Shown here: positions 1-64,000 of the stretch, piece by piece | Layout of the letters: each line of letters begins with the position of its first letter | Position numbering within the stretch: position 1 is the stretch's first letter | NCBI RefSeq assembly: GCF_013340845.1 | Contig: NZ_AP020335.1 | Coordinates: 62,001 to 126,000 of the forward strand | Reading direction: 5' to 3' | DNA length: 64,000 nt | From: Hydrogenovibrio marinus | GTDB lineage: Bacteria; Pseudomonadota; Gammaproteobacteria; Thiomicrospirales; Thiomicrospiraceae | Notes under the pieces: generated by a model | Told to the model about the DNA's origin: nothing | Seen by the model: the letters and a program-made list of their open reading frames with translations, nothing else | Databases searched by the model: none | Position numbers and translations under genes: made by a program

Positions 1-378
1 GATAATGCTTCCGGCCTGCATCAACGTCATCATGCCTGAGGCAACAAATCCTATTACCAGAACACTGGTAACGGATGAAGATTGGATTATGGCAGTGACC
101 AGCGTACCGGATAGGGCGCCCATCACACGGTTGGTCGTCAGAGTGGCGAGTAGGGTTTTCATGCGTCCGCCGGCTATCGATAGCAGGCCTTTCACCATTA
201 AGTCTAGGCCGAACAAGAAGATCGCCAGGCCGCCGAGCAGTTGCAAAATCATCTCGTACCAATTCAAAGCAGCCTTTCCAGAAGAGGGTATCGCAGTTTC
301 CGGCACGACAGCAAAAGCTAAGCTTGACCAAAGCAGTAGCAATAAAAGGGTTTTGAATGGACGGATTTGAATTTGCAT
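1..378 (-). CDS. Na/Pi cotransporter family protein (5' part, runs off the left edge)
   Basis: Reading the minus strand from the ATG at 378 gives a signal-peptide-like start (MQIQIRPFKTLLLLLWSSLAFA) followed by GGLAIFLFGLDLMVKGL, then SIAGGRMKTLLATLTTN and TAIIQSSSVTSVLVIGFV. The QSSS motif within a hydrophobic repeat is the hallmark of the Na+/phosphate cotransporter family (PF02690: NptA, YjbB). Members export or import phosphate with sodium in the inner membrane. Only about 126 N-terminal residues are present; the rest lies left of the window. A purine-rich AAAGGG lies just before the start. The cleavable-looking signal before the first membrane segment is slightly unusual. Substrate and direction of transport cannot be read from this fragment. 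Confidence 0.88.
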   Translation of the reverse strand, partial: MQIQIRPFKTLLLLLLWSSLAFAVVPETAIPSSGKAALNWYEMILQLLGGLAIFLFGLDLMVKGLLSIAGGRMKTLLATLTTNRVMGALSGTLVTAIIQSSSVTSVLVIGFVASGMMTLMQAGSII

Positions 379-480
379 AGAGCCCTTTCAAAGTCTAATA
401 CAGAGTGAATACAGGTTTATTTTGAACCTGTTTGAAGATGGAAGGGAGCAATTTTGATAAATTTTTTTGATTTTCCATAA

Positions 481-494
481 ATGTAATTTTACAT
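481..494. promoter_or_regulatory. Perfect palindrome upstream of the cyclase gene
   Basis: ATGTAATTTTACAT is a perfect 14-bp inverted repeat 67 bp upstream of the diguanylate cyclase start, in the 182-bp divergent gap shared with the Na/Pi gene. A TATTAT box follows near 514. It could be a dimeric repressor or activator site. No regulator in the window is obviously matched to it. Confidence 0.3.
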
Positions 495-560
495 CGGGGT
501 ACGGTATTTTTTGTATTATGGAGTTTAGCGCTGTTGCTCAGGAGGTCTTAGACGGATTTT

Positions 561-1826
561 ATGACTGAAAAATCAACGCAAAAAATCATTGATGAGCTTT
601 TCCGACATTTTTATCGGGAGTTGCTTTCTGAACCTCACTACGCCGTGTTTTTTGAGCGCTATGACGTGGATTTGATTCGTCAAAAACAAGGTCAATCTTT
701 CTTAGAACTGCTTGAACTGTCTGATGAAGACATCCATGAAAATGGATTGAAAATCGGCAAAATACATATCAATATCGGCCTTCCCTTTGAAGATTTATAT
801 GCCGGTTATCACAAACTTCAACAGCTTATTCCCATCTATTTTAACGAACATTGGTTGGTGGATCATCAGCTTTTCAGACGACTTAGTTTGCAAAAAATGG
901 CTGCTGCCGAGGGCTACTTTCAGAGTTATATTCAGCAAATGGCACATGAAATAGCGATAACCGTCGAAAAACGCAACCTGCTGTTGCGCCCTAGCTATGC
1001 TGAACTGGCGAACCAACCACTTATTTGTTTGAAGGAGATTCTTGGTCATTTGCTGGACGAGGAATCACCTTTACCCGAAATGGATTATGAAGTTTGTCCT
1101 TTGACCGATCAGTTGGCTAACCATACCTGCTTAAATGGCGAAGAAAGAATCGAGTTGGAAAAGCTACATTCATTGCAGCACATCATGGGTCACAACTTTC
1201 TATTTTTTGTGAAAAGCAAGGAATATGCTTTGGCGGTTTTCCTGTTGTCTCGGTTTTATGGCATGGCATTGGATTTGTCGAACCGTATAGGGTTAGCATT
1301 TCAAATGTCTTTTATTCAAGAGTTACAAAAAGACCCTTTGACCCATTTCTATCTTCGACATGATATGGAAACCCTCATAGACAGTGCCTTGAATCTGTCG
1401 GTTGCAGATAAACGCAATGTTGCAATCATCATGTTGGATTTAGATGATTTTAAATTCATCAATGACAGTCATGGACATTTGGCCGGAGATCATGTGTTGA
1501 AGGAAGTCAGTGAACTTTTCTCACAAGTAGTGCGTGAATCAGACAAGATTTTCCGTTATGGAGGCGAGGAGTTTTTGATTTTGTTGGACGGCGCAGGTAT
1601 CGACGTGGCATCCGGTATTGCCGAGAGATTGCGCAAACTGATAGAAAACCACCCATTTGATTTGGGTATGCATAGAACAACGAAAATTACTGCGAGTATC
1701 GGTATCGCAGCTTATCATCCTGCGACGATGGAAAAAGTGCCTTCTGCAAGGCACTTTATAGATGTTTGCGATCGAATGTTATTGAAAGCAAAACACAGCG
1801 GTAAAAACCGCATTGAGTACTGCTAA
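561..1826 (+). CDS. Globin-sensor-like diguanylate cyclase (GGDEF)
   Basis: This 421-aa protein makes c-di-GMP from two GTP. Residues ~1-150 form an all-helical N-terminus (IGKIHINIGLPFEDLYAGYH, with His69 a possible proximal haem ligand) resembling the protoglobin domain of globin-coupled sensors; this assignment is tentative. The C-terminal GGDEF domain starts near DPLTHFYLRHD and has the active-site motif GGEEF at 334-338. An intact RxxD inhibition site (RESD, 325-328) lies five residues before it, so the enzyme should be active and product-inhibited. No transmembrane segment is seen, so it is cytoplasmic. The GGAGG at 541 is too far (15 nt) to be a good ribosome site, but an in-frame stop at 549 rules out a longer form. 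It ends 3 bp from the convergent nhaD. Confidence 0.88.
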   Translation: MTEKSTQKIIDELFRHFYRELLSEPHYAVFFERYDVDLIRQKQGQSFLELLELSDEDIHENGLKIGKIHINIGLPFEDLYAGYHKLQQLIPIYFNEHWLVDHQLFRRLSLQKMAAAEGYFQSYIQQMAHEIAITVEKRNLLLRPSYAELANQPLICLKEILGHLLDEESPLPEMDYEVCPLTDQLANHTCLNGEERIELEKLHSLQHIMGHNFLFFVKSKEYALAVFLLSRFYGMALDLSNRIGLAFQMSFIQELQKDPLTHFYLRHDMETLIDSALNLSVADKRNVAIIMLDLDDFKFINDSHGHLAGDHVLKEVSELFSQVVRESDKIFRYGGEEFLILLDGAGIDVASGIAERLRKLIENHPFDLGMHRTTKITASIGIAAYHPATMEKVPSARHFIDVCDRMLLKAKHSGKNRIEYC

Positions 1827-1829
1827 GCT

Positions 1830-3248
1830 CTAGAATAAATTAGCATTAATTAGGCTGTGTACCCATACGCTGGCGAAATAGCCTACAAGAATCGCAGGCA
1901 TCCACTTCAAGTGCCCCATAAAGGTATATTTGCCTTTTGATTGCCCCATCAGTGCAACACCAGCGGCAGACCCAATAGACAGCAAAGAACCCCCAACACC
2001 GGCGGTAAGGGTTACCAGCAGCCATTGACCGTCTGCCATATTAGGATTCATGGTTAGCACTGCATACATAACGGGAATGTTATCAACAATCGCAGATAGG
2101 AAGCCGACGGTGATGTTCGCCTCAGTAGCACCCCATTGGTTGTACATCACATCGGAAGCCATGGTTAGGTAGCCGATGGTCCCCAATCCGCCAACCGCTA
2201 GAATCACGCCGAAGAAGAACAACAGCGTATCCCATTCGGCACGAGCGATTTTGTTGAAGATATCAAAGCTGACAGGCTGAGAGATATGTTTGATGGAACC
2301 ATCGCTACCGGTATTCATCTCATAAGACAATTCACCGGTTTTCTTCAAATAGAAAGCGAAGAACTGTAAGTAAGCCAAACCGGTCATCATTCCCAGTACA
2401 GGCGGTAATTCTAAGAAGTTGTGCAATGACACTGCTGTGGCGATAGTCGCGAAAAACAAGAAGATGATGCGCTTGGCGCCACGCTTCATCTTAATTACTT
2501 CTTCAAGCGCATCAGGTTTTTCTTTTGGCAAAGCAAGTGACATGAAAATTGCCGGTACCACGAAGTTCACCAAAGCCGGAATGAACAAATCAAAGAATTC
2601 GTGGAATTGTAGTAGCCCTTTTTGCCAAACCATCAGGGTGGTGATATCACCAAATGGGCTGAATGCACCGCCAGCATTCGCTGCGATAACCACGTTGATA
2701 AAACCAAGTGTTACGAATTTCGTTGAATTAACGCCTACTGCCAAGATAACTGCACCCATCAATAATGCTGTGGTCAGGTTATCGGCAACGGGAGAGATGA
2801 AGAAAGCCAGAAAACCGGTAATCCAGAACAATTGGCGATAAGAGAAACCTTTAGACACCAACCAACCTCTCAATGCGTCGAAGACATGGCGTTCTTCCAT
2901 CGCATTGATGTAGGTCATGGCTGCGAGTAAGAATAAGAACAGTTCTGCATATTCGAGAATGTTATGGCGTACAGCTTCTTCTGCCGCATTGGGAAAGCCA
3001 TGTGTATGCATGACATAGGCAATCAGCATCCAGATCAAACCTGCAGCCAGAATCACGGGCTTTGATTTTCGCAGTTGGGTGAACTCTTCCGTCATCACCA
3101 GTAGATAGGCAACAACAAAAATCCCCAAAGACAGATAACCCGCCCAGTGAGTCGTTAAATCCAGATCATTTGGTGTTTCGGCGGCAAGCACCATTCCCGG
3201 AACAAAAACCAGCATCAGAGCGAAAAATGCGGAGAACAGGGTCTTCAT
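1830..3248 (-). CDS. nhaD: Na+/H+ antiporter NhaD
   Basis: This 472-aa polytopic inner-membrane protein belongs to the ion-transporter superfamily that includes NhaD and ArsB. It begins with a signal-like hydrophobic segment ending near LAAE, then has about a dozen membrane spans. The family-typical stretch SPVADNLTTALLMGAVI and the later GFLSAIVDNIPVMYAVL (paired half-site motifs with Asp-Asn) are both present. NhaD expels Na+ or Li+ for protons and is common in marine and alkaliphilic bacteria. It is divergent from nhaA across only 74 bp, suggesting joint control by salt or pH. Length and motifs are normal and no damage is seen. Confidence 0.93.
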   Translation of the reverse strand: MKTLFSAFFALMLVFVPGMVLAAETPNDLDLTTHWAGYLSLGIFVVAYLLVMTEEFTQLRKSKPVILAAGLIWMLIAYVMHTHGFPNAAEEAVRHNILEYAELFLFLLAAMTYINAMEERHVFDALRGWLVSKGFSYRQLFWITGFLAFFISPVADNLTTALLMGAVILAVGVNSTKFVTLGFINVVIAANAGGAFSPFGDITTLMVWQKGLLQFHEFFDLFIPALVNFVVPAIFMSLALPKEKPDALEEVIKMKRGAKRIIFLFFATIATAVSLHNFLELPPVLGMMTGLAYLQFFAFYLKKTGELSYEMNTGSDGSIKHISQPVSFDIFNKIARAEWDTLLFFFGVILAVGGLGTIGYLTMASDVMYNQWGATEANITVGFLSAIVDNIPVMYAVLTMNPNMADGQWLLVTLTAGVGGSLLSIGSAAGVALMGQSKGKYTFMGHLKWMPAILVGYFASVWVHSLINANLF

Positions 3249-3322
3249 CTATATTCCTTTAAAAAGCTGTAATTATGTGTATTATAAGGAATTGATGTCA
3301 TAAATGGGATTAATCAAAGTAG

Positions 3323-4696
3323 ATGCAGAGTTTAAAAGAATACAAGTTGTACGCCCCTTGGGAAAAGGTATTCAATCGTTTCGCAACGCCATTTGAGCGT
3401 TTCTTGCACCAACAAACCACCACCGGTTTGGTGCTGATGTTTATGACCGTGGTTGCGCTGATTTTGGCAAACTCGCCTTTAGCGGATGCCTATGCACATA
3501 TTTTCCATACCCATATTGTGGTTGGAATCGGTGATTTCAAGATAGATCATTCCCTGCATCATTGGATTAACGATGGCTTGATGGCGCTATTCTTCTTTGT
3601 CATCGGCTTAGAAATCAAGCGAGAAATTCTGGTAGGTGAGCTTTCCGATGTCCGCAATGCGATGCTACCGATTGTTGCGGCTCTGGGTGGTGTCATTATG
3701 CCAGCAGTTTTTTATTACAGCATAAACCAAGGGTTGCCTAGTGAAAATGGCTGGGGGATTCCGATGGCAACCGATATTGCTTTTGCCATCAGTGCTTTGG
3801 TGTTATTGGGTAGAAGAGTACCAACGGCATTGGTCACGTTTTTGGTCGCGCTGGCGATTGTCGATGATTTGATGGCGGTTATCGTGATCGCTTTGTTCTA
3901 CACCGAGCAGATTCATATGATTCCTCTGATGTCGGCACTAGGATTTTTCTTGGTTCTGATTTTATTCAACCGTTTCGGGATTCGTAAGCCTTTGCCTTAT
4001 TTCATTATCGGTGGCTTTATGTGGATTGCCATGTTGGAATCAGGCGTACATGCGACCATTGCAGGGATTTTGACAGCGATGGCCATCCCTGCCAAGCCTT
4101 CATTTGACCCTCAGGTGTTCGATACTCAGATGAAGGATCTAACAGAGAAATTCAAGTCTTACAATGTTCAAGATAACTTCCAATTGCACGAGAAACAGGA
4201 GCCGGTGCTTCATGAAATAACCCATACGGTTCACGGGGTGCAAGCACCATTGAACCGCTTGGAGCATGACTTTCATTTGCCGGTGAGTTTAATTGTCATA
4301 CCGCTGTTTGCGCTGGCGAATGCTGGGATTGCGATTAATTTTGCTGAAATTGAAAAGATGGTTTTTGAGCCGGTCACGCTTGGCGTTATTGTTGGATTGG
4401 TTGCCGGTAAGGTGATCGGGATTGCCGGTATTTCTGTGTTGGCGATTAAATTGGGTATCGCCAGATTGCCGTCAGATTCAACCTATTCGCAGTTATTGGG
4501 GGTGTCTTTCTTAGGCGGGATTGGTTTCACCATGTCGATCTTCATCGCAGGCTTGGCTTGGCCGGGCAATGAAACCTTCTTGCTTCAAGCAAAAGTTGGG
4601 ATTCTGTTAGCTTCGCTGTTTGCAGGCTTGTTTGGTTTTATCTGGTTGCGCTTCATTGCGAAACCGACACATCTGAAAGAGGAAGCACTGGGTTAG
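3323..4696 (+). CDS. nhaA: Na+/H+ antiporter NhaA
   Basis: This 457-aa antiporter exchanges Na+ for H+ across the inner membrane. The ion-binding pair Asp181-Asp182 in LAIVDDLMAVIV matches D163/D164 of E. coli NhaA. Other family blocks are visible: FFFVIGLEIKREILVGEL, MATDIAFAISALVLLG and SFLGGIGFTMSIFIAGLAW. It is about 70 residues longer than the E. coli protein. Most of the excess is a hydrophilic, His-rich segment between about 260 and 330 (VLHEITHTVHG), in the loop before the span containing VIPLFALANAGI. That longer loop occurs in some marine NhaA proteins and might affect pH sensing (inference). It is divergent from nhaD. Confidence 0.95.
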   Translation: MQSLKEYKLYAPWEKVFNRFATPFERFLHQQTTTGLVLMFMTVVALILANSPLADAYAHIFHTHIVVGIGDFKIDHSLHHWINDGLMALFFFVIGLEIKREILVGELSDVRNAMLPIVAALGGVIMPAVFYYSINQGLPSENGWGIPMATDIAFAISALVLLGRRVPTALVTFLVALAIVDDLMAVIVIALFYTEQIHMIPLMSALGFFLVLILFNRFGIRKPLPYFIIGGFMWIAMLESGVHATIAGILTAMAIPAKPSFDPQVFDTQMKDLTEKFKSYNVQDNFQLHEKQEPVLHEITHTVHGVQAPLNRLEHDFHLPVSLIVIPLFALANAGIAINFAEIEKMVFEPVTLGVIVGLVAGKVIGIAGISVLAIKLGIARLPSDSTYSQLLGVSFLGGIGFTMSIFIAGLAWPGNETFLLQAKVGILLASLFAGLFGFIWLRFIAKPTHLKEEALG

Positions 4697-4730
4697 CTTT
4701 TTAAATCACCTGAATGTGATGAGGAAAGGG

Positions 4731-4970
4731 CTAGTCCAGAGTGATATGCAATAAGGTTTCTGGATGGGTCATTTCTTCATTGGCTTCTGAGTTGAAATGC
4801 ACTTCATAATGCGTGTAGTCTGTGTCTTTTTGAGAAATCATTTCTTCCCCGACCTTTTTTAAGTAATCAGGGTCTTTGTGCTTGGTTTTAAACATTAGGT
4901 TATGCTTACCATAGACTTTTAGTACAAAGTGTTCTGTTCCGATGAACTCGGTATTGTCTGTGTCGCTCAT
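4731..4970 (-). CDS. Small conserved-looking hypothetical protein (79 aa)
   Basis: The ATG at 4970 is chosen over a longer in-frame start because AAGGAGCGTAAA sits directly before it. The product begins MSDTDNTEFIGTEHFVLKVY and is acidic and soluble, with no signal peptide or membrane span. The C-terminal half (HYEVHFNSEANEEMTH, then PETLLHITLD) alternates in a way that suggests beta strands. The start lies 1 bp past the yjbQ stop, so the two are surely co-transcribed and probably translationally coupled. I do not recognise the family. A ligand- or metal-binding role is possible from the His/Asp/Glu content but is only a guess. Confidence 0.7.
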   Translation of the reverse strand: MSDTDNTEFIGTEHFVLKVYGKHNLMFKTKHKDPDYLKKVGEEMISQKDTDYTHYEVHFNSEANEEMTHPETLLHITLD

Positions 4971-4971
4971 T

Positions 4972-5391
4972 TTACGCTCCTTGTGTGGTGACAACCAAAC
5001 GACGTTCAAATCTTCCTGTACGGTGCTCATAAAGGAAAATTCCCTGCCATGTTCCAAGATTTAGTCGGTTATTTGAGACCGGTAAGGTTTGGCTGGATTG
5101 GGTGATCATGCTACGGATATGACCACTCATATCATCATCGCCTTCATAATTATGTCGATAGGCCGGGTCACCGTCCAATATGGTTTTTTGCATCCAATAT
5201 TCAATATCTTCTCTGACCGTCGGATCGGCATTTTCGGTGATGATCAGCGATGCAGAAGTATGCTGGCAGAAAACATGGCATAAACCGCTTTGAATGCCAG
5301 ATTCCTTAACACATTGTTCTATTTTATCCGTTATTGAGTAAGTGCCACGTTTTGGAGTAGTGATTTTCAATAAGGTTTGAAATGTTTTCAT
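4972..5391 (-). CDS. yjbQ: YjbQ family protein (UPF0047)
   Basis: About 139 aa of the YjbQ/UPF0047 fold. Family blocks are clear: HVFCQHTSASLIITENADPT, HGHIRS-like SGHIRSMI, and a C-terminal GTWQGIFLYEHR followed by RRLVVT. Conserved His and Glu residues line a small metal site in known structures. Members are described as secondary thiamine-phosphate synthases, because YjbQ can rescue thiE mutants in E. coli; the physiological reaction is uncertain. The ATG at 5391 is preferred to the one at 5403 because GAGAAG precedes it. It is followed at once by the small gene at 4731-4970. Confidence 0.85.
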   Translation of the reverse strand: MKTFQTLLKITTPKRGTYSITDKIEQCVKESGIQSGLCHVFCQHTSASLIITENADPTVREDIEYWMQKTILDGDPAYRHNYEGDDDMSGHIRSMITQSSQTLPVSNNRLNLGTWQGIFLYEHRTGRFERRLVVTTQGA

Positions 5392-5588
5392 ATCGCTTCT
5401 CATTTGCTTTAAAGAGAAAAATAAAATCCTAAACAGCCAATATGTTCCACATGGAACGAAAAACCTAAGTAAAAACCCTAATTTATTTGAAGTATAGCTG
5501 TTTTAAAAGGCTTTTTTCATAAAAGGTTAAAAATTCTCTTATCGGCTTTTTGCTATTGTGTGCCAAAAATTTGGATAAGGAAAACAGG

Positions 5589-8303
5589 ATGTTGAAATTA
5601 AAGAATAAGATTATTCTGAACTTAATGATTGTAGGAATTTTACCACTTATGGTGGTGGTTTCCATTTCTTGGTTTTTGACTAAAGAGGAAATCTCCAAAA
5701 CAACCTATAGTCATTTGGAAGCTGTCAGAGATCTTAAAGAACATGCCTTAACCGACTATTTCCAGCAAGTAAAAGCACAATTGGTCAATTTGTCCTCAAC
5801 CAGTCGCGTACAACGCATGGCAGGTTATATTGCACCCAATTTTGCCTACATGGTCGACTTTCTGGCGGTAAAGAGGGACGAGCAGAAAGCAGCGGTTAAA
5901 CATTTTTGGGAAACAGATTTTGCCAAGGAGTACCGCAAACATAACCCGAACAGTGATCTTGACTTGGATAAATTGTTTGCAGAAATGGACTCCTCTGCAA
6001 TCAGTGCACAATATTTATATCTGGCATCCAATCCTTTTCCGTTGGGTCAAAAAAACAAGATGTTGACCGCCAAACAAGATGAATCACCCTATTCAGACTT
6101 CCATTCGTTAAACCATGCTTACTTTAACCGTTACCTTAAGAATTTCGGTTTGTTTGATATTTTCGTTATCAGTAATGACGGACGAGTAGGCTACAGTGTT
6201 TATAAAAACCTGGAGTTCGGAACGGACTTGAATAAAGGACCTTGGAAAAACTCAGGTTTGGCACAAGCATACCGCATGGCGAAGAAGTTGAAAAAAGGTG
6301 AAGTGTATTTAGAGGACTTCGCACTTTACACGCCTTACTATGATGCGCCGAGCAGTTTTATCGCCACGCCGATCTTTGATGAAGATGGGCGCCAAGGCAC
6401 ATTGGTATTCCAGCTGCCGTTGGACAAGATTACTCAGGTCATGAGCGTTCGTTCAGGCATGGGTAAAACTGGAGAATCCTATTTGGTTGGACCTGACGGT
6501 TTGTTGCGTTCGGACCCGCATTTGGATATCTCTCACTTCAGCGTGGTGAATGCGTTCCGTGATCCAAGCAAGTACATCATTAAAACGCCTCAGGTTAAAG
6601 ATGCTACTAAGGGTCAAAAAGGGGTGATGGAAACCACAAATTACCTAAACCAATCGGTTCTGTCGGCTTATGGTCCTATCGATATTCTTGGTAAGCATTG
6701 GGGGATGATCGTAGAGATCAATACAAAAGAAGCATTTGCCTCGTTGACGCAATACATGAAGTTGATCATGATTATCACGGGCGTCATTTTGATTGCCCTA
6801 GTTTTGGTTGGTGTTGCTTTAAGTCATAGTATTACCAAGCCGATTTTGAAAATCTCTGAGTTTATTCGTACGGTCGGTAAAACCGGTGATTTCTCATTGA
6901 AAGTGGAACTGAAGTCTAAAGATGAAATCGGTGAAATGGCGAAAGCATTCAACGAAATGACGGGTGACTTGTCAGCGATCTTCAAAGAAATCAACTTTGT
7001 TGTCGACCAGATTTCAAAAGGGCAATTCCAACACAAGATTTCTGGAGAGTTTTCCGGTGATTTGGCGACATTGAAAACCGGCGTGAACAATTCGGTGGAA
7101 ATGATCGAAAAAACCATGAATGTTATTCGTACGGCGCTTGAAAACCTTGAAAAAGGGGATTTTGAGACCAAGATTCTGGTAGATGGCGATATTCAAGGGG
7201 GCTTCCAGAAAATCCTTTCCAACCTAGCATCGGCGATGTCAGGATTGAATTTGATTATCAATGAAATCAACCAAGTCATGCGTGAAATGAAGCATGGTAA
7301 CTTCAACCATCGTTCCGAATCCGAAGCCAAAGGTGAGCTGAAGTATCTTCAAAATAATATCAATGCATCACTTGATGCGTTACAGAGCGCCTTCTCTGAA
7401 ATCAGACAGGTAGTTGAAGCGCAGGCACAAGGTGATTTGACTCAGCAGATTCAAGGAAGTTATCCAGGAGATTTGGGAATTCTGGCGAAGGATTTGAACG
7501 ATGCGACACAAGCCAGCCAAATCGCTTTACATCAAGTAAGTATGAACGTTCAGTCGGTTTATGACAGTGCTCAGGAAATCGCGCAGGGAAGTGAAGATGT
7601 ATCGCATCGAACACAAAACCAGGCAGCGGCACTTGAGCAAACTGTGGCAACTATGGAACAGATGAATTCCGCGGTGGCGCAAAATGCTGAGAATGCGCAT
7701 AGCGCGGCACAAAAAGCGGAAATGACGGCCAAAACGACGGAAGAAGGGCGTGTCGTCATGCAACAGCTTCAAAGTGCGATGATGGAAATTGCAGAATCGA
7801 GCCAACGTATTCCGGCTATTATCGAGCTGATTGAAAGTATTGCTTTCCAAACCAATTTGTTGGCGTTGAACGCAGCGGTAGAAGCGGCAAGAGCGGGTGA
7901 GCAAGGTCGAGGGTTTGCCGTTGTGGCGTCCGAAGTGAGAACCTTGGCGGGTAAATCAACTTCAGCAGCTCATGATATTAAAGTCTTGATTGAAGACTCG
8001 GTTGCTAAGGTTGATACGGGTACCAAGTTGACGCATTCTTCGATGGAGTTCTTGAACAAAATTCATCTAAGCATCAAGGAAGTGAACGATGTTGTGGCCG
8101 ACATCAGCCACGCAACGGCTGAACAGAGCATTGGTATCAAGCAGGTAAACACCTCCATGATGTCAATTGATGCGGATAATCAGCAGAATGCGGCACTGTC
8201 TGAACAAACCGCGAGTGCTGCGGATGGCTTGAAAGAAATGGCGGAGAAATTGGAACAGTCGATTTCTCAATTTCAGCTTTCCAACCGATTAGAAAATTTC
8301 TAA
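5589..8303 (+). CDS. Methyl-accepting chemotaxis protein with large periplasmic Cache-type sensor
   Basis: The ATG at 5589 follows AAGGAAAACAGG and gives 904 aa. A first membrane span lies at ~12-32 and a second at ~391-413. Between them is a ~360-residue periplasmic region of double-Cache type ([19 protein letters not shown] is typical). After span two come several HAMP or HAMP-like helical units (~414-650), more than the usual one. The signalling hairpin is canonical around 740-790 ([20 protein letters not shown], then [15 protein letters not shown]) and contacts CheA/CheW. There is no C-terminal CheR-tethering pentapeptide. The ligand is unknown, though Cache receptors often bind amino or organic acids. 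No che genes are nearby. Confidence 0.93.
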
Positions 8304-8325
8304 CCGGCAGATGCAGTCAAGATAG

Positions 8326-8350
8326 AAGGGGGGACATTTCCCCCTTTTTT
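8326..8350 (+). terminator. Rho-independent terminator after the chemotaxis receptor
   Basis: AAGGGGG (8326-8332) pairs with CCCCCTT (8340-8346) across a 7-nt loop and is followed by a T run. It sits 23 bp after the receptor stop and overlaps the stop codon of the convergent cytochrome gene. Confidence 0.8.
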
Positions 8351-8804
8351 ATTGGATGGGTTTGAGTGATTTGGGGGCTGCAACTTTGATTTGGTAGGCC
8401 TGATGGCAGGCAATGCAGTTCTTTTGCAGGGTCGCCAATTTATGCAGAATTTCATTTTTATCGCCTAACGTTTCGGCTTCATTGGCGATGTCTTCAAACC
8501 CTCTGTGAGTAGCAGGGCCCAGCTTCATCATACCTGGAGGCAGTTTTGCTTTGAGAGAAGCGGGTGTATTGTTAATCATTTTGATGCCGACTTCCCGGGC
8601 GGCTTTTTCTACGCGATTCATATCGTCAGCCAAACTGGCTTCAAGAATTTGTTGGCTGGCAGACATGAATTCGCGCATTTCCTGTAAGAAAGCAGATTTT
8701 TGATCGGCAGATAGCCACACAACACTTCGATTATCCGCATGGGCTGCGTGAAAAGACAGCCAACTTGCCATCGCGATAAGGATGATTAAGGGTTTTTTAA
8801 ACAT
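8349..8804 (-). CDS. Periplasmic class II cytochrome c (cytochrome c'/c-556 type)
   Basis: This 151-aa protein has a Sec signal peptide (MFKKPLIILIAMASWLSFHA, cleavage after AHA at ~23). A single C-terminal haem-binding site is at 130-134 (CIACH), followed by QAYQ. A single CxxCH near the C-terminus of a four-helix bundle is the class II cytochrome c arrangement. Such proteins act in periplasmic electron transfer or bind NO. The sixth-ligand Met cannot be fixed by eye, so c' and c-556 remain equally possible. It lies upstream of no obvious redox partner, and the neighbouring tetR on the same strand ends the transcript before it by 29 bp. Confidence 0.88.
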   Translation of the reverse strand: MFKKPLIILIAMASWLSFHAAHADNRSVVWLSADQKSAFLQEMREFMSASQQILEASLADDMNRVEKAAREVGIKMINNTPASLKAKLPPGMMKLGPATHRGFEDIANEAETLGDKNEILHKLATLQKNCIACHQAYQIKVAAPKSLKPIQ

Positions 8805-8833
8805 AACAAACTCTCCCTTGAGTTTTGAAAATA

Positions 8834-9460
8834 TTAGTGCATTTTCAGCGCGTTGCTGATGAGGCGGTAAATCTCATCAGTTGCTTCTTCCAACGTTGGA
8901 TCAAGCGGTTTATCGGATTGAATGGCATCTCGCATCGGTTTACTGGTAATAAAGAAACACAAACTACCGATAATCATGAAATGCGTGGTTAAAGGATCAA
9001 CACGGGCAAAGACCTCTTGCTGTTCGCCAGCAATTAAAATGGTTTTGAGAGTTTGTAACAGGCGCTGCATCTGTTGTCTTGCGGCAACAGGCATGTGAAT
9101 GCCGCCAGATGCAATTTCCCGCATTAATACCGCGGGCATCTGTCTATGGGTTTGAGTTTGTAATGCAAAGGTCTGAACAAATGACCACAGCTTCTTCTCC
9201 GCACTGTCAGCACAATCCACTTGTTGAATAACGGCTTCGGCGACCGTGGCAAACAAATCTTCCAAGCAGACGGCATAAAGGTTTTCTTTGTTCTGGAAGT
9301 GATAGTAAATACTGGCTTTATTTGCGCCAGTTATTTCCGCCAACTCATCCATGATGGTGCCGTCATAGCCTTTTTCTGCAAACAATTCCGTTGCGGCTTG
9401 CTGTATTGTTAATGCGGTTTTTGAACGCTTCTTTGCGGCTTTTATGGAGATCTCTGTCAT
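8834..9460 (-). CDS. TetR family transcriptional regulator
   Basis: This 208-aa repressor-type protein has an N-terminal TetR helix-turn-helix: ALTIQQAATELFAEKGYDGT, then MDELAEITGANKASIYYHFQ and NKENLYAVC. The C-terminal ligand domain contains LMREIASGGIHMP, as seen in the CerR-like/AcrR groups that bind small hydrophobic ligands. It is divergent from prlC. A perfect palindrome in the 147-bp gap (9498-9515) is a strong candidate for its own operator. The cytochrome gene 29 bp downstream could be in the same transcript. The effector is unknown. Confidence 0.9.
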   Translation of the reverse strand: MTEISIKAAKKRSKTALTIQQAATELFAEKGYDGTIMDELAEITGANKASIYYHFQNKENLYAVCLEDLFATVAEAVIQQVDCADSAEKKLWSFVQTFALQTQTHRQMPAVLMREIASGGIHMPVAARQQMQRLLQTLKTILIAGEQQEVFARVDPLTTHFMIIGSLCFFITSKPMRDAIQSDKPLDPTLEEATDEIYRLISNALKMH

Positions 9461-9497
9461 GATTTTGCCAAATTGTTGAATATTATTAACTGATTAG

Positions 9498-9515
9498 TTT
9501 AACTATTTAGTTAAA
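9498..9515. promoter_or_regulatory. Candidate TetR operator palindrome
   Basis: TTTAACTATTTAGTTAAA is a perfect inverted repeat (8-bp arms, 2-bp centre). It lies 37 bp upstream of the tetR start and 92 bp upstream of prlC. A second, imperfect arm pair (TTAACTGATTAGTTTAA, 9486-9502) overlaps it on the left, giving two overlapping dimer sites. This fits autoregulation by the adjacent TetR protein. Confidence 0.6.
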
Positions 9516-9607
9516 TTTGTCAAAAATTTTCAACAGGACAGGGATGCACTATAATTTGAGTTAACCAATACAGATTCTAATAAAGTCGAAAAATAAGGGC
9601 GAACACC

Positions 9608-11695
9608 ATGCAGCATTCCGACGTTTCAACCAATCCTCTGTTATCAATTGAAGGGCTACCTCAATTCAACGCGTTTCATGTGGAACACATCAAAGCGGCG
9701 GTAGAAACGCTGTTAAAGGAAAATCTGGCAACCGTTGAAGCACTGGTGAATAAGGCAGAGCCCCCAACCTGGCAGAATTTTGTCGAGCCTTTGGAGGCAT
9801 TGAGCAGTCGTTTGGAGCGTGTTTGGGGGCCGGTAAGCCATCTGGATGCGGTCAAGAACAACGATACTTGGCATGAGGCCTATAATGAGTGTTTGGCGCC
9901 TATCACTGATTATTATGCGCAGATGGGGCAAAACAAAGGGTTATTTGATAAATTCGAGACACTTGCCGAATCTGAAGAATACAAAGATTATTCCTTGGCG
10001 CAGAAGAAGGTAGTGGAAAACGCATTGCGCGATTTCCGTTTGTCTGGTATCGATTTGCCACCGGAAAACCAACAGGAATACAAAACCATTTCCCAGAAGC
10101 TTTCTCAGTTGAGCAGCCAGTTCAGCAACAATGTCTTAAAAAGTACACAGGCGTGGTCAAAACACATTACTGACGAATCCGATTTATCCGGTCTGCCTGA
10201 AACCTCAATGGGGCTATTGAAGCAGTTGGCGCAACAACGCAGTGAAAAAGATGGCAAGGACTATTCCGGTTGGGTGGTAACACTGGATTTTCCGTCTTAT
10301 TTGGCGGTGATGACCTATGCCGATAATCGCTCCTTGAGAGAAGAGGTTTATCGTGCTTTTGCGACGCGTGCTTCCGAGTTGGCGGATGATCCTCAATATG
10401 ACAATTCGGATTTGATTCGCGAGATTTTAGCGCTCAGACATCAAAAGTCTCAGTTGCTTGGTTTTGAGCATTTTGGTGAGTTGTCATTAGCGACCAAAAT
10501 GGCGGAGTCGAGTGAGCAGGTGACGGGGTTTATTCGTGATTTGGCAAAACAATCCAAACAACAAGCAGAAGTCGAGTTGGCGAAATTGAAGATTTTCGCA
10601 GAGGCGCTAGACCCCAACCTGGCAGATTTTCAGCCTTGGGATGTCAGCTATTATTCCGAGAAGTACAAGAACGAAACCCTGTCTTTATCGCAAGAAGCCC
10701 TTAGGCCTTATTTCCCGGTGGAAACCGTATTGAAAGGTCTGTTTGAAATCACCGAGACGTTATTCGGGGTAAAAGTACAGCTGAAAGCAGGGGTAGAAAC
10801 TTGGCACCCAGATGTTCGCTTCTATGAAGTGATGGAAGGGGGTCAGGTTGTTGCGGCTTTTTATTTGGACGTGTATGCGCGTGAAAACAAACGCGGGGGC
10901 GCTTGGATGGATTCGGCCATCAGTCGTTGGAAAACCCCTTCTGGAACGATTCAGACGCCGGTAGCTTATTTGGTGTGTAACTTTACGCCGCCAGTTGCTG
11001 ACAAACCAGCTTGTTTGACTCATGATGAGGTGACAACGCTTTTCCATGAATTTGGTCATGGTTTGCATCACATGCTAACGGAAATGAGTCACTTTGATAT
11101 TTCCGGTATTAACGGTGTGCCATGGGATGCTGTTGAGTTGCCATCTCAGTTTATGGAGAACTTCTGCTGGCATCGTGAAAGCTTGGATTTGATGACTTCG
11201 CATGTGGAAACGGGCGCGCATTTGCCGGATGACTTGTTGCATGCCTTGCAGAAAAGCCGCGGCTTCCAATCGGCAATGATGATGTTACGCCAGTTGGAGT
11301 TCAGTCTGTTCGATTTCATTGCGCATACCGATTATGACCCGAATGAGCCGAAGGAAATTCTGCAATTGGCGCAGGAAATTCGTGATGAAATTGCAGTCAT
11401 CCAACCACCGGAATATAACCGTTTTGCCCAGAGTTTCAGCCATATTTTCGCTGGTGGTTATGCGGCAGGTTATTTTAGTTACAAGTGGGCGGAAGTCCTG
11501 TCTTCAGATGCATTTGGTCTGTTCGAGGAACAGGGCATCTTGAATCCTAATGCGGGCGCCAAGTTCAAGAACACGATTTTGGCTGCCGGGGGTTCAGTTC
11601 ATCCGATGACGTTATTCAAGAATTTCCGCGGACGTGAGCCGAGTGTTGATGCCCTGTTAAGGCACTCGGGTATTGATACAGACAACGCAGCGTAG
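9608..11695 (+). CDS. prlC: Oligopeptidase A (M3 zinc metallopeptidase)
   Basis: This 695-aa cytoplasmic peptidase has the M3 zinc motif HEFGH at 480-484 (FHEFGHGLHHMLTEMSH), with the third ligand Glu expected ~25 residues on (near PSQFMENFCWH). Length and the N-terminal block (NPLLSIEGLPQFNAFHVEHI) match the PrlC/OpdA branch, which degrades signal-peptide fragments and short peptides. Two copies of the dispersed 20-bp motif lie inside this gene, at 9761 and 10611. They read PTWQNF and PNLADF in different frames, so the DNA rather than the protein sequence is conserved. It may be under the divergent TetR site. Confidence 0.95.
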   Translation: MQHSDVSTNPLLSIEGLPQFNAFHVEHIKAAVETLLKENLATVEALVNKAEPPTWQNFVEPLEALSSRLERVWGPVSHLDAVKNNDTWHEAYNECLAPITDYYAQMGQNKGLFDKFETLAESEEYKDYSLAQKKVVENALRDFRLSGIDLPPENQQEYKTISQKLSQLSSQFSNNVLKSTQAWSKHITDESDLSGLPETSMGLLKQLAQQRSEKDGKDYSGWVVTLDFPSYLAVMTYADNRSLREEVYRAFATRASELADDPQYDNSDLIREILALRHQKSQLLGFEHFGELSLATKMAESSEQVTGFIRDLAKQSKQQAEVELAKLKIFAEALDPNLADFQPWDVSYYSEKYKNETLSLSQEALRPYFPVETVLKGLFEITETLFGVKVQLKAGVETWHPDVRFYEVMEGGQVVAAFYLDVYARENKRGGAWMDSAISRWKTPSGTIQTPVAYLVCNFTPPVADKPACLTHDEVTTLFHEFGHGLHHMLTEMSHFDISGINGVPWDAVELPSQFMENFCWHRESLDLMTSHVETGAHLPDDLLHALQKSRGFQSAMMMLRQLEFSLFDFIAHTDYDPNEPKEILQLAQEIRDEIAVIQPPEYNRFAQSFSHIFAGGYAAGYFSYKWAEVLSSDAFGLFEEQGILNPNAGAKFKNTILAAGGSVHPMTLFKNFRGREPSVDALLRHSGIDTDNAA
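9761..9781 (+). repeat. Dispersed ~20-bp motif, copy 1 (one-base insertion)
   Basis: CCCCCAACCTGGCAGAATTT differs from the consensus ACCCCAACCTGGCAGATTTT by an extra A after GCAGA. It is inside prlC. Confidence 0.7.
10611..10630 (+). repeat. Dispersed ~20-bp motif, copy 2 (exact)
   Basis: ACCCCAACCTGGCAGATTTT, an exact consensus copy inside prlC, only 850 bp from copy 1. Confidence 0.85.
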
Positions 11696-11699
11696 GTGA

Positions 11700-11718
11700 T
11701 GGGGAATTAGAATCCCCA
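11700..11718. terminator. Hairpin between convergent prlC and lpxR
   Basis: TGGGGA (11700-11705) pairs with TCCCCA (11713-11718), loop ATTAGAA. It overlaps the lpxR stop codon. A T run is missing, so intrinsic termination is only possible. Confidence 0.35.
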
Positions 11719-12708
11719 ATGGAAGTTTAAGCTGGAATAACGGAAACGTTTTTCCGGCTGATCATCATAATACTGAGGAGTCGATTTGGTACTGTAGTTC
11801 AAGCTGAATTGGTTATAGGTAAAGCCGATGCCGACATCAAATAGCGGCCAGAAATGTCGTCGGTTGACGATAGGCTTGTCGTCAGTGAGTAAACGCCCAT
11901 CTGTCAGGCGATTATAGATTTCATAATCAATGTTGACGGTTGAGTAAACAAACCAACCCCATCCTTTGTTGAATTTGATGGTGTTGAGTTGGTTGTCGAA
12001 AAAGTTTGGGGCGCAATTGTCAGCATAGCTGGCGCCCAAACCACCACCGACATTAGTGCTTAAAGTACCCAGTTGACTGCTTATAGTATAAAAGCTTTTA
12101 AAGCCATTCCGGGTCAAAGCATCAATATCATTCTGTAAACTGACATGGAAGTTGATAGTCGGTTGATCCGGGTATTGGTGGTTCCAGCCATCTTCATTTT
12201 TGTTGCCGATTAGCTTGTGCACACCATTTTGAATTTCTTCTCCGCCACTACCCGGTCCAATCCACCCCAAATTCAACTCCATACCCAACTGCTGACCTTG
12301 GTAGGCTTCTACATGACGGAAGTTAACATAGCTCCAACCAGTATTGGCAAGTGGTTTGACTTGTGAGCCATTGTCGACCCTTAAAGTGAAGATTTCCGTT
12401 GCCAACATGAACTGGTCGATTTGATCTGTTTTGGGAGACAGGTTACTACGCAAAGGCTTAAAAAATGGATTGAATAACCACTCGTTAAAGTCCATTTTGT
12501 GTTCTGTCCAGATCAGATGCGTACCAGCAGTATATTCGCTATCTGTGCCAAAAAGAATATCGTTATCTAAATTGAAGATGAACTGGCTGGATTGGTCGTT
12601 GATGAGTGGTCCCGCATAGCTCGTTGTACTAGACATGTTTAACCCCAGAGCCAGTAAGCTCTTAACGATTAGGGGGAAGATAACACGATGCCTAATGCTA
12701 ATAACCAT
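11707..12708 (-). CDS. lpxR: Lipid A 3'-O-deacylase, LpxR family outer-membrane protein
   Basis: From the ATG at 12708 the product is 333 aa with a signal peptide ending near SSTTSYA (~32). The LpxR family blocks are present: NLDNDILFGTDSEYTAG (Asn49-Asp50, matching the catalytic N9-D10 pair of Salmonella LpxR) and LGWIGPGSGGEEIQNGVH with LIGNKNEDGW. It ends in an aromatic beta strand (FRYSSLNFHWGF), as expected for an outer-membrane barrel. LpxR removes the 3'-acyloxyacyl group from lipid A using Ca2+. A GTG at 12771 would extend it by 21 lysine-rich residues, but that would put a perfect inverted repeat in the coding region, so 12708 is preferred. Neither start has a good ribosome site. Confidence 0.88.
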   Translation of the reverse strand: MVISIRHRVIFPLIVKSLLALGLNMSSTTSYAGPLINDQSSQFIFNLDNDILFGTDSEYTAGTHLIWTEHKMDFNEWLFNPFFKPLRSNLSPKTDQIDQFMLATEIFTLRVDNGSQVKPLANTGWSYVNFRHVEAYQGQQLGMELNLGWIGPGSGGEEIQNGVHKLIGNKNEDGWNHQYPDQPTINFHVSLQNDIDALTRNGFKSFYTISSQLGTLSTNVGGGLGASYADNCAPNFFDNQLNTIKFNKGWGWFVYSTVNIDYEIYNRLTDGRLLTDDKPIVNRRHFWPLFDVGIGFTYNQFSLNYSTKSTPQYYDDQPEKRFRYSSLNFHWGF

Positions 12709-12729
12709 GCAAAAAAATTGTTTTTTTAT

Positions 12730-12755
12730 AAAAGTGTAGTGAATATTACACTTTT
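12730..12755. promoter_or_regulatory. Inverted repeat just upstream of lpxR
   Basis: AAAAGTGTA (12730-12738) and TACACTTTT (12747-12755) form a perfect 9-bp inverted repeat with an 8-nt spacer. It begins 22 bp before the lpxR start. It may be an operator or a leader hairpin. The rest of the 259-bp gap to the next gene is AT-rich with nothing else clear. Confidence 0.4.
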
Positions 12756-12967
12756 TATTTTTAAAAATCACTTAATTTTACTTATGATTTTAATTATGGC
12801 GCACCATTATCAAAATGATTTGCCCTATAAATAAGAATGAACCTGCTGATAAATCAACTTGTTATAATCCGCCGTCGGCCTAGGCAATTCATTAGGGGTT
12901 TTGTTAAAAGTCGATTAAACTTACGGTTTCTGAAATTTACACACTGGTTTTACCAAGGTTAGATGTT

Positions 12968-14266
12968 GTGACACGGTCATTCTTTTTCGAAAAACGATTT
13001 TTCCCACTCTTTTGCGTCCAATTTTTTGGTGCCTTCAATGATAATGTCTTCAAGAATGCCTTAGTGATGCTCATCACTTTCAAGTTGGCAAAGACCCCCA
13101 ATGAAGCAGGTTTGTTCATCACGCTGGCAGCGGGTTTATTCATCCTACCGTTTTTTCTGTTTTCCGCGTTTGCTGGTCAGCTTGCCGACAGTAATGATAA
13201 GGTGGTTTTGATTCGAAAAATCAAACTGGCAGAAGTCTTGATTATGTTGACCGCCGCTTTCGCTTTCTGGACTCAGGATGTGCATTTGTTATTGGGCGTT
13301 TTGTTTTTTATGGGCGCGCAATCCGCATTTTTCGGGCCGATAAAATATGCGATTTTGCCTGAATATTTGTCGGAATCGGAGCTTTTGAAGGGCAATGGTT
13401 GGTTCAGTGGTTCAACCTTTATCGCCATCCTGTTGGGGATGCTATTCGGTGGTTGGATGGTCTTGACTGATGGAGGACTCGAGTGGGTCTCACTTGCGGT
13501 TATTTTGATTGCGTTGGCGGGTTACCTTGTCAGTTTGAAGGTACCATCGGTCGATGAGCAACCTGAACCGGTGCGTTTGGAGTGGAACCTGTTTAAAGCC
13601 ATTGGGCAAGAAATTGGTCATGCCCGCCAGTTCCCACAGGCCTTTTTTGCAGTATTGGCCATTTCCTGGTTTTGGTTTTTGGGGGCAACCTATTTGAGCC
13701 AGATGCCAGTGTTGGTGAAAGAAGTCCTCGGTGCTAACGATTCCGTGGTACTGTTATTTTTGACCCTATTTTCCGTTGGCATCGGACTCGGCGCCTGGCT
13801 GGTCAATCAGGTCAAATTAGAAATTCATAGCATTCGTCAACTGCGTTGGTTGGTGCTACCGTTGCTGGGCATCACTTTGGTGATGCTGTTGTCTAATGTT
13901 CTGATGCAATCCTCTTCTCATCAGGACAATTTGCTGACGTTGCCTGAATTCTTGAACAATCCAGTTCATGACATTGTGCTGTTATTAATGGGATTGATTG
14001 CTATGTTGGGCGGTACCTACATTGTCCCACTTTATACGTTGTTGCAGATTCAAACGCCGGAAGGTAAGCGTTCACGAATGGTAGCCGCCAACAATATTCT
14101 GAATGCGATTTTCATGGTGGCATCTTCCTTGTGGATCATGTTGCTCTATGCCTATGATTGGTCCTTGGTGTCGATTTTGATGACCATAGCGGCGTTGAAT
14201 TTGGTCGCGGTAGCTTGGGTGTCATGGCGTTCAAAAAAATTGATTGTAGAAGCTCCTGATAGATGA
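12968..14266 (+). CDS. MFS transporter, LplT-like lysophospholipid carrier
   Basis: This 432-aa, ~12-span major facilitator starts at a GTG preceded by AAGG. The N-terminus CVQFFGAFNDNVFKNALVML is the signature of the LplT branch, which flips lysophosphatidylethanolamine into the cytoplasm. The next gene, 59 bp downstream, encodes the acyltransferase/acyl-ACP synthetase that re-acylates this substrate, as in enterobacterial lplT-aas. That context makes the assignment strong even though the protein is somewhat longer than E. coli LplT. Inner-membrane location. Confidence 0.87.
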   Translation: MTRSFFFEKRFFPLFCVQFFGAFNDNVFKNALVMLITFKLAKTPNEAGLFITLAAGLFILPFFLFSAFAGQLADSNDKVVLIRKIKLAEVLIMLTAAFAFWTQDVHLLLGVLFFMGAQSAFFGPIKYAILPEYLSESELLKGNGWFSGSTFIAILLGMLFGGWMVLTDGGLEWVSLAVILIALAGYLVSLKVPSVDEQPEPVRLEWNLFKAIGQEIGHARQFPQAFFAVLAISWFWFLGATYLSQMPVLVKEVLGANDSVVLLFLTLFSVGIGLGAWLVNQVKLEIHSIRQLRWLVLPLLGITLVMLLSNVLMQSSSHQDNLLTLPEFLNNPVHDIVLLLMGLIAMLGGTYIVPLYTLLQIQTPEGKRSRMVAANNILNAIFMVASSLWIMLLYAYDWSLVSILMTIAALNLVAVAWVSWRSKKLIVEAPDR

Positions 14267-14325
14267 CGACAAAGGCTTCGGATAAAAATAAGAAAATTGG
14301 TGTAAACAGAAATAGGGAAATATAG

Positions 14326-16491
14326 ATGAAGTTGCTGGTGAAATTGCTTCTTTTGGTGTTCTTTCGCGTCAAGGTAAAGGGGATAGAAAATTATCACACT
14401 CTGGATAAGAGTGGTGAGCCGATGTTGATTATCGCCAACCATACTTCTTTGTTGGATGGCTTATTGATCGCCAGCTTCCTACCGGGAAAAACGGCCTTCA
14501 TGATTGCCGAAGAACACACCAAAAAATGGTATGAGCGATTCCTGTTAAGCTTTGTTGATCACTTCAAGGTTGAGTTTCACAATCCCTACGCCACCAAACG
14601 TGTTATTCAAGAGTTGAAAAACGGCACCCACTGCATGATTTTCCCGGAAGGGCGCATCACCACTACCGGGAGCTTGATGAAGGTTTATGAAGGGACCGCA
14701 ATGGTCGCTACCAAGGGCAATGCAACGATCCTGCCGATTCATATTTCCGGTGCGGATAAAAGTAAGTTGTCCTATTTGGACGGTCAGCACTTTGCTTATG
14801 TGAAACGTCAGTGGTTCCCGAAGATTCAACTGGCGATTCAGCCGGGCATCAAGCTTGAACTGCCAAAAGGCTACAAAGGCACGCGAAAACACGAATATTT
14901 CAAAGACCGCATTTTCAATATTTTGAAAGATGCCAGCTTCTATGGTGAATTTGAGCCGCAATCTCTCTTTAAGGCGTTGGTGAATGCTAGAAACACCTAC
15001 GATGCCTCAGAAATATGCTTGGAAGACTTCAATCAGACCACTTTGACGTTGAAAAAACTGCTGGCAGCGAGCAGGGTGCTCGGTAAGAAGTTGCATGAGC
15101 ATTTAGGAGAACAAAAGCGTGTGGGTGTGCTGTTGCCGAATGTCGTCGGGCTACCGACTACTTTCTTTGCGCTACAAGCCTATGCACATGTGCCGGCAAT
15201 GTTGAATTTCACTGCGGGCTTAGGGCCAATCAAGTCTGCTTGTGAAACGGCAGAGCTAAAAACAGTCATCACTTCTCACAAGTTTGTAGAAGGCTTTCAG
15301 CTTGCACCCTTGGTTGAGAGCCTTTCAGATCAAATAACTTTTCTTTACTTGGAAGATATTCGTGGCGAAATCAGCTTAGCCGATAAATTGAGCTTATTGT
15401 GGAGTAATGCGAAATCCTTACCGGGTTATGCGTTGAATCATGAAGAAGAAGCGGCGGTGTTATTTACTTCCGGTTCGGAAGGCGCGCCGAAGGGTGTGGT
15501 GCTATCGCATAAGAACATCAACAGTAATGTCGAGCAGATTTCCGCAGTACTGACGCTGTTACCAGGTGAGAAAATCTTCAACGCTTTGCCGACTTTTCAC
15601 AGCTTTGGGTTGACGGCAGGGACACTTTGGCCAGTATTAAAGGGCGCTAGCGTCTTTATGTACCCGTCGCCGCTACATTATGCAGTGATTCCGGAAATGG
15701 TGTATCAGTTGAACGCTAAGTTCCTGTTTGCGACCGATACTTTTTTCAATGGCTATGCGAAAAAGGCCGATCCGTATGATTTTTACAGTATTCGCGCATT
15801 GGTGGCCGGTGCCGAGAAGTTGCGTCCGGAAACACTTCAGCTATACCTGGATAAATTCCACACCCCGATTTTCGAAGGCTACGGTGTGACCGAAACCGCA
15901 CCAGTGGTTGCCGTCAACATCCCGCAGAAATTCAAGCATGGCACTATCGGGCAGTTGGTGCCGGGGATTGAGTATCGCTTGGATCCGGTCGATGGTATTG
16001 AGCATGGCGGTCGTTTGGTGGTGAAAGGCCCTAATATCATGAAGGGCTATCTGCTGCCGGATCAACCTGGGAAGCTGATTGAACCGAAAGATGGCTGGCA
16101 TGACACCGGAGACATTGCTGACATCGATGAAGACGGTTTTGTCTCTATCAAAGGGCGCGCTAAACGTTTTGCGAAAATTGGTGGCGAGATGATCTCACTG
16201 GCGGCGGTGGAAAACTATATCAACTGCGCTAGCCCGGAAGGGCACCATGTGGTGGTCGCCGTGGCCGATGTGAGGAAAGGTGAGCAATTGATTTTGGTCA
16301 CCAATGACGAAAGTCTCAGTCGCCATACCGTGAAAGAAGCGGCGAGAGTTGCTGAAGTGTCGGAAATCATGATTCCGAAGACCGTTATTCTGGTAGAAGA
16401 AATCCCAGTACTGGGTACGGGGAAAACCAACTATCCAGAAGTGCAGAAAATTGCCGACGGCCATTTCGACAATGCCGACACTAACGAGTAA
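14326..16491 (+). CDS. aas: Bifunctional acyl-ACP synthetase / 2-acyl-GPE acyltransferase
   Basis: This 721-aa fusion begins with a PlsC-type acyltransferase (~1-190): IIANHTSLLDGLL carries the HxxxxD catalytic motif and MIFPEGRITTTG the acceptor-binding block. An AMP-binding (ANL) domain follows (~220-710), with ATP loop VLFTSGSEGAPKGVVLSHKN and the downstream YGVTETAP and GWHDTGDIADIDEDGF motifs. It activates fatty acids and transfers them to lysophosphatidylethanolamine at the inner membrane, repairing phospholipids with the transporter encoded upstream. Length and domain order match E. coli Aas (719 aa). Confidence 0.93.
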   Translation: MKLLVKLLLLVFFRVKVKGIENYHTLDKSGEPMLIIANHTSLLDGLLIASFLPGKTAFMIAEEHTKKWYERFLLSFVDHFKVEFHNPYATKRVIQELKNGTHCMIFPEGRITTTGSLMKVYEGTAMVATKGNATILPIHISGADKSKLSYLDGQHFAYVKRQWFPKIQLAIQPGIKLELPKGYKGTRKHEYFKDRIFNILKDASFYGEFEPQSLFKALVNARNTYDASEICLEDFNQTTLTLKKLLAASRVLGKKLHEHLGEQKRVGVLLPNVVGLPTTFFALQAYAHVPAMLNFTAGLGPIKSACETAELKTVITSHKFVEGFQLAPLVESLSDQITFLYLEDIRGEISLADKLSLLWSNAKSLPGYALNHEEEAAVLFTSGSEGAPKGVVLSHKNINSNVEQISAVLTLLPGEKIFNALPTFHSFGLTAGTLWPVLKGASVFMYPSPLHYAVIPEMVYQLNAKFLFATDTFFNGYAKKADPYDFYSIRALVAGAEKLRPETLQLYLDKFHTPIFEGYGVTETAPVVAVNIPQKFKHGTIGQLVPGIEYRLDPVDGIEHGGRLVVKGPNIMKGYLLPDQPGKLIEPKDGWHDTGDIADIDEDGFVSIKGRAKRFAKIGGEMISLAAVENYINCASPEGHHVVVAVADVRKGEQLILVTNDESLSRHTVKEAARVAEVSEIMIPKTVILVEEIPVLGTGKTNYPEVQKIADGHFDNADTNE

Positions 16492-16524
16492 CTTATCATC
16501 AGTATGTCTATGGAAGGAAAGAAC

Positions 16525-17109
16525 ATGATTCAAAAAACGCTGAATGCAAAGAACATTTTTGCATTGTTGTTTATCGTTTTAATTATTACCAAACTACACG
16601 CGTTTGAAGCTATCAAGCTCGACAGTCAGTTTATCGGGCAACCGATTATCATCAACTGGCCGTTGATTCTGACCGTCTTCATGATAGCCGCCGGAGCGAT
16701 TTTCTTGCGTAGAGGCTCCAATGATTGTTGGTTTATCGCGTTGAATTTTGTCGGTTTGATTTTGGTATCGATTGTGTTGGAATGGTACCAACCGGGGTTG
16801 GGTATCGGCATTTTCATGTTGATGCTCTCCACTGCTGTGGCAGAAGAATTGATCGTGCGTTACGCATTCTTCGAGTTGCTGTGGCCGCGTTTTAAACCCG
16901 CGATGATTGTCTTGTTAAGCGCGTTGCTGTTTATGGGTATTCACACCAATATCTACACGCAATTCGAGTCATCGTTGGCAGTCTTCCTTTTCGGATTGGT
17001 GTTGGGTGCTATCTATGCCAAATTCAAGCAAAAAGACCAGACGATTAAAGGGATTGCATTGGTTGCTTGGCTACACTTGGGTGCGTTGTTGTTGGATATT
17101 TATCTTTAA
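16525..17109 (+). CDS. CPBP (CAAX/Abi-type) intramembrane glutamic endopeptidase
   Basis: The ATG at 16525 follows GGAAGGAAAGAAC and is preferred to 16504; it gives 194 aa. About six hydrophobic spans are visible. The family motifs are EExxxR (EELIVRYAFFE), FxxxH (LFMGIHTN) and a last His (AWLHLGALLLD), so the active site looks complete. CPBP proteases cut membrane or prenylated peptides, and the bacterial roles are varied. It is 33 bp behind aas and may be co-transcribed. Substrate unknown. Confidence 0.85.
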   Translation: MIQKTLNAKNIFALLFIVLIITKLHAFEAIKLDSQFIGQPIIINWPLILTVFMIAAGAIFLRRGSNDCWFIALNFVGLILVSIVLEWYQPGLGIGIFMLMLSTAVAEELIVRYAFFELLWPRFKPAMIVLLSALLFMGIHTNIYTQFESSLAVFLFGLVLGAIYAKFKQKDQTIKGIALVAWLHLGALLLDIYL

Positions 17110-17110
17110 G

Positions 17111-17130
17111 AATATCTACCAGGTTGGGGT
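17111..17130 (-). repeat. Dispersed ~20-bp motif, copy 3 (minus, 2 mismatches)
   Basis: Reverse complement ACCCCAACCTGGTAGATATT matches 18 of 20 consensus positions. It faces copy 4 only 19 bp away. Confidence 0.7.
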
Positions 17131-17169
17131 GACGGCAATAAGAGCGTTGACCCCAACCTGGCAGATTTT
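17115..17169. terminator. Hairpin formed by two opposed motif copies between convergent genes
   Basis: Bases 17119-17130 pair perfectly with 17150-17161 (12 bp), and the stem continues past one mismatch (TCT/AGA). The loop is 19 nt. On the plus strand the right arm runs into GATTTTAT, a short T run. It lies between the CPBP gene and batD, which converge, so bidirectional termination is plausible. Confidence 0.55.
17150..17169 (+). repeat. Dispersed ~20-bp motif, copy 4 (exact)
   Basis: ACCCCAACCTGGCAGATTTT, exact, in the 76-bp intergenic gap 3' of the CPBP gene. Confidence 0.85.
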
Positions 17170-17185
17170 ATCGATTCTTACGTCC

Positions 17186-18922
17186 CTATTCAGGGTAAAT
17201 CGGATCCAGCTGTCGACCTTCCTGCTGTTTCGATTCTTTCGTTTGTTGATTTTCTGATGCTTTTAGTGCCTGACAGAAGCTCGGCAATAGGTTTTTGTCT
17301 AAAGCTTCCTGATGGAACAAATGTCCCTTCAAGCGATTCAACAATGAAGCGTTTTCGTTAATGGCGAGGAAGGCCTGTGCTTTAACTGGGAACTCCTGAG
17401 ACCATTGATTAAAAGCTTGATAGACACCTTTAGCATTTCCCTCCATACTCAGTGTACAGATGTGTTCCAGGCTTGGGTGCAGGCGTTGAGCGTTGGCGGA
17501 TTGTCCAGTGCCATCCATAGAAGTCATTAGATTCGGTCCTACAGAAACTTTCTTCTGGCGTTCACGCCAGTAAAGCACAGCGGTCATTAACCAGAGCAGT
17601 GCAAACGCAGCGGTGATTCCCTGCCAAAGCCGCGCAGTGCCTAAAACCTTATCGCTGGTTTCATGTGAAACTTCCTGATTAACCGGCTTGTTTTGTGGTG
17701 TCAGTGGCGTTAGATTGGTCCGCGGTTTCAGAGCCGGCAGTACATCCAGTGTTTTTGCTGGCAGAGTTGCCGTTTCCATTTTCTCAGTTTGCGTGTTCCA
17801 CCAATTGATGGTGATGGACGGTAGGGTGATTTTGCCTGCTTCCAAAGGTACGATTGCCATCTTGACGGTTTTAGCGGAGTTGATGCCTGAATCAACTTCC
17901 TGATCCGATAGTTTTGGGTCATCCGGATAGACATGGAAGCCCGCCTGGTCTTCCAAGCTGATGTCCGGCAACTGTGACGACATCAGGTTTTGTGCCTGCA
18001 AGCGGATGGTTCGCGTGATGGAGTCGCCCACTCGAAGTGAGTTAGGCATCTGCCAATCTTGCGTCAATGTCAGGTTTGGCGTTGGTAACCAGGTTTTGTC
18101 TTTAGGGTAATTTGCATTTTGCGGCATGATTGTCAGGGTAATCGGCTTGCTGTTGTTACGAATCATCTTGATGGCGCCGCGATATTGCAACCTACCGTCG
18201 AACTGCTCAGGCGGAATGGTCAAAGTGCCGCTTTTCTGAGGATAAAACGCCCAGCTCCATTCATAGACTTCATAGCGTTGACCGTTGATGTCTTTTTGAT
18301 AATTGACCTGATTTTTGAGTTGTTTGTTGATGGCATCTTTGAAAATAGGCGGACGAATGCTGCCATCGATAAAGCGCCCCAAATGGTAGTATTTCAGGGT
18401 GTAGATGACTTGTTGTTGAACGTAGGCTTTGTGGGTGCTGATGGAGGATTCCAAGAAGCTCACACCTTGTTTGCCCGCTTGCGTCATAGGCGAAACAGAG
18501 AGTTTGTAAGGCTGGCTGTCAATGCCATCCACGGTCAGAGGGGGAATCATCAGTTCCCCGATTTGTTTTGGCGTGATGCTGATGTCCCAACGTGTCAGCG
18601 CTTGGTAATTGCCGTTGACGATGCTGACATTCGTCGAGCGTTGGGTGCCCAAGACTTTGAACTGGTCTTTTAACGGCGACAAATCCAAGTCATCAAAGGT
18701 CTGGAAATTGGTTTGCACCACCAAATCCATTACATCGCCCATTTCCACTTTTTGGCGGTCTGTCGAGACGGAAAGGGTTTTGTCCGACGCATAGGCATTC
18801 AACGTGAACAGTGTCATTAAAACCGCGACGGCCAGTAACATTCTGGCAGCCATGTTCGAGTAAGGTTGCACAAATCTCATTGCCATCGTTTCACCATTTG
18901 TCTCATTATTGATTTTTACCAT
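17186..18922 (-). CDS. BatD-family protein (first Bat operon)
   Basis: This 578-aa protein has a signal peptide (LLAVAVLMTLFTLNAYA) and a long periplasmic region of beta-sandwich repeats. It opens with LSVSTDRQKVEMGDVMDLVV, the usual BatD 'oxygen tolerance' start. One C-terminal span (~435-457, AFALLWLMTAVLYW) leaves a cytoplasmic tail. BatD is thought to form part of a periplasm-facing VWA complex with BatA, BatB and BatC; its biochemical role is not established. The start overlaps the end of the VWA/TPR gene by 7 bp, so it is translationally coupled. Met residues at 13 and 15 are alternative starts. Confidence 0.85.
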   Translation of the reverse strand: MVKINNETNGETMAMRFVQPYSNMAARMLLAVAVLMTLFTLNAYASDKTLSVSTDRQKVEMGDVMDLVVQTNFQTFDDLDLSPLKDQFKVLGTQRSTNVSIVNGNYQALTRWDISITPKQIGELMIPPLTVDGIDSQPYKLSVSPMTQAGKQGVSFLESSISTHKAYVQQQVIYTLKYYHLGRFIDGSIRPPIFKDAINKQLKNQVNYQKDINGQRYEVYEWSWAFYPQKSGTLTIPPEQFDGRLQYRGAIKMIRNNSKPITLTIMPQNANYPKDKTWLPTPNLTLTQDWQMPNSLRVGDSITRTIRLQAQNLMSSQLPDISLEDQAGFHVYPDDPKLSDQEVDSGINSAKTVKMAIVPLEAGKITLPSITINWWNTQTEKMETATLPAKTLDVLPALKPRTNLTPLTPQNKPVNQEVSHETSDKVLGTARLWQGITAAFALLWLMTAVLYWRERQKKVSVGPNLMTSMDGTGQSANAQRLHPSLEHICTLSMEGNAKGVYQAFNQWSQEFPVKAQAFLAINENASLLNRLKGHLFHQEALDKNLLPSFCQALKASENQQTKESKQQEGRQLDPIYPE

Positions 18923-21006
18923 GATTTGTCGGGCTCTTGTGCCTCATCGGCATTTTGGTGTTGTAACTGATATTGGTATTCAAATTTTCGTTTTAGGAAA
19001 AGTCCCGGCTGGTCAGGAATCTGGTTCAACCAAGCTTTTTCCGCCTGCTCTTCTTCTGTCAGTTTTTTGCCGGATTGTGCAGATGTCTTGCCGTCCATTT
19101 GATCAGAAAGTCGCGTTGGCGACGTCTTTTTTTGCGCCAAACTCTGTTGATTTTTGTCTGCGTTCACCTGTGACATTTCTGTTGCCTGTTGACCGGTTTG
19201 TCCATTTTTCTTGCTGGCATCAGACGGTTTATTTTTTTGCTGTTTGCCTTGATCGTTTGACTCTTGGTTGTCTTGTTTGCTGTTCTGTTTTTCTTTTTCG
19301 GCAGCTTTTTGTGCATTGGCTTGTTTGTTTTGTTGATCCTTATGGTCTGAAGGCGTTTGCTGTGACTTAGGTTGTACGGGTTGATTCAAGTCGTTTTTGG
19401 CATCTGACTTACCGGACTGATTCGCATTGGAATTTTCTTGTCCTTGTTTTTGCGGTTGATTGCCACCGAAACCCTTTTGTTTGCTTTGTTGGTTACTCTG
19501 TTGATTATCCTGAGCTTGCGATTGTGATGAAGCATCCTTCTGATGCTGATTTTTTTGCTTTAACAGGTTATCAACCAATTGTAGATTTTGCTTAGCTTGT
19601 TGCCAATCTGGGCGCGACTTTAAGGCAGATTCATATTGCTCTTTGGCCTTTTCCAGCTTTCCAAGGTGAGCATAGGCATTGCCTTGGTTGTAGTGACCTT
19701 GTGGAGATGGATCCAGTTTGAACTGCTTGAGCGCCTCTTGGTAATCTCCGGCTTTGTAGTAGCTTGCGCCTTTCCATGCTGGGCTTTCAAAGCGGTCGGC
19801 CGCGGTTTCATAATCTTTTTGTCGCCATTTTTCGTAGCCTTGCTGATCGGGAGATTTGAAAACATCAGTGAAATGTACACTGGCATCTTCATGCCTGTTT
19901 TTATCGATTGGTTCGGCGGCATAGCTTGAAGGAGAGTAAGCACTGCCGGCAGCCAGTAGCCAAGCAGCCAGTAAGCCGCTGATGGAAACGCTAAATAACC
20001 AGCCTCGACGGTAAGCCAATGCTGCCAACGGAATCAACAAATACAGCAGATATACGCCCTTATCCAGCCAGGCAACGAAGGATTTCGGTGGTGTTTGCTT
20101 ATCTTTTGCCTGCTGAGTCGGTAATTGGTTCAGGAAGGGCGGCAACAGCACAGAGAGGTCGTCATCCGAGTTTTGCATCAGCGTAACGCGAGCACCCAGA
20201 GATTGTGCCAATTTCTGAATTTGTTCCACTGGGATTTTTGCCATGATGATTTTGCCGGAGTCATCTTTTAACAGGCCATAATTCGGCACCGGAATCGGGC
20301 CGCCATCGGGCGTACCACTGATGAGAATACTGACGCTGACATCGGCATGTTTGATTAAGGAAATCACTTCAGGGACTTCTTTGGCTTCGATATCGTCCAT
20401 CACCCAAATCAAGTGACCATGCTTCACATGCGCGCCATTGAAGAGGCTGAGTGCCTGCTTCACACCCTCAACAGCGTTAGAACCGTATTTTGGCATCATG
20501 GTCGGGTTCAAATGTGGAATCAGCGAGAGTAGGGTTTCGTTGTCGTCGGAAATCGGTGCCAGAGTATGCGCTGTGCCCGCGTACACCACCATGCCGCTTG
20601 CCATTTCTGGATGTTGTTTGAGCAAGTCGATGAGTTTGTATTGCGTGCGGGTGATGCGATTCGGTTTCAGGTCGTCGGCCAACATGGAAAGTGACAGATC
20701 CTGCAAAATAACGGTACCCTCAGTCGATTTTTCCGCGGGGACCTTAACCTGTTCCCATGTTGGACCAGATAATGCGATGATGGCACTAAACCAAATCGCC
20801 ATCAAGCCAACCACTTCCCAGGGTTTGTCAGCATTTTCTGCAGATTTACCAAGCAAGATGGGTTTGAAGCTCGGGTTGATAATTTCCTGCCAGCTACTTT
20901 GCTCACTTCTGCGTTGCCAAAGTTTCCAACCTAACCAAGCGGCAGGCAACAATACCAGCAGCCATTCCGGGCGTAGGAAATGGAAGGTCATTTGCGTGGC
21001 GTTCAC
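18916..21006 (-). CDS. VWA domain plus TPR protein, BatB-BatC fusion (first Bat operon)
   Basis: This 696-aa inner-membrane protein starts at a GTG with AAGGAGG before it, overlapping the upstream VWA gene by 4 bp. Two N-terminal spans precede a VWA domain (~90-300) with the MIDAS motif DLSLS (VILQDLSLSM). The usual TDG is replaced by MDD. A third span (~310-350) is followed by TPR units (~395-480: GHYNQGNAYAHLGKLEKAKE). The last ~190 residues are Gln/Asn/Lys/Ser-rich and probably disordered. BatB and BatC are separate in Bacteroides but fused in many proteobacteria. It likely assembles with the neighbouring VWA protein. Confidence 0.88.
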   Translation of the reverse strand: MNATQMTFHFLRPEWLLVLLPAAWLGWKLWQRRSEQSSWQEIINPSFKPILLGKSAENADKPWEVVGLMAIWFSAIIALSGPTWEQVKVPAEKSTEGTVILQDLSLSMLADDLKPNRITRTQYKLIDLLKQHPEMASGMVVYAGTAHTLAPISDDNETLLSLIPHLNPTMMPKYGSNAVEGVKQALSLFNGAHVKHGHLIWVMDDIEAKEVPEVISLIKHADVSVSILISGTPDGGPIPVPNYGLLKDDSGKIIMAKIPVEQIQKLAQSLGARVTLMQNSDDDLSVLLPPFLNQLPTQQAKDKQTPPKSFVAWLDKGVYLLYLLIPLAALAYRRGWLFSVSISGLLAAWLLAAGSAYSPSSYAAEPIDKNRHEDASVHFTDVFKSPDQQGYEKWRQKDYETAADRFESPAWKGASYYKAGDYQEALKQFKLDPSPQGHYNQGNAYAHLGKLEKAKEQYESALKSRPDWQQAKQNLQLVDNLLKQKNQHQKDASSQSQAQDNQQSNQQSKQKGFGGNQPQKQGQENSNANQSGKSDAKNDLNQPVQPKSQQTPSDHKDQQNKQANAQKAAEKEKQNSKQDNQESNDQGKQQKNKPSDASKKNGQTGQQATEMSQVNADKNQQSLAQKKTSPTRLSDQMDGKTSAQSGKKLTEEEQAEKAWLNQIPDQPGLFLKRKFEYQYQLQHQNADEAQEPDKSW

Positions 21007-22073
21007 GATTGACCTCCTTGAGCACTTTCAGCGTTGTCGGGGGTATTGGTCGTAGCGGAGTGCTGCATGGGCGAGCGGTAAAGTCGATGTGCAACCATCA
21101 ATAGACTCAGCAATAGCGCCAGACCTAAAGGCCAGACAAACAGTTCTTCACGCATGCGGTACTGGTGTAGTAAATGAGGGGTCGACTCCAGCTTGTCGAT
21201 GCTAGCGTAAACCTCATTGAGTTTGTCCGTATCGGCAGCATAGAAGAATTTACCTCCGGTGATTTTGGCAATATTTTTCAGAGTGGCCAAATCCATATCG
21301 CTACCACCGAAGAAGACATTCATCGCGCTTTCCTGCGATTGACCGATGCCAATGGTGTAGATTTTCAGCCCCATTTTTTTCGCTTGTTTGGCAGCATCAA
21401 TCGGTTGTACCGTACCAGCGGTATTGGAGCCGTCGGTCAATAGAATCATCACCGCGTTTTTCTGATTCGCCTGACGTAAATGTTTTAGGGTGATACCAAT
21501 AGCATCACCGATGGCGGTGTTGTTGCCTGCCATGCCGATTTCGGTTTCGTTCAACAGGGATTCGACCGTTTTCAGGTCATAAGTCAGTGGACTTTGCAAG
21601 AAAGCTTGTGTGCCGAAAACTACCAAGCCCATGCGGTCGCCTTGACGTTTTTTGATGAATTGCGACACTACAGTTTTCACCGATGTAAGGCGATCGACAG
21701 GTCGACCGTTCAAGGTCATGTCATTCTTTTCCATACTGCCGGACAAATCGACAGCCAGCATCATGTCTTTACCGGTCTGAGTGAAGGCGGCCGGAGTCAA
21801 AAACCAAACCGGGCGCATGGCGGCTAGAACCAAGAACAGCCATAGCAGCACAAATAACCACGGAATTCGACGCTGTTGGCCATTGGCCTCCAGGGAGGGC
21901 AACCTAGCAGATTTTGAGAGTCTTGCCATCAAGTGCGGGGCGAATAGTGGTAACTGCTTTTGAGAAGCTGGTGGCAGAATCAGGCGGATAATCCATGGCA
22001 ATGGCAGGAATGCCAGCATCCATGCCCACAGGAAACTGAAGCTATCGAAAAAGTCTAGCCAATCCAGGTTCAT
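21003..22073 (-). CDS. VWA domain membrane protein, BatA-like (first Bat operon)
   Basis: This 356-aa protein has membrane spans near the N-terminus and at the C-terminus (LFVWPLGLALLLSLLMVAHR), flanking a VWA domain. The complete MIDAS is seen as DLSGSM (MLAVDLSGSMEKND) and ILLTDGSNTAG. Such aerotolerance-type VWA proteins are thought to be handled by the MoxR AAA+ ATPase of the same operon. The start overlaps the DUF4381 stop (ATGA) and its end overlaps the next gene (GTGA). A degenerate copy of the dispersed motif is in the coding region at 21898. Confidence 0.9.
   Translation of the reverse strand: MNLDWLDFFDSFSFLWAWMLAFLPLPWIIRLILPPASQKQLPLFAPHLMARLSKSARLPSLEANGQQRRIPWLFVLLWLFLVLAAMRPVWFLTPAAFTQTGKDMMLAVDLSGSMEKNDMTLNGRPVDRLTSVKTVVSQFIKKRQGDRMGLVVFGTQAFLQSPLTYDLKTVESLLNETEIGMAGNNTAIGDAIGITLKHLRQANQKNAVMILLTDGSNTAGTVQPIDAAKQAKKMGLKIYTIGIGQSQESAMNVFFGGSDMDLATLKNIAKITGGKFFYAADTDKLNEVYASIDKLESTPHLLHQYRMREELFVWPLGLALLLSLLMVAHRLYRSPMQHSATTNTPDNAESAQGGQS
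21898..21915 (+). repeat. Dispersed ~20-bp motif, degenerate copy 5
   Basis: GGCAACCTAGCAGATTTT matches 15 of 18 consensus positions. It lies on the non-coding strand of the BatA-like gene. It may be a decayed copy or chance. Confidence 0.35.
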
Positions 22074-22570
22074 TTGTGATGCCCTTTGATCCAGTGTTTC
22101 ACATAGTCCAGCGTTTGCTGGATATCCTGAGGTTCAAGCGGTTGATTTGGATTGTAAAGCGAAGCGAAGCACGCCTCTAAACCATCCGGCTGTTGCACGT
22201 AGGAAGCATTTTGTTTGAGGAAATAAATCCAATCCTGACCTGTCAGTGCAGCCACTTGTTTACGCCCATAGCTGGTGATAGCTACTTGTTTCAATAATTG
22301 GTTGGCGATTTGCAGTTGGCGTCTCGGGTCATCGGATTGAGCGATGGCATTGTCGAACAGGGACTGTGCCTGACGGCGATATTGGTTTTGTTTGCGTTGA
22401 TTTAGAAAGTACCAGGTCGAACCGATCAAGATGCCGCCTATCCCGATAAATAGCGCAATGAGTGAATCAGAAATAGGCCACCAACCGACAGGTGGCGGCA
22501 CCACAATATCGTTTAGCCGTGACAAAGCGGCTTGTAGTTGTGGAGAAAGTTCTGGTGTGAGGTTTGCCAT
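22070..22570 (-). CDS. DUF4381 family membrane protein (first Bat operon)
   Basis: This 166-aa protein has a Pro-rich start (VVPPPVGWWPISDSLIALFI), one membrane span (~25-55) and a basic cytoplasmic tail of short helices. The PPPxxWWP signature after an N-terminal stretch is typical of DUF4381, always found between DUF58 and VWA genes in MoxR clusters. It is an inferred accessory subunit of the VWA complex. The gene is spaced 1 bp from the DUF58 stop and overlaps the VWA gene by 4 bp. Confidence 0.85.
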   Translation of the reverse strand: MANLTPELSPQLQAALSRLNDIVVPPPVGWWPISDSLIALFIGIGGILIGSTWYFLNQRKQNQYRRQAQSLFDNAIAQSDDPRRQLQIANQLLKQVAITSYGRKQVAALTGQDWIYFLKQNASYVQQPDGLEACFASLYNPNQPLEPQDIQQTLDYVKHWIKGHHK

Positions 22571-22571
22571 A

Positions 22572-23510
22572 TCAGCTCACCACCTTCTGCGCACGCAGAC
22601 TTTCCAACACATTATCCTGTGTGGGTACCGACAGCATTGGGATTTGCAAGCTATAGCTCAGTTGCTGCAAAGCATCGAATCTAGAAGCGTATTGCGTATG
22701 ATAGTCCGCCAATTGTCGCGACGAAAAAGTGTCGAAATCCGTTTGATTTTCGCCGTCTGTCAGTTTCAAAATGCCTTGGCTAGGCAGGTCGGCCTCGACG
22801 GGATCGAATACATGGATCAATACAATTTCACACTGGCGTTTGAAGTGCGAGAGCGTATCGAAAAAGGTTGGCTCCATGTCCAGAAAATCGCCAATCAAAT
22901 ACACACGCGTGCCGGACTTCAAATGGGGTAAAACTTGTGAGAGGTGGTGCTGCCAGTTATCTCTGGTGCCGGGTCTAAGGACCTGTTGTTGAAGAGTGGT
23001 CGCGGCATTCAAAAATTGAAGAACATTCTTTGCCTGATGTTTCGGTTCTATCCATTTATGGCCAAGGTGGTTGAAAACATAACCGCCGAAACGATCACCT
23101 TCCTGTAACGTCACCCAACCCAGGGTTGCGGCAATGTTCAGTGCTTGCACTGATTTGAAACGGGTCTGGCTGCCGAAAAACAATTTGGGGCTTTGCTCCA
23201 GAATACACAGAACAGGGCGCTCCAACTCCTCGGTAAAAAGTTTGGTGTGGTATTTTCGGGTGCGAGCACTGACTTTCCAGTCGATATGTCGGATATCGTC
23301 ACCAGGCGCATACTCGCGAACTTCATTAAACTCCATGCCTCGTCCTTTACGGATGGCTTGGCGATAACCGGCTTTTTCGGAAATAAGTCTCTGCTGACTG
23401 TTCAACCGCAGACGTTTCACATGAAACCGAAGTTGCAGCAGACTATCCAGCTGTGAATAGATCGCTGGATTATCGAAAAATGAAGTAGGTGAGCTATTGG
23501 TCTCTGACAT
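22572..23510 (-). CDS. DUF58 domain protein (first Bat operon)
   Basis: About 312 aa from the ATG at 23510; a TTG at 23525 is the longer alternative. The DUF58 signature is clear: GRGMEFNEVREYAPGDDIRH, then IDWKVSARTRKYHTKLFTEE. A degenerate VWA-like fold follows. DUF58 proteins are cytoplasmic or membrane-associated partners of MoxR ATPases. The sequence lacks the two N-terminal spans of long DUF58 proteins and so is the short, soluble type. It sits 25 bp after moxR and 1 bp before the DUF4381 gene. Confidence 0.9.
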   Translation of the reverse strand: MSETNSSPTSFFDNPAIYSQLDSLLQLRFHVKRLRLNSQQRLISEKAGYRQAIRKGRGMEFNEVREYAPGDDIRHIDWKVSARTRKYHTKLFTEELERPVLCILEQSPKLFFGSQTRFKSVQALNIAATLGWVTLQEGDRFGGYVFNHLGHKWIEPKHQAKNVLQFLNAATTLQQQVLRPGTRDNWQHHLSQVLPHLKSGTRVYLIGDFLDMEPTFFDTLSHFKRQCEIVLIHVFDPVEADLPSQGILKLTDGENQTDFDTFSSRQLADYHTQYASRFDALQQLSYSLQIPMLSVPTQDNVLESLRAQKVVS

Positions 23511-23535
23511 GGTTGCGTCCGACAAAATGCCTGAA

Positions 23536-24507
23536 TTAGATGACAGGAACCAGTTGAATCAATTGGTCAACCAGTTTATCTGCGGTCATGCCTGCCGCTT
23601 CACCTTCAAAACTTAGCAGGATACGGTGACGGAACACATCATGCACCACTGCCTGAACTTCTTCCGGGCTGACATAATCCTGACCTTTCAGCCAAGCCAA
23701 AGCGCGCGCACCGCGAGAGAGTGCTAGGGTTGCACGTGGACTCACACCAAATTCAATGGCCTTGGCGAGTGTGGGGTCGTATTTTTCGAGCTGGCGTGTT
23801 GCCATGACCAATTCAACGATATAAGTCTTGGTTTCTTCCGACAGATATAAGTTCAGAATTTCGTTACGTGCTTCGAATAAATCTACTTGGCTTAGTGGTT
23901 CGAAGTAAGGAAAGCCTGCGGCATTCTCTCTAGCTTCATCTTCCACCAAGTCGAGAATGTGTCTTTCCGTTTCTGCATTTGGGTAATCGATTCGGACATG
24001 AAGCATGAAACGGTCAAGTTGTGCTTCCGGCAAAGGATAAGTGCCTTCCTGTTCAATTGGGTTTTGCGTCGCCATGACCATGAACAGGCGCTCAAGCGGT
24101 AAAGTGTGTTTACCAACGGTGACTTGTTCTTCAGCCATGGCTTCCAATAATGCAGACTGTACTTTAGCGGGCGCGCGGTTGATTTCATCGGCCAAAATCA
24201 GGTTATGGAAAATAGGCCCCTTTTGTAACCCGAATTCACCATTGGGTTGTAAGACTTCTGTCCCGGTGATGTCAGAAGGCAATAAATCCGGCGTGAATTG
24301 GATGCGATGATAATCGCCTTCAATCAATTCTGACAGGGTTTTAATGGCTTTGGTTTTTGCCAAACCTGGAGGGCCTTCCACCAACAAATGACCATCTGCC
24401 AGTAAGGCGACCAGCATACGCTCTGTTAAGTGAGGTTGACCGAGAATGTGTTGATTCAGTCTCGTCAATAATGCAGAAAATTTTTCGGACAAAGTGGTTG
24501 CGGACAT
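23536..24507 (-). CDS. MoxR-type AAA+ ATPase (first Bat operon)
   Basis: This 323-aa AAA+ ATPase carries Walker A GPPGLAKT (45-52), Walker B LILADEIN (103-110) and the sensor-1 block VMATQNPIEQEGTYPLPEAQ. The C-terminal lid includes GVSPRATLALSRGARALAWL. MoxR ATPases act as chaperones that insert metals into, or mature, VWA-containing partners. It is the first gene of the minus-strand operon reading moxR-DUF58-DUF4381-VWA-VWA/TPR-BatD. An AAAGG ribosome site precedes the ATG. It is paralogous to the ATPase at 35501. Confidence 0.93.
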   Translation of the reverse strand: MSATTLSEKFSALLTRLNQHILGQPHLTERMLVALLADGHLLVEGPPGLAKTKAIKTLSELIEGDYHRIQFTPDLLPSDITGTEVLQPNGEFGLQKGPIFHNLILADEINRAPAKVQSALLEAMAEEQVTVGKHTLPLERLFMVMATQNPIEQEGTYPLPEAQLDRFMLHVRIDYPNAETERHILDLVEDEARENAAGFPYFEPLSQVDLFEARNEILNLYLSEETKTYIVELVMATRQLEKYDPTLAKAIEFGVSPRATLALSRGARALAWLKGQDYVSPEEVQAVVHDVFRHRILLSFEGEAAGMTADKLVDQLIQLVPVI

Positions 24508-24628
24508 AAATACGCCTTTTATTAGTTCGCCAATGACAAGGGGTTCATTATATCGGCTTCAATTGATGCAAGTCTTTCAAGATACTTAAAAGAAGTTGGA
24601 TTTTGTGCGTATTTGTGGGGCGATAGCG

Positions 24629-26944
24629 TCAAACTTCGTTCTGATTGGAAGGAAGATATTCCATTAATACCGATTTTAGGTCGTCGATATTAATTGGTTT
24701 TGGCAAATAGTTGTCCATGCCAGCCATTAGGAAGCGTTCTTTGTCACCTTTCATGGCATTTGCCGTGAGGGCTACCACGACTTGAGGTATGATTTGGTTG
24801 GCCTTTTCCAGCATACGAATCTGTTTGGTGGCGTTGATACCGTTGAGTTTAGGCATGTTCTCATCCATAAGGATCAGGTCATACCGGCTCTCTTGAACCC
24901 TATCAACGGCTTCTAGACCGTCTTGAGCAATATCGAAGGTAAGCTCCAGTTTTTTCAAAATGGCAGACATCAGCATTTGGTTGGTGACGTTATCTTCCAC
25001 CAGCAAAATATGACCTTCGAAACTGTCTTGCAGGGTTTGTTTACGCTCGATTTCCGTTGCCATTTTCACTATTTTTGCTGGAACGGTGAACCCAAAACAA
25101 CTGCCTTTTGATTCCTCACTTTTAAGTTGAAGGTCTCCTCCCAGAAGCTGAATCAATTTTGCGCTGATGGTTAAACCAAGCCCTGTACCGCCGTATTTTC
25201 GGGTGGTAGAGCTTTCCGCTTGAGAAAAGGATTCAAAAATATCAGCTTGTTTTTCCAGAGGAATACCTATCCCTTCGTCCATGACTTTGCAGAGGAGTTG
25301 CTCCTTGTCCCAGTCATAGCTTGCCGTGAGGGTGATAGATTGTCCTGCGTCTGAGAATTTAACCGCGTTGGATAGGAAGTTACTCAATATCTGATTGATT
25401 CGCAGTACATCGGCTTCAAGTCTTGGTGGCATGCGATCAATGTTGATAATCAAGTCGATATTTTTTTCACTGCATCTCGCTAAGAACAAGTCGGCAACTT
25501 GGCTGATGGACTTTTGAGGGTCAAAGACCACAGGATCGATCTCCAGTTTACCGCTTTCAATTTTGCTCAAGTCGAGAATGTCGTTGATAATGCTCGTCAA
25601 AGCTTGGCTGGAAGTATCAATGATATCCAGATATTCTCTGGATTCCTTATCCTGATTTTTTTCTTTTAACAGCGCAATGAAGCCGAGAATCGCATTGAGT
25701 GGCGTGCGAATTTCATGTGACATGTTGGCGAGGAACTCCCCTTTGGCTTTGGTGGCAGCCAAGGCTTTGTCCTTTTCGATCATCAAGTGTTCGTTGATGC
25801 GCTCATTTTCTGAAATGTCGAACATGGAGATAACAAAACGATCGTAGAGCTTCGATTTCATGGCAGAAATCTGAAAAAGTGAGATTTCACCCTTATGGAG
25901 TACTTTTACCTTATGAGTTTGATGAGGATGATCTACGAGGTATTCAATCCACTTCTTGTCTGGAAATTTATAGATAAAGCCTTCTTCTTTGACAAAGAAG
26001 TCGCACACACATTCGTGTTCATGCTGGAATGCGTCCAAAGAGTCATAATCTTCAAAGAACGCAAAGAAGCCACCACTGGCATCAATTAACTTCTCGCCAT
26101 CGTTAATGATGATGATATTCGATTGAGATTCCAGGATATTGCGTGAGTAATCGCGCGATTCAGTAAGCTCCGAAATGGATTGATTGATGCTTCGGCTGAG
26201 ATGCCAGAAAATCCAAAGTCCGATCACGATCAAACTGATGGACAGGAGTATTTGATAGTTTCGGTACCTTTCCTTGTCTTTTTGTACACGTTGTTTCAGT
26301 TTTTTGTAATCCAAGGCATTGGTCAAAAAGACGCGGTTCGCGCTTTCTTTCAAGCGGTGAAAGATCGGTGTGAAGAATTTCATGTTGAGCTGAAATTCGG
26401 TAATTTTGCGCGAGAGAAGCGGCGATTTTTCTTGTTGAAGCTTGTCGATTTCCTCAAGTTGATCGTTTAACTCGACCAGCTTTTCGTTGATAAGACGAAA
26501 TTTAGGCAAAATATCTGCTGCTGCAAAGGAAAAGTGGTTGAAACGTTCGGGCTGGTAGGTTTGGAAACTTTCCAGTTTATCCGCATCCGGTAGGTTCAAG
26601 TCATAGCTATGATAAAAGTTACCACCATTATTCAATATGAAAAATGACTCATACACCTTGGATTCTTTTTCACTGATTTTTCGCAAGATGATGTTACGCA
26701 TGTGCTTGTTTGGAAATGCTGCCATCTGGTAGAACAGGGATTCGATATTGCGAATTTCCAAACTGATATCAGAGGTGACAACGCGTTGCACGTCAGCGTT
26801 TTGAATATGTTTATCCAGCGCATTGATGAAGTTTTCGATGCTGTAATTGATGATGGTTTGAGCAAAAAATCCGAGTACAAACAAAATCAATAGCGCCAAG
26901 AGTCGGTTCTTAGCCGTGTGTGAGAAAAGCGTAAAGGGGCTCAT
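24629..26944 (-). CDS. Hybrid sensor histidine kinase with receiver domain
   Basis: This 771-aa kinase has spans at ~13-33 and ~232-250 enclosing a ~200-residue helical periplasmic sensor. A PAS-like region follows (~270-385). HisKA (phospho-His near 407 in FLANMSHEIRTPLNAILGF) and HATPase (GEGIGIPLEKQADIFESF-like DEGIGIPL, then TGLGLTISAKLI) are complete. A receiver domain (~645-765) has acceptor Asp near 692 (LILMDENMPKLNG). There is no HPt domain or output domain, so a partner elsewhere must complete the phosphorelay. It overlaps by 4 bp with the substrate-binding protein gene at 26941, which probably supplies its signal. Confidence 0.92.
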   Translation of the reverse strand: MSPFTLFSHTAKNRLLALLILFVLGFFAQTIINYSIENFINALDKHIQNADVQRVVTSDISLEIRNIESLFYQMAAFPNKHMRNIILRKISEKESKVYESFFILNNGGNFYHSYDLNLPDADKLESFQTYQPERFNHFSFAAADILPKFRLINEKLVELNDQLEEIDKLQQEKSPLLSRKITEFQLNMKFFTPIFHRLKESANRVFLTNALDYKKLKQRVQKDKERYRNYQILLSISLIVIGLWIFWHLSRSINQSISELTESRDYSRNILESQSNIIIINDGEKLIDASGGFFAFFEDYDSLDAFQHEHECVCDFFVKEEGFIYKFPDKKWIEYLVDHPHQTHKVKVLHKGEISLFQISAMKSKLYDRFVISMFDISENERINEHLMIEKDKALAATKAKGEFLANMSHEIRTPLNAILGFIALLKEKNQDKESREYLDIIDTSSQALTSIINDILDLSKIESGKLEIDPVVFDPQKSISQVADLFLARCSEKNIDLIINIDRMPPRLEADVLRINQILSNFLSNAVKFSDAGQSITLTASYDWDKEQLLCKVMDEGIGIPLEKQADIFESFSQAESSTTRKYGGTGLGLTISAKLIQLLGGDLQLKSEESKGSCFGFTVPAKIVKMATEIERKQTLQDSFEGHILLVEDNVTNQMLMSAILKKLELTFDIAQDGLEAVDRVQESRYDLILMDENMPKLNGINATKQIRMLEKANQIIPQVVVALTANAMKGDKERFLMAGMDNYLPKPINIDDLKSVLMEYLPSNQNEV

Positions 26945-27795
26945 TTTCCCTGCCCTTCAGTGGAGAGTTCTTTCATGCGCTGATCATATTCTTGCTGGGT
27001 GAAGAAGCCATAGTTATAGAACACTTTGACACCAGTCTTAGAAGCGGCATAAGCCATGAATGCTTTGGCAAGAGCCGGGTTTTTGGAGTAGTTCAATAAG
27101 TCCAGTTCCAGTTTCTTCGGTTTTGACCATTTGGGATCAATGGGAATGAGGGTTAGGTAATCTTTGGTTTCCGGCCATTTGGTGACGGCATACCAGTTGA
27201 TGACGATGTCGGCATCTCCAGATTTAATGGCATGAAACAGGCGATGCGAGTCAGTGGTGAAGTAGGTGACGTTTTTATAGACCTTTTCGGCGATGTCTGC
27301 TTTTTTCAACATGGTATCCCCAGCCTTGCCGATAGCGCCTGAGGTTGGCGAGGATAAAACAACCGAGAGTTCCGGGTTCATAAGCTGGTTAAGGTCGTTG
27401 GTCAGATGTTTGGGGTTGTCTTTGGCAACGACCAAAGCTACACGGTTATAACCGACCAGCACATGCTCTAAGATCAGTCCTTCTTTTTCACCAATTCTAC
27501 GAAAGGAGTCGCTCCCTGGAAAATAGATGTCCCCTTGTTTTTCCTTCTTGATGGTTTGGTAAAGAAAACCCGACGCACCTTGATTGATTTCTATATTGAC
27601 GTGATGTTGTTTTTCAAACGCATCTGCTAAAACCTTAAGAGGCTTGATCATGGTGATGCCGGCATAAATAACCAAATCCGGGGATTTGTTCTGAGTTGCG
27701 GCATGAGGACTTTGATGGGTGACCATCTCGAAAACAGGCAGGATAAAGAACAGTAAGGCAGAAATACTGACGATGGCAACATTGCGAACATTCAT
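26941..27795 (-). CDS. Periplasmic substrate-binding protein, ModA/oxyanion type
   Basis: This 284-aa protein starts with an uncleaved-anchor or signal-peptide-like segment (VAIVSISALLFFILPVFEMV). It continues with the ModA-like fold: DLVIYAGITMIKPLKVLADA, NQGASGFLYQTIKKEKQGDI and later SPTSGAIGKAGD. ModA-type proteins bind molybdate, tungstate or related anions. No permease or ATPase gene is present. Instead the gene overlaps the hybrid kinase gene (ATGA), so it most likely senses a ligand for the kinase rather than feeding a transporter (inference). The ligand cannot be read from the sequence. Confidence 0.85.
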   Translation of the reverse strand: MNVRNVAIVSISALLFFILPVFEMVTHQSPHAATQNKSPDLVIYAGITMIKPLKVLADAFEKQHHVNIEINQGASGFLYQTIKKEKQGDIYFPGSDSFRRIGEKEGLILEHVLVGYNRVALVVAKDNPKHLTNDLNQLMNPELSVVLSSPTSGAIGKAGDTMLKKADIAEKVYKNVTYFTTDSHRLFHAIKSGDADIVINWYAVTKWPETKDYLTLIPIDPKWSKPKKLELDLLNYSKNPALAKAFMAYAASKTGVKVFYNYGFFTQQEYDQRMKELSTEGQGK

Positions 27796-27900
27796 GCTTT
27801 GTTATCCTCAAGGCGGTTATGACTTATACAAGGTAGCGGCACACATCAGTAAAAACCGGAAAATCGCCAGCACAATCCCAGAAGTCTTTAGTATTTTAGC

Positions 27901-28893
27901 CTATTTGTTTGCTAAAACAACAGCCCTTAAAGGTGCAGGGTAGCCTTCAATGGTACGGGAAGGATCATTCGGGTCTAAAAAGTCTTCTAGGGATTTCCAG
28001 TCCATCCATTCGGTGGCGCGTTGTTCTTCAATGGAGGTTTGATCCAAATCGACGCAGCGTACATTTTTGTAGCCGCACTTTTCCATCCAGCGAATCAGCT
28101 CGGGAACCGAAGGCAAGAACCAGACATTGTTCATTTGTGCATAGCGGTCTGCCGGAACCAATAGCTGCCCGTAGGTTTCAGGAACAACCAAGGTTTCCAG
28201 TACCAGCTCACCACCGGGCTTCATATGTTTGCGTAAATCCAGAAGGTGGTCGATAGGGGAACGGCGATGATATAAAACGCCCATGGAAAAGACGGTATCG
28301 AACTCTTCTGCTTTATTGATAACGGGCAGTTGCTCTAATGTCAGCGGCAGAAAGTATGCCGGAACCGAGTCACCGATAAAATGCTTCATCACCAAGAACT
28401 GACTCATGAACAACAAACTTGGATCAACGCCGACGGCGAAACACGCACCTTCTCCCATCATTCGCCAGATGTGATAACCGCTACCACAGCCGATATCCAG
28501 CACTTTTTTACCTTCCAGGCTGCTTAGGTGTGGTTGTACACGATCCCATTTCCAGTCCGAGTGCCATTCGGTGTCGATAAACACGCCCTCGATGTCAAAA
28601 GGCCCTTTTCGCCAAGGCATCAAACCTTTGAGGTGAGTCTTGAGTTGTTCGCGTGCACTTTCGCTGGTGCTGTCTGAATGAACCGCTATCGCCGAAGCAT
28701 TCAGGGTGTAGGTGTCGGACTTTGGCAGTTTAAAAATAGCTTCCAGCGCCGGTTGCCAACGAGGGAGGTTGCCGTTATTTTCCGGTGTGAAAGCTTCTTC
28801 CAAAAGTGGTGACAGAACGTCTTTCCACTCTTCCAGTCTGGAGCCGGTTAATTCTTCCCAAAGGGGTTCGTAGTGTTCAAAGTAATGTTTCAC
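27901..28893 (-). CDS. cmoB: tRNA U34 carboxymethyltransferase CmoB
   Basis: This 330-aa enzyme uses carboxy-SAM to make 5-carboxymethoxyuridine at tRNA position 34. The CmoB-specific region (RKGPFDIEGVFIDTEWHSDW, then KWDRVQPHL) leads into a Rossmann methyltransferase core with VLDIGCGSGYHIWRMMGEGA and VFSMGVLYHRRSPIDHLLDL. Length matches E. coli CmoB (323 aa). It lies 7 bp after cmoA, which makes its cofactor, so the two form an operon. Confidence 0.95.
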   Translation of the reverse strand: MKHYFEHYEPLWEELTGSRLEEWKDVLSPLLEEAFTPENNGNLPRWQPALEAIFKLPKSDTYTLNASAIAVHSDSTSESAREQLKTHLKGLMPWRKGPFDIEGVFIDTEWHSDWKWDRVQPHLSSLEGKKVLDIGCGSGYHIWRMMGEGACFAVGVDPSLLFMSQFLVMKHFIGDSVPAYFLPLTLEQLPVINKAEEFDTVFSMGVLYHRRSPIDHLLDLRKHMKPGGELVLETLVVPETYGQLLVPADRYAQMNNVWFLPSVPELIRWMEKCGYKNVRCVDLDQTSIEEQRATEWMDWKSLEDFLDPNDPSRTIEGYPAPLRAVVLANK

Positions 28894-28900
28894 GTGGCAC

Positions 28901-29626
28901 TTATTTAGATTTGATCGCTAAAAAGGAGACAAAATTATACGCTTGGAACCAAATGGAAGCAGAAGCAAATCCTGCGGTTTTCATACGCTCAAGGTGCGTT
29001 GCTTCAGTATCGCTAATCAATACATTTTCCAGAGAGGCGCGCTTTTGCCCGATTTCCAATTCGGAATAACCATTGGCTCTTTTGAATTGCAAATGCAAGT
29101 GCTCAATGGCGGTTTGAATTTCTGCTTGGTCAAAGTGAATTTTTTCCGACAAAATCAAAATCCCACCCGGTTTCAAGCCTTGGTAGATATCGCTAATCAA
29201 CGTCTGGCGATCTTCGGGGGCGATGAACTGTAGCGTGAAGTTGATGACCACGATCGATGCATTTTCAATATCGACAGCTTGTATATCGTCACAGATCAGA
29301 TTCACCGGGACATCCGAATGAAAGCCGAGGATGTGTTCTTTCGCGCGCTCAATCATTGCTTTGGAGTTGTCCACTGCGATAATCTCGCAACCGTGTTTTG
29401 CTTTACGACGCATGGTGATGGTCGCCGCTCCCAATGAGCAGCCCAAATCATATAGTTTGCTATTCGGCTGGCAAAAGGCATCCGTCAACTCGCCAATGCC
29501 GGTCAAAATCGTTTGATAACCCGGCACTGAGCGTTGAATCATATCCGGAAAAACCGCAACCACCGATTCGTCGAACTGAAATGCGGCGAGAGCTTCATGT
29601 GGTTGAGCGTAAATGGTGTCTTTCAC
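28901..29626 (-). CDS. cmoA: Carboxy-SAM synthase CmoA
   Basis: This 241-aa SAM-dependent enzyme converts SAM and prephenate to carboxy-S-adenosylmethionine. Visible CmoA blocks include VAAVFPDMI-like VVAVFPDMIQRSVPGYQTIL, LYDLGCSLGAATITMRR and IVVINFTLQFIAPEDRQTLI. Length equals the family norm. It is directly upstream of cmoB; cmoM, the third enzyme of the pathway, is 2.2 kb upstream on the same strand. Confidence 0.95.
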   Translation of the reverse strand: MKDTIYAQPHEALAAFQFDESVVAVFPDMIQRSVPGYQTILTGIGELTDAFCQPNSKLYDLGCSLGAATITMRRKAKHGCEIIAVDNSKAMIERAKEHILGFHSDVPVNLICDDIQAVDIENASIVVINFTLQFIAPEDRQTLISDIYQGLKPGGILILSEKIHFDQAEIQTAIEHLHLQFKRANGYSELEIGQKRASLENVLISDTEATHLERMKTAGFASASIWFQAYNFVSFLAIKSK

Positions 29627-29726
29627 AAGTCTTTCTTCTGAAGTTAAACGAAATCAATTTTGTTGCTTATTATAAAGGATTCGTCTGTTCGGAAAAATGG
29701 ATTCGCAACTTTGACGATGGGTGACG

Positions 29727-29748
29727 AAAAATCTGCCAGGTTGGGGGT
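29727..29748 (-). repeat. Dispersed ~20-bp motif, copy 6 (minus, exact core)
   Basis: On the minus strand it reads ACCCCCAACCTGGCAGATTT followed by TT. It directly abuts the mltC stop codon in the 121-bp gap before cmoA. Confidence 0.85.
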
Positions 29749-30935
29749 TAAGCTCTTAAGTATTTGGCTTTGTTGCGCGTGACTTTTTGTATGTAGTGTC
29801 TGGCTTCTTCGTATTTGAGGTTTTTCACCAAGTGTTGGTAGACCTGTTGGCTGGAAAGCTGGTTGATTTTCTCTACCGCGCGCCCTCGGTCATTGTCAAA
29901 AGCTGCCAGTACGTTTCCGCTTCCAGTGTTGTAGGCGGCAATCACACAATATTCACGTGACTTTTCTTGTTTGACGGAACCTAAATATTTGGTGTCGAGA
30001 ATATGTAAATATGCCGTACCCATCTCGATATTGTTATCCGGTTTGAACAGATAGTTTTTGCTTGGTGCGACATCTTTGTTGTGAATCAAACGGTAAGCGT
30101 CACGACCCGCAGTTTGTGGCACGATTTGCATCAACCCGTAAGCCGGAATGTGACTCATGGCGTAAGGGTTGAAAGCACTTTCGGTTTCGATAATCGCATA
30201 CACCAAAGCCGGTTCGATATCGAAGCGTTTGCTTTGACGACTGACTTGAGTGGAATATTTTTTCTGCTGATTTGCGTCATGGTCTTTAACCATTTCGAAA
30301 GTGACATAATGACGTGGTTTGCCATTATAGGTATCACTTTGATAGGCATGTGCCATCAGATAATCGGCATATCGATTGGCTCGCCATTGCGTGGTGACGG
30401 ATTGTTGATCCTGGTCGACAACCAAGCCATATAAAAATGGTTTTTTCCCAGTTTTCACCGATTTGTCGGATAGCAGATCAACGGTGCTCGGGTCGTCCGG
30501 CGTTAAAAGAGTGCTGATGATGGCGGCTTTGAGCGCCGTCTTCTCATCTTTATCGACAACCGTTTCCACGCGGATATGTCCGGTGGTGAAATTGATGATG
30601 GCTCGGCTTTTGTATTTGTCGGTGTACTTGACATATTCCTTTTGCGACGCGATTTTTTTGTCGCCCCAGGTTTTTGCCAGCTCTTTCACCATTTTGTTGA
30701 TTTGTTTGCGAACCAAGGAGTCGATTTGCGGAATACCCGTGACCGGAATCTGGGAAGTCAATGCACTAGGCACATCACCGTTGTACAGCTGTTCTGCCGA
30801 GGTGAAACTTCTGCGGACTTGTGTGGGCGTACAACCGGCAAGCACGCCGAGAACGCCTAAGGCCACGCCATTTTTAAGGAATTGTCTGCGGTTGAATGCA
30901 AGTGGATTGTCGGTCTGTTTTTCAGGCATTTCCAT
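29748..30935 (-). CDS. mltC: Membrane-bound lytic murein transglycosylase C-like lipoprotein
   Basis: This 395-aa protein has an N-terminal MltC-type DUF3393 domain (~45-215) and a C-terminal SLT lysozyme-like domain. Catalytic Glu is in YAIIETESAFNPYAMS, followed by AYGLMQIVPQTAGRDAY and VIAAYNTGSGNVLAAF. It cleaves peptidoglycan between MurNAc and GlcNAc, forming 1,6-anhydro ends. The signal sequence has a twin-arginine motif (NRRQFLKNG, Arg16-Arg17) and a lipobox LAGC with Cys35, predicting a Tat-exported lipoprotein; E. coli MltC lacks the RR motif. The gene starts 1 bp after the nuclease gene, in a cmoM-nuclease-mltC operon. Confidence 0.92.
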   Translation of the reverse strand: MEMPEKQTDNPLAFNRRQFLKNGVALGVLGVLAGCTPTQVRRSFTSAEQLYNGDVPSALTSQIPVTGIPQIDSLVRKQINKMVKELAKTWGDKKIASQKEYVKYTDKYKSRAIINFTTGHIRVETVVDKDEKTALKAAIISTLLTPDDPSTVDLLSDKSVKTGKKPFLYGLVVDQDQQSVTTQWRANRYADYLMAHAYQSDTYNGKPRHYVTFEMVKDHDANQQKKYSTQVSRQSKRFDIEPALVYAIIETESAFNPYAMSHIPAYGLMQIVPQTAGRDAYRLIHNKDVAPSKNYLFKPDNNIEMGTAYLHILDTKYLGSVKQEKSREYCVIAAYNTGSGNVLAAFDNDRGRAVEKINQLSSQQVYQHLVKNLKYEEARHYIQKVTRNKAKYLRA

Positions 30936-30936
30936 T

Positions 30937-31836
30937 TCAATAACGGCTAGGTCGGTTCGCTATGGCTGGTAATCCCCAAGCATTGATGTTTGAGTGAGCT
31001 TCCAGCTTGTTTTCAACAGTATCGTTCAGTTTCCAGAAAAAGTCGATACCCGTTCGCTGTTCCACCTCGTCAATCGTCACCACATATTTCATCAAAGAAT
31101 CATCCGGTTTCGCAGTCTGAGGCATGATAAACGCCAAGGCGATTGGAGGATTGCCGTCTGTAGCAGGACGTACGAAAATTTTGTAGAACGCGGAGGGAAT
31201 GGCGATGTCGGTGCCTTTCAGCATTTTCGGGTTTTGGCTGAAAATAGGGCCGGTTACTACCCAAAAAGACGTGAACTGTTTGGAAAAGACATCTGCGCTG
31301 ACTTCTTCCAATCGCTGCCAGATTTTAGCGTTGAAGCTGTGCTTTTGCGGTGTGATATTGGTCATGAGAAACGTCTGTAACTGAGCTTCACGACCATAAC
31401 GGCTGCCAATAACATAGTTAGGTGCCATGTGACCTCGGTCATAACCTGTGCGGCGATAGTCGTCACTGGTGACATGGCGCAGACTGCGCCAGTCAGCATG
31501 GAACTCGCCACGTTTGCCGAGCTTTTCCTTGTTTTGCGTGACTTTGTAGGTGACCCAAAGCGGATTGCCGTACTTTTCCGAGTAACCCACCATGTAGCCA
31601 TCGTTTCTCAATGTGTGGGTGAGATTTTGCCAATCATTCTGTGTCTTCGGTACCCCCATATAGGCCATTTGGGGGCGAGCGTATTCAGTTTCATAAACAT
31701 ATTTCAAGCCACCAATCAGCAGGGCGAAGCCTAAAATCATTGGCCACCAGAAAAAACTGATCTGTAAAATTTTGGGTTGACGCTTGAGCTGTCTGAAAGC
31801 TTCTTTCAGCAATTTTCTTTGAGTAGCTTGATTCAT
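30937..31836 (-). CDS. DNA/RNA non-specific endonuclease (NucA/NucG type)
   Basis: This 299-aa protein has one N-terminal membrane span (~27-46) and a secreted beta-beta-alpha-metal nuclease domain. The catalytic motif DRGHMAPN is at 133-140, with His136 as general base and the metal-ligand Asn in FLMTNITPQKHSFN. The domain should face the periplasm, tethered to the inner membrane. It degrades DNA and RNA with Mg2+. Possible roles are nucleotide scavenging or handling of incoming DNA; the context with a transglycosylase does not decide. It overlaps cmoM by 4 bp (ATGA). Confidence 0.9.
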   Translation of the reverse strand: MNQATQRKLLKEAFRQLKRQPKILQISFFWWPMILGFALLIGGLKYVYETEYARPQMAYMGVPKTQNDWQNLTHTLRNDGYMVGYSEKYGNPLWVTYKVTQNKEKLGKRGEFHADWRSLRHVTSDDYRRTGYDRGHMAPNYVIGSRYGREAQLQTFLMTNITPQKHSFNAKIWQRLEEVSADVFSKQFTSFWVVTGPIFSQNPKMLKGTDIAIPSAFYKIFVRPATDGNPPIALAFIMPQTAKPDDSLMKYVVTIDEVEQRTGIDFFWKLNDTVENKLEAHSNINAWGLPAIANRPSRY

Positions 31837-32603
31837 TGTTTTTTAGCAACCAAATGAATATACCGCCCCATGTCTCGATAAGTCGGCATTCGGCAATATT
31901 GATATTCTAGAGCGAAGAGTTCTTCAGTATCGGACTTTTCCAGTACTTGCGGATTGAGGTAATCGTGAAATACACGGATGCCGGTTTGCATCTCGATTTC
32001 AAATCCCCAGCTTTCAAGAGTGGCAATCACTTCATGTGGAAATTGTGGGTTTGGCGGCGTAAGGTTTTTGCCCTTGCCGATATAGGCGTCTTCAAGAATA
32101 AACTGCCAGCGCCATTCGCCCTTCAGGACATTGGTGTACACAAAAGCGTTGCGGTTATAAAACAGCAAAGAAAGCGTGCCGCCTGTTTTGACTTTGTCAG
32201 CAACCGTTTTCAACGTCTCTAAAGGCGTAGCCAACCATTCCAGCACGGCGTGGAACAACACCAAATCGAACTCCGGTAATTCGGGTGCTAAATCTTGTGC
32301 CGCGCCGTGCAAAAAATTTGCTTTTAGCTTGGCGTCCGAAAAATTTTGCTCTGCCTTGTGCAGCATCTTCTTGGAGAGGTCACATAACGTGACTTGGTGT
32401 CCTGCTTCCGCCAGCCACTGCGACACTTGGGCAAAACCACAACCCGCATCCCATATGTTCAATTGCGATTGTTGGTATAGATGATCAAGATCTTCTTTAA
32501 GCAATTTCAGGCGCCATTCGCCCTTAACGGTGTCATAAACCCGTTTTTCAAATTTGTGGACGAGGTTGTCAAAGTTGCGATCTGCTGGGGCGTTTTTTTT
32601 CAT
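31833..32603 (-). CDS. cmoM: tRNA 5-carboxymethoxyuridine methyltransferase CmoM
   Basis: This 256-aa SAM methyltransferase has the CmoM-type start DRNFDNLVHKFEKRVYDTVK, motif I IWDAGCGFAQVSQWLAEAGH, and LLFYNRNAFVYTNVLKGEW, all close to E. coli CmoM (formerly SmtA). It methylates cmo5U to mcmo5U in certain tRNAs. With cmoA and cmoB nearby, all three enzymes of the wobble-uridine pathway are clustered here. The ATG at 32603 is the natural start. It is the first gene of the cmoM-nuclease-mltC transcript. Confidence 0.9.
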   Translation of the reverse strand: MKKNAPADRNFDNLVHKFEKRVYDTVKGEWRLKLLKEDLDHLYQQSQLNIWDAGCGFAQVSQWLAEAGHQVTLCDLSKKMLHKAEQNFSDAKLKANFLHGAAQDLAPELPEFDLVLFHAVLEWLATPLETLKTVADKVKTGGTLSLLFYNRNAFVYTNVLKGEWRWQFILEDAYIGKGKNLTPPNPQFPHEVIATLESWGFEIEMQTGIRVFHDYLNPQVLEKSDTEELFALEYQYCRMPTYRDMGRYIHLVAKKQ

Positions 32604-32758
32604 TTTCTGGCAGTTTCGTTTTTGGTTTGCCTATTTTACAGAAAACAAATTTGCAATCTGCAATTGAAATGGGTTCAATAGAGGTGAAGTTAGATTTGGC
32701 CTTATCCTTTTTCTTTTGTTATCAGGAGTTTAAAGTTTAGCAAAATGAGTCTGCAACG

Positions 32759-33262
32759 ATGAATTTAGAAAGCACTTTGAACACTTGGAACGGTCACCCG
32801 GACGATCTTAAGTCCATTTACCGCCAATTTAAAATCCAACCGGATTTTGTTATGCAGTTGTTGCCCTTGTTGAAACAAAAACAGCAACGCGGCGCCAGTG
32901 AACTATTGAAAATTTATCTTGGCAATCAAGGTCAGTTACCTGAAGGTTCAACCACCAGTATTTTGAAGAGTCTCTGTGTGACGCAAAGCTGGCAAACGCA
33001 GGAAAACCTGCTGGCATGTTTACCTTTCTTACATCCTTATCCAAAGCCGCAACAAGCCGCGCTGGCCCATTTTATTCACAACGCATTGCATTCGACACAT
33101 AAATCGGTCGCAGTGTTGGCAGAGCAAGCGGTAACAGAGTATGAAAAGGACTTTCCAGACCAACCTTTTGCACAGTTTTTGTCAGAAGAAGAAAAGGCAA
33201 TGGATGATGTTGAGGACAAAAAATCCAATGCTGACCAACAAATGAGCGCATCGCTTTTTTGA
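32759..33262 (+). CDS. Hypothetical protein, helical (167 aa)
   Basis: I do not recognise this family. The protein is mostly alpha-helical, with helix pairs resembling HEAT-type packing (PDFVMQLLPLLKQKQQRGAS, then KPQQAALAHFIHNALH) and an acidic tail (EEEKAMDDVEDKKSN). It has no signal peptide or membrane span, so it is cytoplasmic. It is divergent from cmoM across 155 bp and convergent with the MFS gene, with a copy of the dispersed motif between them. The ribosome site is weak. A scaffold or chaperone-like role would fit the fold guess but is not shown. Confidence 0.65.
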   Translation: MNLESTLNTWNGHPDDLKSIYRQFKIQPDFVMQLLPLLKQKQQRGASELLKIYLGNQGQLPEGSTTSILKSLCVTQSWQTQENLLACLPFLHPYPKPQQAALAHFIHNALHSTHKSVAVLAEQAVTEYEKDFPDQPFAQFLSEEEKAMDDVEDKKSNADQQMSASLF

Positions 33263-33281
33263 GTCTGTTTTTAATTCTTCT

Positions 33282-33302
33282 ACCCCAACCTGGCAGATTT
33301 TT
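33282..33302 (+). repeat. Dispersed ~20-bp motif, copy 7 (exact)
   Basis: ACCCCAACCTGGCAGATTTT plus one T. It sits in the 38-bp gap between convergent genes and overlaps the MFS stop codon. Confidence 0.85.
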
Positions 33303-34542
33303 ATGACTTTTTGGGGAGTGACAACTGTACGACTATTCCCGATAAAAGCATCGTCACACCGACAAACCAAAAAGGTAAGATAAGGTTTTGCGACCATTGC
33401 GTCATGATGCCCATTGCAAGCGCCCCAAATGCATAGCCTGAATCCCGCCAGAAACGGTAAATCCCAATTAAGCTCGCTCGATGTTGTGGCGGTGCAAAAT
33501 CGCCAACGGCGGCACCTAGATTTGGATACAGCATTGCCATTCCAAAGCCTATAAAGGCGGCTTCAAGAGTCCAGAGCGAAACGTCGGATGTATAAGGAAT
33601 GGCGAGAACGCCTAACCCACAGAAAACCATGCCCCAGACAATGAGGACTTTGCGGCCGATTTTGTCAGACAGTGGTCCGGTAATAAGTTGACTGGCACCC
33701 CAAACAATTCCATAAACGGCAATGATAGAACTTGCCTGAATAAGCGTTAGGTTTTGTGAAAGAAAGTAGACGGGAAGGAAAATCCAAACAATGGCATCGG
33801 TAAATTTTTCGACTAAGCCAGCTTGGTTTAAGGCAACTAGGGGCTTATTTTCGATGCTTGCAGTGCGAAAGAGTTGGCTCAGTGTTTGATGGCTGGTGTC
33901 CTGTCCTGAGGTTTGCGCTTGCTGCACGTGTAATTGTGCCCAGGGCAGGGTTTCGACGATAGTGAGTTTGGCCAGCAACAAACCTGACAAAATCACAATC
34001 AAACTGAAAATGAACAGACCCTCTTTTGCCCCCCAAAGCTCAACAAAATAGGCAGTAATCACACCTGCAATACCTACCGCAGCGTAGCCGGAGAATTCAT
34101 TAACGCCATTCACCAGACCTTTTTGGGTGGTTTTGGCCAAATCAAGTTTGCTGTTCAGCGCCATAGACCAACACATACCTTGATTGAAGCCGAGCAGAAT
34201 AGTTGCGCCAATAATCCAGTTCCAATTAGGCGAGTAAAGCAGCATAAAGGGAATTGGAATGGCGATTAACCAGCCCCAGATCAGTACTTGTTTTCGACCG
34301 TAATGCTCGCTCAATTTGCCTGCAAACAGGTTCATGATCGCCTTAACGATGCCGAAAGCGACAACAAAAGACGTGAGAAGGAAAAAGGCTTGATCAGCCA
34401 ACCCGAAGTCGGTTTCCGCTAATCCCGGTACGGCGACCCTTGTCATGCCAATGGTTAAACCTACGAGAAATATCTGGACAAGATGGAGTCCAAACTGATG
34501 TTTGTTGCTCAATATCCCATGGGAAATGTGTTGTTCGGTCAT
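33301..34542 (-). CDS. MFS transporter
   Basis: This 413-aa protein has 12 predicted spans. MFS loop motifs are visible: NLFAGKLSEHYGRKQVLIWG after spans 2-3 and TGPLSDKIGRKVLIVWGMVF in the second half. It is closest in style to drug or small-molecule efflux MFS proteins; the substrate is not readable. It diverges from an ArsR-rhodanese regulator across 164 bp containing a perfect palindrome, so it is probably controlled by that regulator. A sulfur compound or toxic anion as substrate would be an inference from that pairing. Confidence 0.85.
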   Translation of the reverse strand: MTEQHISHGILSNKHQFGLHLVQIFLVGLTIGMTRVAVPGLAETDFGLADQAFFLLTSFVVAFGIVKAIMNLFAGKLSEHYGRKQVLIWGWLIAIPIPFMLLYSPNWNWIIGATILLGFNQGMCWSMALNSKLDLAKTTQKGLVNGVNEFSGYAAVGIAGVITAYFVELWGAKEGLFIFSLIVILSGLLLAKLTIVETLPWAQLHVQQAQTSGQDTSHQTLSQLFRTASIENKPLVALNQAGLVEKFTDAIVWIFLPVYFLSQNLTLIQASSIIAVYGIVWGASQLITGPLSDKIGRKVLIVWGMVFCGLGVLAIPYTSDVSLWTLEAAFIGFGMAMLYPNLGAAVGDFAPPQHRASLIGIYRFWRDSGYAFGALAMGIMTQWSQNLILPFWFVGVTMLLSGIVVQLSLPKKS

Positions 34543-34598
34543 TGTTATGATGTCGTCCGGAAATAAAAACGAATTGCATTGTACTGTTGGTTACTTTA

Positions 34599-34622
34599 AC
34601 ATTCAATTCTTTGATTGAATGT
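34599..34622. promoter_or_regulatory. Candidate ArsR-family operator
   Basis: ACATTCAAT-TCTTTG-ATTGAATGT is a perfect 9-bp inverted repeat with a 6-bp spacer, in the divergent gap between the MFS gene and the ArsR-rhodanese gene. The arms (ATTCAAT/ATTGAAT) resemble AT-rich operators of ArsR/SmtB proteins. Confidence 0.6.
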
Positions 34623-34706
34623 ATTGTTTCAGTTGGATAGATTCACTTTTTGAGAGCAGTAAATAACGTAATAACGCCATAAATTGGCAGAGAAACGGGT
34701 TGTTTG

Positions 34707-35360
34707 ATGGCAGATATCAAAAAACAATTGTTTGAAAGGCTGGCGATGGTTGCGCATTGCTTAGCGTCTCCACAACGGATTGCATTACTGGATTATTTGG
34801 CTCAAGCAGAGCGAAGTGTGGAAGAGTTGAGCCAGTTAAGTGGATTAAATTTTGCCAACACGTCTCGGCATCTTCAGGTTTTGAAAAATCATGGGTTGGT
34901 TTTGGTTAAAAAACAGGGTAAAAGCCGTGTTTATGAAATCTCAGGTGAGGATGTCATTTTGCTTGTACGTAGCTTAAGGCAAACTGCGGAAACGCATATT
35001 GCCGAGATGGACAGGTTATTGTTAGATTTGGATGCGAACGAGATCTTTAGCAAGCAGATGAGCAGACAGGAGCTTTTGGGACGCTTGGATGAAAAGAACT
35101 TTGTCATTGTTGATGTCCGCCCAGAGAAAGAGTTTGCACAGGGACATATTAAAGGCGCGATCAACGTTTCACCGGATCAGATAAATGAAGCCGTTGAAAC
35201 TCTGCCAAAGGGCAAGGTGGTGGTCGCTTATTGCCGAGGACCCTATTGTGTATACTCAAAACAACTATTAAATGCATTAAAAGAAAATGGCCAGCAGTCT
35301 TACCAACTGGAAGAAGGGTTTCCGGAATGGAAAGCTGAAGGATTCCCGTGGATGACTTAA
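34707..35360 (+). CDS. ArsR-family regulator fused to a rhodanese domain
   Basis: The ATG at 34707 gives 217 aa. Residues ~10-95 are an ArsR winged helix (LASPQRIALLDYLAQAERSV, then NFANTSRHLQVLKNHGLVLV). Residues ~120-215 are a rhodanese domain (IVDVRPEKEFAQGHIKGAIN) with catalytic Cys176 in YCRGPYCVYS and a second Cys181. The rhodanese could accept a persulfide or oxyanion and relay it to DNA binding. The ArsR part lacks an obvious metal-binding CxC pair, though a single Cys lies in AHCLAS. It is divergent from an MFS gene and a perfect palindrome lies 85 bp upstream, consistent with joint autoregulation. Confidence 0.88.
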   Translation: MADIKKQLFERLAMVAHCLASPQRIALLDYLAQAERSVEELSQLSGLNFANTSRHLQVLKNHGLVLVKKQGKSRVYEISGEDVILLVRSLRQTAETHIAEMDRLLLDLDANEIFSKQMSRQELLGRLDEKNFVIVDVRPEKEFAQGHIKGAINVSPDQINEAVETLPKGKVVVAYCRGPYCVYSKQLLNALKENGQQSYQLEEGFPEWKAEGFPWMT

Positions 35361-35500
35361 TGAAATATGCTGGATTGTGATTAGATTTGTTGATAAGTTT
35401 GTCCGAAAAATGAATTTCTCTTTTGGTTACAAAATTGATTAAATTAGCATCTTCTTATACAGAAGATTGAAGCAAAGAAGCAGCTTTAAAAGGAAAGCAT

Positions 35501-36493
35501 ATGTCTACCTTGAATGATTTTGAAAATTTAAAAACCCATTTACAAAAAGTAATCGTAGGTCAGGAGTCTCTGTTGGAGCGTTTGATGATTGCGATGCTGA
35601 CAGGGGGACATTTGCTGTTGGAAGGGCCGCCGGGCCTGGCGAAAACCACCGCGGTTAAAACCTTGGCTGAAGCTGTAAAAGCGAGCTTTCAACGTATTCA
35701 GTTCACACCGGATTTGATGCCGGGCGATGTGATGGGGTCAGACATCCTCGATCCGCAATCTGGGCAGCTCAATTTCGTTAAAGGCCCTATTTTCAATGAA
35801 ATCGTACTGGCGGATGAAATCAACCGTGCGCCGCCAAAGGTGCAATCGGCATTGTTGGAAGCCATGGCTGAGAAGCAGGTAACGGCCGGTGGTAAGACGC
35901 GTATGCTACCAGATTTATTTATTGTTATGGCGACGCAAAACCCACTGGAACAGAGCGGTACTTATCCGCTACCGGAGGCACAACTTGACCGCTTTATGCT
36001 GCATGTGGTGTTGGATTATCCGACGGATGAAGAAGAATTGGAAATCCTTCGCCGTGACCGTTCGCATCACTTTGGCGAAGATAAAGAACAGTTGAACGCA
36101 TTCTTGACGCCAGAGATGGTGTTGTCAGCACGCCATAAAATTTCTGAGCAATATGTCTCGCCTGAAGTGGAAAGATACATCGTCGATCTGACGGCCGCGA
36201 CGCGTAAACTTGAGAAATATGATGCTTCTTTGGCGGGTATTGTCGAAATTGGTGCTTCGCCTCGTGCTACGCTGTCATTACTGCATAGTGCCAGTGCTTA
36301 TGCTTGGCTGCAGGGCCGTGATTTTGTCACGCCAGACGATGCGATTGCAATGTTGCCGGATATTTTAAGACATCGTATCCGTGTCAGTTTCTCAGGTCGT
36401 GCGCAGCAATGGACGGAAGATTCGGTGATTGCCGAAATCATCAAACGTGTTCCTGTGCCGATGACTCAGACCGCACAAACTGCCGCTCAATAA
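35501..36493 (+). CDS. MoxR-type AAA+ ATPase (second Bat operon)
   Basis: This 330-aa ATPase has Walker A GPPGLAKT (42-49), Walker B IVLADEIN (101-108) and sensor block VMATQNPLEQSGTYPLPEAQ. It is clearly paralogous to the ATPase at 23536, but it is diverged and carries a different C-terminus (VPVPMTQTAQTAAQ). It starts a plus-strand operon with the same gene order as the first. AAAGGAAAGCAT precedes the ATG. Presumed role: remodelling or metal loading of the VWA proteins encoded downstream. Confidence 0.93.
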   Translation: MSTLNDFENLKTHLQKVIVGQESLLERLMIAMLTGGHLLLEGPPGLAKTTAVKTLAEAVKASFQRIQFTPDLMPGDVMGSDILDPQSGQLNFVKGPIFNEIVLADEINRAPPKVQSALLEAMAEKQVTAGGKTRMLPDLFIVMATQNPLEQSGTYPLPEAQLDRFMLHVVLDYPTDEEELEILRRDRSHHFGEDKEQLNAFLTPEMVLSARHKISEQYVSPEVERYIVDLTAATRKLEKYDASLAGIVEIGASPRATLSLLHSASAYAWLQGRDFVTPDDAIAMLPDILRHRIRVSFSGRAQQWTEDSVIAEIIKRVPVPMTQTAQTAAQ

Positions 36494-36515
36494 ACCGTTT
36501 TAAGCAAGGCTTCTC

Positions 36516-37514
36516 ATGTCATCAACGTCGGTGTTTTTACAGCTGAATCGTCTATCTGATTGGTTGCGCAAGCTTTTCAAGCCTGTGCAGCCTGATACTG
36601 TGGCAGTTAGACAGCCGATTTTGTCGCAAAAAGACATTCATCAATTGGGTGAAATGTTATCGCAAATGGTGCCGAAAGCAACGCCGAACCCAAAAGCCAG
36701 CGAGTCCCTGAAGCAGGGTGAGCAGGGCAGTCGTTTTTTAGGTTCCGGTATGGAGTATGAAGAAAGCCGCTTGTATCAACCGGGTGATGAAGTTCGTCGC
36801 ATCAACTGGCGTTTGATGGCACGTACCGGACAAGCCTATACCAAATTATTTCAGGAAGAGCGCCAGGAAAGTTGGACGTTACTGGTCGACCAACGCCAGT
36901 CCATGCGGTTTGGTACTCAGCAGCGGTTAAAGGTCACGCAAGCGGTTCGTGTTGCCGGGTATTATGCTTGGCAAGCTCAAATAGCAGGACTGCCGGTAGA
37001 TGCCATTCGTTTATCGGAAACGGTGAAATCCACGCCGATTTTTGAAGGCCGTAGCAGCTACGAACAGTTGATGGAATTCCTGTCGGTGCCTCAGCCGCCG
37101 ATGACAGTGGCGAAAGAGCCTCGCCTGCATGATGAGCTGTTGGAGTGCCAGAAACGATTGCAAGTGGGTTCACGTCTTATCATCATCAGTGATTTTCAGG
37201 ATTTGGATGATGCCACTTTGAATGTCATGGCGGCGTTGCAGCAGAAAGTCATGCTCAAAGCGGTGTTGGTCTATGATGCGGTTGAGAAGCAACTTCCGGC
37301 GATTTCCGGGCTTAAACTGCAAAGCTTGAGTGGCCGAACACAGGCGCACAGTTTGACCCATCAAGATTACGTTGCTTATGAAACCTGGGCAAGCCAATAT
37401 TTTGAGACCTTGCGCCAAAAACTGTCACGTGTAGGCGTGACGTTTATTGAAATCTCGACTCAAGACGATTTGTTGAAGCTACACCGTCATGTTGGTTTTG
37501 CGGGGGCGGCGTGA
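36516..37514 (+). CDS. DUF58 domain protein (second Bat operon)
   Basis: This 332-aa soluble protein has the DUF58 block SGMEYEESRLYQPGDEVRRI followed by NWRLMARTGQAYTKLFQEER. A VWA-like fold follows, with LLVDQRQSMRFG in place of a canonical MIDAS (DQRQS). It lies 22 bp after moxR and overlaps the next start (TGATG). Its closest relative in the window is the DUF58 protein at 22572, but the N-terminal ~75 residues differ. Confidence 0.88.
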   Translation: MSSTSVFLQLNRLSDWLRKLFKPVQPDTVAVRQPILSQKDIHQLGEMLSQMVPKATPNPKASESLKQGEQGSRFLGSGMEYEESRLYQPGDEVRRINWRLMARTGQAYTKLFQEERQESWTLLVDQRQSMRFGTQQRLKVTQAVRVAGYYAWQAQIAGLPVDAIRLSETVKSTPIFEGRSSYEQLMEFLSVPQPPMTVAKEPRLHDELLECQKRLQVGSRLIIISDFQDLDDATLNVMAALQQKVMLKAVLVYDAVEKQLPAISGLKLQSLSGRTQAHSLTHQDYVAYETWASQYFETLRQKLSRVGVTFIEISTQDDLLKLHRHVGFAGAA

Positions 37515-38206
37515 TGAATATTCTTCGACGTTTTATAAAACAGCCATTGTCTCGACTCTCTTTTGCAGTAGCCAGTCTGCTTGTATTTTTCCTCACCAAT
37601 AGCGTTGCTGCACAAGATGCACCTGCAACTACGTCTGCCGATTCAGCCAGACAGGCTCAAGACTTGTCGGCACAATTGATTGATATTGAGTTGCCCAGCC
37701 AGCCGGGAACGAATTGGTGGTTTTGGTTGGAAATCGGGCTGATTGCAGTGGGGGTGCTGATTTTAGCAGGCGTGCTTTATTGGCTGCGTAATCGCTACTG
37801 GAGACGCTTTCACCTTCGTTGGCAGTTGAAAAAATTGAACAATCATTGGTCTAAGCAACCGAGCATGGGTGATCAAGATGAGGGTCATGAAGAAGCCCTA
37901 AAACTATTCCAAATTTTCGATGATGCTAAACGCCATCAGTTATTGTTGGCTGAAGATGCGTTGATCTTAAAGCAAACTTTAGAACCACTTTGTTTCAGTC
38001 GTAGTCATGCTTCACGTGAAACATTGGTTGCCACTTTGGATGCCTTGAAACAGGCGTTGAATGCGCATGAAAAACATCTGCTGAAAACTTTACCGGGCAT
38101 GCTTGCAGGTAGGTGGCGTGCTACAATAACAGTCATTTTTTCCCGAATTAAGGGAAAGTCCGTGAATTCGGTCAATTCCAGCCAAGGAGAACATCATGGT
38201 CAGTGA
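37514..38206 (+). CDS. DUF4381-like membrane protein (second Bat operon)
   Basis: About 230 aa from the ATG at 37514, which overlaps the DUF58 stop. It has a signal-peptide-like start (VASLLVFFLTNSVAAQDA), a short periplasmic stretch, then PSQPGTNWWFWLEIGLIAVG with one span (~75-97) and a basic cytoplasmic tail. The WW motif before the span and the position between DUF58 and VWA genes match DUF4381. It is longer than its counterpart at 22070 and has the extra signal sequence. Inferred accessory subunit. The last 11 bp overlap the VWA gene. Confidence 0.78.
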   Translation: MNILRRFIKQPLSRLSFAVASLLVFFLTNSVAAQDAPATTSADSARQAQDLSAQLIDIELPSQPGTNWWFWLEIGLIAVGVLILAGVLYWLRNRYWRRFHLRWQLKKLNNHWSKQPSMGDQDEGHEEALKLFQIFDDAKRHQLLLAEDALILKQTLEPLCFSRSHASRETLVATLDALKQALNAHEKHLLKTLPGMLAGRWRATITVIFSRIKGKSVNSVNSSQGEHHGQ

Positions 38207-39326
38207 TGGCATGACTTGGACGGCGTTTTGGCAAGAGATCCCACAATGGTCGACTTGGATTTTCCAACATCCAACGGCTTTGGTGTTGGTTGGTTTAGCA
38301 CCCGTTTTGACATTAATTTTCTGGGCGGCATCTAAAAGCAAGGCGCGCCTATCCGGGTTAAGTGATTGGGATGAAGTCGCGGAAATGAAATCCATGTCTT
38401 TCCGTCATCCATTGATTGACCGCATGCATTGGGTTATGCAGCCACAAACCAAATCAAGTTTTTGGCGCTGGGCGTTGCAAGTTCTACGCTGGAGTATCTT
38501 GGCGCTATTGGCGATTGCTTTGGCAAGTCCGGTGAAAGAGGTGCCTTTGCCGCCTGAGCCGCAAACCAAAACCGTGCGGGATTTGGTGTTTGTGATTGAG
38601 TCTTCTGCCAGCTTTTTGTTGCCGGACTATGAAATGAATGGTCAACCGACTACGCGTATGGCAGTGGTGAAATCGGTACTTGATCAGTTTGTCTCCGGGC
38701 TGCAGGGCAACCGCTTCAGTTTTATTGTTTATGCTGAGCAGGCATTCACGTTAATGCCACTGACTACGGATGCCGTTACGGCGCGATTGATGCTCAAACG
38801 CCTGAGACCTTATCTAGCGGGTCGTACGGATGAAGGCGCTGGTGAAGCTTTGGGGTTAGGGCTTCAACAAACTGAAAACTCGACGAAAACCACACAAAAA
38901 CGCGTAGTGATCTTTATCTCGGATGGGCAATCTCGTGCTAGCCGGATTCCGTTGGATGATGCCATTACTTACGCGCAAGGTTTGAATGTGCCTATTTACA
39001 CCATCGGGGTCGGCGCGGGGAGTGCACAAGCTGATAAGCGCGCGTTTACCGGTCTGTTATATCAACCATTGAAAAGTGGTATGTTGCAGCATTTGGCGGC
39101 TGAAACCGGTGGACGTTATTATCAGGTAAACGGTGAAGCCAGCTTACAGAAAGTATTGCAGGCCATTGATCAAACTGAAGGTGCGCAACTGGAAACACCA
39201 CAGAAGAAAACCGCGAAAATAGAGCTCTATCCTTATTTTGTCGCATTAGCATTGATGCTATTTGTGCTCTATTTTGCATTGGTGCAACTGCTGGCGAAAC
39301 GCTTGCAGACAGAGGAGGCGGCATAA
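38196..39326 (+). CDS. VWA domain membrane protein, BatA-like (second Bat operon)
   Basis: This 376-aa protein starts at an ATG after AAGGAGA. It has two N-terminal spans (~27-45, ~85-107), a VWA domain and a C-terminal span (YFVALALMLFVLYFALVQLL). The MIDAS is altered: FVIESSASF has Glu in place of the first Asp of DxSxS, while the later FISDGQSRAS is kept. Metal binding may therefore be weaker or of a different kind than in the first-operon partner (DLSGSM). It overlaps the next gene by 1 bp. Confidence 0.85.
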   Translation: MVSDGMTWTAFWQEIPQWSTWIFQHPTALVLVGLAPVLTLIFWAASKSKARLSGLSDWDEVAEMKSMSFRHPLIDRMHWVMQPQTKSSFWRWALQVLRWSILALLAIALASPVKEVPLPPEPQTKTVRDLVFVIESSASFLLPDYEMNGQPTTRMAVVKSVLDQFVSGLQGNRFSFIVYAEQAFTLMPLTTDAVTARLMLKRLRPYLAGRTDEGAGEALGLGLQQTENSTKTTQKRVVIFISDGQSRASRIPLDDAITYAQGLNVPIYTIGVGAGSAQADKRAFTGLLYQPLKSGMLQHLAAETGGRYYQVNGEASLQKVLQAIDQTEGAQLETPQKKTAKIELYPYFVALALMLFVLYFALVQLLAKRLQTEEAA

Positions 39327-41458
39327 TGCAAAGTTGGCTGTCTTCTATAGAAAATCACTTAATACGCTTCTTCAATGAGATGTGGACACTCGTTTGGCCT
39401 GACGGTTGGGAATGGCGTGATGCGCAGACCCTCTGGTTTGTGTTGGTACCAATCATTTGGTGGCTGGTTGCTTATGTGATTAAAAAACGTCAAACCGCAC
39501 ACTATGCTGATGCCGAGTTACTGCCTTGGGTAAAAGCCGATGCTGCTGCACTTAATGGAATGGGCTCTTCTGCGAATCTGGCTGATGGCGACGGCAGGAG
39601 TACGACCCCCCAACCTGGCAGATTTTTCTCGCCTTACCCCTTCGGGCGGCGAGTTCTTTGTTTATGGCATTTTATTAAGCGTGGTTTGAGCAAACTTGTA
39701 TCGCCAATGGCATTCTTATCTTTTGCCTGGATCGCCATGATTATTTCTCTTGCAGGACCAAGAAGTGCGATTCCCGCGCCAAATGAATCCTCTCGTGCTG
39801 GCGTCGATATTTTGATTGGTCTGGATGTATCCCGTTCTATGTTGGTTCAAGATATGGGGGGTAATCGTTTTATTTTCAGCCGTGCTTTGATTGAATCCTT
39901 ATTGAACCGTTTGGAGCCAAATGATCGTGTCGGGTTGATGGTGTATGCTGGAAAACCGCATTTGGTGACGCCGTTGGCATTTGACAGAGGGCTATTCAAA
40001 CATTATTTGGGCTTGGTACGTCCGGGCATGTTACCGACCAGAGGGTCGCAGATTTATCCAGCGCTTGATTTTGGATTGAAACATCTCAAACAAACGGCAG
40101 GCAAGGCGCAAGTATTGGTGATGTTGACCAATGGTGAACCTGTCGAGTATCAGCCGCAAACGCTGCCGGAAGATTTGGCAAAGAGAAGCGATAAAACGGC
40201 AGACAATGATGTTTCAGGCTCTAAAGTGATTTTGGTCGGTGTTGGTAAAAACGCAGCAAGCCGTATTCCTGAGTTTACCGACCCAACCGGATATTTACAC
40301 GCTTTTGGCAAGTTGGTGACGTCTCGCTTGGAAGCGGACTTTTTGAAAAAACTTGCAGGACAAGTGGCGGGACAGTATCTGCAAGCAACGGATCAGGGCG
40401 CATTTTTAGAACAACTCCTGAGTGCGGTAACAGAGCAGGCGCAAAAACGTACTATTGTGTCTTCAACGCCGATTTGGCAAGACCATGCTTGGCCATTTGA
40501 GTTGGCGGCCTTTATTTTACTGGTGTTGGCGTTCTATCCAGTTAAATTGGGATCACAAGTTTCCGGTTCAGTTAGTGTGCTGGCGGTTGGATTGCTTTCT
40601 GCAAGTCTGCTTGGGTTGCCAACGCCTTCTCAGGCGCAAGATGATGCGGAAGCTTCATCAATGAACTTAAGTGCCAGCCAACAAGTCGCCAAACAACAGC
40701 AGGCATACCAAGCCTTCCAATCGAATGATTTTGATTTGTCTGAACAACTTTATGATGGATTGAACCAATATGAGGGTTGGTTTGGCGCTGGAGACGCTGC
40801 TTATCGCGCCGCTGATTATGAGTCGGCAGTGTTGTACTTTACGCAAGCTGCTGTTGGCGGGCGAAACGATAAAGAGCGTGCTCAGGCATTGTTTAATTTA
40901 GGGAATACCTTTTTCAAATCCAACTTATTTCCGCAAACGATAGAAGCTTATGAACAAGCCTTGGTCTATCTGCCAGATTATGACAAAGCCAAACATAATC
41001 TGGAGTTGGCGAAAAAAATGCAACGTCAGCAAAGAAAAGGTAAACAGCAAAACGACGAGAAGGGCAACGGAAGCGGTAGGGGCGATCAGTCTCGTGATGC
41101 GGAAGGCAGCTTTTATGGCGGACAAAAGCCAAATAATGAGCCGGGTAAAGGTGTGTCTGGTGATTCTCCAGAGGGAGAAAAGCAGGCGAAAGAATTTGTT
41201 TTGCCGGATGAAGAAGACCGTACCGATTTCCGTCTAAAACCATCTGAGAAGCTAGAAGCTACTGACAAGGCTGAAGAAACCGCGAATGCGATTTTAGATC
41301 AGCAAAAACGCAGAAGAACCATTGAGAAATTTGAGCAAAAAATGCAACAAGTTCAAGATAAACAGTCTTTGTTATTACAACACCTTTTTGAGCGGGAAGA
41401 AGGCTTTCAGGCTGAGCAAGAGCAGGCACATGATCTGCCAGGAGTGAAGCCATGGTAA
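39326..41458 (+). CDS. VWA plus TPR protein, BatB-BatC fusion (second Bat operon)
   Basis: This 710-aa membrane protein has N-terminal spans, a VWA domain with intact MIDAS (ILIGLDVSRSMLVQD), a middle span, TPR units (YDGLNQYEGWFGAGDAAYRA and ALFNLGNTFFKSNLFPQTIE) and a charged, probably disordered C-terminus. Compared with the first-operon homologue it has an additional ~45-residue stretch before the second span, near residues 85-130. The dispersed motif at 39606 lies inside that stretch (TTPQPGRFFSPYPFGRR), suggesting a later insertion or expansion. It overlaps the BatD-like gene by 7 bp. Confidence 0.87.
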   Translation: MQSWLSSIENHLIRFFNEMWTLVWPDGWEWRDAQTLWFVLVPIIWWLVAYVIKKRQTAHYADAELLPWVKADAAALNGMGSSANLADGDGRSTTPQPGRFFSPYPFGRRVLCLWHFIKRGLSKLVSPMAFLSFAWIAMIISLAGPRSAIPAPNESSRAGVDILIGLDVSRSMLVQDMGGNRFIFSRALIESLLNRLEPNDRVGLMVYAGKPHLVTPLAFDRGLFKHYLGLVRPGMLPTRGSQIYPALDFGLKHLKQTAGKAQVLVMLTNGEPVEYQPQTLPEDLAKRSDKTADNDVSGSKVILVGVGKNAASRIPEFTDPTGYLHAFGKLVTSRLEADFLKKLAGQVAGQYLQATDQGAFLEQLLSAVTEQAQKRTIVSSTPIWQDHAWPFELAAFILLVLAFYPVKLGSQVSGSVSVLAVGLLSASLLGLPTPSQAQDDAEASSMNLSASQQVAKQQQAYQAFQSNDFDLSEQLYDGLNQYEGWFGAGDAAYRAADYESAVLYFTQAAVGGRNDKERAQALFNLGNTFFKSNLFPQTIEAYEQALVYLPDYDKAKHNLELAKKMQRQQRKGKQQNDEKGNGSGRGDQSRDAEGSFYGGQKPNNEPGKGVSGDSPEGEKQAKEFVLPDEEDRTDFRLKPSEKLEATDKAEETANAILDQQKRRRTIEKFEQKMQQVQDKQSLLLQHLFEREEGFQAEQEQAHDLPGVKPW
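39606..39627 (+). repeat. Dispersed ~20-bp motif, copy 8 (exact core)
   Basis: CCCCCCAACCTGGCAGATTT then TT. It lies inside the VWA/TPR gene, read as PQPGRF. Confidence 0.85.
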
Positions 41459-42924
41459 TGAGATGGACAAGTGTTTTGATGCGTCACGCAGGGCTGGTGC
41501 TGGCATTATCCTTGGTGGCGATGTCGGCAAAAGCTGACAGTGTGAATTTGTCGCCGCTGCAGATTACGTTGGGTGAGCCGGTGACCCTTATTTTGAAAGG
41601 GCACAATATTGAAGGTGACTTCGCAAAATTCGATAAACAAAAGATTCGTAATCAGTTTGAAATCTATGATGTGGATGGTGATTCCGATTACATGCGGTTA
41701 GTGCTTTATCCACGCCAAGCAGGACGCGTGCGTTTTCCTGCCCTCCATATCGGTGGCTTGCAGTTCGATGGTGCAGTGGTTCAAGTTGATCCAAATAACG
41801 ATGTGGCTATCGAATGGCAACCCCCTAAAAACGTGGCTTATATGAACCAGTTGCAGGGTTGGAAAGTGCTGGTCAAAACTTCTGATCCGAGTTTGGGTGC
41901 GCGTATGCTTTTGCATCCACATGCCAATGATAAGGTAACGCATATTTTCACCGAACAACCGGTTGGCGGCAATCAACGTTGGTTGGGAAATCAGCGGATG
42001 TTTCAAATGCTGGTGGGAAGCGAGCAGCCTGGTAAGGTGAAGGTACGCACACCTATCGTTGAAGTACAAAATACAGGTAACGGACGCCCTTGGTTGTTTT
42101 TTGATGAAACCCACTGGATTCACGTGAAACCTTTACCAAGTTATCTGCCGGTTGCCATGCCGATAGGAAAGGTCTCATTGATGCCTAGCAAGCTAAGTTT
42201 CTGGCAGGTAGAGAACCAGCAGCTGGATTGGGAGTTAACGGTAAAAGGTGAAAATTTGGATCCAAACACCTTGCCGGACCCTACCAGTCAGTTTGCCTAT
42301 AATCATGCGGTTGAATGGTTGATGCCAGATCAGAACAAACATGAGCAGTGGACGGAGAGCGGACTGATATCGGAGAGATTGATTAAGCAGCCGTTGCGCT
42401 TTGTTTCATTAGGATTGATTCGACTACCGGATATTAGAATCACTTATTTTGACCCTGCCTCCGGTAAGCTCGTCGACCAGTTTATAGCCGGTCAATGGGT
42501 GTTTTCTGTTCCTAGAGTCGTATATTGGCTGATGAACGCTTTGTTCTATGCATCCGTTATCTTTCTATTGTTGTTACTGGTATGGATATTCATGGATGCA
42601 TGGCATAAGTGGCGTTTGATTGTAGCGATTAAACAGGCGCAAAGCAGAGATGAGATGTGGCAAATTCTTGTAACTTGGACGGTTTCTCAGTTTGGTGCAG
42701 AGGTGAAAAACCTAAGCTTCGGGCAGTGGGAAAATAAAATCCGTACCCATTATGGAGACTCATTCTCGCTGTCTGAGCTAGTTCATGCTTTGGATAAAGA
42801 CCATTTCAGTTTGGATGATGAGGATGTTCGGAGTCTGGCATTGGAATGGGCGAAGTCGCTGCCCCTGTTTAAGTGGCAACGTGTCCGTGATCGACTGCTG
42901 GCGTTTAAGCTAAAACGTGCTTAA
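41452..42924 (+). CDS. BatD-like protein (second Bat operon)
   Basis: This 490-aa protein has a signal peptide (LVLALSLVAMSAKA), beta-rich periplasmic domains that open with VNLSPLQITLGEPVTLILKG, a C-terminal span (~360-382, ALFYASVIFLLLLLVWIFMD) and a ~105-residue helical cytoplasmic tail. Architecture and position match BatD, but sequence resemblance to the BatD at 17186 is weak, so the two operons have long been separate. The GGAGTGAAGCC before the ATG is a good ribosome site. It is the last gene of the second operon. Confidence 0.78.
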   Translation: MVMRWTSVLMRHAGLVLALSLVAMSAKADSVNLSPLQITLGEPVTLILKGHNIEGDFAKFDKQKIRNQFEIYDVDGDSDYMRLVLYPRQAGRVRFPALHIGGLQFDGAVVQVDPNNDVAIEWQPPKNVAYMNQLQGWKVLVKTSDPSLGARMLLHPHANDKVTHIFTEQPVGGNQRWLGNQRMFQMLVGSEQPGKVKVRTPIVEVQNTGNGRPWLFFDETHWIHVKPLPSYLPVAMPIGKVSLMPSKLSFWQVENQQLDWELTVKGENLDPNTLPDPTSQFAYNHAVEWLMPDQNKHEQWTESGLISERLIKQPLRFVSLGLIRLPDIRITYFDPASGKLVDQFIAGQWVFSVPRVVYWLMNALFYASVIFLLLLLVWIFMDAWHKWRLIVAIKQAQSRDEMWQILVTWTVSQFGAEVKNLSFGQWENKIRTHYGDSFSLSELVHALDKDHFSLDDEDVRSLALEWAKSLPLFKWQRVRDRLLAFKLKRA

Positions 42925-42946
42925 ACGCCTTTAATAGCCTACCGTT

Positions 42947-43186
42947 TCAGAGGTTTCTTAAGGTTTTCCAGTACTTTGAGAAGGCTATGCTAAACGCATA
43001 AATCAAAGTGATGATGATAATGACTTGTCCGGCAATGGCCAAGCCATTAGAAAACGCATTTTCACGAACCAAGCTTGGAAACATCAGAAATAACCCAATC
43101 ACTAATCCTATCGAGATAGTTTTTACCGCAATTTTGACGATGCTTTTAGTTAAGAGCTGTTTGTGCTCCGGTGAGCCAATTTCCAT
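42947..43186 (-). CDS. Small two-span membrane protein, unknown
   Basis: 79 aa with two hydrophobic segments (~22-42 and ~49-68: LAIAGQVIIIITLIYAFSIA), both ends polar. AAGGAAACTCTTT precedes the ATG. It lies 28 bp downstream of trxC on the same strand, so probably the same transcript. I do not recognise the family. A membrane partner of the thioredoxin is possible only by position. Confidence 0.65.
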   Translation of the reverse strand: MEIGSPEHKQLLTKSIVKIAVKTISIGLVIGLFLMFPSLVRENAFSNGLAIAGQVIIIITLIYAFSIAFSKYWKTLRNL

Positions 43187-43214
43187 AAAGAGTTTCCTTG
43201 ATTACGGGTTTAAA

Positions 43215-43637
43215 TTAAATAGATTGTTTGACCCATTGTACAAAGCTTTGCAGAGGCATTGCACCTGATTGTCTGGCGATCTCTTTTCCATTTTTGAAGA
43301 TGGCGAGTGTCGGAATAGAGCGAATATTAAATTTTCCTGCAATTTGCTGTTCAACTTCTGTATTGATTTTGACAAGCTTGGCATAAGGTTCTAGTTGTTG
43401 TGCAGCTTGGGCAAAAGTGGGCGCAAACATCTTACAAGGTCCGCACCATGGTGCCCAGAAATCTACAACAATCGGCTGATCGGTTTTGTCGATGGCACGC
43501 ATCAATTGTTCACCGGACATTTCGACTGGCGTGCCGGTAAATAGAGGTTGTTTGCATTTACCGCAGGATGGAGATTGACTCAACTTTTCATCAGGAATGC
43601 GATTTAATCCACCGCAGTGTGGGCACATAATAATCAT
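43215..43637 (-). CDS. trxC: Thioredoxin 2
   Basis: This 140-aa cytoplasmic thioredoxin has an N-terminal zinc ribbon (MCPHCGGLNRIPDEK, then CGKC) typical of TrxC and a thioredoxin domain with active site WCGPC (VDFWAPWCGPCKMF). RSIPTLAIFKNGKE contains the conserved cis-Pro. TrxC reduces protein disulfides and in E. coli is induced by oxidative stress. No OxyR site was sought beyond eye inspection. A helical His-rich protein is encoded 88 bp upstream and a small membrane protein downstream. Confidence 0.95.
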   Translation of the reverse strand: MIIMCPHCGGLNRIPDEKLSQSPSCGKCKQPLFTGTPVEMSGEQLMRAIDKTDQPIVVDFWAPWCGPCKMFAPTFAQAAQQLEPYAKLVKINTEVEQQIAGKFNIRSIPTLAIFKNGKEIARQSGAMPLQSFVQWVKQSI

Positions 43638-43724
43638 ATTTGTTTCCTTTCAAGTGACTGTGTTTGGCGTATTTATAAGGTCGTTGTTTTCATTATTCAA
43701 GAGTCACAGAAAGGTCTTCAGATT

Positions 43725-44180
43725 TTAATCCAACCAATCAGGTTTAGGACTTTCACGTCCGCCGGCTTCAAAGCCTTCATCTACAAAACCATGCAACGTA
43801 AGGTCGTGGCAATGAATCAACTCAACTAATTTTGGGTCTTCCGCTGTCAGTGTCGCTTGCACGCCGTTTTCAATCGCTTCGTAATGCATGTTTATTTGGT
43901 CTTTGTATTCAAATAATGCTGCAAATAATGGATCCCAAGAGCGTATCGCTCTGCCCATGCCAAATCGCTTTCCCATGCCGATTACGTGATCTTGCAGTAC
44001 TTTTGCCAGTTCTGAGTTTTGAGAAGTGGTCGTGGCAATAATGCCATTGTCGATTTTTTGCGTGTGGCGCTCTAGTTGTTCGTGTTGTTCAAGTAGTTTT
44101 GAGAAAAGCGCTTGGTCTTGCTTATGTTGTTCGTCAGTACCATGACCATGACGATAAGGTTTGCCATGAACAGTTTTCAT
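43725..44180 (-). CDS. His-rich protein with an internal duplication, unknown function
   Basis: The ATG at 44180 follows AAGGACTTTCT and gives 151 aa. Two copies of a ~32-residue motif lie exactly 60 residues apart: RHTQKIDNGIIATTTSQNSE (from Arg38) and MHYEAIENGVQATLTAEDPK (from Met98). Both keep the pattern H-x4-[DE]-N-G-x2-A-T. Histidines at 39/65 and 99/125 have the same 26-residue spacing, which would suit a metal or haem site in a helical bundle. Between them is IRSWDPLFAALFEYKDQI. There is no signal peptide. I recognise no named family. It is next to trxC, so a redox link is possible. Confidence 0.75.
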   Translation of the reverse strand: MKTVHGKPYRHGHGTDEQHKQDQALFSKLLEQHEQLERHTQKIDNGIIATTTSQNSELAKVLQDHVIGMGKRFGMGRAIRSWDPLFAALFEYKDQINMHYEAIENGVQATLTAEDPKLVELIHCHDLTLHGFVDEGFEAGGRESPKPDWLD

Positions 44181-44518
44181 AGAAAGTCCTTGAGTAGGAT
44201 GGTGAAAGATTATTTTAGGAGATTTTTCAAAAAAAAGCGCCGAATAAATCGGCGCGATTTTCAACTGAGGAGCATATTCAAATAAGCTTAGGAGGTCTTA
44301 ATTGAATATTATTTGAGTTAATGAAATTAGGTTTCGGAGAAACCCAGTTAACGAAAATCCTTATTCGTTAACCTGAAATAAAGTTTACGCCTAAATTTAA
44401 TACAAGAGATTTGAGGGAGTGTGAAATTGTATTGAAGAAAGCTGACTGGATGCTAAAAGCCTTCGCCTAACGCTGAGTAAATCAGCGAAAAGGCGATGGA
44501 AGAGGAGGATTGTTGTTT
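44181..44518. other. 338-bp intergenic region dense in hairpins
   Basis: There is no supportable ORF. At least five inverted repeats occur in 270 bp: 44237-44255 (GCGCCGA/TCGGCGC, a terminator), 44274-44309 (12-bp stem with one mismatch, loop CTTAGGAGGT), 44330-44344 (GGTTTC-GGA-GAAACC), 44347-44372 (GTTAACGAA/TTCGTTAAC) and 44463-44496 (two-part stem). Read on the minus strand, the array ends in the terminator. It could be a structured 3' UTR of the gene at 44519, a small RNA, or a set of protein sites. Confidence 0.45.
44229..44255 (-). terminator. Rho-independent terminator, minus strand
   Basis: GCGCCGA (44237-44243) pairs with TCGGCGC (44249-44255) around ATAAA. On the minus strand the hairpin is followed by eight T (plus-strand A run 44229-44236). 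It ends transcripts coming from the small gene at 44519-44854 or from a separate RNA. Confidence 0.8.
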
Positions 44519-44854
44519 TTATTTTTTGTCAGTTGAATTCAGTACGTTGTAATTAGCTTGTGCTTGAAAATTAGCAGAATAGGTCAAACCATTGGTGGTT
44601 TCGCCTTTTTCTGTCGCTTCAGTGCTAGCGGAATCTTTTTCGTTCACTCTACGACTTTTCGCCAAATTGAGATAGTCTGATTGCAGCGATTGATTTTTAT
44701 CCGAAAGTGTTACGGTTGAATTACCCGCAGAAGAGGAAGTTGTCGTCGATTTTTCTGTGACTTTAGGTTCTTTTGCCGTCGTATCAGATAACCCATTAGA
44801 CTGCATATAAGTGGCTTGGGTTGCACTTGCTAAAACAGGATTAACATTGTTCAT
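44519..44854 (-). CDS. Small Ser/Thr-rich hypothetical protein
   Basis: The ATG at 44854 has AAGGAATGCTGTT in front and gives 111 aa. The sequence is rich in Ser, Thr, Asn and Lys (KSTTTSSSAGNSTVTLSDKN) with no signal peptide, membrane span or Cys, and is probably disordered. The N-terminus (MNNVNPVLASATQATYMQSN) could form a short helix. It is divergent from the giant adhesin gene across 234 bp, so the two might share control. I do not recognise it. Confidence 0.6.
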   Translation of the reverse strand: MNNVNPVLASATQATYMQSNGLSDTTAKEPKVTEKSTTTSSSAGNSTVTLSDKNQSLQSDYLNLAKSRRVNEKDSASTEATEKGETTNGLTYSANFQAQANYNVLNSTDKK

Positions 44855-45088
44855 AACAGCATTCCTTTTGCGTATCGGAATTGTGCGTTCCTCGCACATT
44901 TCTTTCAGTATGAAACTCAATTATAAGAAAAAAATACAAAAAGTCTAGTTTCTTCAATTAGTTAGTGATTCTTAAAAAGCAAGTGGTAGAAAAACGGGGG
45001 AATATTGTCCCTAGGTACAATAGATTTTGGTTGACCAAGGTTCTATAGTGCTTTTACTGAGTAAAAAAGCATGAGCTGGAGAAGTCTA

Positions 45089-48000
45089 ATGGCTGCAAGT
45101 AATTCTGTTGTAATCGGTCGAGTTGGAGAAATTACCGGGGTAGTTTACATCAAACTTCCTTCTGGAGAGTTGGTACAACTTAAGGAAGGTATGGTTGTCC
45201 ATGCTAACGATGTTATCGTGACGGCTGATGGAGGATCCATTCTAGTTTACTTGGCAGATGGCTCAGTCTTCACTTTGGGACAAAATTCAGTTGCTCGTTT
45301 GGATGACGATATTATGCCAAGAGCAGCTGCTGAAGATTTGCAGGCAAAGAACCAGGATGACGTTAAAGATTTGGCTCAGAAGGTTCTTTCTGGCCATGCC
45401 GGTGACTTGGATGCTACTGCAGCAGGGGAAACCGGGCAGCCATTATCTTCTTCTTCTCAGTCACCGGATGCTATTCAAGCTGATAGATCACAAGGTAATG
45501 TTACCAGTGGATTTGATACTGGAAATTCAGATGGTCAGGGTACTGGACAGCCTGATAATCAAACAGGTAATGGTGACAGCCAGAACAGCTTTTTTGCAAC
45601 TCAGCAAGCAGTTTTCTCAGTTTCCCTTGATATTGACAGAATCACTTCAGATAGCTTGGTTAATGCGCAAGAAGCCAACGGTACGATTAATGTGACCGGT
45701 ACGGTTACTGGGCTGAATTTAGACCACGGTACAGTCACGCTAACAGTTAACGGAAAAGATTATTCAGGAACTTACGGTTCGGACGGGAAATATTCTATTG
45801 CGGTTCCTGGAACCGATTTTGTTAATGATTCTGACCAAATCATCCAAGCAACCACTACGGGCTATAACCAGCAAGGAGATCAAGCTACCAGTTCTTCTAC
45901 TGAGTTTTACTTGATTGATACAAGTGCCGGTCGTGTGTATGTTGATCCAATTACGGGTGACAACCTTGTTGCGGGTAATGAAGATCAAAACGTCACAATC
46001 AGCGGTAAAACCACTTCAATTGCAGCAGGTCAAACGGTTACGGTTGACGTTCTTGATGAGGCTGGAGCTACAAAATACACTGGCTCTGCAACTGTAGGTG
46101 TTGACGGAAAATGGTCAATTTCAGGCGTTGATATGAGTGGTTGGCCTGATGAAGCAAATTACCATGTGGTTGCTAATGCGGTAGATTCCTCTGGTAACCC
46201 TGCAATCAAAGGTGAGCAGGACTTTTCAACGCGTGTTACTCAAAGCGATTCTTTAACCATTCAAGAAAATACGATTGGTACGGGGAATGTTTTGTCCAAC
46301 GACAGCAATCCAAATCATACTTTACAAGTAACCAACTTCACTATTGCCGGTGACACACAAACTTATTCTGCTGGACAGACAGCAACCATCTCTGGAATAG
46401 GTCAGATTGTTGTACAGGCGGATGGTAGTTACCAATTTACGCCTGAGCATAACTGGGATGGTACTGTTCCAAAGCTTACCTATAACACGAATATCAATGA
46501 GCATGATACCTTGGATATTTCCGTTGAACCTGTTGGAAGTAACCACACCGGCACGGTGACGATTGACCCTGTGACGGCTGATAACGTAATTAATGCAACT
46601 GAAAGTGGTAGCACAGTAGCCGTAACCGGTACTGCTGCTGGTGGAGACATTAAAGCGGGCGATACTGTTACGTTGGTTATTAATGGAACACAGTACACCA
46701 CAACCGTGGGTTCAGATGGGAAATGGAGTGCAAATGTTGCCGGCTCTGATTTGGCGGTTGACTCGGATAAAACATTTACAGCCGTTGTGTCCTCTAAGGA
46801 CAGCTCTGGCGGAACGGTTATTAGTAATGCGGATCACACTTACAGTGTCGATACCACAGCGGACAAAGGAACGGTCACGATCAATGACGTGACTTCAGAC
46901 AACGTGATCAATGCCGCGGAGAGTGGACAAACCATCGCAGTGACAGGAACCGCGACCGGTGGCGACATCAGCAGCGGAGATACGCTAACGATGACCATCA
47001 ACGGCAAAGACTACAGCACCACCGTCAACAGTGACGGCAGCTGGAGCGTCGATGTAGCCGGCTCCGACCTGGCCGCGGATGCCGACAAAGGCTTCACAGC
47101 GAGTGTTGCGTCAAGCGATGCCGCGGGCAACACAGTGACCACCACAGCGGATCACACTTACAGTGTCGATACCACAGCGGACAAAGGAACGGTCACGATC
47201 AATGACGTGACTTCAGACAACGTGATCAATGCCGCGGAGAGTGGACAAACCATCGCAGTGACAGGAACCGCGACCGGTGGCGACATCAGCAGCGGAGATA
47301 CGCTAACGATGACCATCAACGGCAAAGACTACAGCACCACCGTCAACAGTGACGGCAGCTGGAGCGTCGATGTAGCCGGCTCCGACCTGGCCGCGGATGC
47401 CGACAAAGGCTTCACAGCGAGTGTTGCGTCAAGCGATGCCGCGGGCAACACAGTGACCACCACAGCGGATCACACTTACAGTGTCGATACCACAGCGGAC
47501 AAAGGAACGGTCACGATCAATGACGTGACTTCAGACAACGTGATCAATGCCGCGGAGAGTGGACAAACCATCGCAGTGACAGGAACCGCGACCGGTGGCG
47601 ACATCAGCAGCGGAGATACGCTAACGATGACCATCAACGGCAAAGACTACAGCACCACCGTCAACAGTGACGGCAGCTGGAGCGTCGATGTAGCCGGCTC
47701 CGACCTGGCCGCGGATGCCGACAAAGGCTTCACAGCGAGTGTTGCGTCAAGCGATGCCGCGGGCAACACAGTGACCACCACAGCGGATCACACTTACAGT
47801 GTCGATACCACAGCGGACAAAGGAACGGTCACGATCAATGACGTGACTTCAGACAACGTGATCAATGCCGCGGAGAGTGGACAAACCATCGCAGTGACAG
47901 GAACCGCGACCGGTGGCGACATCAGCAGCGGAGATACGCTAACGATGACCATCAACGGCAAAGACTACAGCACCACCGTCAACAGTGACGGCAGCTGGAG

Positions 48001-51000
48001 CGTCGATGTAGCCGGCTCCGACCTGGCCGCGGATGCCGACAAAGGCTTCACAGCGAGTGTTGCGTCAAGCGATGCCGCGGGCAACACAGTGACCACCACA
48101 GCGGATCACACTTACAGTGTCGATACCACAGCGGACAAAGGAACGGTCACGATCAATGACGTGACTTCAGACAACGTGATCAATGCCGCGGAGAGTGGAC
48201 AAACCATCGCAGTGACAGGAACCGCGACCGGTGGCGACATCAGCAGCGGAGATACGCTAACGATGACCATCAACGGCAAAGACTACAGCACCACCGTCAA
48301 CAGTGACGGCAGCTGGAGCGTCGATGTAGCCGGCTCCGACCTGGCCGCGGATGCCGACAAAGGCTTCACAGCGAGTGTTGCGTCAAGCGATGCCGCGGGC
48401 AACACAGTGACCACCACAGCGGATCACACTTACAGTGTCGATACCACAGCGGACAAAGGAACGGTCACGATCAATGACGTGACTTCAGACAACGTGATCA
48501 ATGCCGCGGAGAGTGGACAAACCATCGCAGTGACAGGAACCGCGACCGGTGGCGACATCAGCAGCGGAGATACGCTAACGATGACCATCAACGGCAAAGA
48601 CTACAGCACCACCGTCAACAGTGACGGCAGCTGGAGCGTCGATGTAGCCGGCTCCGACCTGGCCGCGGATGCCGACAAAGGCTTCACAGCGAGTGTTGCG
48701 TCAAGCGATGCCGCGGGCAACACAGTGACCACCACAGCGGATCACACTTACAGTGTCGATACCACAGCGGACAAAGGAACGGTCACGATCAATGACGTGA
48801 CTTCAGACAACGTGATCAATGCCGCGGAGAGTGGACAAACCATCGCAGTGACAGGAACCGCGACCGGTGGCGACATCAGCAGCGGAGATACGCTAACGAT
48901 GACCATCAACGGCAAAGACTACAGCACCACCGTCAACAGTGACGGCAGCTGGAGCGTCGATGTAGCCGGCTCCGACCTGGCCGCGGATGCCGACAAAGGC
49001 TTCACAGCGAGTGTTGCGTCAAGCGATGCCGCGGGCAACACAGTGACCACCACAGCGGATCACACTTACAGTGTCGATACCACAGCGGACAAAGGAACGG
49101 TCACGATCAATGACGTGACTTCAGACAACGTGATCAATGCCGCGGAGAGTGGACAAACCATCGCAGTGACAGGAACCGCGACCGGTGGCGACATCAGCAG
49201 CGGAGATACGCTAACGATGACCATCAACGGCAAAGACTACAGCACCACCGTCAACAGTGACGGCAGCTGGAGCGTCGATGTAGCCGGCTCCGACCTGGCC
49301 GCGGATGCCGACAAAGGCTTCACAGCGAGTGTTGCGTCAAGCGATGCCGCGGGCAACACAGTGACCACCACAGCGGATCACACTTACAGTGTCGATACCA
49401 CAGCGGACAAAGGAACGGTCACGATCAATGACGTGACTTCAGACAACGTGATCAATGCCGCGGAGAGTGGACAAACCATCGCAGTGACAGGAACCGCGAC
49501 CGGTGGCGACATCAGCAGCGGAGATACGCTAACGATGACCATCAACGGCAAAGACTACAGCACCACCGTCAACAGTGACGGCAGCTGGAGCGTCGATGTA
49601 GCCGGCTCCGACCTGGCCGCGGATGCCGACAAAGGCTTCACAGCGAGTGTTGCGTCAAGCGATGCCGCGGGCAACACAGTGACCACCACAGCGGATCACA
49701 CTTACAGTGTCGATACCACAGCGGACAAAGGAACGGTCACGATCAATGACGTGACTTCAGACAACGTGATCAATGCCGCGGAGAGTGGACAAACCATCGC
49801 AGTGACAGGAACCGCGACCGGTGGCGACATCAGCAGCGGAGATACGCTAACGATGACCATCAACGGCAAAGACTACAGCACCACCGTCAACAGTGACGGC
49901 AGCTGGAGCGTCGATGTAGCCGGCTCCGACCTGGCCGCGGATGCCGACAAAGGCTTCACAGCGAGTGTTGCGTCAAGCGATGCCGCGGGCAACACAGTGA
50001 CCACCACAGCGGATCACACTTACAGTGTCGATACCACAGCGGACAAAGGAACGGTCACGATCAATGACGTGACTTCAGACAACGTGATCAATGCCGCGGA
50101 GAGTGGACAAACCATCGCAGTGACAGGAACCGCGACCGGTGGCGACATCAGCAGCGGAGATACGCTAACGATGACCATCAACGGCAAAGACTACAGCACC
50201 ACCGTCAACAGTGACGGCAGCTGGAGCGTCGATGTAGCCGGCTCCGACCTGGCCGCGGATGCCGACAAAGGCTTCACAGCGAGTGTTGCGTCAAGCGATG
50301 CCGCGGGCAACACAGTGACCACCACAGCGGATCACACTTACAGTGTCGATACCACAGCGGACAAAGGAACGGTCACGATCAATGACGTGACTTCAGACAA
50401 CGTGATCAATGCCGCGGAGAGTGGACAAACCATCGCAGTGACAGGAACCGCGACCGGTGGCGACATCAGCAGCGGAGATACGCTAACGATGACCATCAAC
50501 GGCAAAGACTACAGCACCACCGTCAACAGTGACGGCAGCTGGAGCGTCGATGTAGCCGGCTCCGACCTGGCCGCGGATGCCGACAAAGGCTTCACAGCGA
50601 GTGTTGCGTCAAGCGATGCCGCGGGCAACACAGTGACCACCACAGCGGATCACACTTACAGTGTCGATACCACAGCGGACAAAGGAACGGTCACGATCAA
50701 TGACGTGACTTCAGACAACGTGATCAATGCCGCGGAGAGTGGACAAACCATCGCAGTGACAGGAACCGCGACCGGTGGCGACATCAGCAGCGGAGATACG
50801 CTAACGATGACCATCAACGGCAAAGACTACAGCACCACCGTCAACAGTGACGGCAGCTGGAGCGTCGATGTAGCCGGCTCCGACCTGGCCGCGGATGCCG
50901 ACAAAGGCTTCACAGCGAGTGTTGCGTCAAGCGATGCCGCGGGCAACACAGTGACCACCACAGCGGATCACACTTACAGTGTCGATACCACAGCGGACAA

Positions 51001-54000
51001 AGGAACGGTCACGATCAATGACGTGACTTCAGACAACGTGATCAATGCCGCGGAGAGTGGACAAACCATCGCAGTGACAGGAACCGCGACCGGTGGCGAC
51101 ATCAGCAGCGGAGATACGCTAACGATGACCATCAACGGCAAAGACTACAGCACCACCGTCAACAGTGACGGCAGCTGGAGCGTCGATGTAGCCGGCTCCG
51201 ACCTGGCCGCGGATGCCGACAAAGGCTTCACAGCGAGTGTTGCGTCAAGCGATGCCGCGGGCAACACAGTGACCACCACAGCGGATCACACTTACAGTGT
51301 CGATACCACAGCGGACAAAGGAACGGTCACGATCAATGACGTGACTTCAGACAACGTGATCAATGCCGCGGAGAGTGGACAAACCATCGCAGTGACAGGA
51401 ACCGCGACCGGTGGCGACATCAGCAGCGGAGATACGCTAACGATGACCATCAACGGCAAAGACTACAGCACCACCGTCAACAGTGACGGCAGCTGGAGCG
51501 TCGATGTAGCCGGCTCCGACCTGGCCGCGGATGCCGACAAAGGCTTCACAGCGAGTGTTGCGTCAAGCGATGCCGCGGGCAACACAGTGACCACCACAGC
51601 GGATCACACTTACAGTGTCGATACCACAGCGGACAAAGGAACGGTCACGATCAATGACGTGACTTCAGACAACGTGATCAATGCCGCGGAGAGTGGACAA
51701 ACCATCGCAGTGACAGGAACCGCGACCGGTGGCGACATCAGCAGCGGAGATACGCTAACGATGACCATCAACGGCAAAGACTACAGCACCACCGTCAACA
51801 GTGACGGCAGCTGGAGCGTCGATGTAGCCGGCTCCGACCTGGCCGCGGATGCCGACAAAGGCTTCACAGCGAGTGTTGCGTCAAGCGATGCCGCGGGCAA
51901 CACAGTGACCACCACAGCGGATCACACTTACAGTGTCGATACCACAGCGGACAAAGGAACGGTCACGATCAATGACGTGACTTCAGACAACGTGATCAAT
52001 GCCGCGGAGAGTGGACAAACCATCGCAGTGACAGGAACCGCGACCGGTGGCGACATCAGCAGCGGAGATACGCTAACGATGACCATCAACGGCAAAGACT
52101 ACAGCACCACCGTCAACAGTGACGGCAGCTGGAGCGTCGATGTAGCCGGCTCCGACCTGGCCGCGGATGCCGACAAAGGCTTCACAGCGAGTGTTGCGTC
52201 AAGCGATGCCGCGGGCAACACAGTGACCACCACAGCGGATCACACTTATGCCGTAGACACTCAGGCACCAGACAAGCCAGTGATAACAAATATCACTGAC
52301 ACCAATGGTGATTATTCAAATGTGATATTGCATGGTACAGGTGAGCCTGGCGCAACCGTTACGCTGCTCAGCCGTGAAGGTAGTACCACTGGTGGAAATG
52401 ACACTGGTTCTTGGACCTATACTGCTGTTGAAACAAGTACGCCAATTGTTGTCGATGCAAATGGGAATTGGACGGTTGATATTTCAAACCTTCCAAATAC
52501 ACCTATTGATGACAATGAGTTCTTTAAAGCAACTCAAATAGATGCGTCGGGCAATGTCAGTGCAGATTCTGATTCTGTTCACTACTGGCATGGTGATTGG
52601 TCTTCTGTTGCAACGGAAGCTAATGATGACTATGTCATGATGGGTTCAGGCAAAGACCAAATCATCATAAGCAGTAATGATACAAATGATCATTTCGTTG
52701 TAGATGGTGGTGATAACATCGATACGGCTGTATTCAGTGGCAAATTCTCTGATTATGCATTATCAACTAGCTCAACGGGTAGCTTGATAGTTACAGAGGG
52801 CGTTAGCACGGATTCCAATGGTAATGGTGTTGGCGATGTTGATGAACTGAGAAATATTGAGAAAGTTAAATTTACTGATGGTACATACGATGTCCCAACA
52901 GGTGTATTCAAATTAAATGGTATTAGCGTAGACATTGAGCATGATACGGGTACAAGTTCCACCGATAGAATCACAAATGACAGCACTTTGAAAGTGACAG
53001 GTTTGGTGTCTGGAGCAACTATTGAGTACAGTTCTGATGGTGGACAAACTTGGACGACTCAATATAACCCTCAAGAAGGGGTTAACAACATTTCCGTTCG
53101 TCAAGTGGATGCAGAAGGCCATACTTCTGACAGTTCGAATGTTAGCTTCACTCTTGATACCCAAGCGGGTGCTAACATTGATGTTGATATTCTTACAGGC
53201 GATGGATACCTGACTGCTGCAGAAGCTTTTCCAGGGGTTAAAGTGCCTGTTACAGGTTATGTTCAAGGCGATGCGCAACCTGGTGATACGATTTCCATTA
53301 TCTTGGATGGCAACGTAATTGGAACAGGAACGGTTTCTTCGGATGTTAACTCAAGCGGTGCATACACATTTAGTGTCGACGTTCTTGGTAGTGATTTAGC
53401 TGATGGTTCAGGAATGATTCCTGAATTAAAAGCAACTGTTACCGGTTCAGATGTAGCAGGCAATACCTTTAGTGCAGAGAGCACTGAAGTCTATATGAAA
53501 GACTTTATCGCAACGGTATCGATTAATGTTACAGATGGAAACACCTCTGATAGTGACAATGTAATCTCTGCATCAGAAGCAAGTTCAACTGTTGTTTCTG
53601 GGAATGTTGAAGTTGGCGGTCAGGTAAGTTCAATAACCATTTCTGATGGGACCAATACTCTAACGATCCCTGCAAACCAAATTACGGTTTACTCAAATGG
53701 TTATTACACGGTTAATACTGATGTTTCATCTTTGAATGACGGTGTTCTGACTGTAAGCGTTGAAGCCAGTGATAAATTGGGTAATGTTGGGACCAATAGC
53801 ACGACTATTGAGAAAGACACTCAAGCTCAGGCAGGAACCGTCACTGTTGATAGTATTACGGATGACAATATTGTTAACACAATGGAGAGTGGACAAACCA
53901 TCGCAGTGACAGGAACCGCGACCGGTGGCGACATCAGCAGCGGAGATACGCTAACGATGACCATCAACGGCAAAGACTACAGCACCACCGTCAACAGTGA

Positions 54001-56269
54001 CGGCAACTGGAGCGTCGATGTAGCCGGCTCCGACCTGGCCGCGGATGCCGACAAAGGCTTCACAGCGAGTGTTGCGTCAAGCGATGCCGCGGGCAACACA
54101 GTTACCAGTTCTGCTGCACATTCTTATACAGTTGATTCACAGCCAGAAGGACATGATGAGACTCAGACTATGGATTTCGAATCTGCAACTGTTTCTCAGA
54201 AAACCACAAATGTTGTAATTACGTTAGATATTTCTGGTTCTATGGACAGTGACAGTCGTTTGGCTCTTGCTAAGTCTGCACTCGAAAAAATGATTAATGC
54301 CTACGATAATCAAGGCAATGTTAACGTTAAATTAGTCGCTTTCAACGGCGGTGCCACATTGGAACAGCATGATGGCAGCGTTTGGTTAAAAGCAGATGAA
54401 GCCATAAGCATTATTAAAGATCTTCAGGCTGGTGGAAGCACTAATTATGAAGATGCTGTTCTTAAAACTTATAGTAATTACTCTGAACCTACAGCAGATA
54501 AGACGGTTGCTTATTTTATTTCTGATGGTGAGCCAACTACAGAAAATTATGGTGGTAATGGCAGTGGAACCGCAGGGGGCTTCTTAGACAATGACTATGA
54601 GCATGGTTGGGATAACTTTGTTAGTCAATATGTAGATGATTTGCATGTGGTTGCTTTAGGTGATGATGCACTGAACTCTAAATACTTAGATGTGTTAGCC
54701 TCAGCCGGAAACAATGTCTCGACGGTTACGGAAGTATCAGATGCTTCGCAATTAAGCGATGCAATTGTCCCTACTAATACTGAACTTTCCGTAACTGGTA
54801 CGGTCTCTGATAATGTAACAGGTGGTGACGGAGCGATTACGATTCAAAGTATCACTGTTGATGGTACAGCCTACACTTCTAGTACTTTCCCGAGTGAAGG
54901 CGTCGCGATTAATGGTAAAGGGACTCTGGCATTTGATTTCTCAACGGGTAACTACACCTATTCTGCGGGATCAAATGAATTTACCAAAGATGTGACTCAA
55001 ATGTTTACCGTAACCGCTGCTGATGCCGATGGTGATACGGCTGATGTAAAAGTTAGTATTAATGTTAATGTTGATGACACAGCGTCTAATGCGACATTAA
55101 GTATGTCGATTGGTGATGCTGAGGTGACTACTACACATAATTACACTTATGACTCAGACGATGCGCGTAACGCTAACCATGATAACTATCATAGCCTTCA
55201 CGATGCTCTGGAAGGTCAGAATGGCTGTAATCATTCTAATGGTACATTAGTCTACAAAAATGTTAATGAAACCAGTTGGAATCTTAGTGACTCTTCTGAC
55301 AAGTTGTTTGCCATTACAGGAAACTCTCATAATGCAAACATTAATTTAAGCGGTGGAAATAACACGCTTATTTTTGAAAAAGATCCAGGCAGCAATATTG
55401 CGGTTAACTTTGGTTCGGGTAAAGATGTACTTATACTTCCTGGAAGCGAGTCCGATTATAATTTGAGTGCCTTCCACAACAATGGAGGCGTCTTAAGTGG
55501 TCAAATTACAGGTCATGACAACATGAACTTGACGGTGAATAACCTTGACTGCTTGGTGTTTAGTGATCAGGTTATGGGCGACTCATCTCTTTACAAAGGG
55601 GAGACATCAAATCATTACACTTATGATCTAAGTGCTTCTGCTAGCCTGACAGATACAGATGGATCAGAATCTTTGTCAGACATTACAATTTCTGGATTGC
55701 CTGATGATGGTTCAGTCACGGTCACAGGTACAGATGTTTCCAAAAACGATGATGGCACATACAATGTTAAGTTGCAGGATGATGGAAAAATTGCAGATGA
55801 TGTGAAGATTTCTTCTTCAAAAGAGCTGACTTCCAGCGAATTGAATGATGTCCATGCATCAGTAACTTCTACCGAAAGTAACGGTAATGAGACAGCGACA
55901 ACGGAAGTCAATGAGAGTGGTGATAACTTCCTGTACGCTGATACCGGAGATGATTTGTTTGTGGGAACAAATCAGTCTGATACCATCAAAGTTGATGGCG
56001 ATGGTTCAACCACCGTTCAAAACTTTGACGTGCAGAACGATGTTCTTGACTTGAGTGATGTCATTGCAGATGATCAAGTTGTGACTCAAGATACCTTGTC
56101 GCAGTATTTGACGGTTACGCAAACAGATAAAGGTACAGAAGTGACAGTTGATTCGAACGGAAAAGATGTTGCCGGCGGAGAAGTTGCCAACATCATGCTT
56201 GAAGGTTTGAACGATTCAAATAATCTTCAAATTCAGATTGATGATAATAAGGTAGACTACCACGACTAA
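45089..56269 (+). CDS. Giant LapA-type repeat adhesin, type I secreted
   Basis: The ATG at 45089 follows GGAGAAGTCTA and is preferred to 45071; it gives 3726 aa. Residues 1-105 are a LapA/BapA-type retention module (VVIGRVGEITGVVYIKLPSG). TAAG at 110-113 is the di-alanine LapG cleavage site, close to A108-A109 of Pseudomonas LapA. A Ser/Gly/Asn linker and Ig- and cadherin-like domains follow. Residues ~586-2386 are 17 identical 106-aa Ig-like repeats. Further Ig-like domains, a partial repeat copy, a VWA domain (~3035-3225, MIDAS DISGS in VVITLDISGSMDSDSRLAL) and another cadherin-like unit come next. The C-terminus (TGDDLFVGTNQSDTIKV, then DVLDLSDVI) is a T1SS target region with only one RTX-like turn. 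It should be held in the outer membrane and released when c-di-GMP falls. The exporter and LapD/LapG are not in the window. Confidence 0.92.
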   Translation: MAASNSVVIGRVGEITGVVYIKLPSGELVQLKEGMVVHANDVIVTADGGSILVYLADGSVFTLGQNSVARLDDDIMPRAAAEDLQAKNQDDVKDLAQKVLSGHAGDLDATAAGETGQPLSSSSQSPDAIQADRSQGNVTSGFDTGNSDGQGTGQPDNQTGNGDSQNSFFATQQAVFSVSLDIDRITSDSLVNAQEANGTINVTGTVTGLNLDHGTVTLTVNGKDYSGTYGSDGKYSIAVPGTDFVNDSDQIIQATTTGYNQQGDQATSSSTEFYLIDTSAGRVYVDPITGDNLVAGNEDQNVTISGKTTSIAAGQTVTVDVLDEAGATKYTGSATVGVDGKWSISGVDMSGWPDEANYHVVANAVDSSGNPAIKGEQDFSTRVTQSDSLTIQENTIGTGNVLSNDSNPNHTLQVTNFTIAGDTQTYSAGQTATISGIGQIVVQADGSYQFTPEHNWDGTVPKLTYNTNINEHDTLDISVEPVGSNHTGTVTIDPVTADNVINATESGSTVAVTGTAAGGDIKAGDTVTLVINGTQYTTTVGSDGKWSANVAGSDLAVDSDKTFTAVVSSKDSSGGTVISNADHTYSVDTTADKGTVTINDVTSDNVINAAESGQTIAVTGTATGGDISSGDTLTMTINGKDYSTTVNSDGSWSVDVAGSDLAADADKGFTASVASSDAAGNTVTTTADHTYSVDTTADKGTVTINDVTSDNVINAAESGQTIAVTGTATGGDISSGDTLTMTINGKDYSTTVNSDGSWSVDVAGSDLAADADKGFTASVASSDAAGNTVTTTADHTYSVDTTADKGTVTINDVTSDNVINAAESGQTIAVTGTATGGDISSGDTLTMTINGKDYSTTVNSDGSWSVDVAGSDLAADADKGFTASVASSDAAGNTVTTTADHTYSVDTTADKGTVTINDVTSDNVINAAESGQTIAVTGTATGGDISSGDTLTMTINGKDYSTTVNSDGSWSVDVAGSDLAADADKGFTASVASSDAAGNTVTTTADHTYSVDTTADKGTVTINDVTSDNVINAAESGQTIAVTGTATGGDISSGDTLTMTINGKDYSTTVNSDGSWSVDVAGSDLAADADKGFTASVASSDAAGNTVTTTADHTYSVDTTADKGTVTINDVTSDNVINAAESGQTIAVTGTATGGDISSGDTLTMTINGKDYSTTVNSDGSWSVDVAGSDLAADADKGFTASVASSDAAGNTVTTTADHTYSVDTTADKGTVTINDVTSDNVINAAESGQTIAVTGTATGGDISSGDTLTMTINGKDYSTTVNSDGSWSVDVAGSDLAADADKGFTASVASSDAAGNTVTTTADHTYSVDTTADKGTVTINDVTSDNVINAAESGQTIAVTGTATGGDISSGDTLTMTINGKDYSTTVNSDGSWSVDVAGSDLAADADKGFTASVASSDAAGNTVTTTADHTYSVDTTADKGTVTINDVTSDNVINAAESGQTIAVTGTATGGDISSGDTLTMTINGKDYSTTVNSDGSWSVDVAGSDLAADADKGFTASVASSDAAGNTVTTTADHTYSVDTTADKGTVTINDVTSDNVINAAESGQTIAVTGTATGGDISSGDTLTMTINGKDYSTTVNSDGSWSVDVAGSDLAADADKGFTASVASSDAAGNTVTTTADHTYSVDTTADKGTVTINDVTSDNVINAAESGQTIAVTGTATGGDISSGDTLTMTINGKDYSTTVNSDGSWSVDVAGSDLAADADKGFTASVASSDAAGNTVTTTADHTYSVDTTADKGTVTINDVTSDNVINAAESGQTIAVTGTATGGDISSGDTLTMTINGKDYSTTVNSDGSWSVDVAGSDLAADADKGFTASVASSDAAGNTVTTTADHTYSVDTTADKGTVTINDVTSDNVINAAESGQTIAVTGTATGGDISSGDTLTMTINGKDYSTTVNSDGSWSVDVAGSDLAADADKGFTASVASSDAAGNTVTTTADHTYSVDTTADKGTVTINDVTSDNVINAAESGQTIAVTGTATGGDISSGDTLTMTINGKDYSTTVNSDGSWSVDVAGSDLAADADKGFTASVASSDAAGNTVTTTADHTYSVDTTADKGTVTINDVTSDNVINAAESGQTIAVTGTATGGDISSGDTLTMTINGKDYSTTVNSDGSWSVDVAGSDLAADADKGFTASVASSDAAGNTVTTTADHTYSVDTTADKGTVTINDVTSDNVINAAESGQTIAVTGTATGGDISSGDTLTMTINGKDYSTTVNSDGSWSVDVAGSDLAADADKGFTASVASSDAAGNTVTTTADHTYSVDTTADKGTVTINDVTSDNVINAAESGQTIAVTGTATGGDISSGDTLTMTINGKDYSTTVNSDGSWSVDVAGSDLAADADKGFTASVASSDAAGNTVTTTADHTYAVDTQAPDKPVITNITDTNGDYSNVILHGTGEPGATVTLLSREGSTTGGNDTGSWTYTAVETSTPIVVDANGNWTVDISNLPNTPIDDNEFFKATQIDASGNVSADSDSVHYWHGDWSSVATEANDDYVMMGSGKDQIIISSNDTNDHFVVDGGDNIDTAVFSGKFSDYALSTSSTGSLIVTEGVSTDSNGNGVGDVDELRNIEKVKFTDGTYDVPTGVFKLNGISVDIEHDTGTSSTDRITNDSTLKVTGLVSGATIEYSSDGGQTWTTQYNPQEGVNNISVRQVDAEGHTSDSSNVSFTLDTQAGANIDVDILTGDGYLTAAEAFPGVKVPVTGYVQGDAQPGDTISIILDGNVIGTGTVSSDVNSSGAYTFSVDVLGSDLADGSGMIPELKATVTGSDVAGNTFSAESTEVYMKDFIATVSINVTDGNTSDSDNVISASEASSTVVSGNVEVGGQVSSITISDGTNTLTIPANQITVYSNGYYTVNTDVSSLNDGVLTVSVEASDKLGNVGTNSTTIEKDTQAQAGTVTVDSITDDNIVNTMESGQTIAVTGTATGGDISSGDTLTMTINGKDYSTTVNSDGNWSVDVAGSDLAADADKGFTASVASSDAAGNTVTSSAAHSYTVDSQPEGHDETQTMDFESATVSQKTTNVVITLDISGSMDSDSRLALAKSALEKMINAYDNQGNVNVKLVAFNGGATLEQHDGSVWLKADEAISIIKDLQAGGSTNYEDAVLKTYSNYSEPTADKTVAYFISDGEPTTENYGGNGSGTAGGFLDNDYEHGWDNFVSQYVDDLHVVALGDDALNSKYLDVLASAGNNVSTVTEVSDASQLSDAIVPTNTELSVTGTVSDNVTGGDGAITIQSITVDGTAYTSSTFPSEGVAINGKGTLAFDFSTGNYTYSAGSNEFTKDVTQMFTVTAADADGDTADVKVSINVNVDDTASNATLSMSIGDAEVTTTHNYTYDSDDARNANHDNYHSLHDALEGQNGCNHSNGTLVYKNVNETSWNLSDSSDKLFAITGNSHNANINLSGGNNTLIFEKDPGSNIAVNFGSGKDVLILPGSESDYNLSAFHNNGGVLSGQITGHDNMNLTVNNLDCLVFSDQVMGDSSLYKGETSNHYTYDLSASASLTDTDGSESLSDITISGLPDDGSVTVTGTDVSKNDDGTYNVKLQDDGKIADDVKISSSKELTSSELNDVHASVTSTESNGNETATTEVNESGDNFLYADTGDDLFVGTNQSDTIKVDGDGSTTVQNFDVQNDVLDLSDVIADDQVVTQDTLSQYLTVTQTDKGTEVTVDSNGKDVAGGEVANIMLEGLNDSNNLQIQIDDNKVDYHD
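46843..52248 (+). repeat. 17 tandem copies of a 318-bp in-frame repeat
   Basis: The junction CACACTTA recurs every 318 bp from 46842 to 52248, giving 17 full units of 106 aa. I saw no base differences between units by eye. The unit is GC-richer, with more GCC/ACC/GAC codons, than the surrounding parts of the gene. A diverged unit (46549-46842) precedes the array and an isolated partial copy lies at 53884. Copy number could be affected by assembly collapse or by recombination in culture. Confidence 0.95.
53884..54102 (+). repeat. Displaced partial copy of the adhesin repeat
   Basis: 219 bp match the 318-bp unit with a single difference (AGC to AAC at 54006, Ser to Asn). Flanking sequence on both sides is unrelated in codon use, although it encodes a homologous Ig-like domain. 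This points to a recent patch of gene conversion. Confidence 0.88.
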
Positions 56270-56325
56270 GTCTCTGTTCGTACTTCCTATGGATGGAGTA
56301 ATGATTGACGCTTAAAAGGCATGAA

Positions 56326-57675
56326 ATGTCCAGTAATCCATTTGAAAACCAAGTAGATATTACAAAATCCAAGCTATTACAAAACGATAGCTTGGTTTCA
56401 TCCTATAAGGTTAAGCAAGTGATTGAAGATGACAGTGTGTCTCGATGGGTTCGAGTTCTGCATGACATCAGCAATCATTATGCAATTAAGCGAGAAAAAG
56501 ACCTGCTGATTTATTTGAATCAGTTCAAAGATGACTTTGTTCGCTTTGACGAAATTCGTAAGGTTCAATTCAATTATCTGCAATTTTTCGATTTTGTAGG
56601 TAAGCGGACGCTGCAGGAGAAAGTTAAAAAAACAGGGCCTCTATCGGAAAAGCAAGCTCGTCACCTTCTTGAAAATGTCCTATCCGGGTTAGAAAAACTA
56701 CATGGTGTCGGCTTTGTTCATAACAATATTCGCCCAGAGTCTATCCTAGTCGGGAAAGATCATTATTACCTTTTTTCGATGGATCATGCGATTCCAATGC
56801 TGACCAGCTATGAATCTGAGTTGCTGGTGGGCGATCAACGCTATACGGCGCCGGAGCGTATGAATGGCCAAGCTTCAGAAGCTAGTGATGTCTATGCACT
56901 GGGCTGCATGCTGTATTACGCATTGTCAGGAAAGCATATTTATCGCTTAAAGCCGAATCAAGATCGCTATCAACAGCTTTATGCTCATGCATTTCATTCC
57001 ATGTCCAAAGAAAACAGCTTGCCTTATTTTTGGCGACAACTGGTTATTTGGATGACGCAGAAACAGCCGGAAAAGAGACCCAACCTGGCAGATTTAAAGC
57101 AATGGCTGGTAGATCAAGTTGTACCTAAGTTTATTCGTGATGAAGTCATCGGGCATAATCGAAAATCATCTGAAACGCCTTTAGAAGACTTAGCCAATCA
57201 GCATTGTTTGTTTGCACAATTTAAAAAGGCGAATGAATATGAAGCAGAAGGCAACCTTGATTCTGCATTTAACCTTTATGAAAATGGTGCATTCAGAGAA
57301 TATTCTCGTGCAGAGAACAATTTAGGTCTTATGTACGAAAAAGGCGCGCCTATTAAGCAGGACTACTTTAAAGCCATGAATTACTATCATATGGCTTATC
57401 AAAAAGGAAATCCCTATGCGGCTTATAACTTAGGACGTATGTTTGAAAAAGGTCTGGGAACCAGTGTTGATTTGAAGAAAGCGTTTAAACTCTTCCAGTT
57501 TTCAGCATTAAGAGGGCATCGTCCTGCACAACATAAGATAGGTTCTTTTTATGCGGAAGGGCAAGGTATTCCAAAGAATTTAATTCAAGCGCGTTTTTGG
57601 TTCGGGCTAGCGGCCAGATATGGTTGCCTAGAGTCAGAAAACAGTATCAAGAAGCTATTAACGGCTAGCCTTTGA
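56326..57675 (+). CDS. Pseudokinase domain plus Sel1 repeats
   Basis: The ATG at 56326 (AAGG before it) gives 449 aa; a TTG at 56305 behind GGATGGAG is an alternative. Residues ~25-265 are a Ser/Thr-kinase-like fold. Lys55 of the ATP pocket (YAIKRE) and the later YTAPERMNG and SDVYALGCMLYYALSGK blocks are kept. The catalytic HRDxKxxN is HNNIRPES (132-139), so Asp is Asn, and DFG is SMD (151-153). It is therefore predicted to be a pseudokinase. Three Sel1 repeats follow (~330-440: AENNLGLMYEKGAPIKQDYF, AAYNLGRMFEKGLGTSVDLK). There is no signal or membrane span. It starts 56 bp after the adhesin and is probably co-transcribed, so a scaffold for adhesin control or export is plausible. A copy of the dispersed motif is inside at 57078. 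Confidence 0.85.
   Translation: MSSNPFENQVDITKSKLLQNDSLVSSYKVKQVIEDDSVSRWVRVLHDISNHYAIKREKDLLIYLNQFKDDFVRFDEIRKVQFNYLQFFDFVGKRTLQEKVKKTGPLSEKQARHLLENVLSGLEKLHGVGFVHNNIRPESILVGKDHYYLFSMDHAIPMLTSYESELLVGDQRYTAPERMNGQASEASDVYALGCMLYYALSGKHIYRLKPNQDRYQQLYAHAFHSMSKENSLPYFWRQLVIWMTQKQPEKRPNLADLKQWLVDQVVPKFIRDEVIGHNRKSSETPLEDLANQHCLFAQFKKANEYEAEGNLDSAFNLYENGAFREYSRAENNLGLMYEKGAPIKQDYFKAMNYYHMAYQKGNPYAAYNLGRMFEKGLGTSVDLKKAFKLFQFSALRGHRPAQHKIGSFYAEGQGIPKNLIQARFWFGLAARYGCLESENSIKKLLTASL
57078..57095 (+). repeat. Dispersed ~20-bp motif, copy 9 (exact core)
   Basis: ACCCAACCTGGCAGATTT, inside the pseudokinase gene, read as PNLADL (compare PNLADF in prlC). Confidence 0.8.
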
Positions 57676-58110
57676 CATGCCAACTTTAAAAGACTTTTCT
57701 CTGTTTTGTTGTAAAAGCAGTTCTGAAAAGTCTCCCAACCACTTCGATAACACATGCATTTCTTTGGCCTGAGTGAACTCCATGAGTTCTTTTAAAGTCG
57801 CCTGCTTGATTGGGTAGTTGATGCTACTGCATGCGGCTTTGATCAGATAAAAAATCTCATCCTGAGAAAATTTTGGATTTGGCAGGAAATAGGTACTTTT
57901 GGCTAAGATAGCAGCATTGATTAGCGCTAGCCAATAGCGGTCTGAAACATGTTTGGTTGCCAGTAATTCCTTATCAGGCTCAGTCTTTTCTCTAAGTGCA
58001 AGGATTTGACCTAAAGAATAAGTCGACAGCAGTTCCAAAGCCAAATCTCGGGCATTAGGCGGTAACTCCTGTAGCAATGACTGTTCATAATCGTTTTCCA
58101 ACAATTCCAT
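57658..58110 (-). CDS. Hypothetical soluble protein (150 aa)
   Basis: The start is the ATG at 58110; a TTG at 58116 is possible. The protein is helical and Leu-rich, with ELPPNARDLALELLSTYSLG and LALINAAILAKSTYFLPNPK, ending in a basic tail. No signal, span or known motif is seen. Its 3' end overlaps the convergent pseudokinase gene by 18 bp, and it diverges from apt across ~145 bp. I do not recognise the family. The ribosome site is weak. Confidence 0.65.
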   Translation of the reverse strand: MELLENDYEQSLLQELPPNARDLALELLSTYSLGQILALREKTEPDKELLATKHVSDRYWLALINAAILAKSTYFLPNPKFSQDEIFYLIKAACSSINYPIKQATLKELMEFTQAKEMHVLSKWLGDFSELLLQQNREKSFKVGMSKASR

Positions 58111-58254
58111 AACCAAACGCCGTGTTGATGTAGTTCAAAATAAGTTTTACTGAACTGTAAATAAAAGTTTCTGTTTACGAAACCAGAGTTTATTTCAGAA
58201 TTATTTTATAGAATATATTTATCTATATTTTATCCCATAAAGAGGTTTGAAACC

Positions 58255-58417
58255 ATGTCCAACCATTATCTTGCAAAGTATTTAGACGGTGTCCCAGATT
58301 TTCCTAAGCCAGGAATCCTGTTTCAAGATATTTCACCTTTATTGAAGTCGCATTTCAGTGAGACGATTGATGCGATTTCTGCATTATTCTCTCATGATGA
58401 ATGGGAAGAAATTGTAC
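58255..58417 (+). pseudogene. apt: Adenine phosphoribosyltransferase, 5' fragment
   Basis: The reading MSNHYLAKYLDGVPDFPKPG, then ILFQDISPLL, is the N-terminus of Apt, which makes AMP from adenine and PRPP. GAGG precedes the ATG. The frame is cut at 58417 by an IS3-family element and runs into a stop within it at 58467. Removing the IS and one 4-bp flank rejoins the frame as EEIVQIDCLVGIE, so the gene was intact until the insertion. The 54-residue fragment lacks the PRPP-binding site and must be inactive. Confidence 0.9.
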
Positions 58418-58420
58418 TGG

Positions 58421-59272
58421 TCAAGCAATTTCGGACACATCACGTTTATAATTTTCATATTCAATAGGACTCATGTCACCATTGCTTGTATGAAGCCTTT
58501 CTAAGTTGTAATAACGCATATACGCTTTCACATCGTCAATCATATGCTCATGGTTAGGTTGATGTACTTTGAGCAGCCAGTCATGCTTTAAACTGCCAAA
58601 GAACCTTTCAACCACGGCATTATCCCAACACGCGCCAACATCGCCCATTGAGGCTCGGATTTTGAATTGTTTCAGCTGCGCTCTAAATGCGTCACTGGTG
58701 TATTGTGATCCACGATCACTATGGAAGATCACCCCTTTGGGCGGCTTTCTAAGCCAGTAGGCTTGCTTGAGCGACTCAAGCACGAGTTCGGTGGTCATGC
58801 GCGGGCTGATTGACCAACCGATAATCCGGCGTGAGTACAAGTCCATCACCACGCTCAGGTATAGCCAACCCTGTGCGGTTTTTAAATAGGTGATATCACC
58901 GGCCCACACTTGATTCATGCCTGTGGGGTTAAAGTCCATGTTCACAAGGTTATCTGCCACAGCGTGGCTTGGGTCCCGTTTTGTGGTGACTTTGAATGCA
59001 ACACGCTGTTCAACCTTTAGGTTTAAGATTTCCATTAACTTGATGACTTTGTGGCGCCCAACCTTAAAGCCTTCTTTACGTAATCGCTTCATCAGTTCTC
59101 GTGAACCGAGACTGTTTCGACTGGCTATAAAAAGGGCTTTAGCTCGCCGATACAGTCGCAGTTGTTCTTCGGTAATAATAGCCTTGGGACGCTTGATCCA
59201 ATCGTAATAGCCGGAGCGGCTAAAACTCATCACCTTACAGCTTAATTTAACCGAGTAGCCTTCTTGCGCCAA
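58421..59272 (-). CDS. IS3-family transposase OrfB (DDE integrase domain)
   Basis: 283 aa from a TTG at 59272. An HTH_21-type N-terminus (MSFSRSGYYDWIKRP) is followed by a retroviral-type integrase core: VWAGDITYLKTAQGWLYLSV (first Asp), VIFHSDRGSQYTSDAF (second Asp) and SMGDVGACWDNAVVERFFGS (Glu), so the DDE triad is complete. The open frame extends upstream through LGFEFIHTLAQEG to the slippery site AAAAAAG (59332-59326 on the minus strand). The active enzyme is therefore most likely an OrfAB fusion made by -1 frameshifting. The stop codon lies just inside the left inverted repeat. Confidence 0.93.
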   Translation of the reverse strand: MAQEGYSVKLSCKVMSFSRSGYYDWIKRPKAIITEEQLRLYRRAKALFIASRNSLGSRELMKRLRKEGFKVGRHKVIKLMEILNLKVEQRVAFKVTTKRDPSHAVADNLVNMDFNPTGMNQVWAGDITYLKTAQGWLYLSVVMDLYSRRIIGWSISPRMTTELVLESLKQAYWLRKPPKGVIFHSDRGSQYTSDAFRAQLKQFKIRASMGDVGACWDNAVVERFFGSLKHDWLLKVHQPNHEHMIDDVKAYMRYYNLERLHTSNGDMSPIEYENYKRDVSEIA

Positions 59273-59292
59273 CGTATGGATAAACTCAAATC

Positions 59293-59607
59293 CTAGTGCA
59301 TTTCTCGGGCGAAGAAGGCTGAGGCCTTTTTTAAAATGTCTTTTTCCATTCGAAGCCGCTTGTTTTCAGCTCGCAGCTTTTTGAGTTCTTCACGCTCATT
59401 ATCGCTTAAGGCCGCACCATTGGTTTGCGCTTCAAGCTTGTCTTTCCACTTGTAAAGCAAGTTTGGATTAACGCCTAGCGCTTGCGCCGCTTCAGCAACG
59501 CTATAACCTTGTTCAGTGACAAGCGCGACCGCTTCTTGTTTAAATTCTTTGGTGTAAGTTTTATAAACTCGCTTCTGATTCATAACCACTCCTAGATTCG
59601 ACAACAT
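59293..59607 (-). CDS. IS3-family OrfA (helix-turn-helix protein)
   Basis: 104 aa (from ATG at 59583 if shorter: MNQKRVYKTYTKEFKQEAVA). It is an HTH_Tnp_1 protein with VAEAAQALGVNPNLLYKWKD and a C-terminal leucine-zipper-like helix (ELKKLRAENKRLRMEKDILK) that mediates multimerisation. The IS3 slippery heptamer A-AAA-AAG sits in its last 40 bases, encoding KK before ASAFF. OrfA alone usually represses or modulates transposition. Confidence 0.92.
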   Translation of the reverse strand: MLSNLGVVMNQKRVYKTYTKEFKQEAVALVTEQGYSVAEAAQALGVNPNLLYKWKDKLEAQTNGAALSDNEREELKKLRAENKRLRMEKDILKKASAFFAREMH

Positions 59608-59646
59608 CTATTGTCTCTCATTGAAGTGTCCGTTTCCATTAGACCA

Positions 59647-60015
59647 GTTCAAATCGATTGTTTGGTTGGTATTGAGTCCCGGGGCTTTATCTTTGCCTCT
59701 GCATTGGCCTACAAGCACAATAAGGGATTCATTAAGGTCAGAAAGCCAGGAAAACTGCCAAATGTAAAGGCTAAAAAATCATACGGTTTGGAGTATGGAA
59801 CTGACAGCTTGGAGATGCAGGCGGGTCAGGGGCAAAAAGTGGTTATTCTTGATGACTTGATTGCGACAGGTGGGTCAATGGAAGCTGCGGCGCACTTATG
59901 TGAAGAAGTCGGTTATGACGTTGTTGGTTTGGCTTGTCTGATTGACTTAACTTCTCTAAATAACTTCAATTTCAAAGGAATGGGTGTCCGTTCCGTGATT
60001 CAATTCGACGACTAG
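59647..60015 (+). pseudogene. apt: Adenine phosphoribosyltransferase, 3' fragment
   Basis: This fragment carries the rest of Apt: DCLVGIESRGFIFASALAYK, PGKLPNVKAKKSYGLEYGTD and the PRPP-binding loop VVILDDLIATGGSMEAAAH, ending VRSVIQFDD. An open frame begins inside the IS at a TTG (59611), so a fusion peptide might be made at a low level. It would lack the N-terminal hood needed for adenine binding. The sequence shows no other damage, so the disruption is recent. Confidence 0.88.
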
Positions 60016-60047
60016 CTAGACTGGTTTCTGAATAAAAGAGATATTTC

Positions 60048-61454
60048 ATGCAACTGCCTCGACTGACAAACAGTATTTTCCTTGATCAATTCCTTTTCAT
60101 GCAGCTGATCGGTGTATTCATCGGTTTGGCGTTTCCCCATTTCCTAGTTTGGTATGGGTTTCATGCAGAAGAGGTGCTGACGATCGATTTTTATATCGTT
60201 TCTCAGGTCGCGGGGCAAATTGTCGGTTTGATTAGCTTCTTGTTGATTTCAATGGTCATTCGCCCGCATTTGAAGCTTTTGTCGAACAAAATGCAGGATA
60301 TTGCTAACGGATTGCAGAGTAAGTCTTTTGATGACCATACCCTTAATTGCGAAGAAGGGATGTGTCAGATTGAAGTCTCGTCCAATGATGAGATAGGCGT
60401 GAGTGCACGCGCTTATAACCAGCTGCTTGATGCGCTAATCAAGTCTCATGAAGTTGAGCGTGTTTTCGGTAGATTCTCCAAGATCATGTCGGAAAACCTG
60501 GATTTATCCAAATTGGCGGATGAAACCTTGAGTCTCCTGATACAAACCACCAATTTTGAAGCGGGAGCATTCTTGGTTATTAGGCAGGGCACGCTGAATG
60601 TGATTGCATCGCAAGGTATTCTTGACCCTGAAAGTCTGCCTGATCATGATGTCATTGAAAAATGTCTGAAAGAGATTAAAACTAAGCGTATTTCTTTGCC
60701 CGATAACATTGAACTGGACGGCGTTTTGACGCATTTCCGACCTTCTGAGATATTCGTCGAACCGATTGAGTTTAAAGGAACGGTCTTAGGCGCATTGGTT
60801 GCCGCAACGGGCGCTTATGCTGCGGATGACCATACGGAACAGTTGGCACAATTGTTCAGTAGAAGTATTGGATTGGCAATCAACAATGCAATGATTCACT
60901 CTAAATTCCAGAAGCTAGCTGCAGTGGACGGTTTGACTGGGGTCTACAATCGCCGCTTTGGGATGGAACGACTAAAAGAAGACTTCTCAAGAGCCATTCG
61001 CGAACAAACCAATATGACACTGGCGATGATTGATATCGACCATTTCAAATCCATCAATGATAACTATGGTCACCTGGTTGGAGATCGTGTCATTAAGATG
61101 ATTGCCGCGATTATCAAGAATACGGTGCGCGAAGGGGATATCGTGGTTCGTTATGGCGGAGAAGAGTTTCTGATGATTCTTCATGGCGCTTCCTGCCAAA
61201 ACGCGTTCAATATTTGTGAGCGTATTCGCCACCAAGTGAAAGACACGCTATTCCAAGAAAATAATCAGGTTATTCAAGTCACGGTCAGTGTCGGGTTGGC
61301 AGCCTATCCTGAGCAACCTGCTGGCGATGAAATGGAGCTTATCCATAAAGCAGACCAAGCGCTTTATCAGTCAAAAGAAGGTGGTAGAGACCAAGTTGTT
61401 AAGTTTGGTGTGCTAGTAAATGAAGTGGAAGATAGTTCAGAGGTGTTGGTTTAA
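60048..61454 (+). CDS. Membrane diguanylate cyclase with GAF sensor
   Basis: This 468-aa protein has two N-terminal spans (~15-38 and ~48-72) enclosing only a short periplasmic loop. A HAMP-like segment (~75-135), a GAF domain (~140-285) and a GGDEF domain (~295-455) follow. The GGDEF core is complete: LTGVYNRRFGMERL, MIDIDHFKSINDNYGHLVGD and active site GGEEF (370-374). The RxxD inhibition site (REGD) lies five residues upstream. It makes c-di-GMP from GTP in response to an unknown cytoplasmic GAF ligand. It follows the broken apt by 32 bp. With the cyclase at 561, it is a possible source of the signal for the LapA-type adhesin. Confidence 0.92.
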   Translation: MQLPRLTNSIFLDQFLFMQLIGVFIGLAFPHFLVWYGFHAEEVLTIDFYIVSQVAGQIVGLISFLLISMVIRPHLKLLSNKMQDIANGLQSKSFDDHTLNCEEGMCQIEVSSNDEIGVSARAYNQLLDALIKSHEVERVFGRFSKIMSENLDLSKLADETLSLLIQTTNFEAGAFLVIRQGTLNVIASQGILDPESLPDHDVIEKCLKEIKTKRISLPDNIELDGVLTHFRPSEIFVEPIEFKGTVLGALVAATGAYAADDHTEQLAQLFSRSIGLAINNAMIHSKFQKLAAVDGLTGVYNRRFGMERLKEDFSRAIREQTNMTLAMIDIDHFKSINDNYGHLVGDRVIKMIAAIIKNTVREGDIVVRYGGEEFLMILHGASCQNAFNICERIRHQVKDTLFQENNQVIQVTVSVGLAAYPEQPAGDEMELIHKADQALYQSKEGGRDQVVKFGVLVNEVEDSSEVLV

Positions 61455-61480
61455 GCTTTGGGCAGAGCGCCCCAAAGCTT
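61453..61480. terminator. Hairpin between the cyclase gene and argH
   Basis: AAGCTTTGGG (61453-61462) pairs perfectly with CCCAAAGCTT (61471-61480), loop of 8. It lies between convergent genes and overlaps the cyclase stop. No long T run follows. Confidence 0.55.
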
Positions 61481-61494
61481 GATAGGCAAGCCTT

Positions 61495-62901
61495 TTAATC
61501 AGCTTTATTCAAAAATATTTTTGCTCGTTGAATGGCCGCTTTAACTTGTCTTGGGGCAGTGCCACCCAAGTGGTCACGTGCTGAGACAGAGCCTTCAAGC
61601 GTTAGCACTTCGAATACATCTTCAGTGATATCTGCATGGAATCCTTGTAGGGTTTCCAAAGACATTTCCGATAAATCCAATTTGTTTTTCACGCCGTGCG
61701 CTACCGCCAAGCCAACCACTTCGTGTGCATCGCGGAAGGGCAATCCCTTTTTCACCAAGTAATCTGCTAAATCTGTGGCAGTAGAGAAGCCATTTTTTGC
61801 GGCAGCATAGGTCATGTCTCGATTAACGATAATGGCTGGCACCATGTCCGCAAACGCTCTTAAACTGCCTCTAACAGTGTCAACCGTGTCGAACAATGGT
61901 TCTTTATCTTCCTGGTTGTCTTTGTTGTAAGCTAAAGGCTGAGATTTCATCAACGTTAGTAGGCTGATTAAGTGACCGTAAACGCGCCCTGTTTTCCCGC
62001 GAACAAGTTCAGGTACATCAGGGTTTTTCTTTTGCGGCATGATCGATGAGCCTGTGCAGAAACGGTCAGGTAAATCGATAAACTGGAATTGTGCCGAAGA
62101 CCATAAAACCAACTCCTCCGAGAAGCGCGACAAATGCATCAAGAAGGTTGATGCAAAAGCCGTGAACTCAATGGCGAAGTCTCTGTCCGAAACACCATCC
62201 AATGAATTTTCCGAAATGCGGTCGAAACCAAGTAGTTCAGCCGTTAATTCACGGTTAATTGGGTAGGTGGTTCCAGCCAAGGCAGCCGAGCCAAGTGGCA
62301 TGGTATTAACGCGTTTTCGGCAGTCTTGCAGGCGCTCTACATCGCGTTTAATCATCTCGAACCAAGCCATCATATGGTGTCCAAACGTCACAGGTTGAGC
62401 CGTTTGCAAATGGGTGAAGCCAGGCATGATGGTATCGGCTTCTTTTTCCGCCAAGCTAAGAATACCTTGTTGCAGGCGTTTCAGTTCTGGCAAAATCGCA
62501 TCAATCTCATCACGCAAGTACAGACGGATGTCAGTGGCAACCTGGTCATTACGAGAGCGGCCTGTATGCAGTTTTTTCCCGGTGATACCAATCAGGTTCG
62601 TCAATCTGGCTTCGATATTCATGTGAATATCTTCTTGCTGAATAGACCATTGGAACTTGCCGTTGTCGATTTCTTGTTGAATTTGCGTTAAGCCGTTAAT
62701 AATGTCCGCCAGTTCATCCTGAGTCAAAATGCCCGCTTCGGTTAACATCTTCGCATGCGCGATAGAGCCTTGAATATCTTGTCGATACATACGGTTGTCG
62801 AATTGGATAGATGCGGTAAATTCTTCAACGAACGCATCAGTAGCCTCCGTAAAGCGGGCACTGGAAAGTTTGGCAGTATTGACTTGATTGTCTTGGTTCA
62901 T
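61495..62901 (-). CDS. argH: Argininosuccinate lyase
   Basis: This 468-aa enzyme splits argininosuccinate to arginine and fumarate, the last step of arginine synthesis. Superfamily signature [20 protein letters not shown] contains the mobile serine loop. [20 protein letters not shown] and [17 protein letters not shown] carry substrate-binding and catalytic residues. Length is normal and the enzyme is a cytoplasmic homotetramer in the family. No other arg gene is adjacent. Confidence 0.97.
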
Positions 62902-63009
62902 GAAACGTCTTCTTATTAAGTCTAAATGTGGTCTAAATTCTAAATAGCGTTATTATACCGGAAGGTGAAAGGTTTGCCGAGCAGCCAAGGTTGACTGCTT
63001 TGAACAAGG

Positions 63010-63552
63010 TTAATCCAAATCTTCCGGCATCGCGGGGATGCGTAGGGAATTCCCCATTTTGTTGTATGCGGTGTTAAGCGCTTTATGTATCATGGCGGCA
63101 TACAGTTCGATATTCGCTATACCGACAAGGCGAGGTGCAACTTCATTTCCATTGCCGTCAATAAACAATACGGTCGGTGTCAAATCGACACCATAGCTTT
63201 CGCCCCATTGATCTTTACGGATAGGCCTGCCATCAAACCCCGGTATTGGATTGCGATCATCCAAGCTGACATAGCGCATATACATATATTTGCCGTCGTA
63301 GCGACCGCTCAGCATCATTGGGTTGAGAACTTCATCACGCAGTTGATGGCAGAACGCACACCATTCCGCACCGAATGCCAATAGAATGGGTAGATTCTTT
63401 TCTCTCGCTTGCTCGCCAAGTGTCTGCAAGTTTTGTAGTTCAGGGATGATTTTAAGCTTTTGAGAAGCGGATGCAGCAGACTCGTTAGCGCAGCCTGTCA
63501 GCCAGTAAGTAGAGCTCAGGATAAAAACAAAACTGAAAATCAATGCACGCAT
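63010..63552 (-). CDS. Thioredoxin-fold lipoprotein
   Basis: The ATG at 63552 gives 180 aa with a compact lipoprotein signal (MRALIFSFVFILSSTYWLTG, then C); 63591 is a longer alternative. The lipobox LTGC predicts lipid attachment in the periplasm. The thioredoxin domain has active site CAFC in FGAEWCAFCHQLRDEVL and a cis-Pro in VDLTPTVLFIDGNG. Proteins of this form act in periplasmic disulfide reduction or cytochrome maturation; SoxW-like and DsbD-related roles are possible. It diverges from hemC across ~115 bp. Confidence 0.85.
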   Translation of the reverse strand: MRALIFSFVFILSSTYWLTGCANESAASASQKLKIIPELQNLQTLGEQAREKNLPILLAFGAEWCAFCHQLRDEVLNPMMLSGRYDGKYMYMRYVSLDDRNPIPGFDGRPIRKDQWGESYGVDLTPTVLFIDGNGNEVAPRLVGIANIELYAAMIHKALNTAYNKMGNSLRIPAMPEDLD

Positions 63553-63667
63553 AAAAGGTTCAAACCCGCTTCTTATTGTTGTAGACATCATTGAGAAAAG
63601 ACTATTTTATCGAAAAAAGTGTGTGAATTCAGTAAAATGGCAGCACTCAAAACAGACAGGTAGATAG

Positions 63668-64000
63668 ATGAAAAAAACGCTCACCATCGCAACCCGAAAA
63701 AGCCCGCTTGCTATGTGGCAAGCAGAATTCGTTAAAGCCGAGTTGGAAAAAGCTCATCCTCACCTTGAAGTGATACTGCTTCCTATGTCGACCAAGGGCG
63801 ACAAGATTTTGGATGTACCTCTCGCGAAAATCGGCGGAAAAGGGCTTTTTACCAAAGAGCTTGAAGATCGCATGATGGATGGTGATGCCGATATCGCTGT
63901 GCACTCAATGAAAGATGTCCCAATGGAACTGCCGAAAGGCTTCGCGTTGGGGGCAATTCTTGAACGTCACGCGCCGACAGACGCTTTTGTGTCCAACAAC
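63668..64000 (+). CDS. hemC: Porphobilinogen deaminase (5' part, runs off the right edge)
   Basis: The ATG at 63668 starts [20 protein letters not shown], then [40 protein letters not shown] and VPMELPKG, all hallmark HemC blocks. HemC joins four porphobilinogen units into hydroxymethylbilane for haem and sirohaem. About 111 of ~310 residues are present; the dipyrromethane-binding Cys lies beyond the window. Confidence 0.96.

What the first reader, a model, noticed from the sequence alone, without database searches (positions are those of the whole stretch)
17111..17169. Two motif copies face each other and form a hairpin between convergent genes
Copies at 17111 (minus) and 17150 (plus) are inverted, 19 bp apart. 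They form a 12-bp perfect stem that continues past one mismatch, placed exactly between the ends of the CPBP and batD genes. Paired uptake sequences used as terminators are known in Neisseria and Haemophilus, so this strengthens the uptake-sequence reading.
Basis: partly seen in the sequence, partly recalled or inferred. Interest (0 to 1): 0.55.

Follow-up and report, generated by a model that had tools for sequence, protein, structure and literature searches.

The report
Paired uptake-like motif forming a terminator
In a group of sulphur-oxidising bacteria a short DNA 'word' is scattered hundreds of times through each genome, has species-specific spellings that changed together at many sites, and is often used in mirror-image pairs at the ends of genes, which makes it look like a DNA-uptake watermark in a third bacterial family.

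Summary
The hairpin is real: arms 17119-17130 and 17150-17161 form a 12-bp perfect stem with a 19-nt loop, then one mismatch and 4 more pairs, in the 76-bp gap between a CPBP (Rce1-like) gene and batD. It is one of 45 closely spaced motif pairs in this 2.49-Mb Hydrogenovibrio genome. All 45 are inverted, and none lies between divergent genes. The unit is asymmetric, CCCCAACCTGGYAGATTTT (311 copies of its 13-mer core). A near relative uses the same motif. A third genome uses CCCAGCCTGGYAGATTTT: 17 of 19 aligned places carry the same A-to-G change, while flanks are 57% identical. Seven other genomes of the genus, and 26 of 62 in the family, instead carry the palindrome CCAGGCCTGG at 200 or more copies; further palindromic dialects exist. 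Most sampled genomes share a CCTGG-N4-TTTT half-site. Concerted, dialect-like change implies a trans-acting sequence reader. Best explanation: an uptake-sequence system of the DUS/USS type in a third bacterial family, with pairs reused as terminators. DNA uptake and the receptor are untested. A link to C5-cytosine methylase, a terminator-only element, a mobile repeat and Chi-like sites all fit worse. In the papers I saw, only Neisseriaceae and Pasteurellaceae are credited with uptake sequences.

The parts
17114..17130 (-). minus-strand motif copy (ACCCCAACCTGGTAGAT) forming the left arm; core stem 17119-17130
   Evidence: sequence; (1 mismatch to ACCCCAACCTGGCAGA at 17115-17130); conserved in G012, and in G007 with A->G
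17131..17149 (.). 19-nt loop / spacer, not conserved between relatives
   Evidence: in G012 and G007 the spacer differs while both arms are kept
17150..17169 (+). plus-strand motif copy ACCCCAACCTGGCAGATTTT forming the right arm and the T-tract (17166-17169)
   Evidence: exact match 17150-17165
16504..17109 (+). CPBP / Rce1-like gene ending 4 nt before the left arm
   Evidence: PF02517, E 6.7e-11
17186..18922 (-). batD gene, convergent; its stop codon lies 19 nt beyond the paired region
   Evidence: PF13584, E 8.8e-28
9761..9776 (+). motif copy inside a Peptidase_M3 gene (9608-11695); not kept in G007
10611..10626 (+). motif copy inside the same Peptidase_M3 gene; G007 has the A->G dialect at this place
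29732..29747 (-). single motif copy just beyond the 3' end of an MltC-like transglycosylase gene (29748-30935, -)
33282..33297 (+). single motif copy in the 38-bp gap between convergent ORFs 32759-33262 (+) and 33301-34542 (-, MFS)
39607..39622 (+). motif copy inside a VWA/TPR protein gene (39326-41458)
57077..57092 (+). motif copy inside a protein kinase/Sel1 gene (56305-57675); the aligned place in G005 carries the palindrome CCAGGCCTGG

Best explanation
The finding is an inverted pair of a dispersed ~18-bp motif, CCC(C)AACCTGGYAGATTTT. Shown: the motif is present hundreds of times, inside genes and between them; relatives carry dialect versions (CCCAGCCTGGYAGATTTT; palindromes CCAGGCCTGG, ACCGGCCGGT and others); in one relative the same single base differs at nearly every aligned place; close pairs are inverted and sit at gene 3' ends. 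Inferred with good support: the pair at 17114-17169 folds in RNA and ends the CPBP transcript, and less well the batD transcript, as an intrinsic terminator. Inferred with moderate support: the motif is kept as an uptake sequence. A sequence-specific DNA receptor on the competence pilus binds it, DNA carrying it is preferentially imported through ComEC and recombined, and so copies spread and persist wherever tolerated. When the receptor's specificity shifted, copies were rewritten to the new dialect. Terminator use is a secondary co-option, as in Neisseriaceae and Pasteurellaceae.
For: Abundance: 256 copies of the 11-mer, 311 of CCAACCTGGYAGA here and 357 in G012, against 0-4 in the other 60 family genomes. 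Dispersal: 23 of 75 sampled copies in CDS; 129 of 201 palindrome copies in CDS in six relatives; 1-6 copies in every one of 20 sampled 20-kb stretches, variance 2.3 against mean 3.4. Pairs: 45 here, all inverted; 38 in G007, all inverted (one with a variant arm), and 46 in G012, of which the 37 listed are all inverted. Dialects. Concerted switch: 17 of 19 G000 copies aligned to G007 read CCAGCCTGG; reverse, 17 of 21 G007 copies read CCAACCTGG in G000; motif columns without base 4 are 91.6% identical, flanks 57.2%, base 4 is 1 of 19. Shared half-site CCTGG-N4-TTTT: G000 71/75, G007 40/43, G005 38/58, G009 62/100, G014 40/74, G011 16/28, G061 9/14. ComEC in 56 of 62 family genomes, including all 11 of the genus. 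The same set of traits is described for DUS/USS in PMC12616744 (Introduction read), and for DUS inverted pairs in PMC3630211 (passages).
Against: No uptake data and no receptor. A FimT/GspH search (PF12019) hit only 3 of 62 genomes, all with 1-3 palindrome copies. ComEC is also present in the sampled genomes without an enriched motif (G029, G030, G042, G051, G028), and its domain also occurs in 10 of 14 control genomes, so it does not discriminate. The palindromic dialects are unlike known DUS/USS and resemble HIP1. 69% of sampled copies here (52 of 75) are intergenic, so part of the maintenance could be terminator function. The T-tract half-site is weak in G006 (25/90) and G008 (13/50), where an A-tract is commoner. 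Only 8 of 155 palindrome copy-by-genome comparisons show the asymmetric motif at the same place, some of them loosely aligned. 20 of 45 pairs have the T-tract inside the hairpin.
Confidence: 0.6

Rival explanations
1. A HIP1-like highly iterated palindrome tied to DNA methylation or mismatch repair; the asymmetric form in this clade is a decayed derivative. Hairpins are incidental.
For: Seven genomes of the genus and 26 of 62 in the family carry a palindrome, CCAGGCCTGG, at 200 or more copies; the core contains CCWGG and GGCC, typical methylase targets (recalled). HIP1 co-occurs with methyltransferases in cyanobacteria (PMC4390886, passages).
Against: No C5-cytosine methylase (PF00145) match in 18 of the 26 palindrome-rich genomes, nor in G000 or G007; it is present in several motif-poor ones. 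No methylase site is shared by all dialects: CCCAACCTGG lacks GGCC and ACCGGCCGGT lacks CCWGG (from the sequences). The G000-type motif is not palindromic. m4C and m6A methylases were not tested, and 8 palindrome-rich genomes plus G012 do have a PF00145 match.
Confidence: 0.15
2. Simply a family of intrinsic terminators with a shared sequence, kept because it terminates transcription.
For: 52 of 75 sampled copies are intergenic although only 9.8% of sequence is; placed copies split 21 convergent, 25 tandem, 3 divergent; pairs avoid divergent gaps; 8 of 11 single tandem copies have their T-tail along transcription.
Against: 23 of 75 copies here and 129 of 201 palindromes in relatives lie inside genes. 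A terminator needs pairing, not a fixed sequence, yet 17 of 19 copies share one dialect base and singles switched too. 20 of 45 pairs have no T-tract outside the stem.
Confidence: 0.1
3. Binding site of an intracellular chromosome protein (recombination, segregation, nucleoid or repair), with dialects following that protein.
For: Palindromic form with flanking A/T tracts suits a dimeric DNA-binding protein (inference from logos); dispersal is even; a trans-acting reader is implied.
Against: No marked replication-strand skew: 36 forward and 27 reverse of 63, halves not different (Fisher p 0.62), best of all origins 43/63; 41 of 67 sampled copies on one replication strand by GC skew, far from typical Chi or KOPS bias (recalled). 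A change of reader would need hundreds of sites rewritten without an evident copying mechanism, which uptake plus recombination supplies.
Confidence: 0.1
4. A mobile REP/MITE-type repeat that spread by transposition.
For: Hundreds of near-identical short copies, many in inverted pairs, mostly intergenic.
Against: Nothing beyond the ~18-bp motif is shared between pairs: spacers and flanks differ and flanking columns of 75 aligned copies carry little information. The same base differs in place at 17 of 19 sites.
Confidence: 0.03

Closest known systems
DNA uptake sequence (DUS) of Neisseriaceae, read by ComP
   Same: Hundreds of copies or more, copies inside and between genes, inverted pairs at gene ends, clade-specific dialects with a conserved part (PMC3630211 passages; PMC12616744 Introduction). 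31% of sampled copies here lie in ORFs; 35% is quoted for N. gonorrhoeae (PMC1939737 passage).
   Different: Unrelated sequence and family; a palindromic form exists in most of the genus; ComP was not searched for and uptake is untested.
Uptake signal sequence (USS) of Pasteurellaceae (receptor predicted: PpdA/ComN)
   Same: Core plus a downstream T-rich part at fixed spacing; inverted pairs as terminators; about 65% of copies in ORFs in H. influenzae against 129 of 201 in the palindromic relatives.
   Different: Different core; the T-tract begins 4 bases after the core and there is one tract, not two; no receptor known.
HIP1 (GCGATCGC) of cyanobacteria
   Same: Highly iterated palindrome with dialect-like replacements in some genomes (PMC4390886 passages).
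   Different: Asymmetric in the window's species; no C5 methylase in G000, G007 and 18 of 26 palindrome-rich genomes; strong bias to gene ends in G000.

Membership tests
DUS/USS-type uptake sequence | Very many copies, far above chance, in the species' own genome | tested here: met
   256 copies of an 11-mer with control 0; 311 of the 13-mer
DUS/USS-type uptake sequence | Copies dispersed, also inside coding genes | tested here: met
   23 of 75 in CDS in a 464-kb sample; 129 of 201 in six relatives (simple ORF caller)
DUS/USS-type uptake sequence | Frequent inverted pairs at gene ends | tested here: met
   45 of 45 inverted, 25 convergent + 18 tandem + 2 in ORF + 0 divergent; G007 38, G012 46 (37 of the 46 listed)
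DUS/USS-type uptake sequence | Clade-specific dialects around a conserved core | tested here: met
   no single core is common to every dialect (ACCGGCCGGT lacks CCTGG)
DUS/USS-type uptake sequence | Competence machinery in the host | tested here: inconclusive
   ComEC domain found in G000 (open frame 888 aa) and 56 of 62 family genomes; DprA, ComEA, pilus genes not searched
DUS/USS-type uptake sequence | Sequence-specific receptor (minor pilin) | tested here: inconclusive
   PF12019 (GspH/FimT) hit 3 of 62 genomes, none motif-rich; ComP/PpdA-like proteins not searched
DUS/USS-type uptake sequence | Motif raises DNA uptake/transformation | not testable with these tools
   needs an experiment
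Intrinsic (Rho-independent) terminator | G+C-rich hairpin followed by a U-tract, after a stop codon | tested here: met
   + strand: stem then UUUU at 17166-17169, hairpin 4 nt past the stop; - strand tail AUAUUCUU is weak; 20 of 45 pairs genome-wide lack an outer T-tract
Intrinsic (Rho-independent) terminator | RNA 3' end at the site | not testable with these tools
   no RNA data
HIP1-type palindrome | Perfect palindrome | tested here: not met
   CCCCAACCTGGYAGATTTT is asymmetric in G000, G012, G007; relatives do have a palindrome
HIP1-type palindrome | Cognate DNA methyltransferase | tested here: inconclusive
   PF00145 absent from G000, G007 and 18 of 26 palindrome-rich genomes; m4C/m6A enzymes not searched
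Chi / KOPS | Strong orientation bias along replication | tested here: not met
   36 vs 27 overall, Fisher p 0.62 between halves, at most 43/63 for any origin

The most novel reading that the evidence does not exclude
A third family of bacteria (the Hydrogenovibrio family) has its own DNA-uptake sequence system. Its usual form is a palindrome like cyanobacterial HIP1; in one clade it became an asymmetric DUS-like word, and the dialect change was copied through many fixed sites. That would link HIP-type palindromes and uptake sequences as one class of 'self' watermarks.
Probability: 0.5. Interest if true: 0.85.

Novelty: new variant of a known kind. Interest (0 to 1): 0.72.

Why it matters
[quoted passage not shown] A third family, living free in sulphidic water rather than on animals, would show that such self-recognition evolves repeatedly. 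Its three-step dialect series, CCAGGCCTGG, CCCAGCCTGG, CCCAACCTGG, would allow receptor-motif co-evolution to be tested, and may bear on the open function of HIP1 palindromes.

Tried and rejected
Chi/KOPS-like signal: rejected on orientation. Rfam RNA element: no match in 16500-17800. C5 methylase link: does not follow the motif. FimT as receptor: PF12019 hit only 3 genomes, all motif-poor; the model may be insensitive here. Direct comparison of palindromic and asymmetric sites at the same places: mostly no shared site (4 of 88 forward, 8 of 155 reverse copy-by-genome comparisons; overlapping loci not merged, so a few are counted twice), so the palindrome-to-asymmetric descent rests mainly on the shared half-site and on a few places such as 57080. 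The order-level search returned the same 62 genomes as the family and added nothing. Literature: searches found no uptake or iterated-palindrome motif described for this genus or family. 'thiomicrospira' with 'uptake sequence' gave 0 papers. For CCAGGCCTGG 49 papers matched and only 20 were listed, none visibly relevant. Subscription papers are mostly not held.

Correction made on checking: an earlier notebook entry says 8 of 11 genus genomes are palindrome-rich; one search shows 7 of 11.

Full report
What is there. The window is bases 62001-126000 of a single-contig genome of 2,491,293 bp. The hairpin is as described: stem 17119-17130 / 17150-17161, 19-nt loop, one mismatch, 4 further pairs, in the 76-bp gap between a CPBP (Rce1-like) gene and batD. 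It folds far better than shuffles on both strands (z -5.4 and -8.1). On the + strand UUUU overlaps the end of the paired region; on the - strand the tail is weaker (AUAUUCUU) and overlaps the CPBP stop codon.

Which organism. Relative G012 has a 390,514-bp contig with batD at the same coordinates as NZ_WBJR01000002.1, titled Hydrogenovibrio sp. JE_KL2. The search tool labels G012 'same genus', so I infer that the window is from Hydrogenovibrio (Gammaproteobacteria, Piscirickettsiaceae in NCBI). The species is not known.

The motif genome-wide. CCCCAACCTGG occurs 141 + 115 = 256 times with 0 for the reversed control; ACCCCAACCTGGCAGA 63 times; CCAACCTGGYAGA 311 times. In a sample of 464 kb (window plus twenty 20-kb stretches) there are 75 copies of CCAACCTGG, consensus CCCCAACCTGGCAGATTTT, which extrapolates to about 400 per genome (inference). 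By a simple ORF caller 23 are in CDS and 52 intergenic, although intergenic sequence is 9.8%. Of the 49 placed intergenic copies 21 are convergent, 25 tandem and 3 divergent. All 20 stretches have 1-6 copies.

Pairs. The pattern CCARSYTGG-N3..33-CCARSYTGG would find direct and inverted pairs alike; it found 45 places, all inverted. With about 400 random copies, about 3 close neighbours would be expected, and if orientation were random the chance of no direct pair among 45 is 3e-14. Twenty-five have the GG side inside and the T-tract outside, as here; twenty have the T-tract inside. Contexts: 25 convergent, 18 tandem, 2 within an ORF by my caller, none divergent. G007 has 38 pairs, all inverted (one with a variant arm). 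G012 has 46, of which the 37 listed are inverted.

Dialects; the 13-mer is at 311 (G000) and 357 (G012) copies, but 0-4 in the 60 other genomes of the family. K-mer counts on sampled stretches show why: G007 uses CCCAGCCTGGCAGATTTT, while G005, G006, G008, G009, G011 and G014 use the palindrome CCAGGCCTGG. Whole-genome counts of that palindrome: 7 of 11 genus genomes have 367-677, G000 has 1, and G007, G012 and G013 have 0; in the family 26 of 62 have 200 or more, with reversed controls of 0-2. Other dialects: ACCGGCCGGT in G026 (39 in 100 kb); CAGGCCTG with other flanks in G023, G046 and G047 (25, 20 and 21 in 60 kb each). No enriched motif was evident in the sampled parts of G029, G030, G051, G042 and G028.

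Concerted change. Aligning G000 to G007, 19 motif copies are covered: 17 read CCAGCCTGG, one CCACCCTGG, one is lost. The other way, 17 of 21 G007 copies read CCAACCTGG in G000. Against G012, 13 of 14 are identical. Motif columns other than base 4 are 91.6% identical between G000 and G007, flanks 57.2%, base 4 only 1 of 19; against G012, 97.0% and 79.3%. The finding's own hairpin shows it: both arms carry the change in G007, so pairing is kept, while the spacer is different. This is selection by something that reads the sequence in trans; single copies inside genes (10614) changed too.

Common half-site. Three or more T in the four bases starting 4 after CCTGG: G000 71/75, G007 40/43, G005 38/58, G009 62/100, G014 40/74, G011 16/28, G061 9/14. 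It is weak in G006 (25/90) and G008 (13/50), which favour A-tracts. At window 57080 the aligned place in G005 carries the palindrome; in general palindromic and asymmetric sites are not at the same places (8 of 155 comparisons).

Mechanism. The shown facts require a sequence-specific reader and a way to keep and rewrite many copies. Natural transformation with a sequence-selective receptor supplies both, and DUS/USS show the same traits: dialects, copies in ORFs, inverted pairs used as terminators (PMC12616744 abstract and Introduction; PMC3630211, PMC1939737 and PMC13020248 passages). ComEC is present in 56 of 62 family genomes, G000 included, but it does not follow the motif and so is only permissive. 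No receptor was found. I put the uptake reading at 0.6.

Rivals. Methylation-linked HIP: no PF00145 match in G000, G007 and 18 of 26 palindrome-rich genomes; 8 such genomes and G012 do have one. Terminator-only: contradicted by copies in genes and by one-base dialects. Chi-like: no strong strand bias. Mobile repeat: nothing beyond the motif is shared.

Verdict. Observation confirmed; terminator reading likely; uptake reading well supported by analogy and comparative evidence but not demonstrated. Classed as a new variant of a known kind, because of the new family and the palindromic form.

Noticed in passing
window 46829-52248: 17 perfect 318-bp tandem repeats (100% matches) inside an 11-kb ORF (45071-56269), probably a large repetitive surface protein.
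   Followed up: no
G040:C21:94460, G042:C11:278814, G051:C1:2198569 (L209-L211): The only GspH/FimT (PF12019) matches in 62 family genomes are in three genomes with only 1-3 copies of CCAGGCCTGG; possibly a different, non-selective DNA receptor, or chance.
   Followed up: no
G007:C1:937685 and G000:C1:1094834: G007 keeps 4 copies of the G000-type 13-mer; one lies 360 bp before its ComEC domain match, and G000 has a copy 333 bp before its own ComEC match. Possibly the same site left unswitched inside comEC; not aligned.
   Followed up: no
G016:C6 samples (L203-L205): A different dispersed element, AAAAGTCGGGGACCCC-like 12-mers in 6 separate places in 60 kb, in a genus without CCAGGCCTGG.
   Followed up: no
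G013 (same genus): Has 0 copies of CCAGGCCTGG and of CCAACCTGGYAGA but has ComEC; may have another dialect or have lost the system.
   Followed up: partly
G051:C1 samples (L144-L148): About 97-100 copies of 10-12-mers such as CTCGCTGCCG confined to a few 2-kb bins, i.e. a clustered repeat unrelated to the motif.
   Followed up: no

Follow-up and report, generated by a model that had tools for sequence, protein, structure and literature searches.

To our knowledge, the requirements described for type I secretion of giant adhesins are limited to three transporter components and the LapD/LapG switch under c-di-GMP control, and we know of LapA systems elsewhere that function without a pseudokinase of the kind reported here. 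In Pseudomonas, recognition of the C-terminal signal on LapA is expected to fall to LapB (PMC9180339), and SecB provides an example of a cytosolic helper needed for the type I export of another protein, HasA (PMC8277102). EssB/YukC is a pseudokinase acting in the type VII secretion machine, and in two other pseudokinase families, ActPs2 and DYD, the beta-3 Lys has given way to a conserved Arg (PMC12599244). The open-licence literature yielded no paper in which a type I adhesin is connected with a pseudokinase or a Sel1 protein. Analysis of a 64,000-nt window of Hydrogenovibrio marinus (bases 62001-126000 of the complete 2.49-Mb genome) revealed a pseudokinase-Sel1 gene directly behind a LapA-type adhesin gene. 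In related genomes the two genes share the same fate, being retained or lost as a pair, and the dead kinase therefore probably helps to handle or export the adhesin.

The gene (56326-57675, + strand) encodes 449 aa and starts 56 nt past the adhesin stop, exactly as reported in the initial annotation of this DNA; its product is 98% identical to that of the closest named relative, Hydrogenovibrio sp. JE_KL2. The kinase-fold domain (approximately residues 13-264; 56362-57117, +) matched Pfam Pkinase (PF00069) with an E-value of 1e-23 and 84.5 bits against a cut-off of 31.7. It is joined to a Sel1-repeat region (residues 291-448; 57196-57669, +), in which three stretches matched Sel1 (PF08238, 78.5 bits) and form helix pairs in the AlphaFold2 model, so that Pfam and the model agree with the domain arrangement proposed earlier; the model shows one more helix pair, the fourth, which is degenerate, together with a capping helix. 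AlphaFold2 with 12 sequences gave a poor N-lobe, and the model based on 34 homologs (pLDDT 94.1, pTM 0.91) was used, in which residues 6-264 adopt a two-lobed fold matching solved kinases with a Z of about 25 and 2.5 Å over 251 residues. In a profile comparison, the nearest solved chains included those of PknB/StkP type and TTK; PknB/StkP-type Ser/Thr kinases share this fold but retain the Lys/Asp/Asp triad. EssB/YukC and the published pseudokinase families did not appear in the fold-search listings, an absence that carries no weight. An NCBIfam match to the MAD6 antiphage kinase (75 bits against a cut-off of 460) was set aside as generic kinase similarity. No transmembrane segment or signal peptide was apparent (hydropathy maximum of 0.71 over 19 residues), and the protein is therefore predicted to be cytosolic.

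Intact kinases of the same genus, which carry VxLK, HQD and DFG, served as the reference for motif alignment. Against these sequences, HRD is replaced by HNN (residues 132-134; 56719-56727, +) and DFG by SMD (residues 151-153; 56776-56784, +), the latter without a gap, and the APE block is kept (residues 175-177; 56848-56856, +); the HNN, SMD and APE motifs had been recognized previously. The claim that the ATP-site Lys is kept was rejected on the basis of the model and the alignment: the residue concerned, Lys55 of 'YAIK' (56488-56490, +), lies inside helix alpha-C (residues 51-64), two residues before Glu57, which occupies the alpha-C Glu position, and is Gln in several relatives. The beta-3 position is held by Arg43 (56452-56454, +), located within strand 36-45 of the model and aligned with the Lys of VxLK. 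Thus, none of the three residues that define an active Hanks-type Ser/Thr kinase (beta-3 Lys, HRD-Asp and DFG-Asp) was found, and the lineage of the window protein also lacks the Gly loop and the catalytic-loop Asn. Because the beta-3 residue is Arg43 and Lys55 had been misassigned, the active site is more degenerate than previously held, and the alignments support the assignment of this protein as a pseudokinase even more strongly than had been claimed.

Several features distinguish this protein from the described families. It resembles EssB/YukC in its kinase fold, its degraded catalytic motifs and, if the role proposed below is correct, a non-catalytic scaffold function in protein export; however, EssB is a transmembrane component of the T7SS in Firmicutes, whereas the window protein is soluble, has no hydrophobic segment, carries Sel1 repeats and is associated with a type I secreted adhesin. 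The Arg at beta-3 is shared with both ActPs2 and DYD, and the combination of Arg43 and HNN reproduces that of ActPs2, which has Asn for the HRD-Asp. On the other hand, ActPs2 is actinobacterial and its DFG is deleted, not substituted as here, DYD proteins sit in the membrane and are without the alpha-C Glu that the window protein keeps as Glu57, and the partner domain here is Sel1 (both families being compared by their published descriptions). ActPs2 and DYD are set apart by taxonomy, DFG and domain make-up as described. The present proteins were provisionally classed as a pseudokinase family of their own, whose genetic partner is likewise new.

That partner is a LapA-type adhesin of 3732 aa (45071-56269, +), which matched retention_LapA (NF033682) with 57.0 bits against a cut-off of 50. 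Its retention module (45116-45463, +) contains a TAAG dialanine motif. The same genome encodes LapG and an LssB/LapB-type exporter at a distance of 180-190 kb. In these respects the locus resembles the Pseudomonas LapA/LapD/LapG system, but the Lap systems described in the literature searched have no pseudokinase. Relatives of the adhesin C-terminal region (55787-56266, +) comprise about 160 residues with a (D/N)DxNxD(Y/F)-like tail, although the adhesins that bear them vary widely in length and repeats. Inside the adhesin gene, a 318-bp unit is present in seventeen tandem copies of 100% identity (46829-52248), pointing to either expansion or gene conversion in the very recent past. The 56-nt gap between the adhesin and the pseudokinase (56270-56325, +) contains an AAAAGG ribosome-binding-like site and no terminator-like site, and the two genes are probably carried on one transcript.

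Relatives of the pseudokinase were identified in 33 of 63 genomes of the sulphur-oxidising Hydrogenovibrio/Thiomicrorhabdus family, including 10 of 12 Hydrogenovibrio genomes, approximately 20 in the genus holding Thiomicrorhabdus MAGs and one each in two other genera; one genome has two kinases in tandem (G022). A class-wide sample of 369 genomes gave only two matches at E <= 1e-45, the window's genome and one other from the same family, and none came from the 365 genomes sampled outside the family, although the threshold is strict and distant relatives could escape it. A search for the same gene pair, as the initial annotation had suggested, found it conserved throughout the 33 genomes with few exceptions: in nearly all loci having enough sequence, the kinase is preceded by a giant adhesin gene with the same type of C-terminal region, and the distance from the adhesin stop to the kinase is mostly about 10-230 nt. 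In one genome (G027), which has the most diverged kinase, the adhesin is absent at the locus, and in three Thiomicrorhabdus genomes (loci L026, L027 and L085) an endonuclease gene lies between the pair. The intervening gene encodes a DNA/RNA non-specific endonuclease related to that at 30940-31836 in the window. A second pair occurs at a separate locus in G042 (an assembly with 8% contamination), where an adhesin-like ORF overlaps the kinase by 1 nt. Downstream conservation was also observed, extending over a convergent 152-aa gene (57658-58116, - strand), which overlaps the pseudokinase by 18 nt, apt, a GGDEF gene and argH; the conserved 140-150-aa product of the first of these had no Pfam or NCBIfam match.

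The closest association of the kinase is with one type of adhesin C-terminus. A profile of this region, built from kinase-adjacent adhesins and applied at E <= 1e-16, matched 29 genomes, all of them kinase-positive (29 of 32 kinase-positive versus 0 of 30 kinase-negative genomes; Fisher p of 1e-14, computed without correction for descent). Two of the three kinase-positive genomes without a match are explained by contig ends, and the third is G027. The retention module, considered as an alternative kinase-linked feature, tracked the kinase much less well, being present in 12 kinase-negative genomes. In several kinase-negative genomes, the same locus holds a different retention-module adhesin with another C-terminus. 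Shorter adhesins with a GGLLSLNLL-type C-terminus, some of them in tandem, were seen in three kinase-negative Thiomicrorhabdus relatives (L129, L131 and L126 in G052, G031 and G051, respectively). In G002, a Hydrogenovibrio genome and sister of the kinase-positive G004, adhesin and kinase were lost in one piece, leaving a scar of the last ~28 kinase codons before apt (L127, ~8358-8444, reverse strand). An ArgH tree placed only 2-3 independent changes, in none of which the kinase went the other way, and co-occurrence corrected for descent on this tree was not significant with 2-3 independent pairs. Because so few independent losses are available, the link between the adhesin and the pseudokinase should be regarded as strong but circumstantial on these comparisons. 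The tie to the adhesin postulated in the initial annotation thus gained from the conserved neighbourhood, the second copy in G042, the joint deletion in a sister genome and the C-terminal co-occurrence, while the role in export or control that was attached to it found no sequence evidence.

For a cytosolic protein tied to one adhesin C-terminal type, an adaptor of the export step is the simplest role. Most likely, the pseudokinase would bind either the C-terminal region through which the adhesin is exported or the type I transporter recognizing that region, and would assist or gate adhesin export; it would work by its fold, perhaps through a nucleotide-sensing pocket, rather than by phosphotransfer. 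Such a role would resemble that of SecB in being a cytosolic helper for a type I substrate, although SecB is a general chaperone of unrelated fold. We place the probability of a cytosolic pseudokinase adaptor dedicated to the LapA-type adhesin, acting without phosphotransfer, at roughly 0.45. Points against this adaptor role are that single deletions remove adjacent genes together, that an endonuclease gene separates the pair in three genomes, that G027 has a kinase but no adhesin at the locus, and that LapA systems elsewhere do without such a protein. It is conceivable, albeit unlikely, that the protein is a scaffold of another pathway (e.g., one involving the diguanylate cyclase encoded nearby or the convergent 152-aa gene) which has been co-inherited with the adhesin through adjacency, as might be expected from the conservation of the downstream block, the 2-3 independent losses and the endonuclease gene intervening in three genomes. 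However, such passive inheritance does not readily account for the one-to-one match between the kinase and the adhesin C-terminal type, for the kinase-negative genomes that retain much of the downstream block yet carry a different adhesin, or for the second copy behind an adhesin-like tail in G042.

Two other explanations concern the active site itself. Paired relatives with intact HRD/DFG, which the initial annotation had named as evidence against its reading, do exist in part: the HRD-Asp is retained in 12 of 34 aligned homologs and the DFG-Asp also in 11 of these 12, paired loci among them. All 11 carry Arg at beta-3 (Arg in 29 homologs, Gln in four and Lys only in the diverged G027 protein), and the full Lys/Asp/Asp triad is found in none of the 34. 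These 11 members, together with the Gly loop kept in several and the prediction that beta-3 Arg pseudokinases bind ATP (PMC12599244), would suit a family retaining some ATP-dependent activity through the beta-3 Arg, a possibility also raised for ActPs2 or DYD, at least in its HGD/DW members, with the window protein representing a decayed branch or an atypical enzyme. Against this, parsimony on the tree requires at least five changes at the HRD-Asp and at least seven at the DFG-Asp while the gene was not lost, and in the window's lineage the absence of both Asps, the Gly loop and the catalytic-loop Asn is itself a state under strong purifying selection. We consider residual activity somewhat less probable still than passive inheritance. 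The repeated loss of catalytic residues could also be expected of a decaying remnant of an active kinase, but this explanation is refuted, to near certainty, by the substitution pattern: dN/dS is 0.02-0.09 over whole genes in close pairs, the frame is open in all but fragmentary cases, the gene is conserved across several genera, and the degenerate catalytic stretch has zero amino-acid changes between G000 and G009 at a dS of 0.7. Purifying selection on the pseudokinase gene is thus strong as judged from these estimates. The H of HRD, the catalytic-loop Pro, the PE of APE, the alpha-F Gly and a C-lobe Arg are invariant in the homologs, a pattern indicating that the family conserves the fold and not catalysis. 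The simplest reading of these data is that the beta-3 change is the oldest and that the Asps were lost later, several times.

Taken further, the export-adaptor reading would make the dedicated cytosolic pseudokinase an undescribed, substrate-specific part of LapA-type type I secretion, which reads the C-terminal export region of the adhesin and whose active site was dismantled stepwise, starting with the beta-3 Lys and continuing with repeated losses of the two Asps, in an unbroken partnership with the adhesin. This fuller proposal is more tentative than the adaptor role as such, and we consider it possible though somewhat improbable. That a conserved pseudokinase accompanies a single type of adhesin C-terminus suggests that secretion includes an additional step specific to the substrate. 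The family also presents kinase active sites at successive stages of loss next to a genetic partner that stays the same; this natural series should be useful because, as far as we know, most bacterial pseudokinases still lack an assigned function.

Additional observations were made at both ends of the locus. Most relatives share, at this locus, two small genes that lie upstream of the adhesin (43728-44264, -, and 44522-44920, -) and had no family matches. Downstream, the adenine phosphoribosyltransferase gene apt (58255-60012) is split in the window by an IS3-type element (58421-59607), with codons 1-53 before the element and the rest after it, and is intact in relatives.
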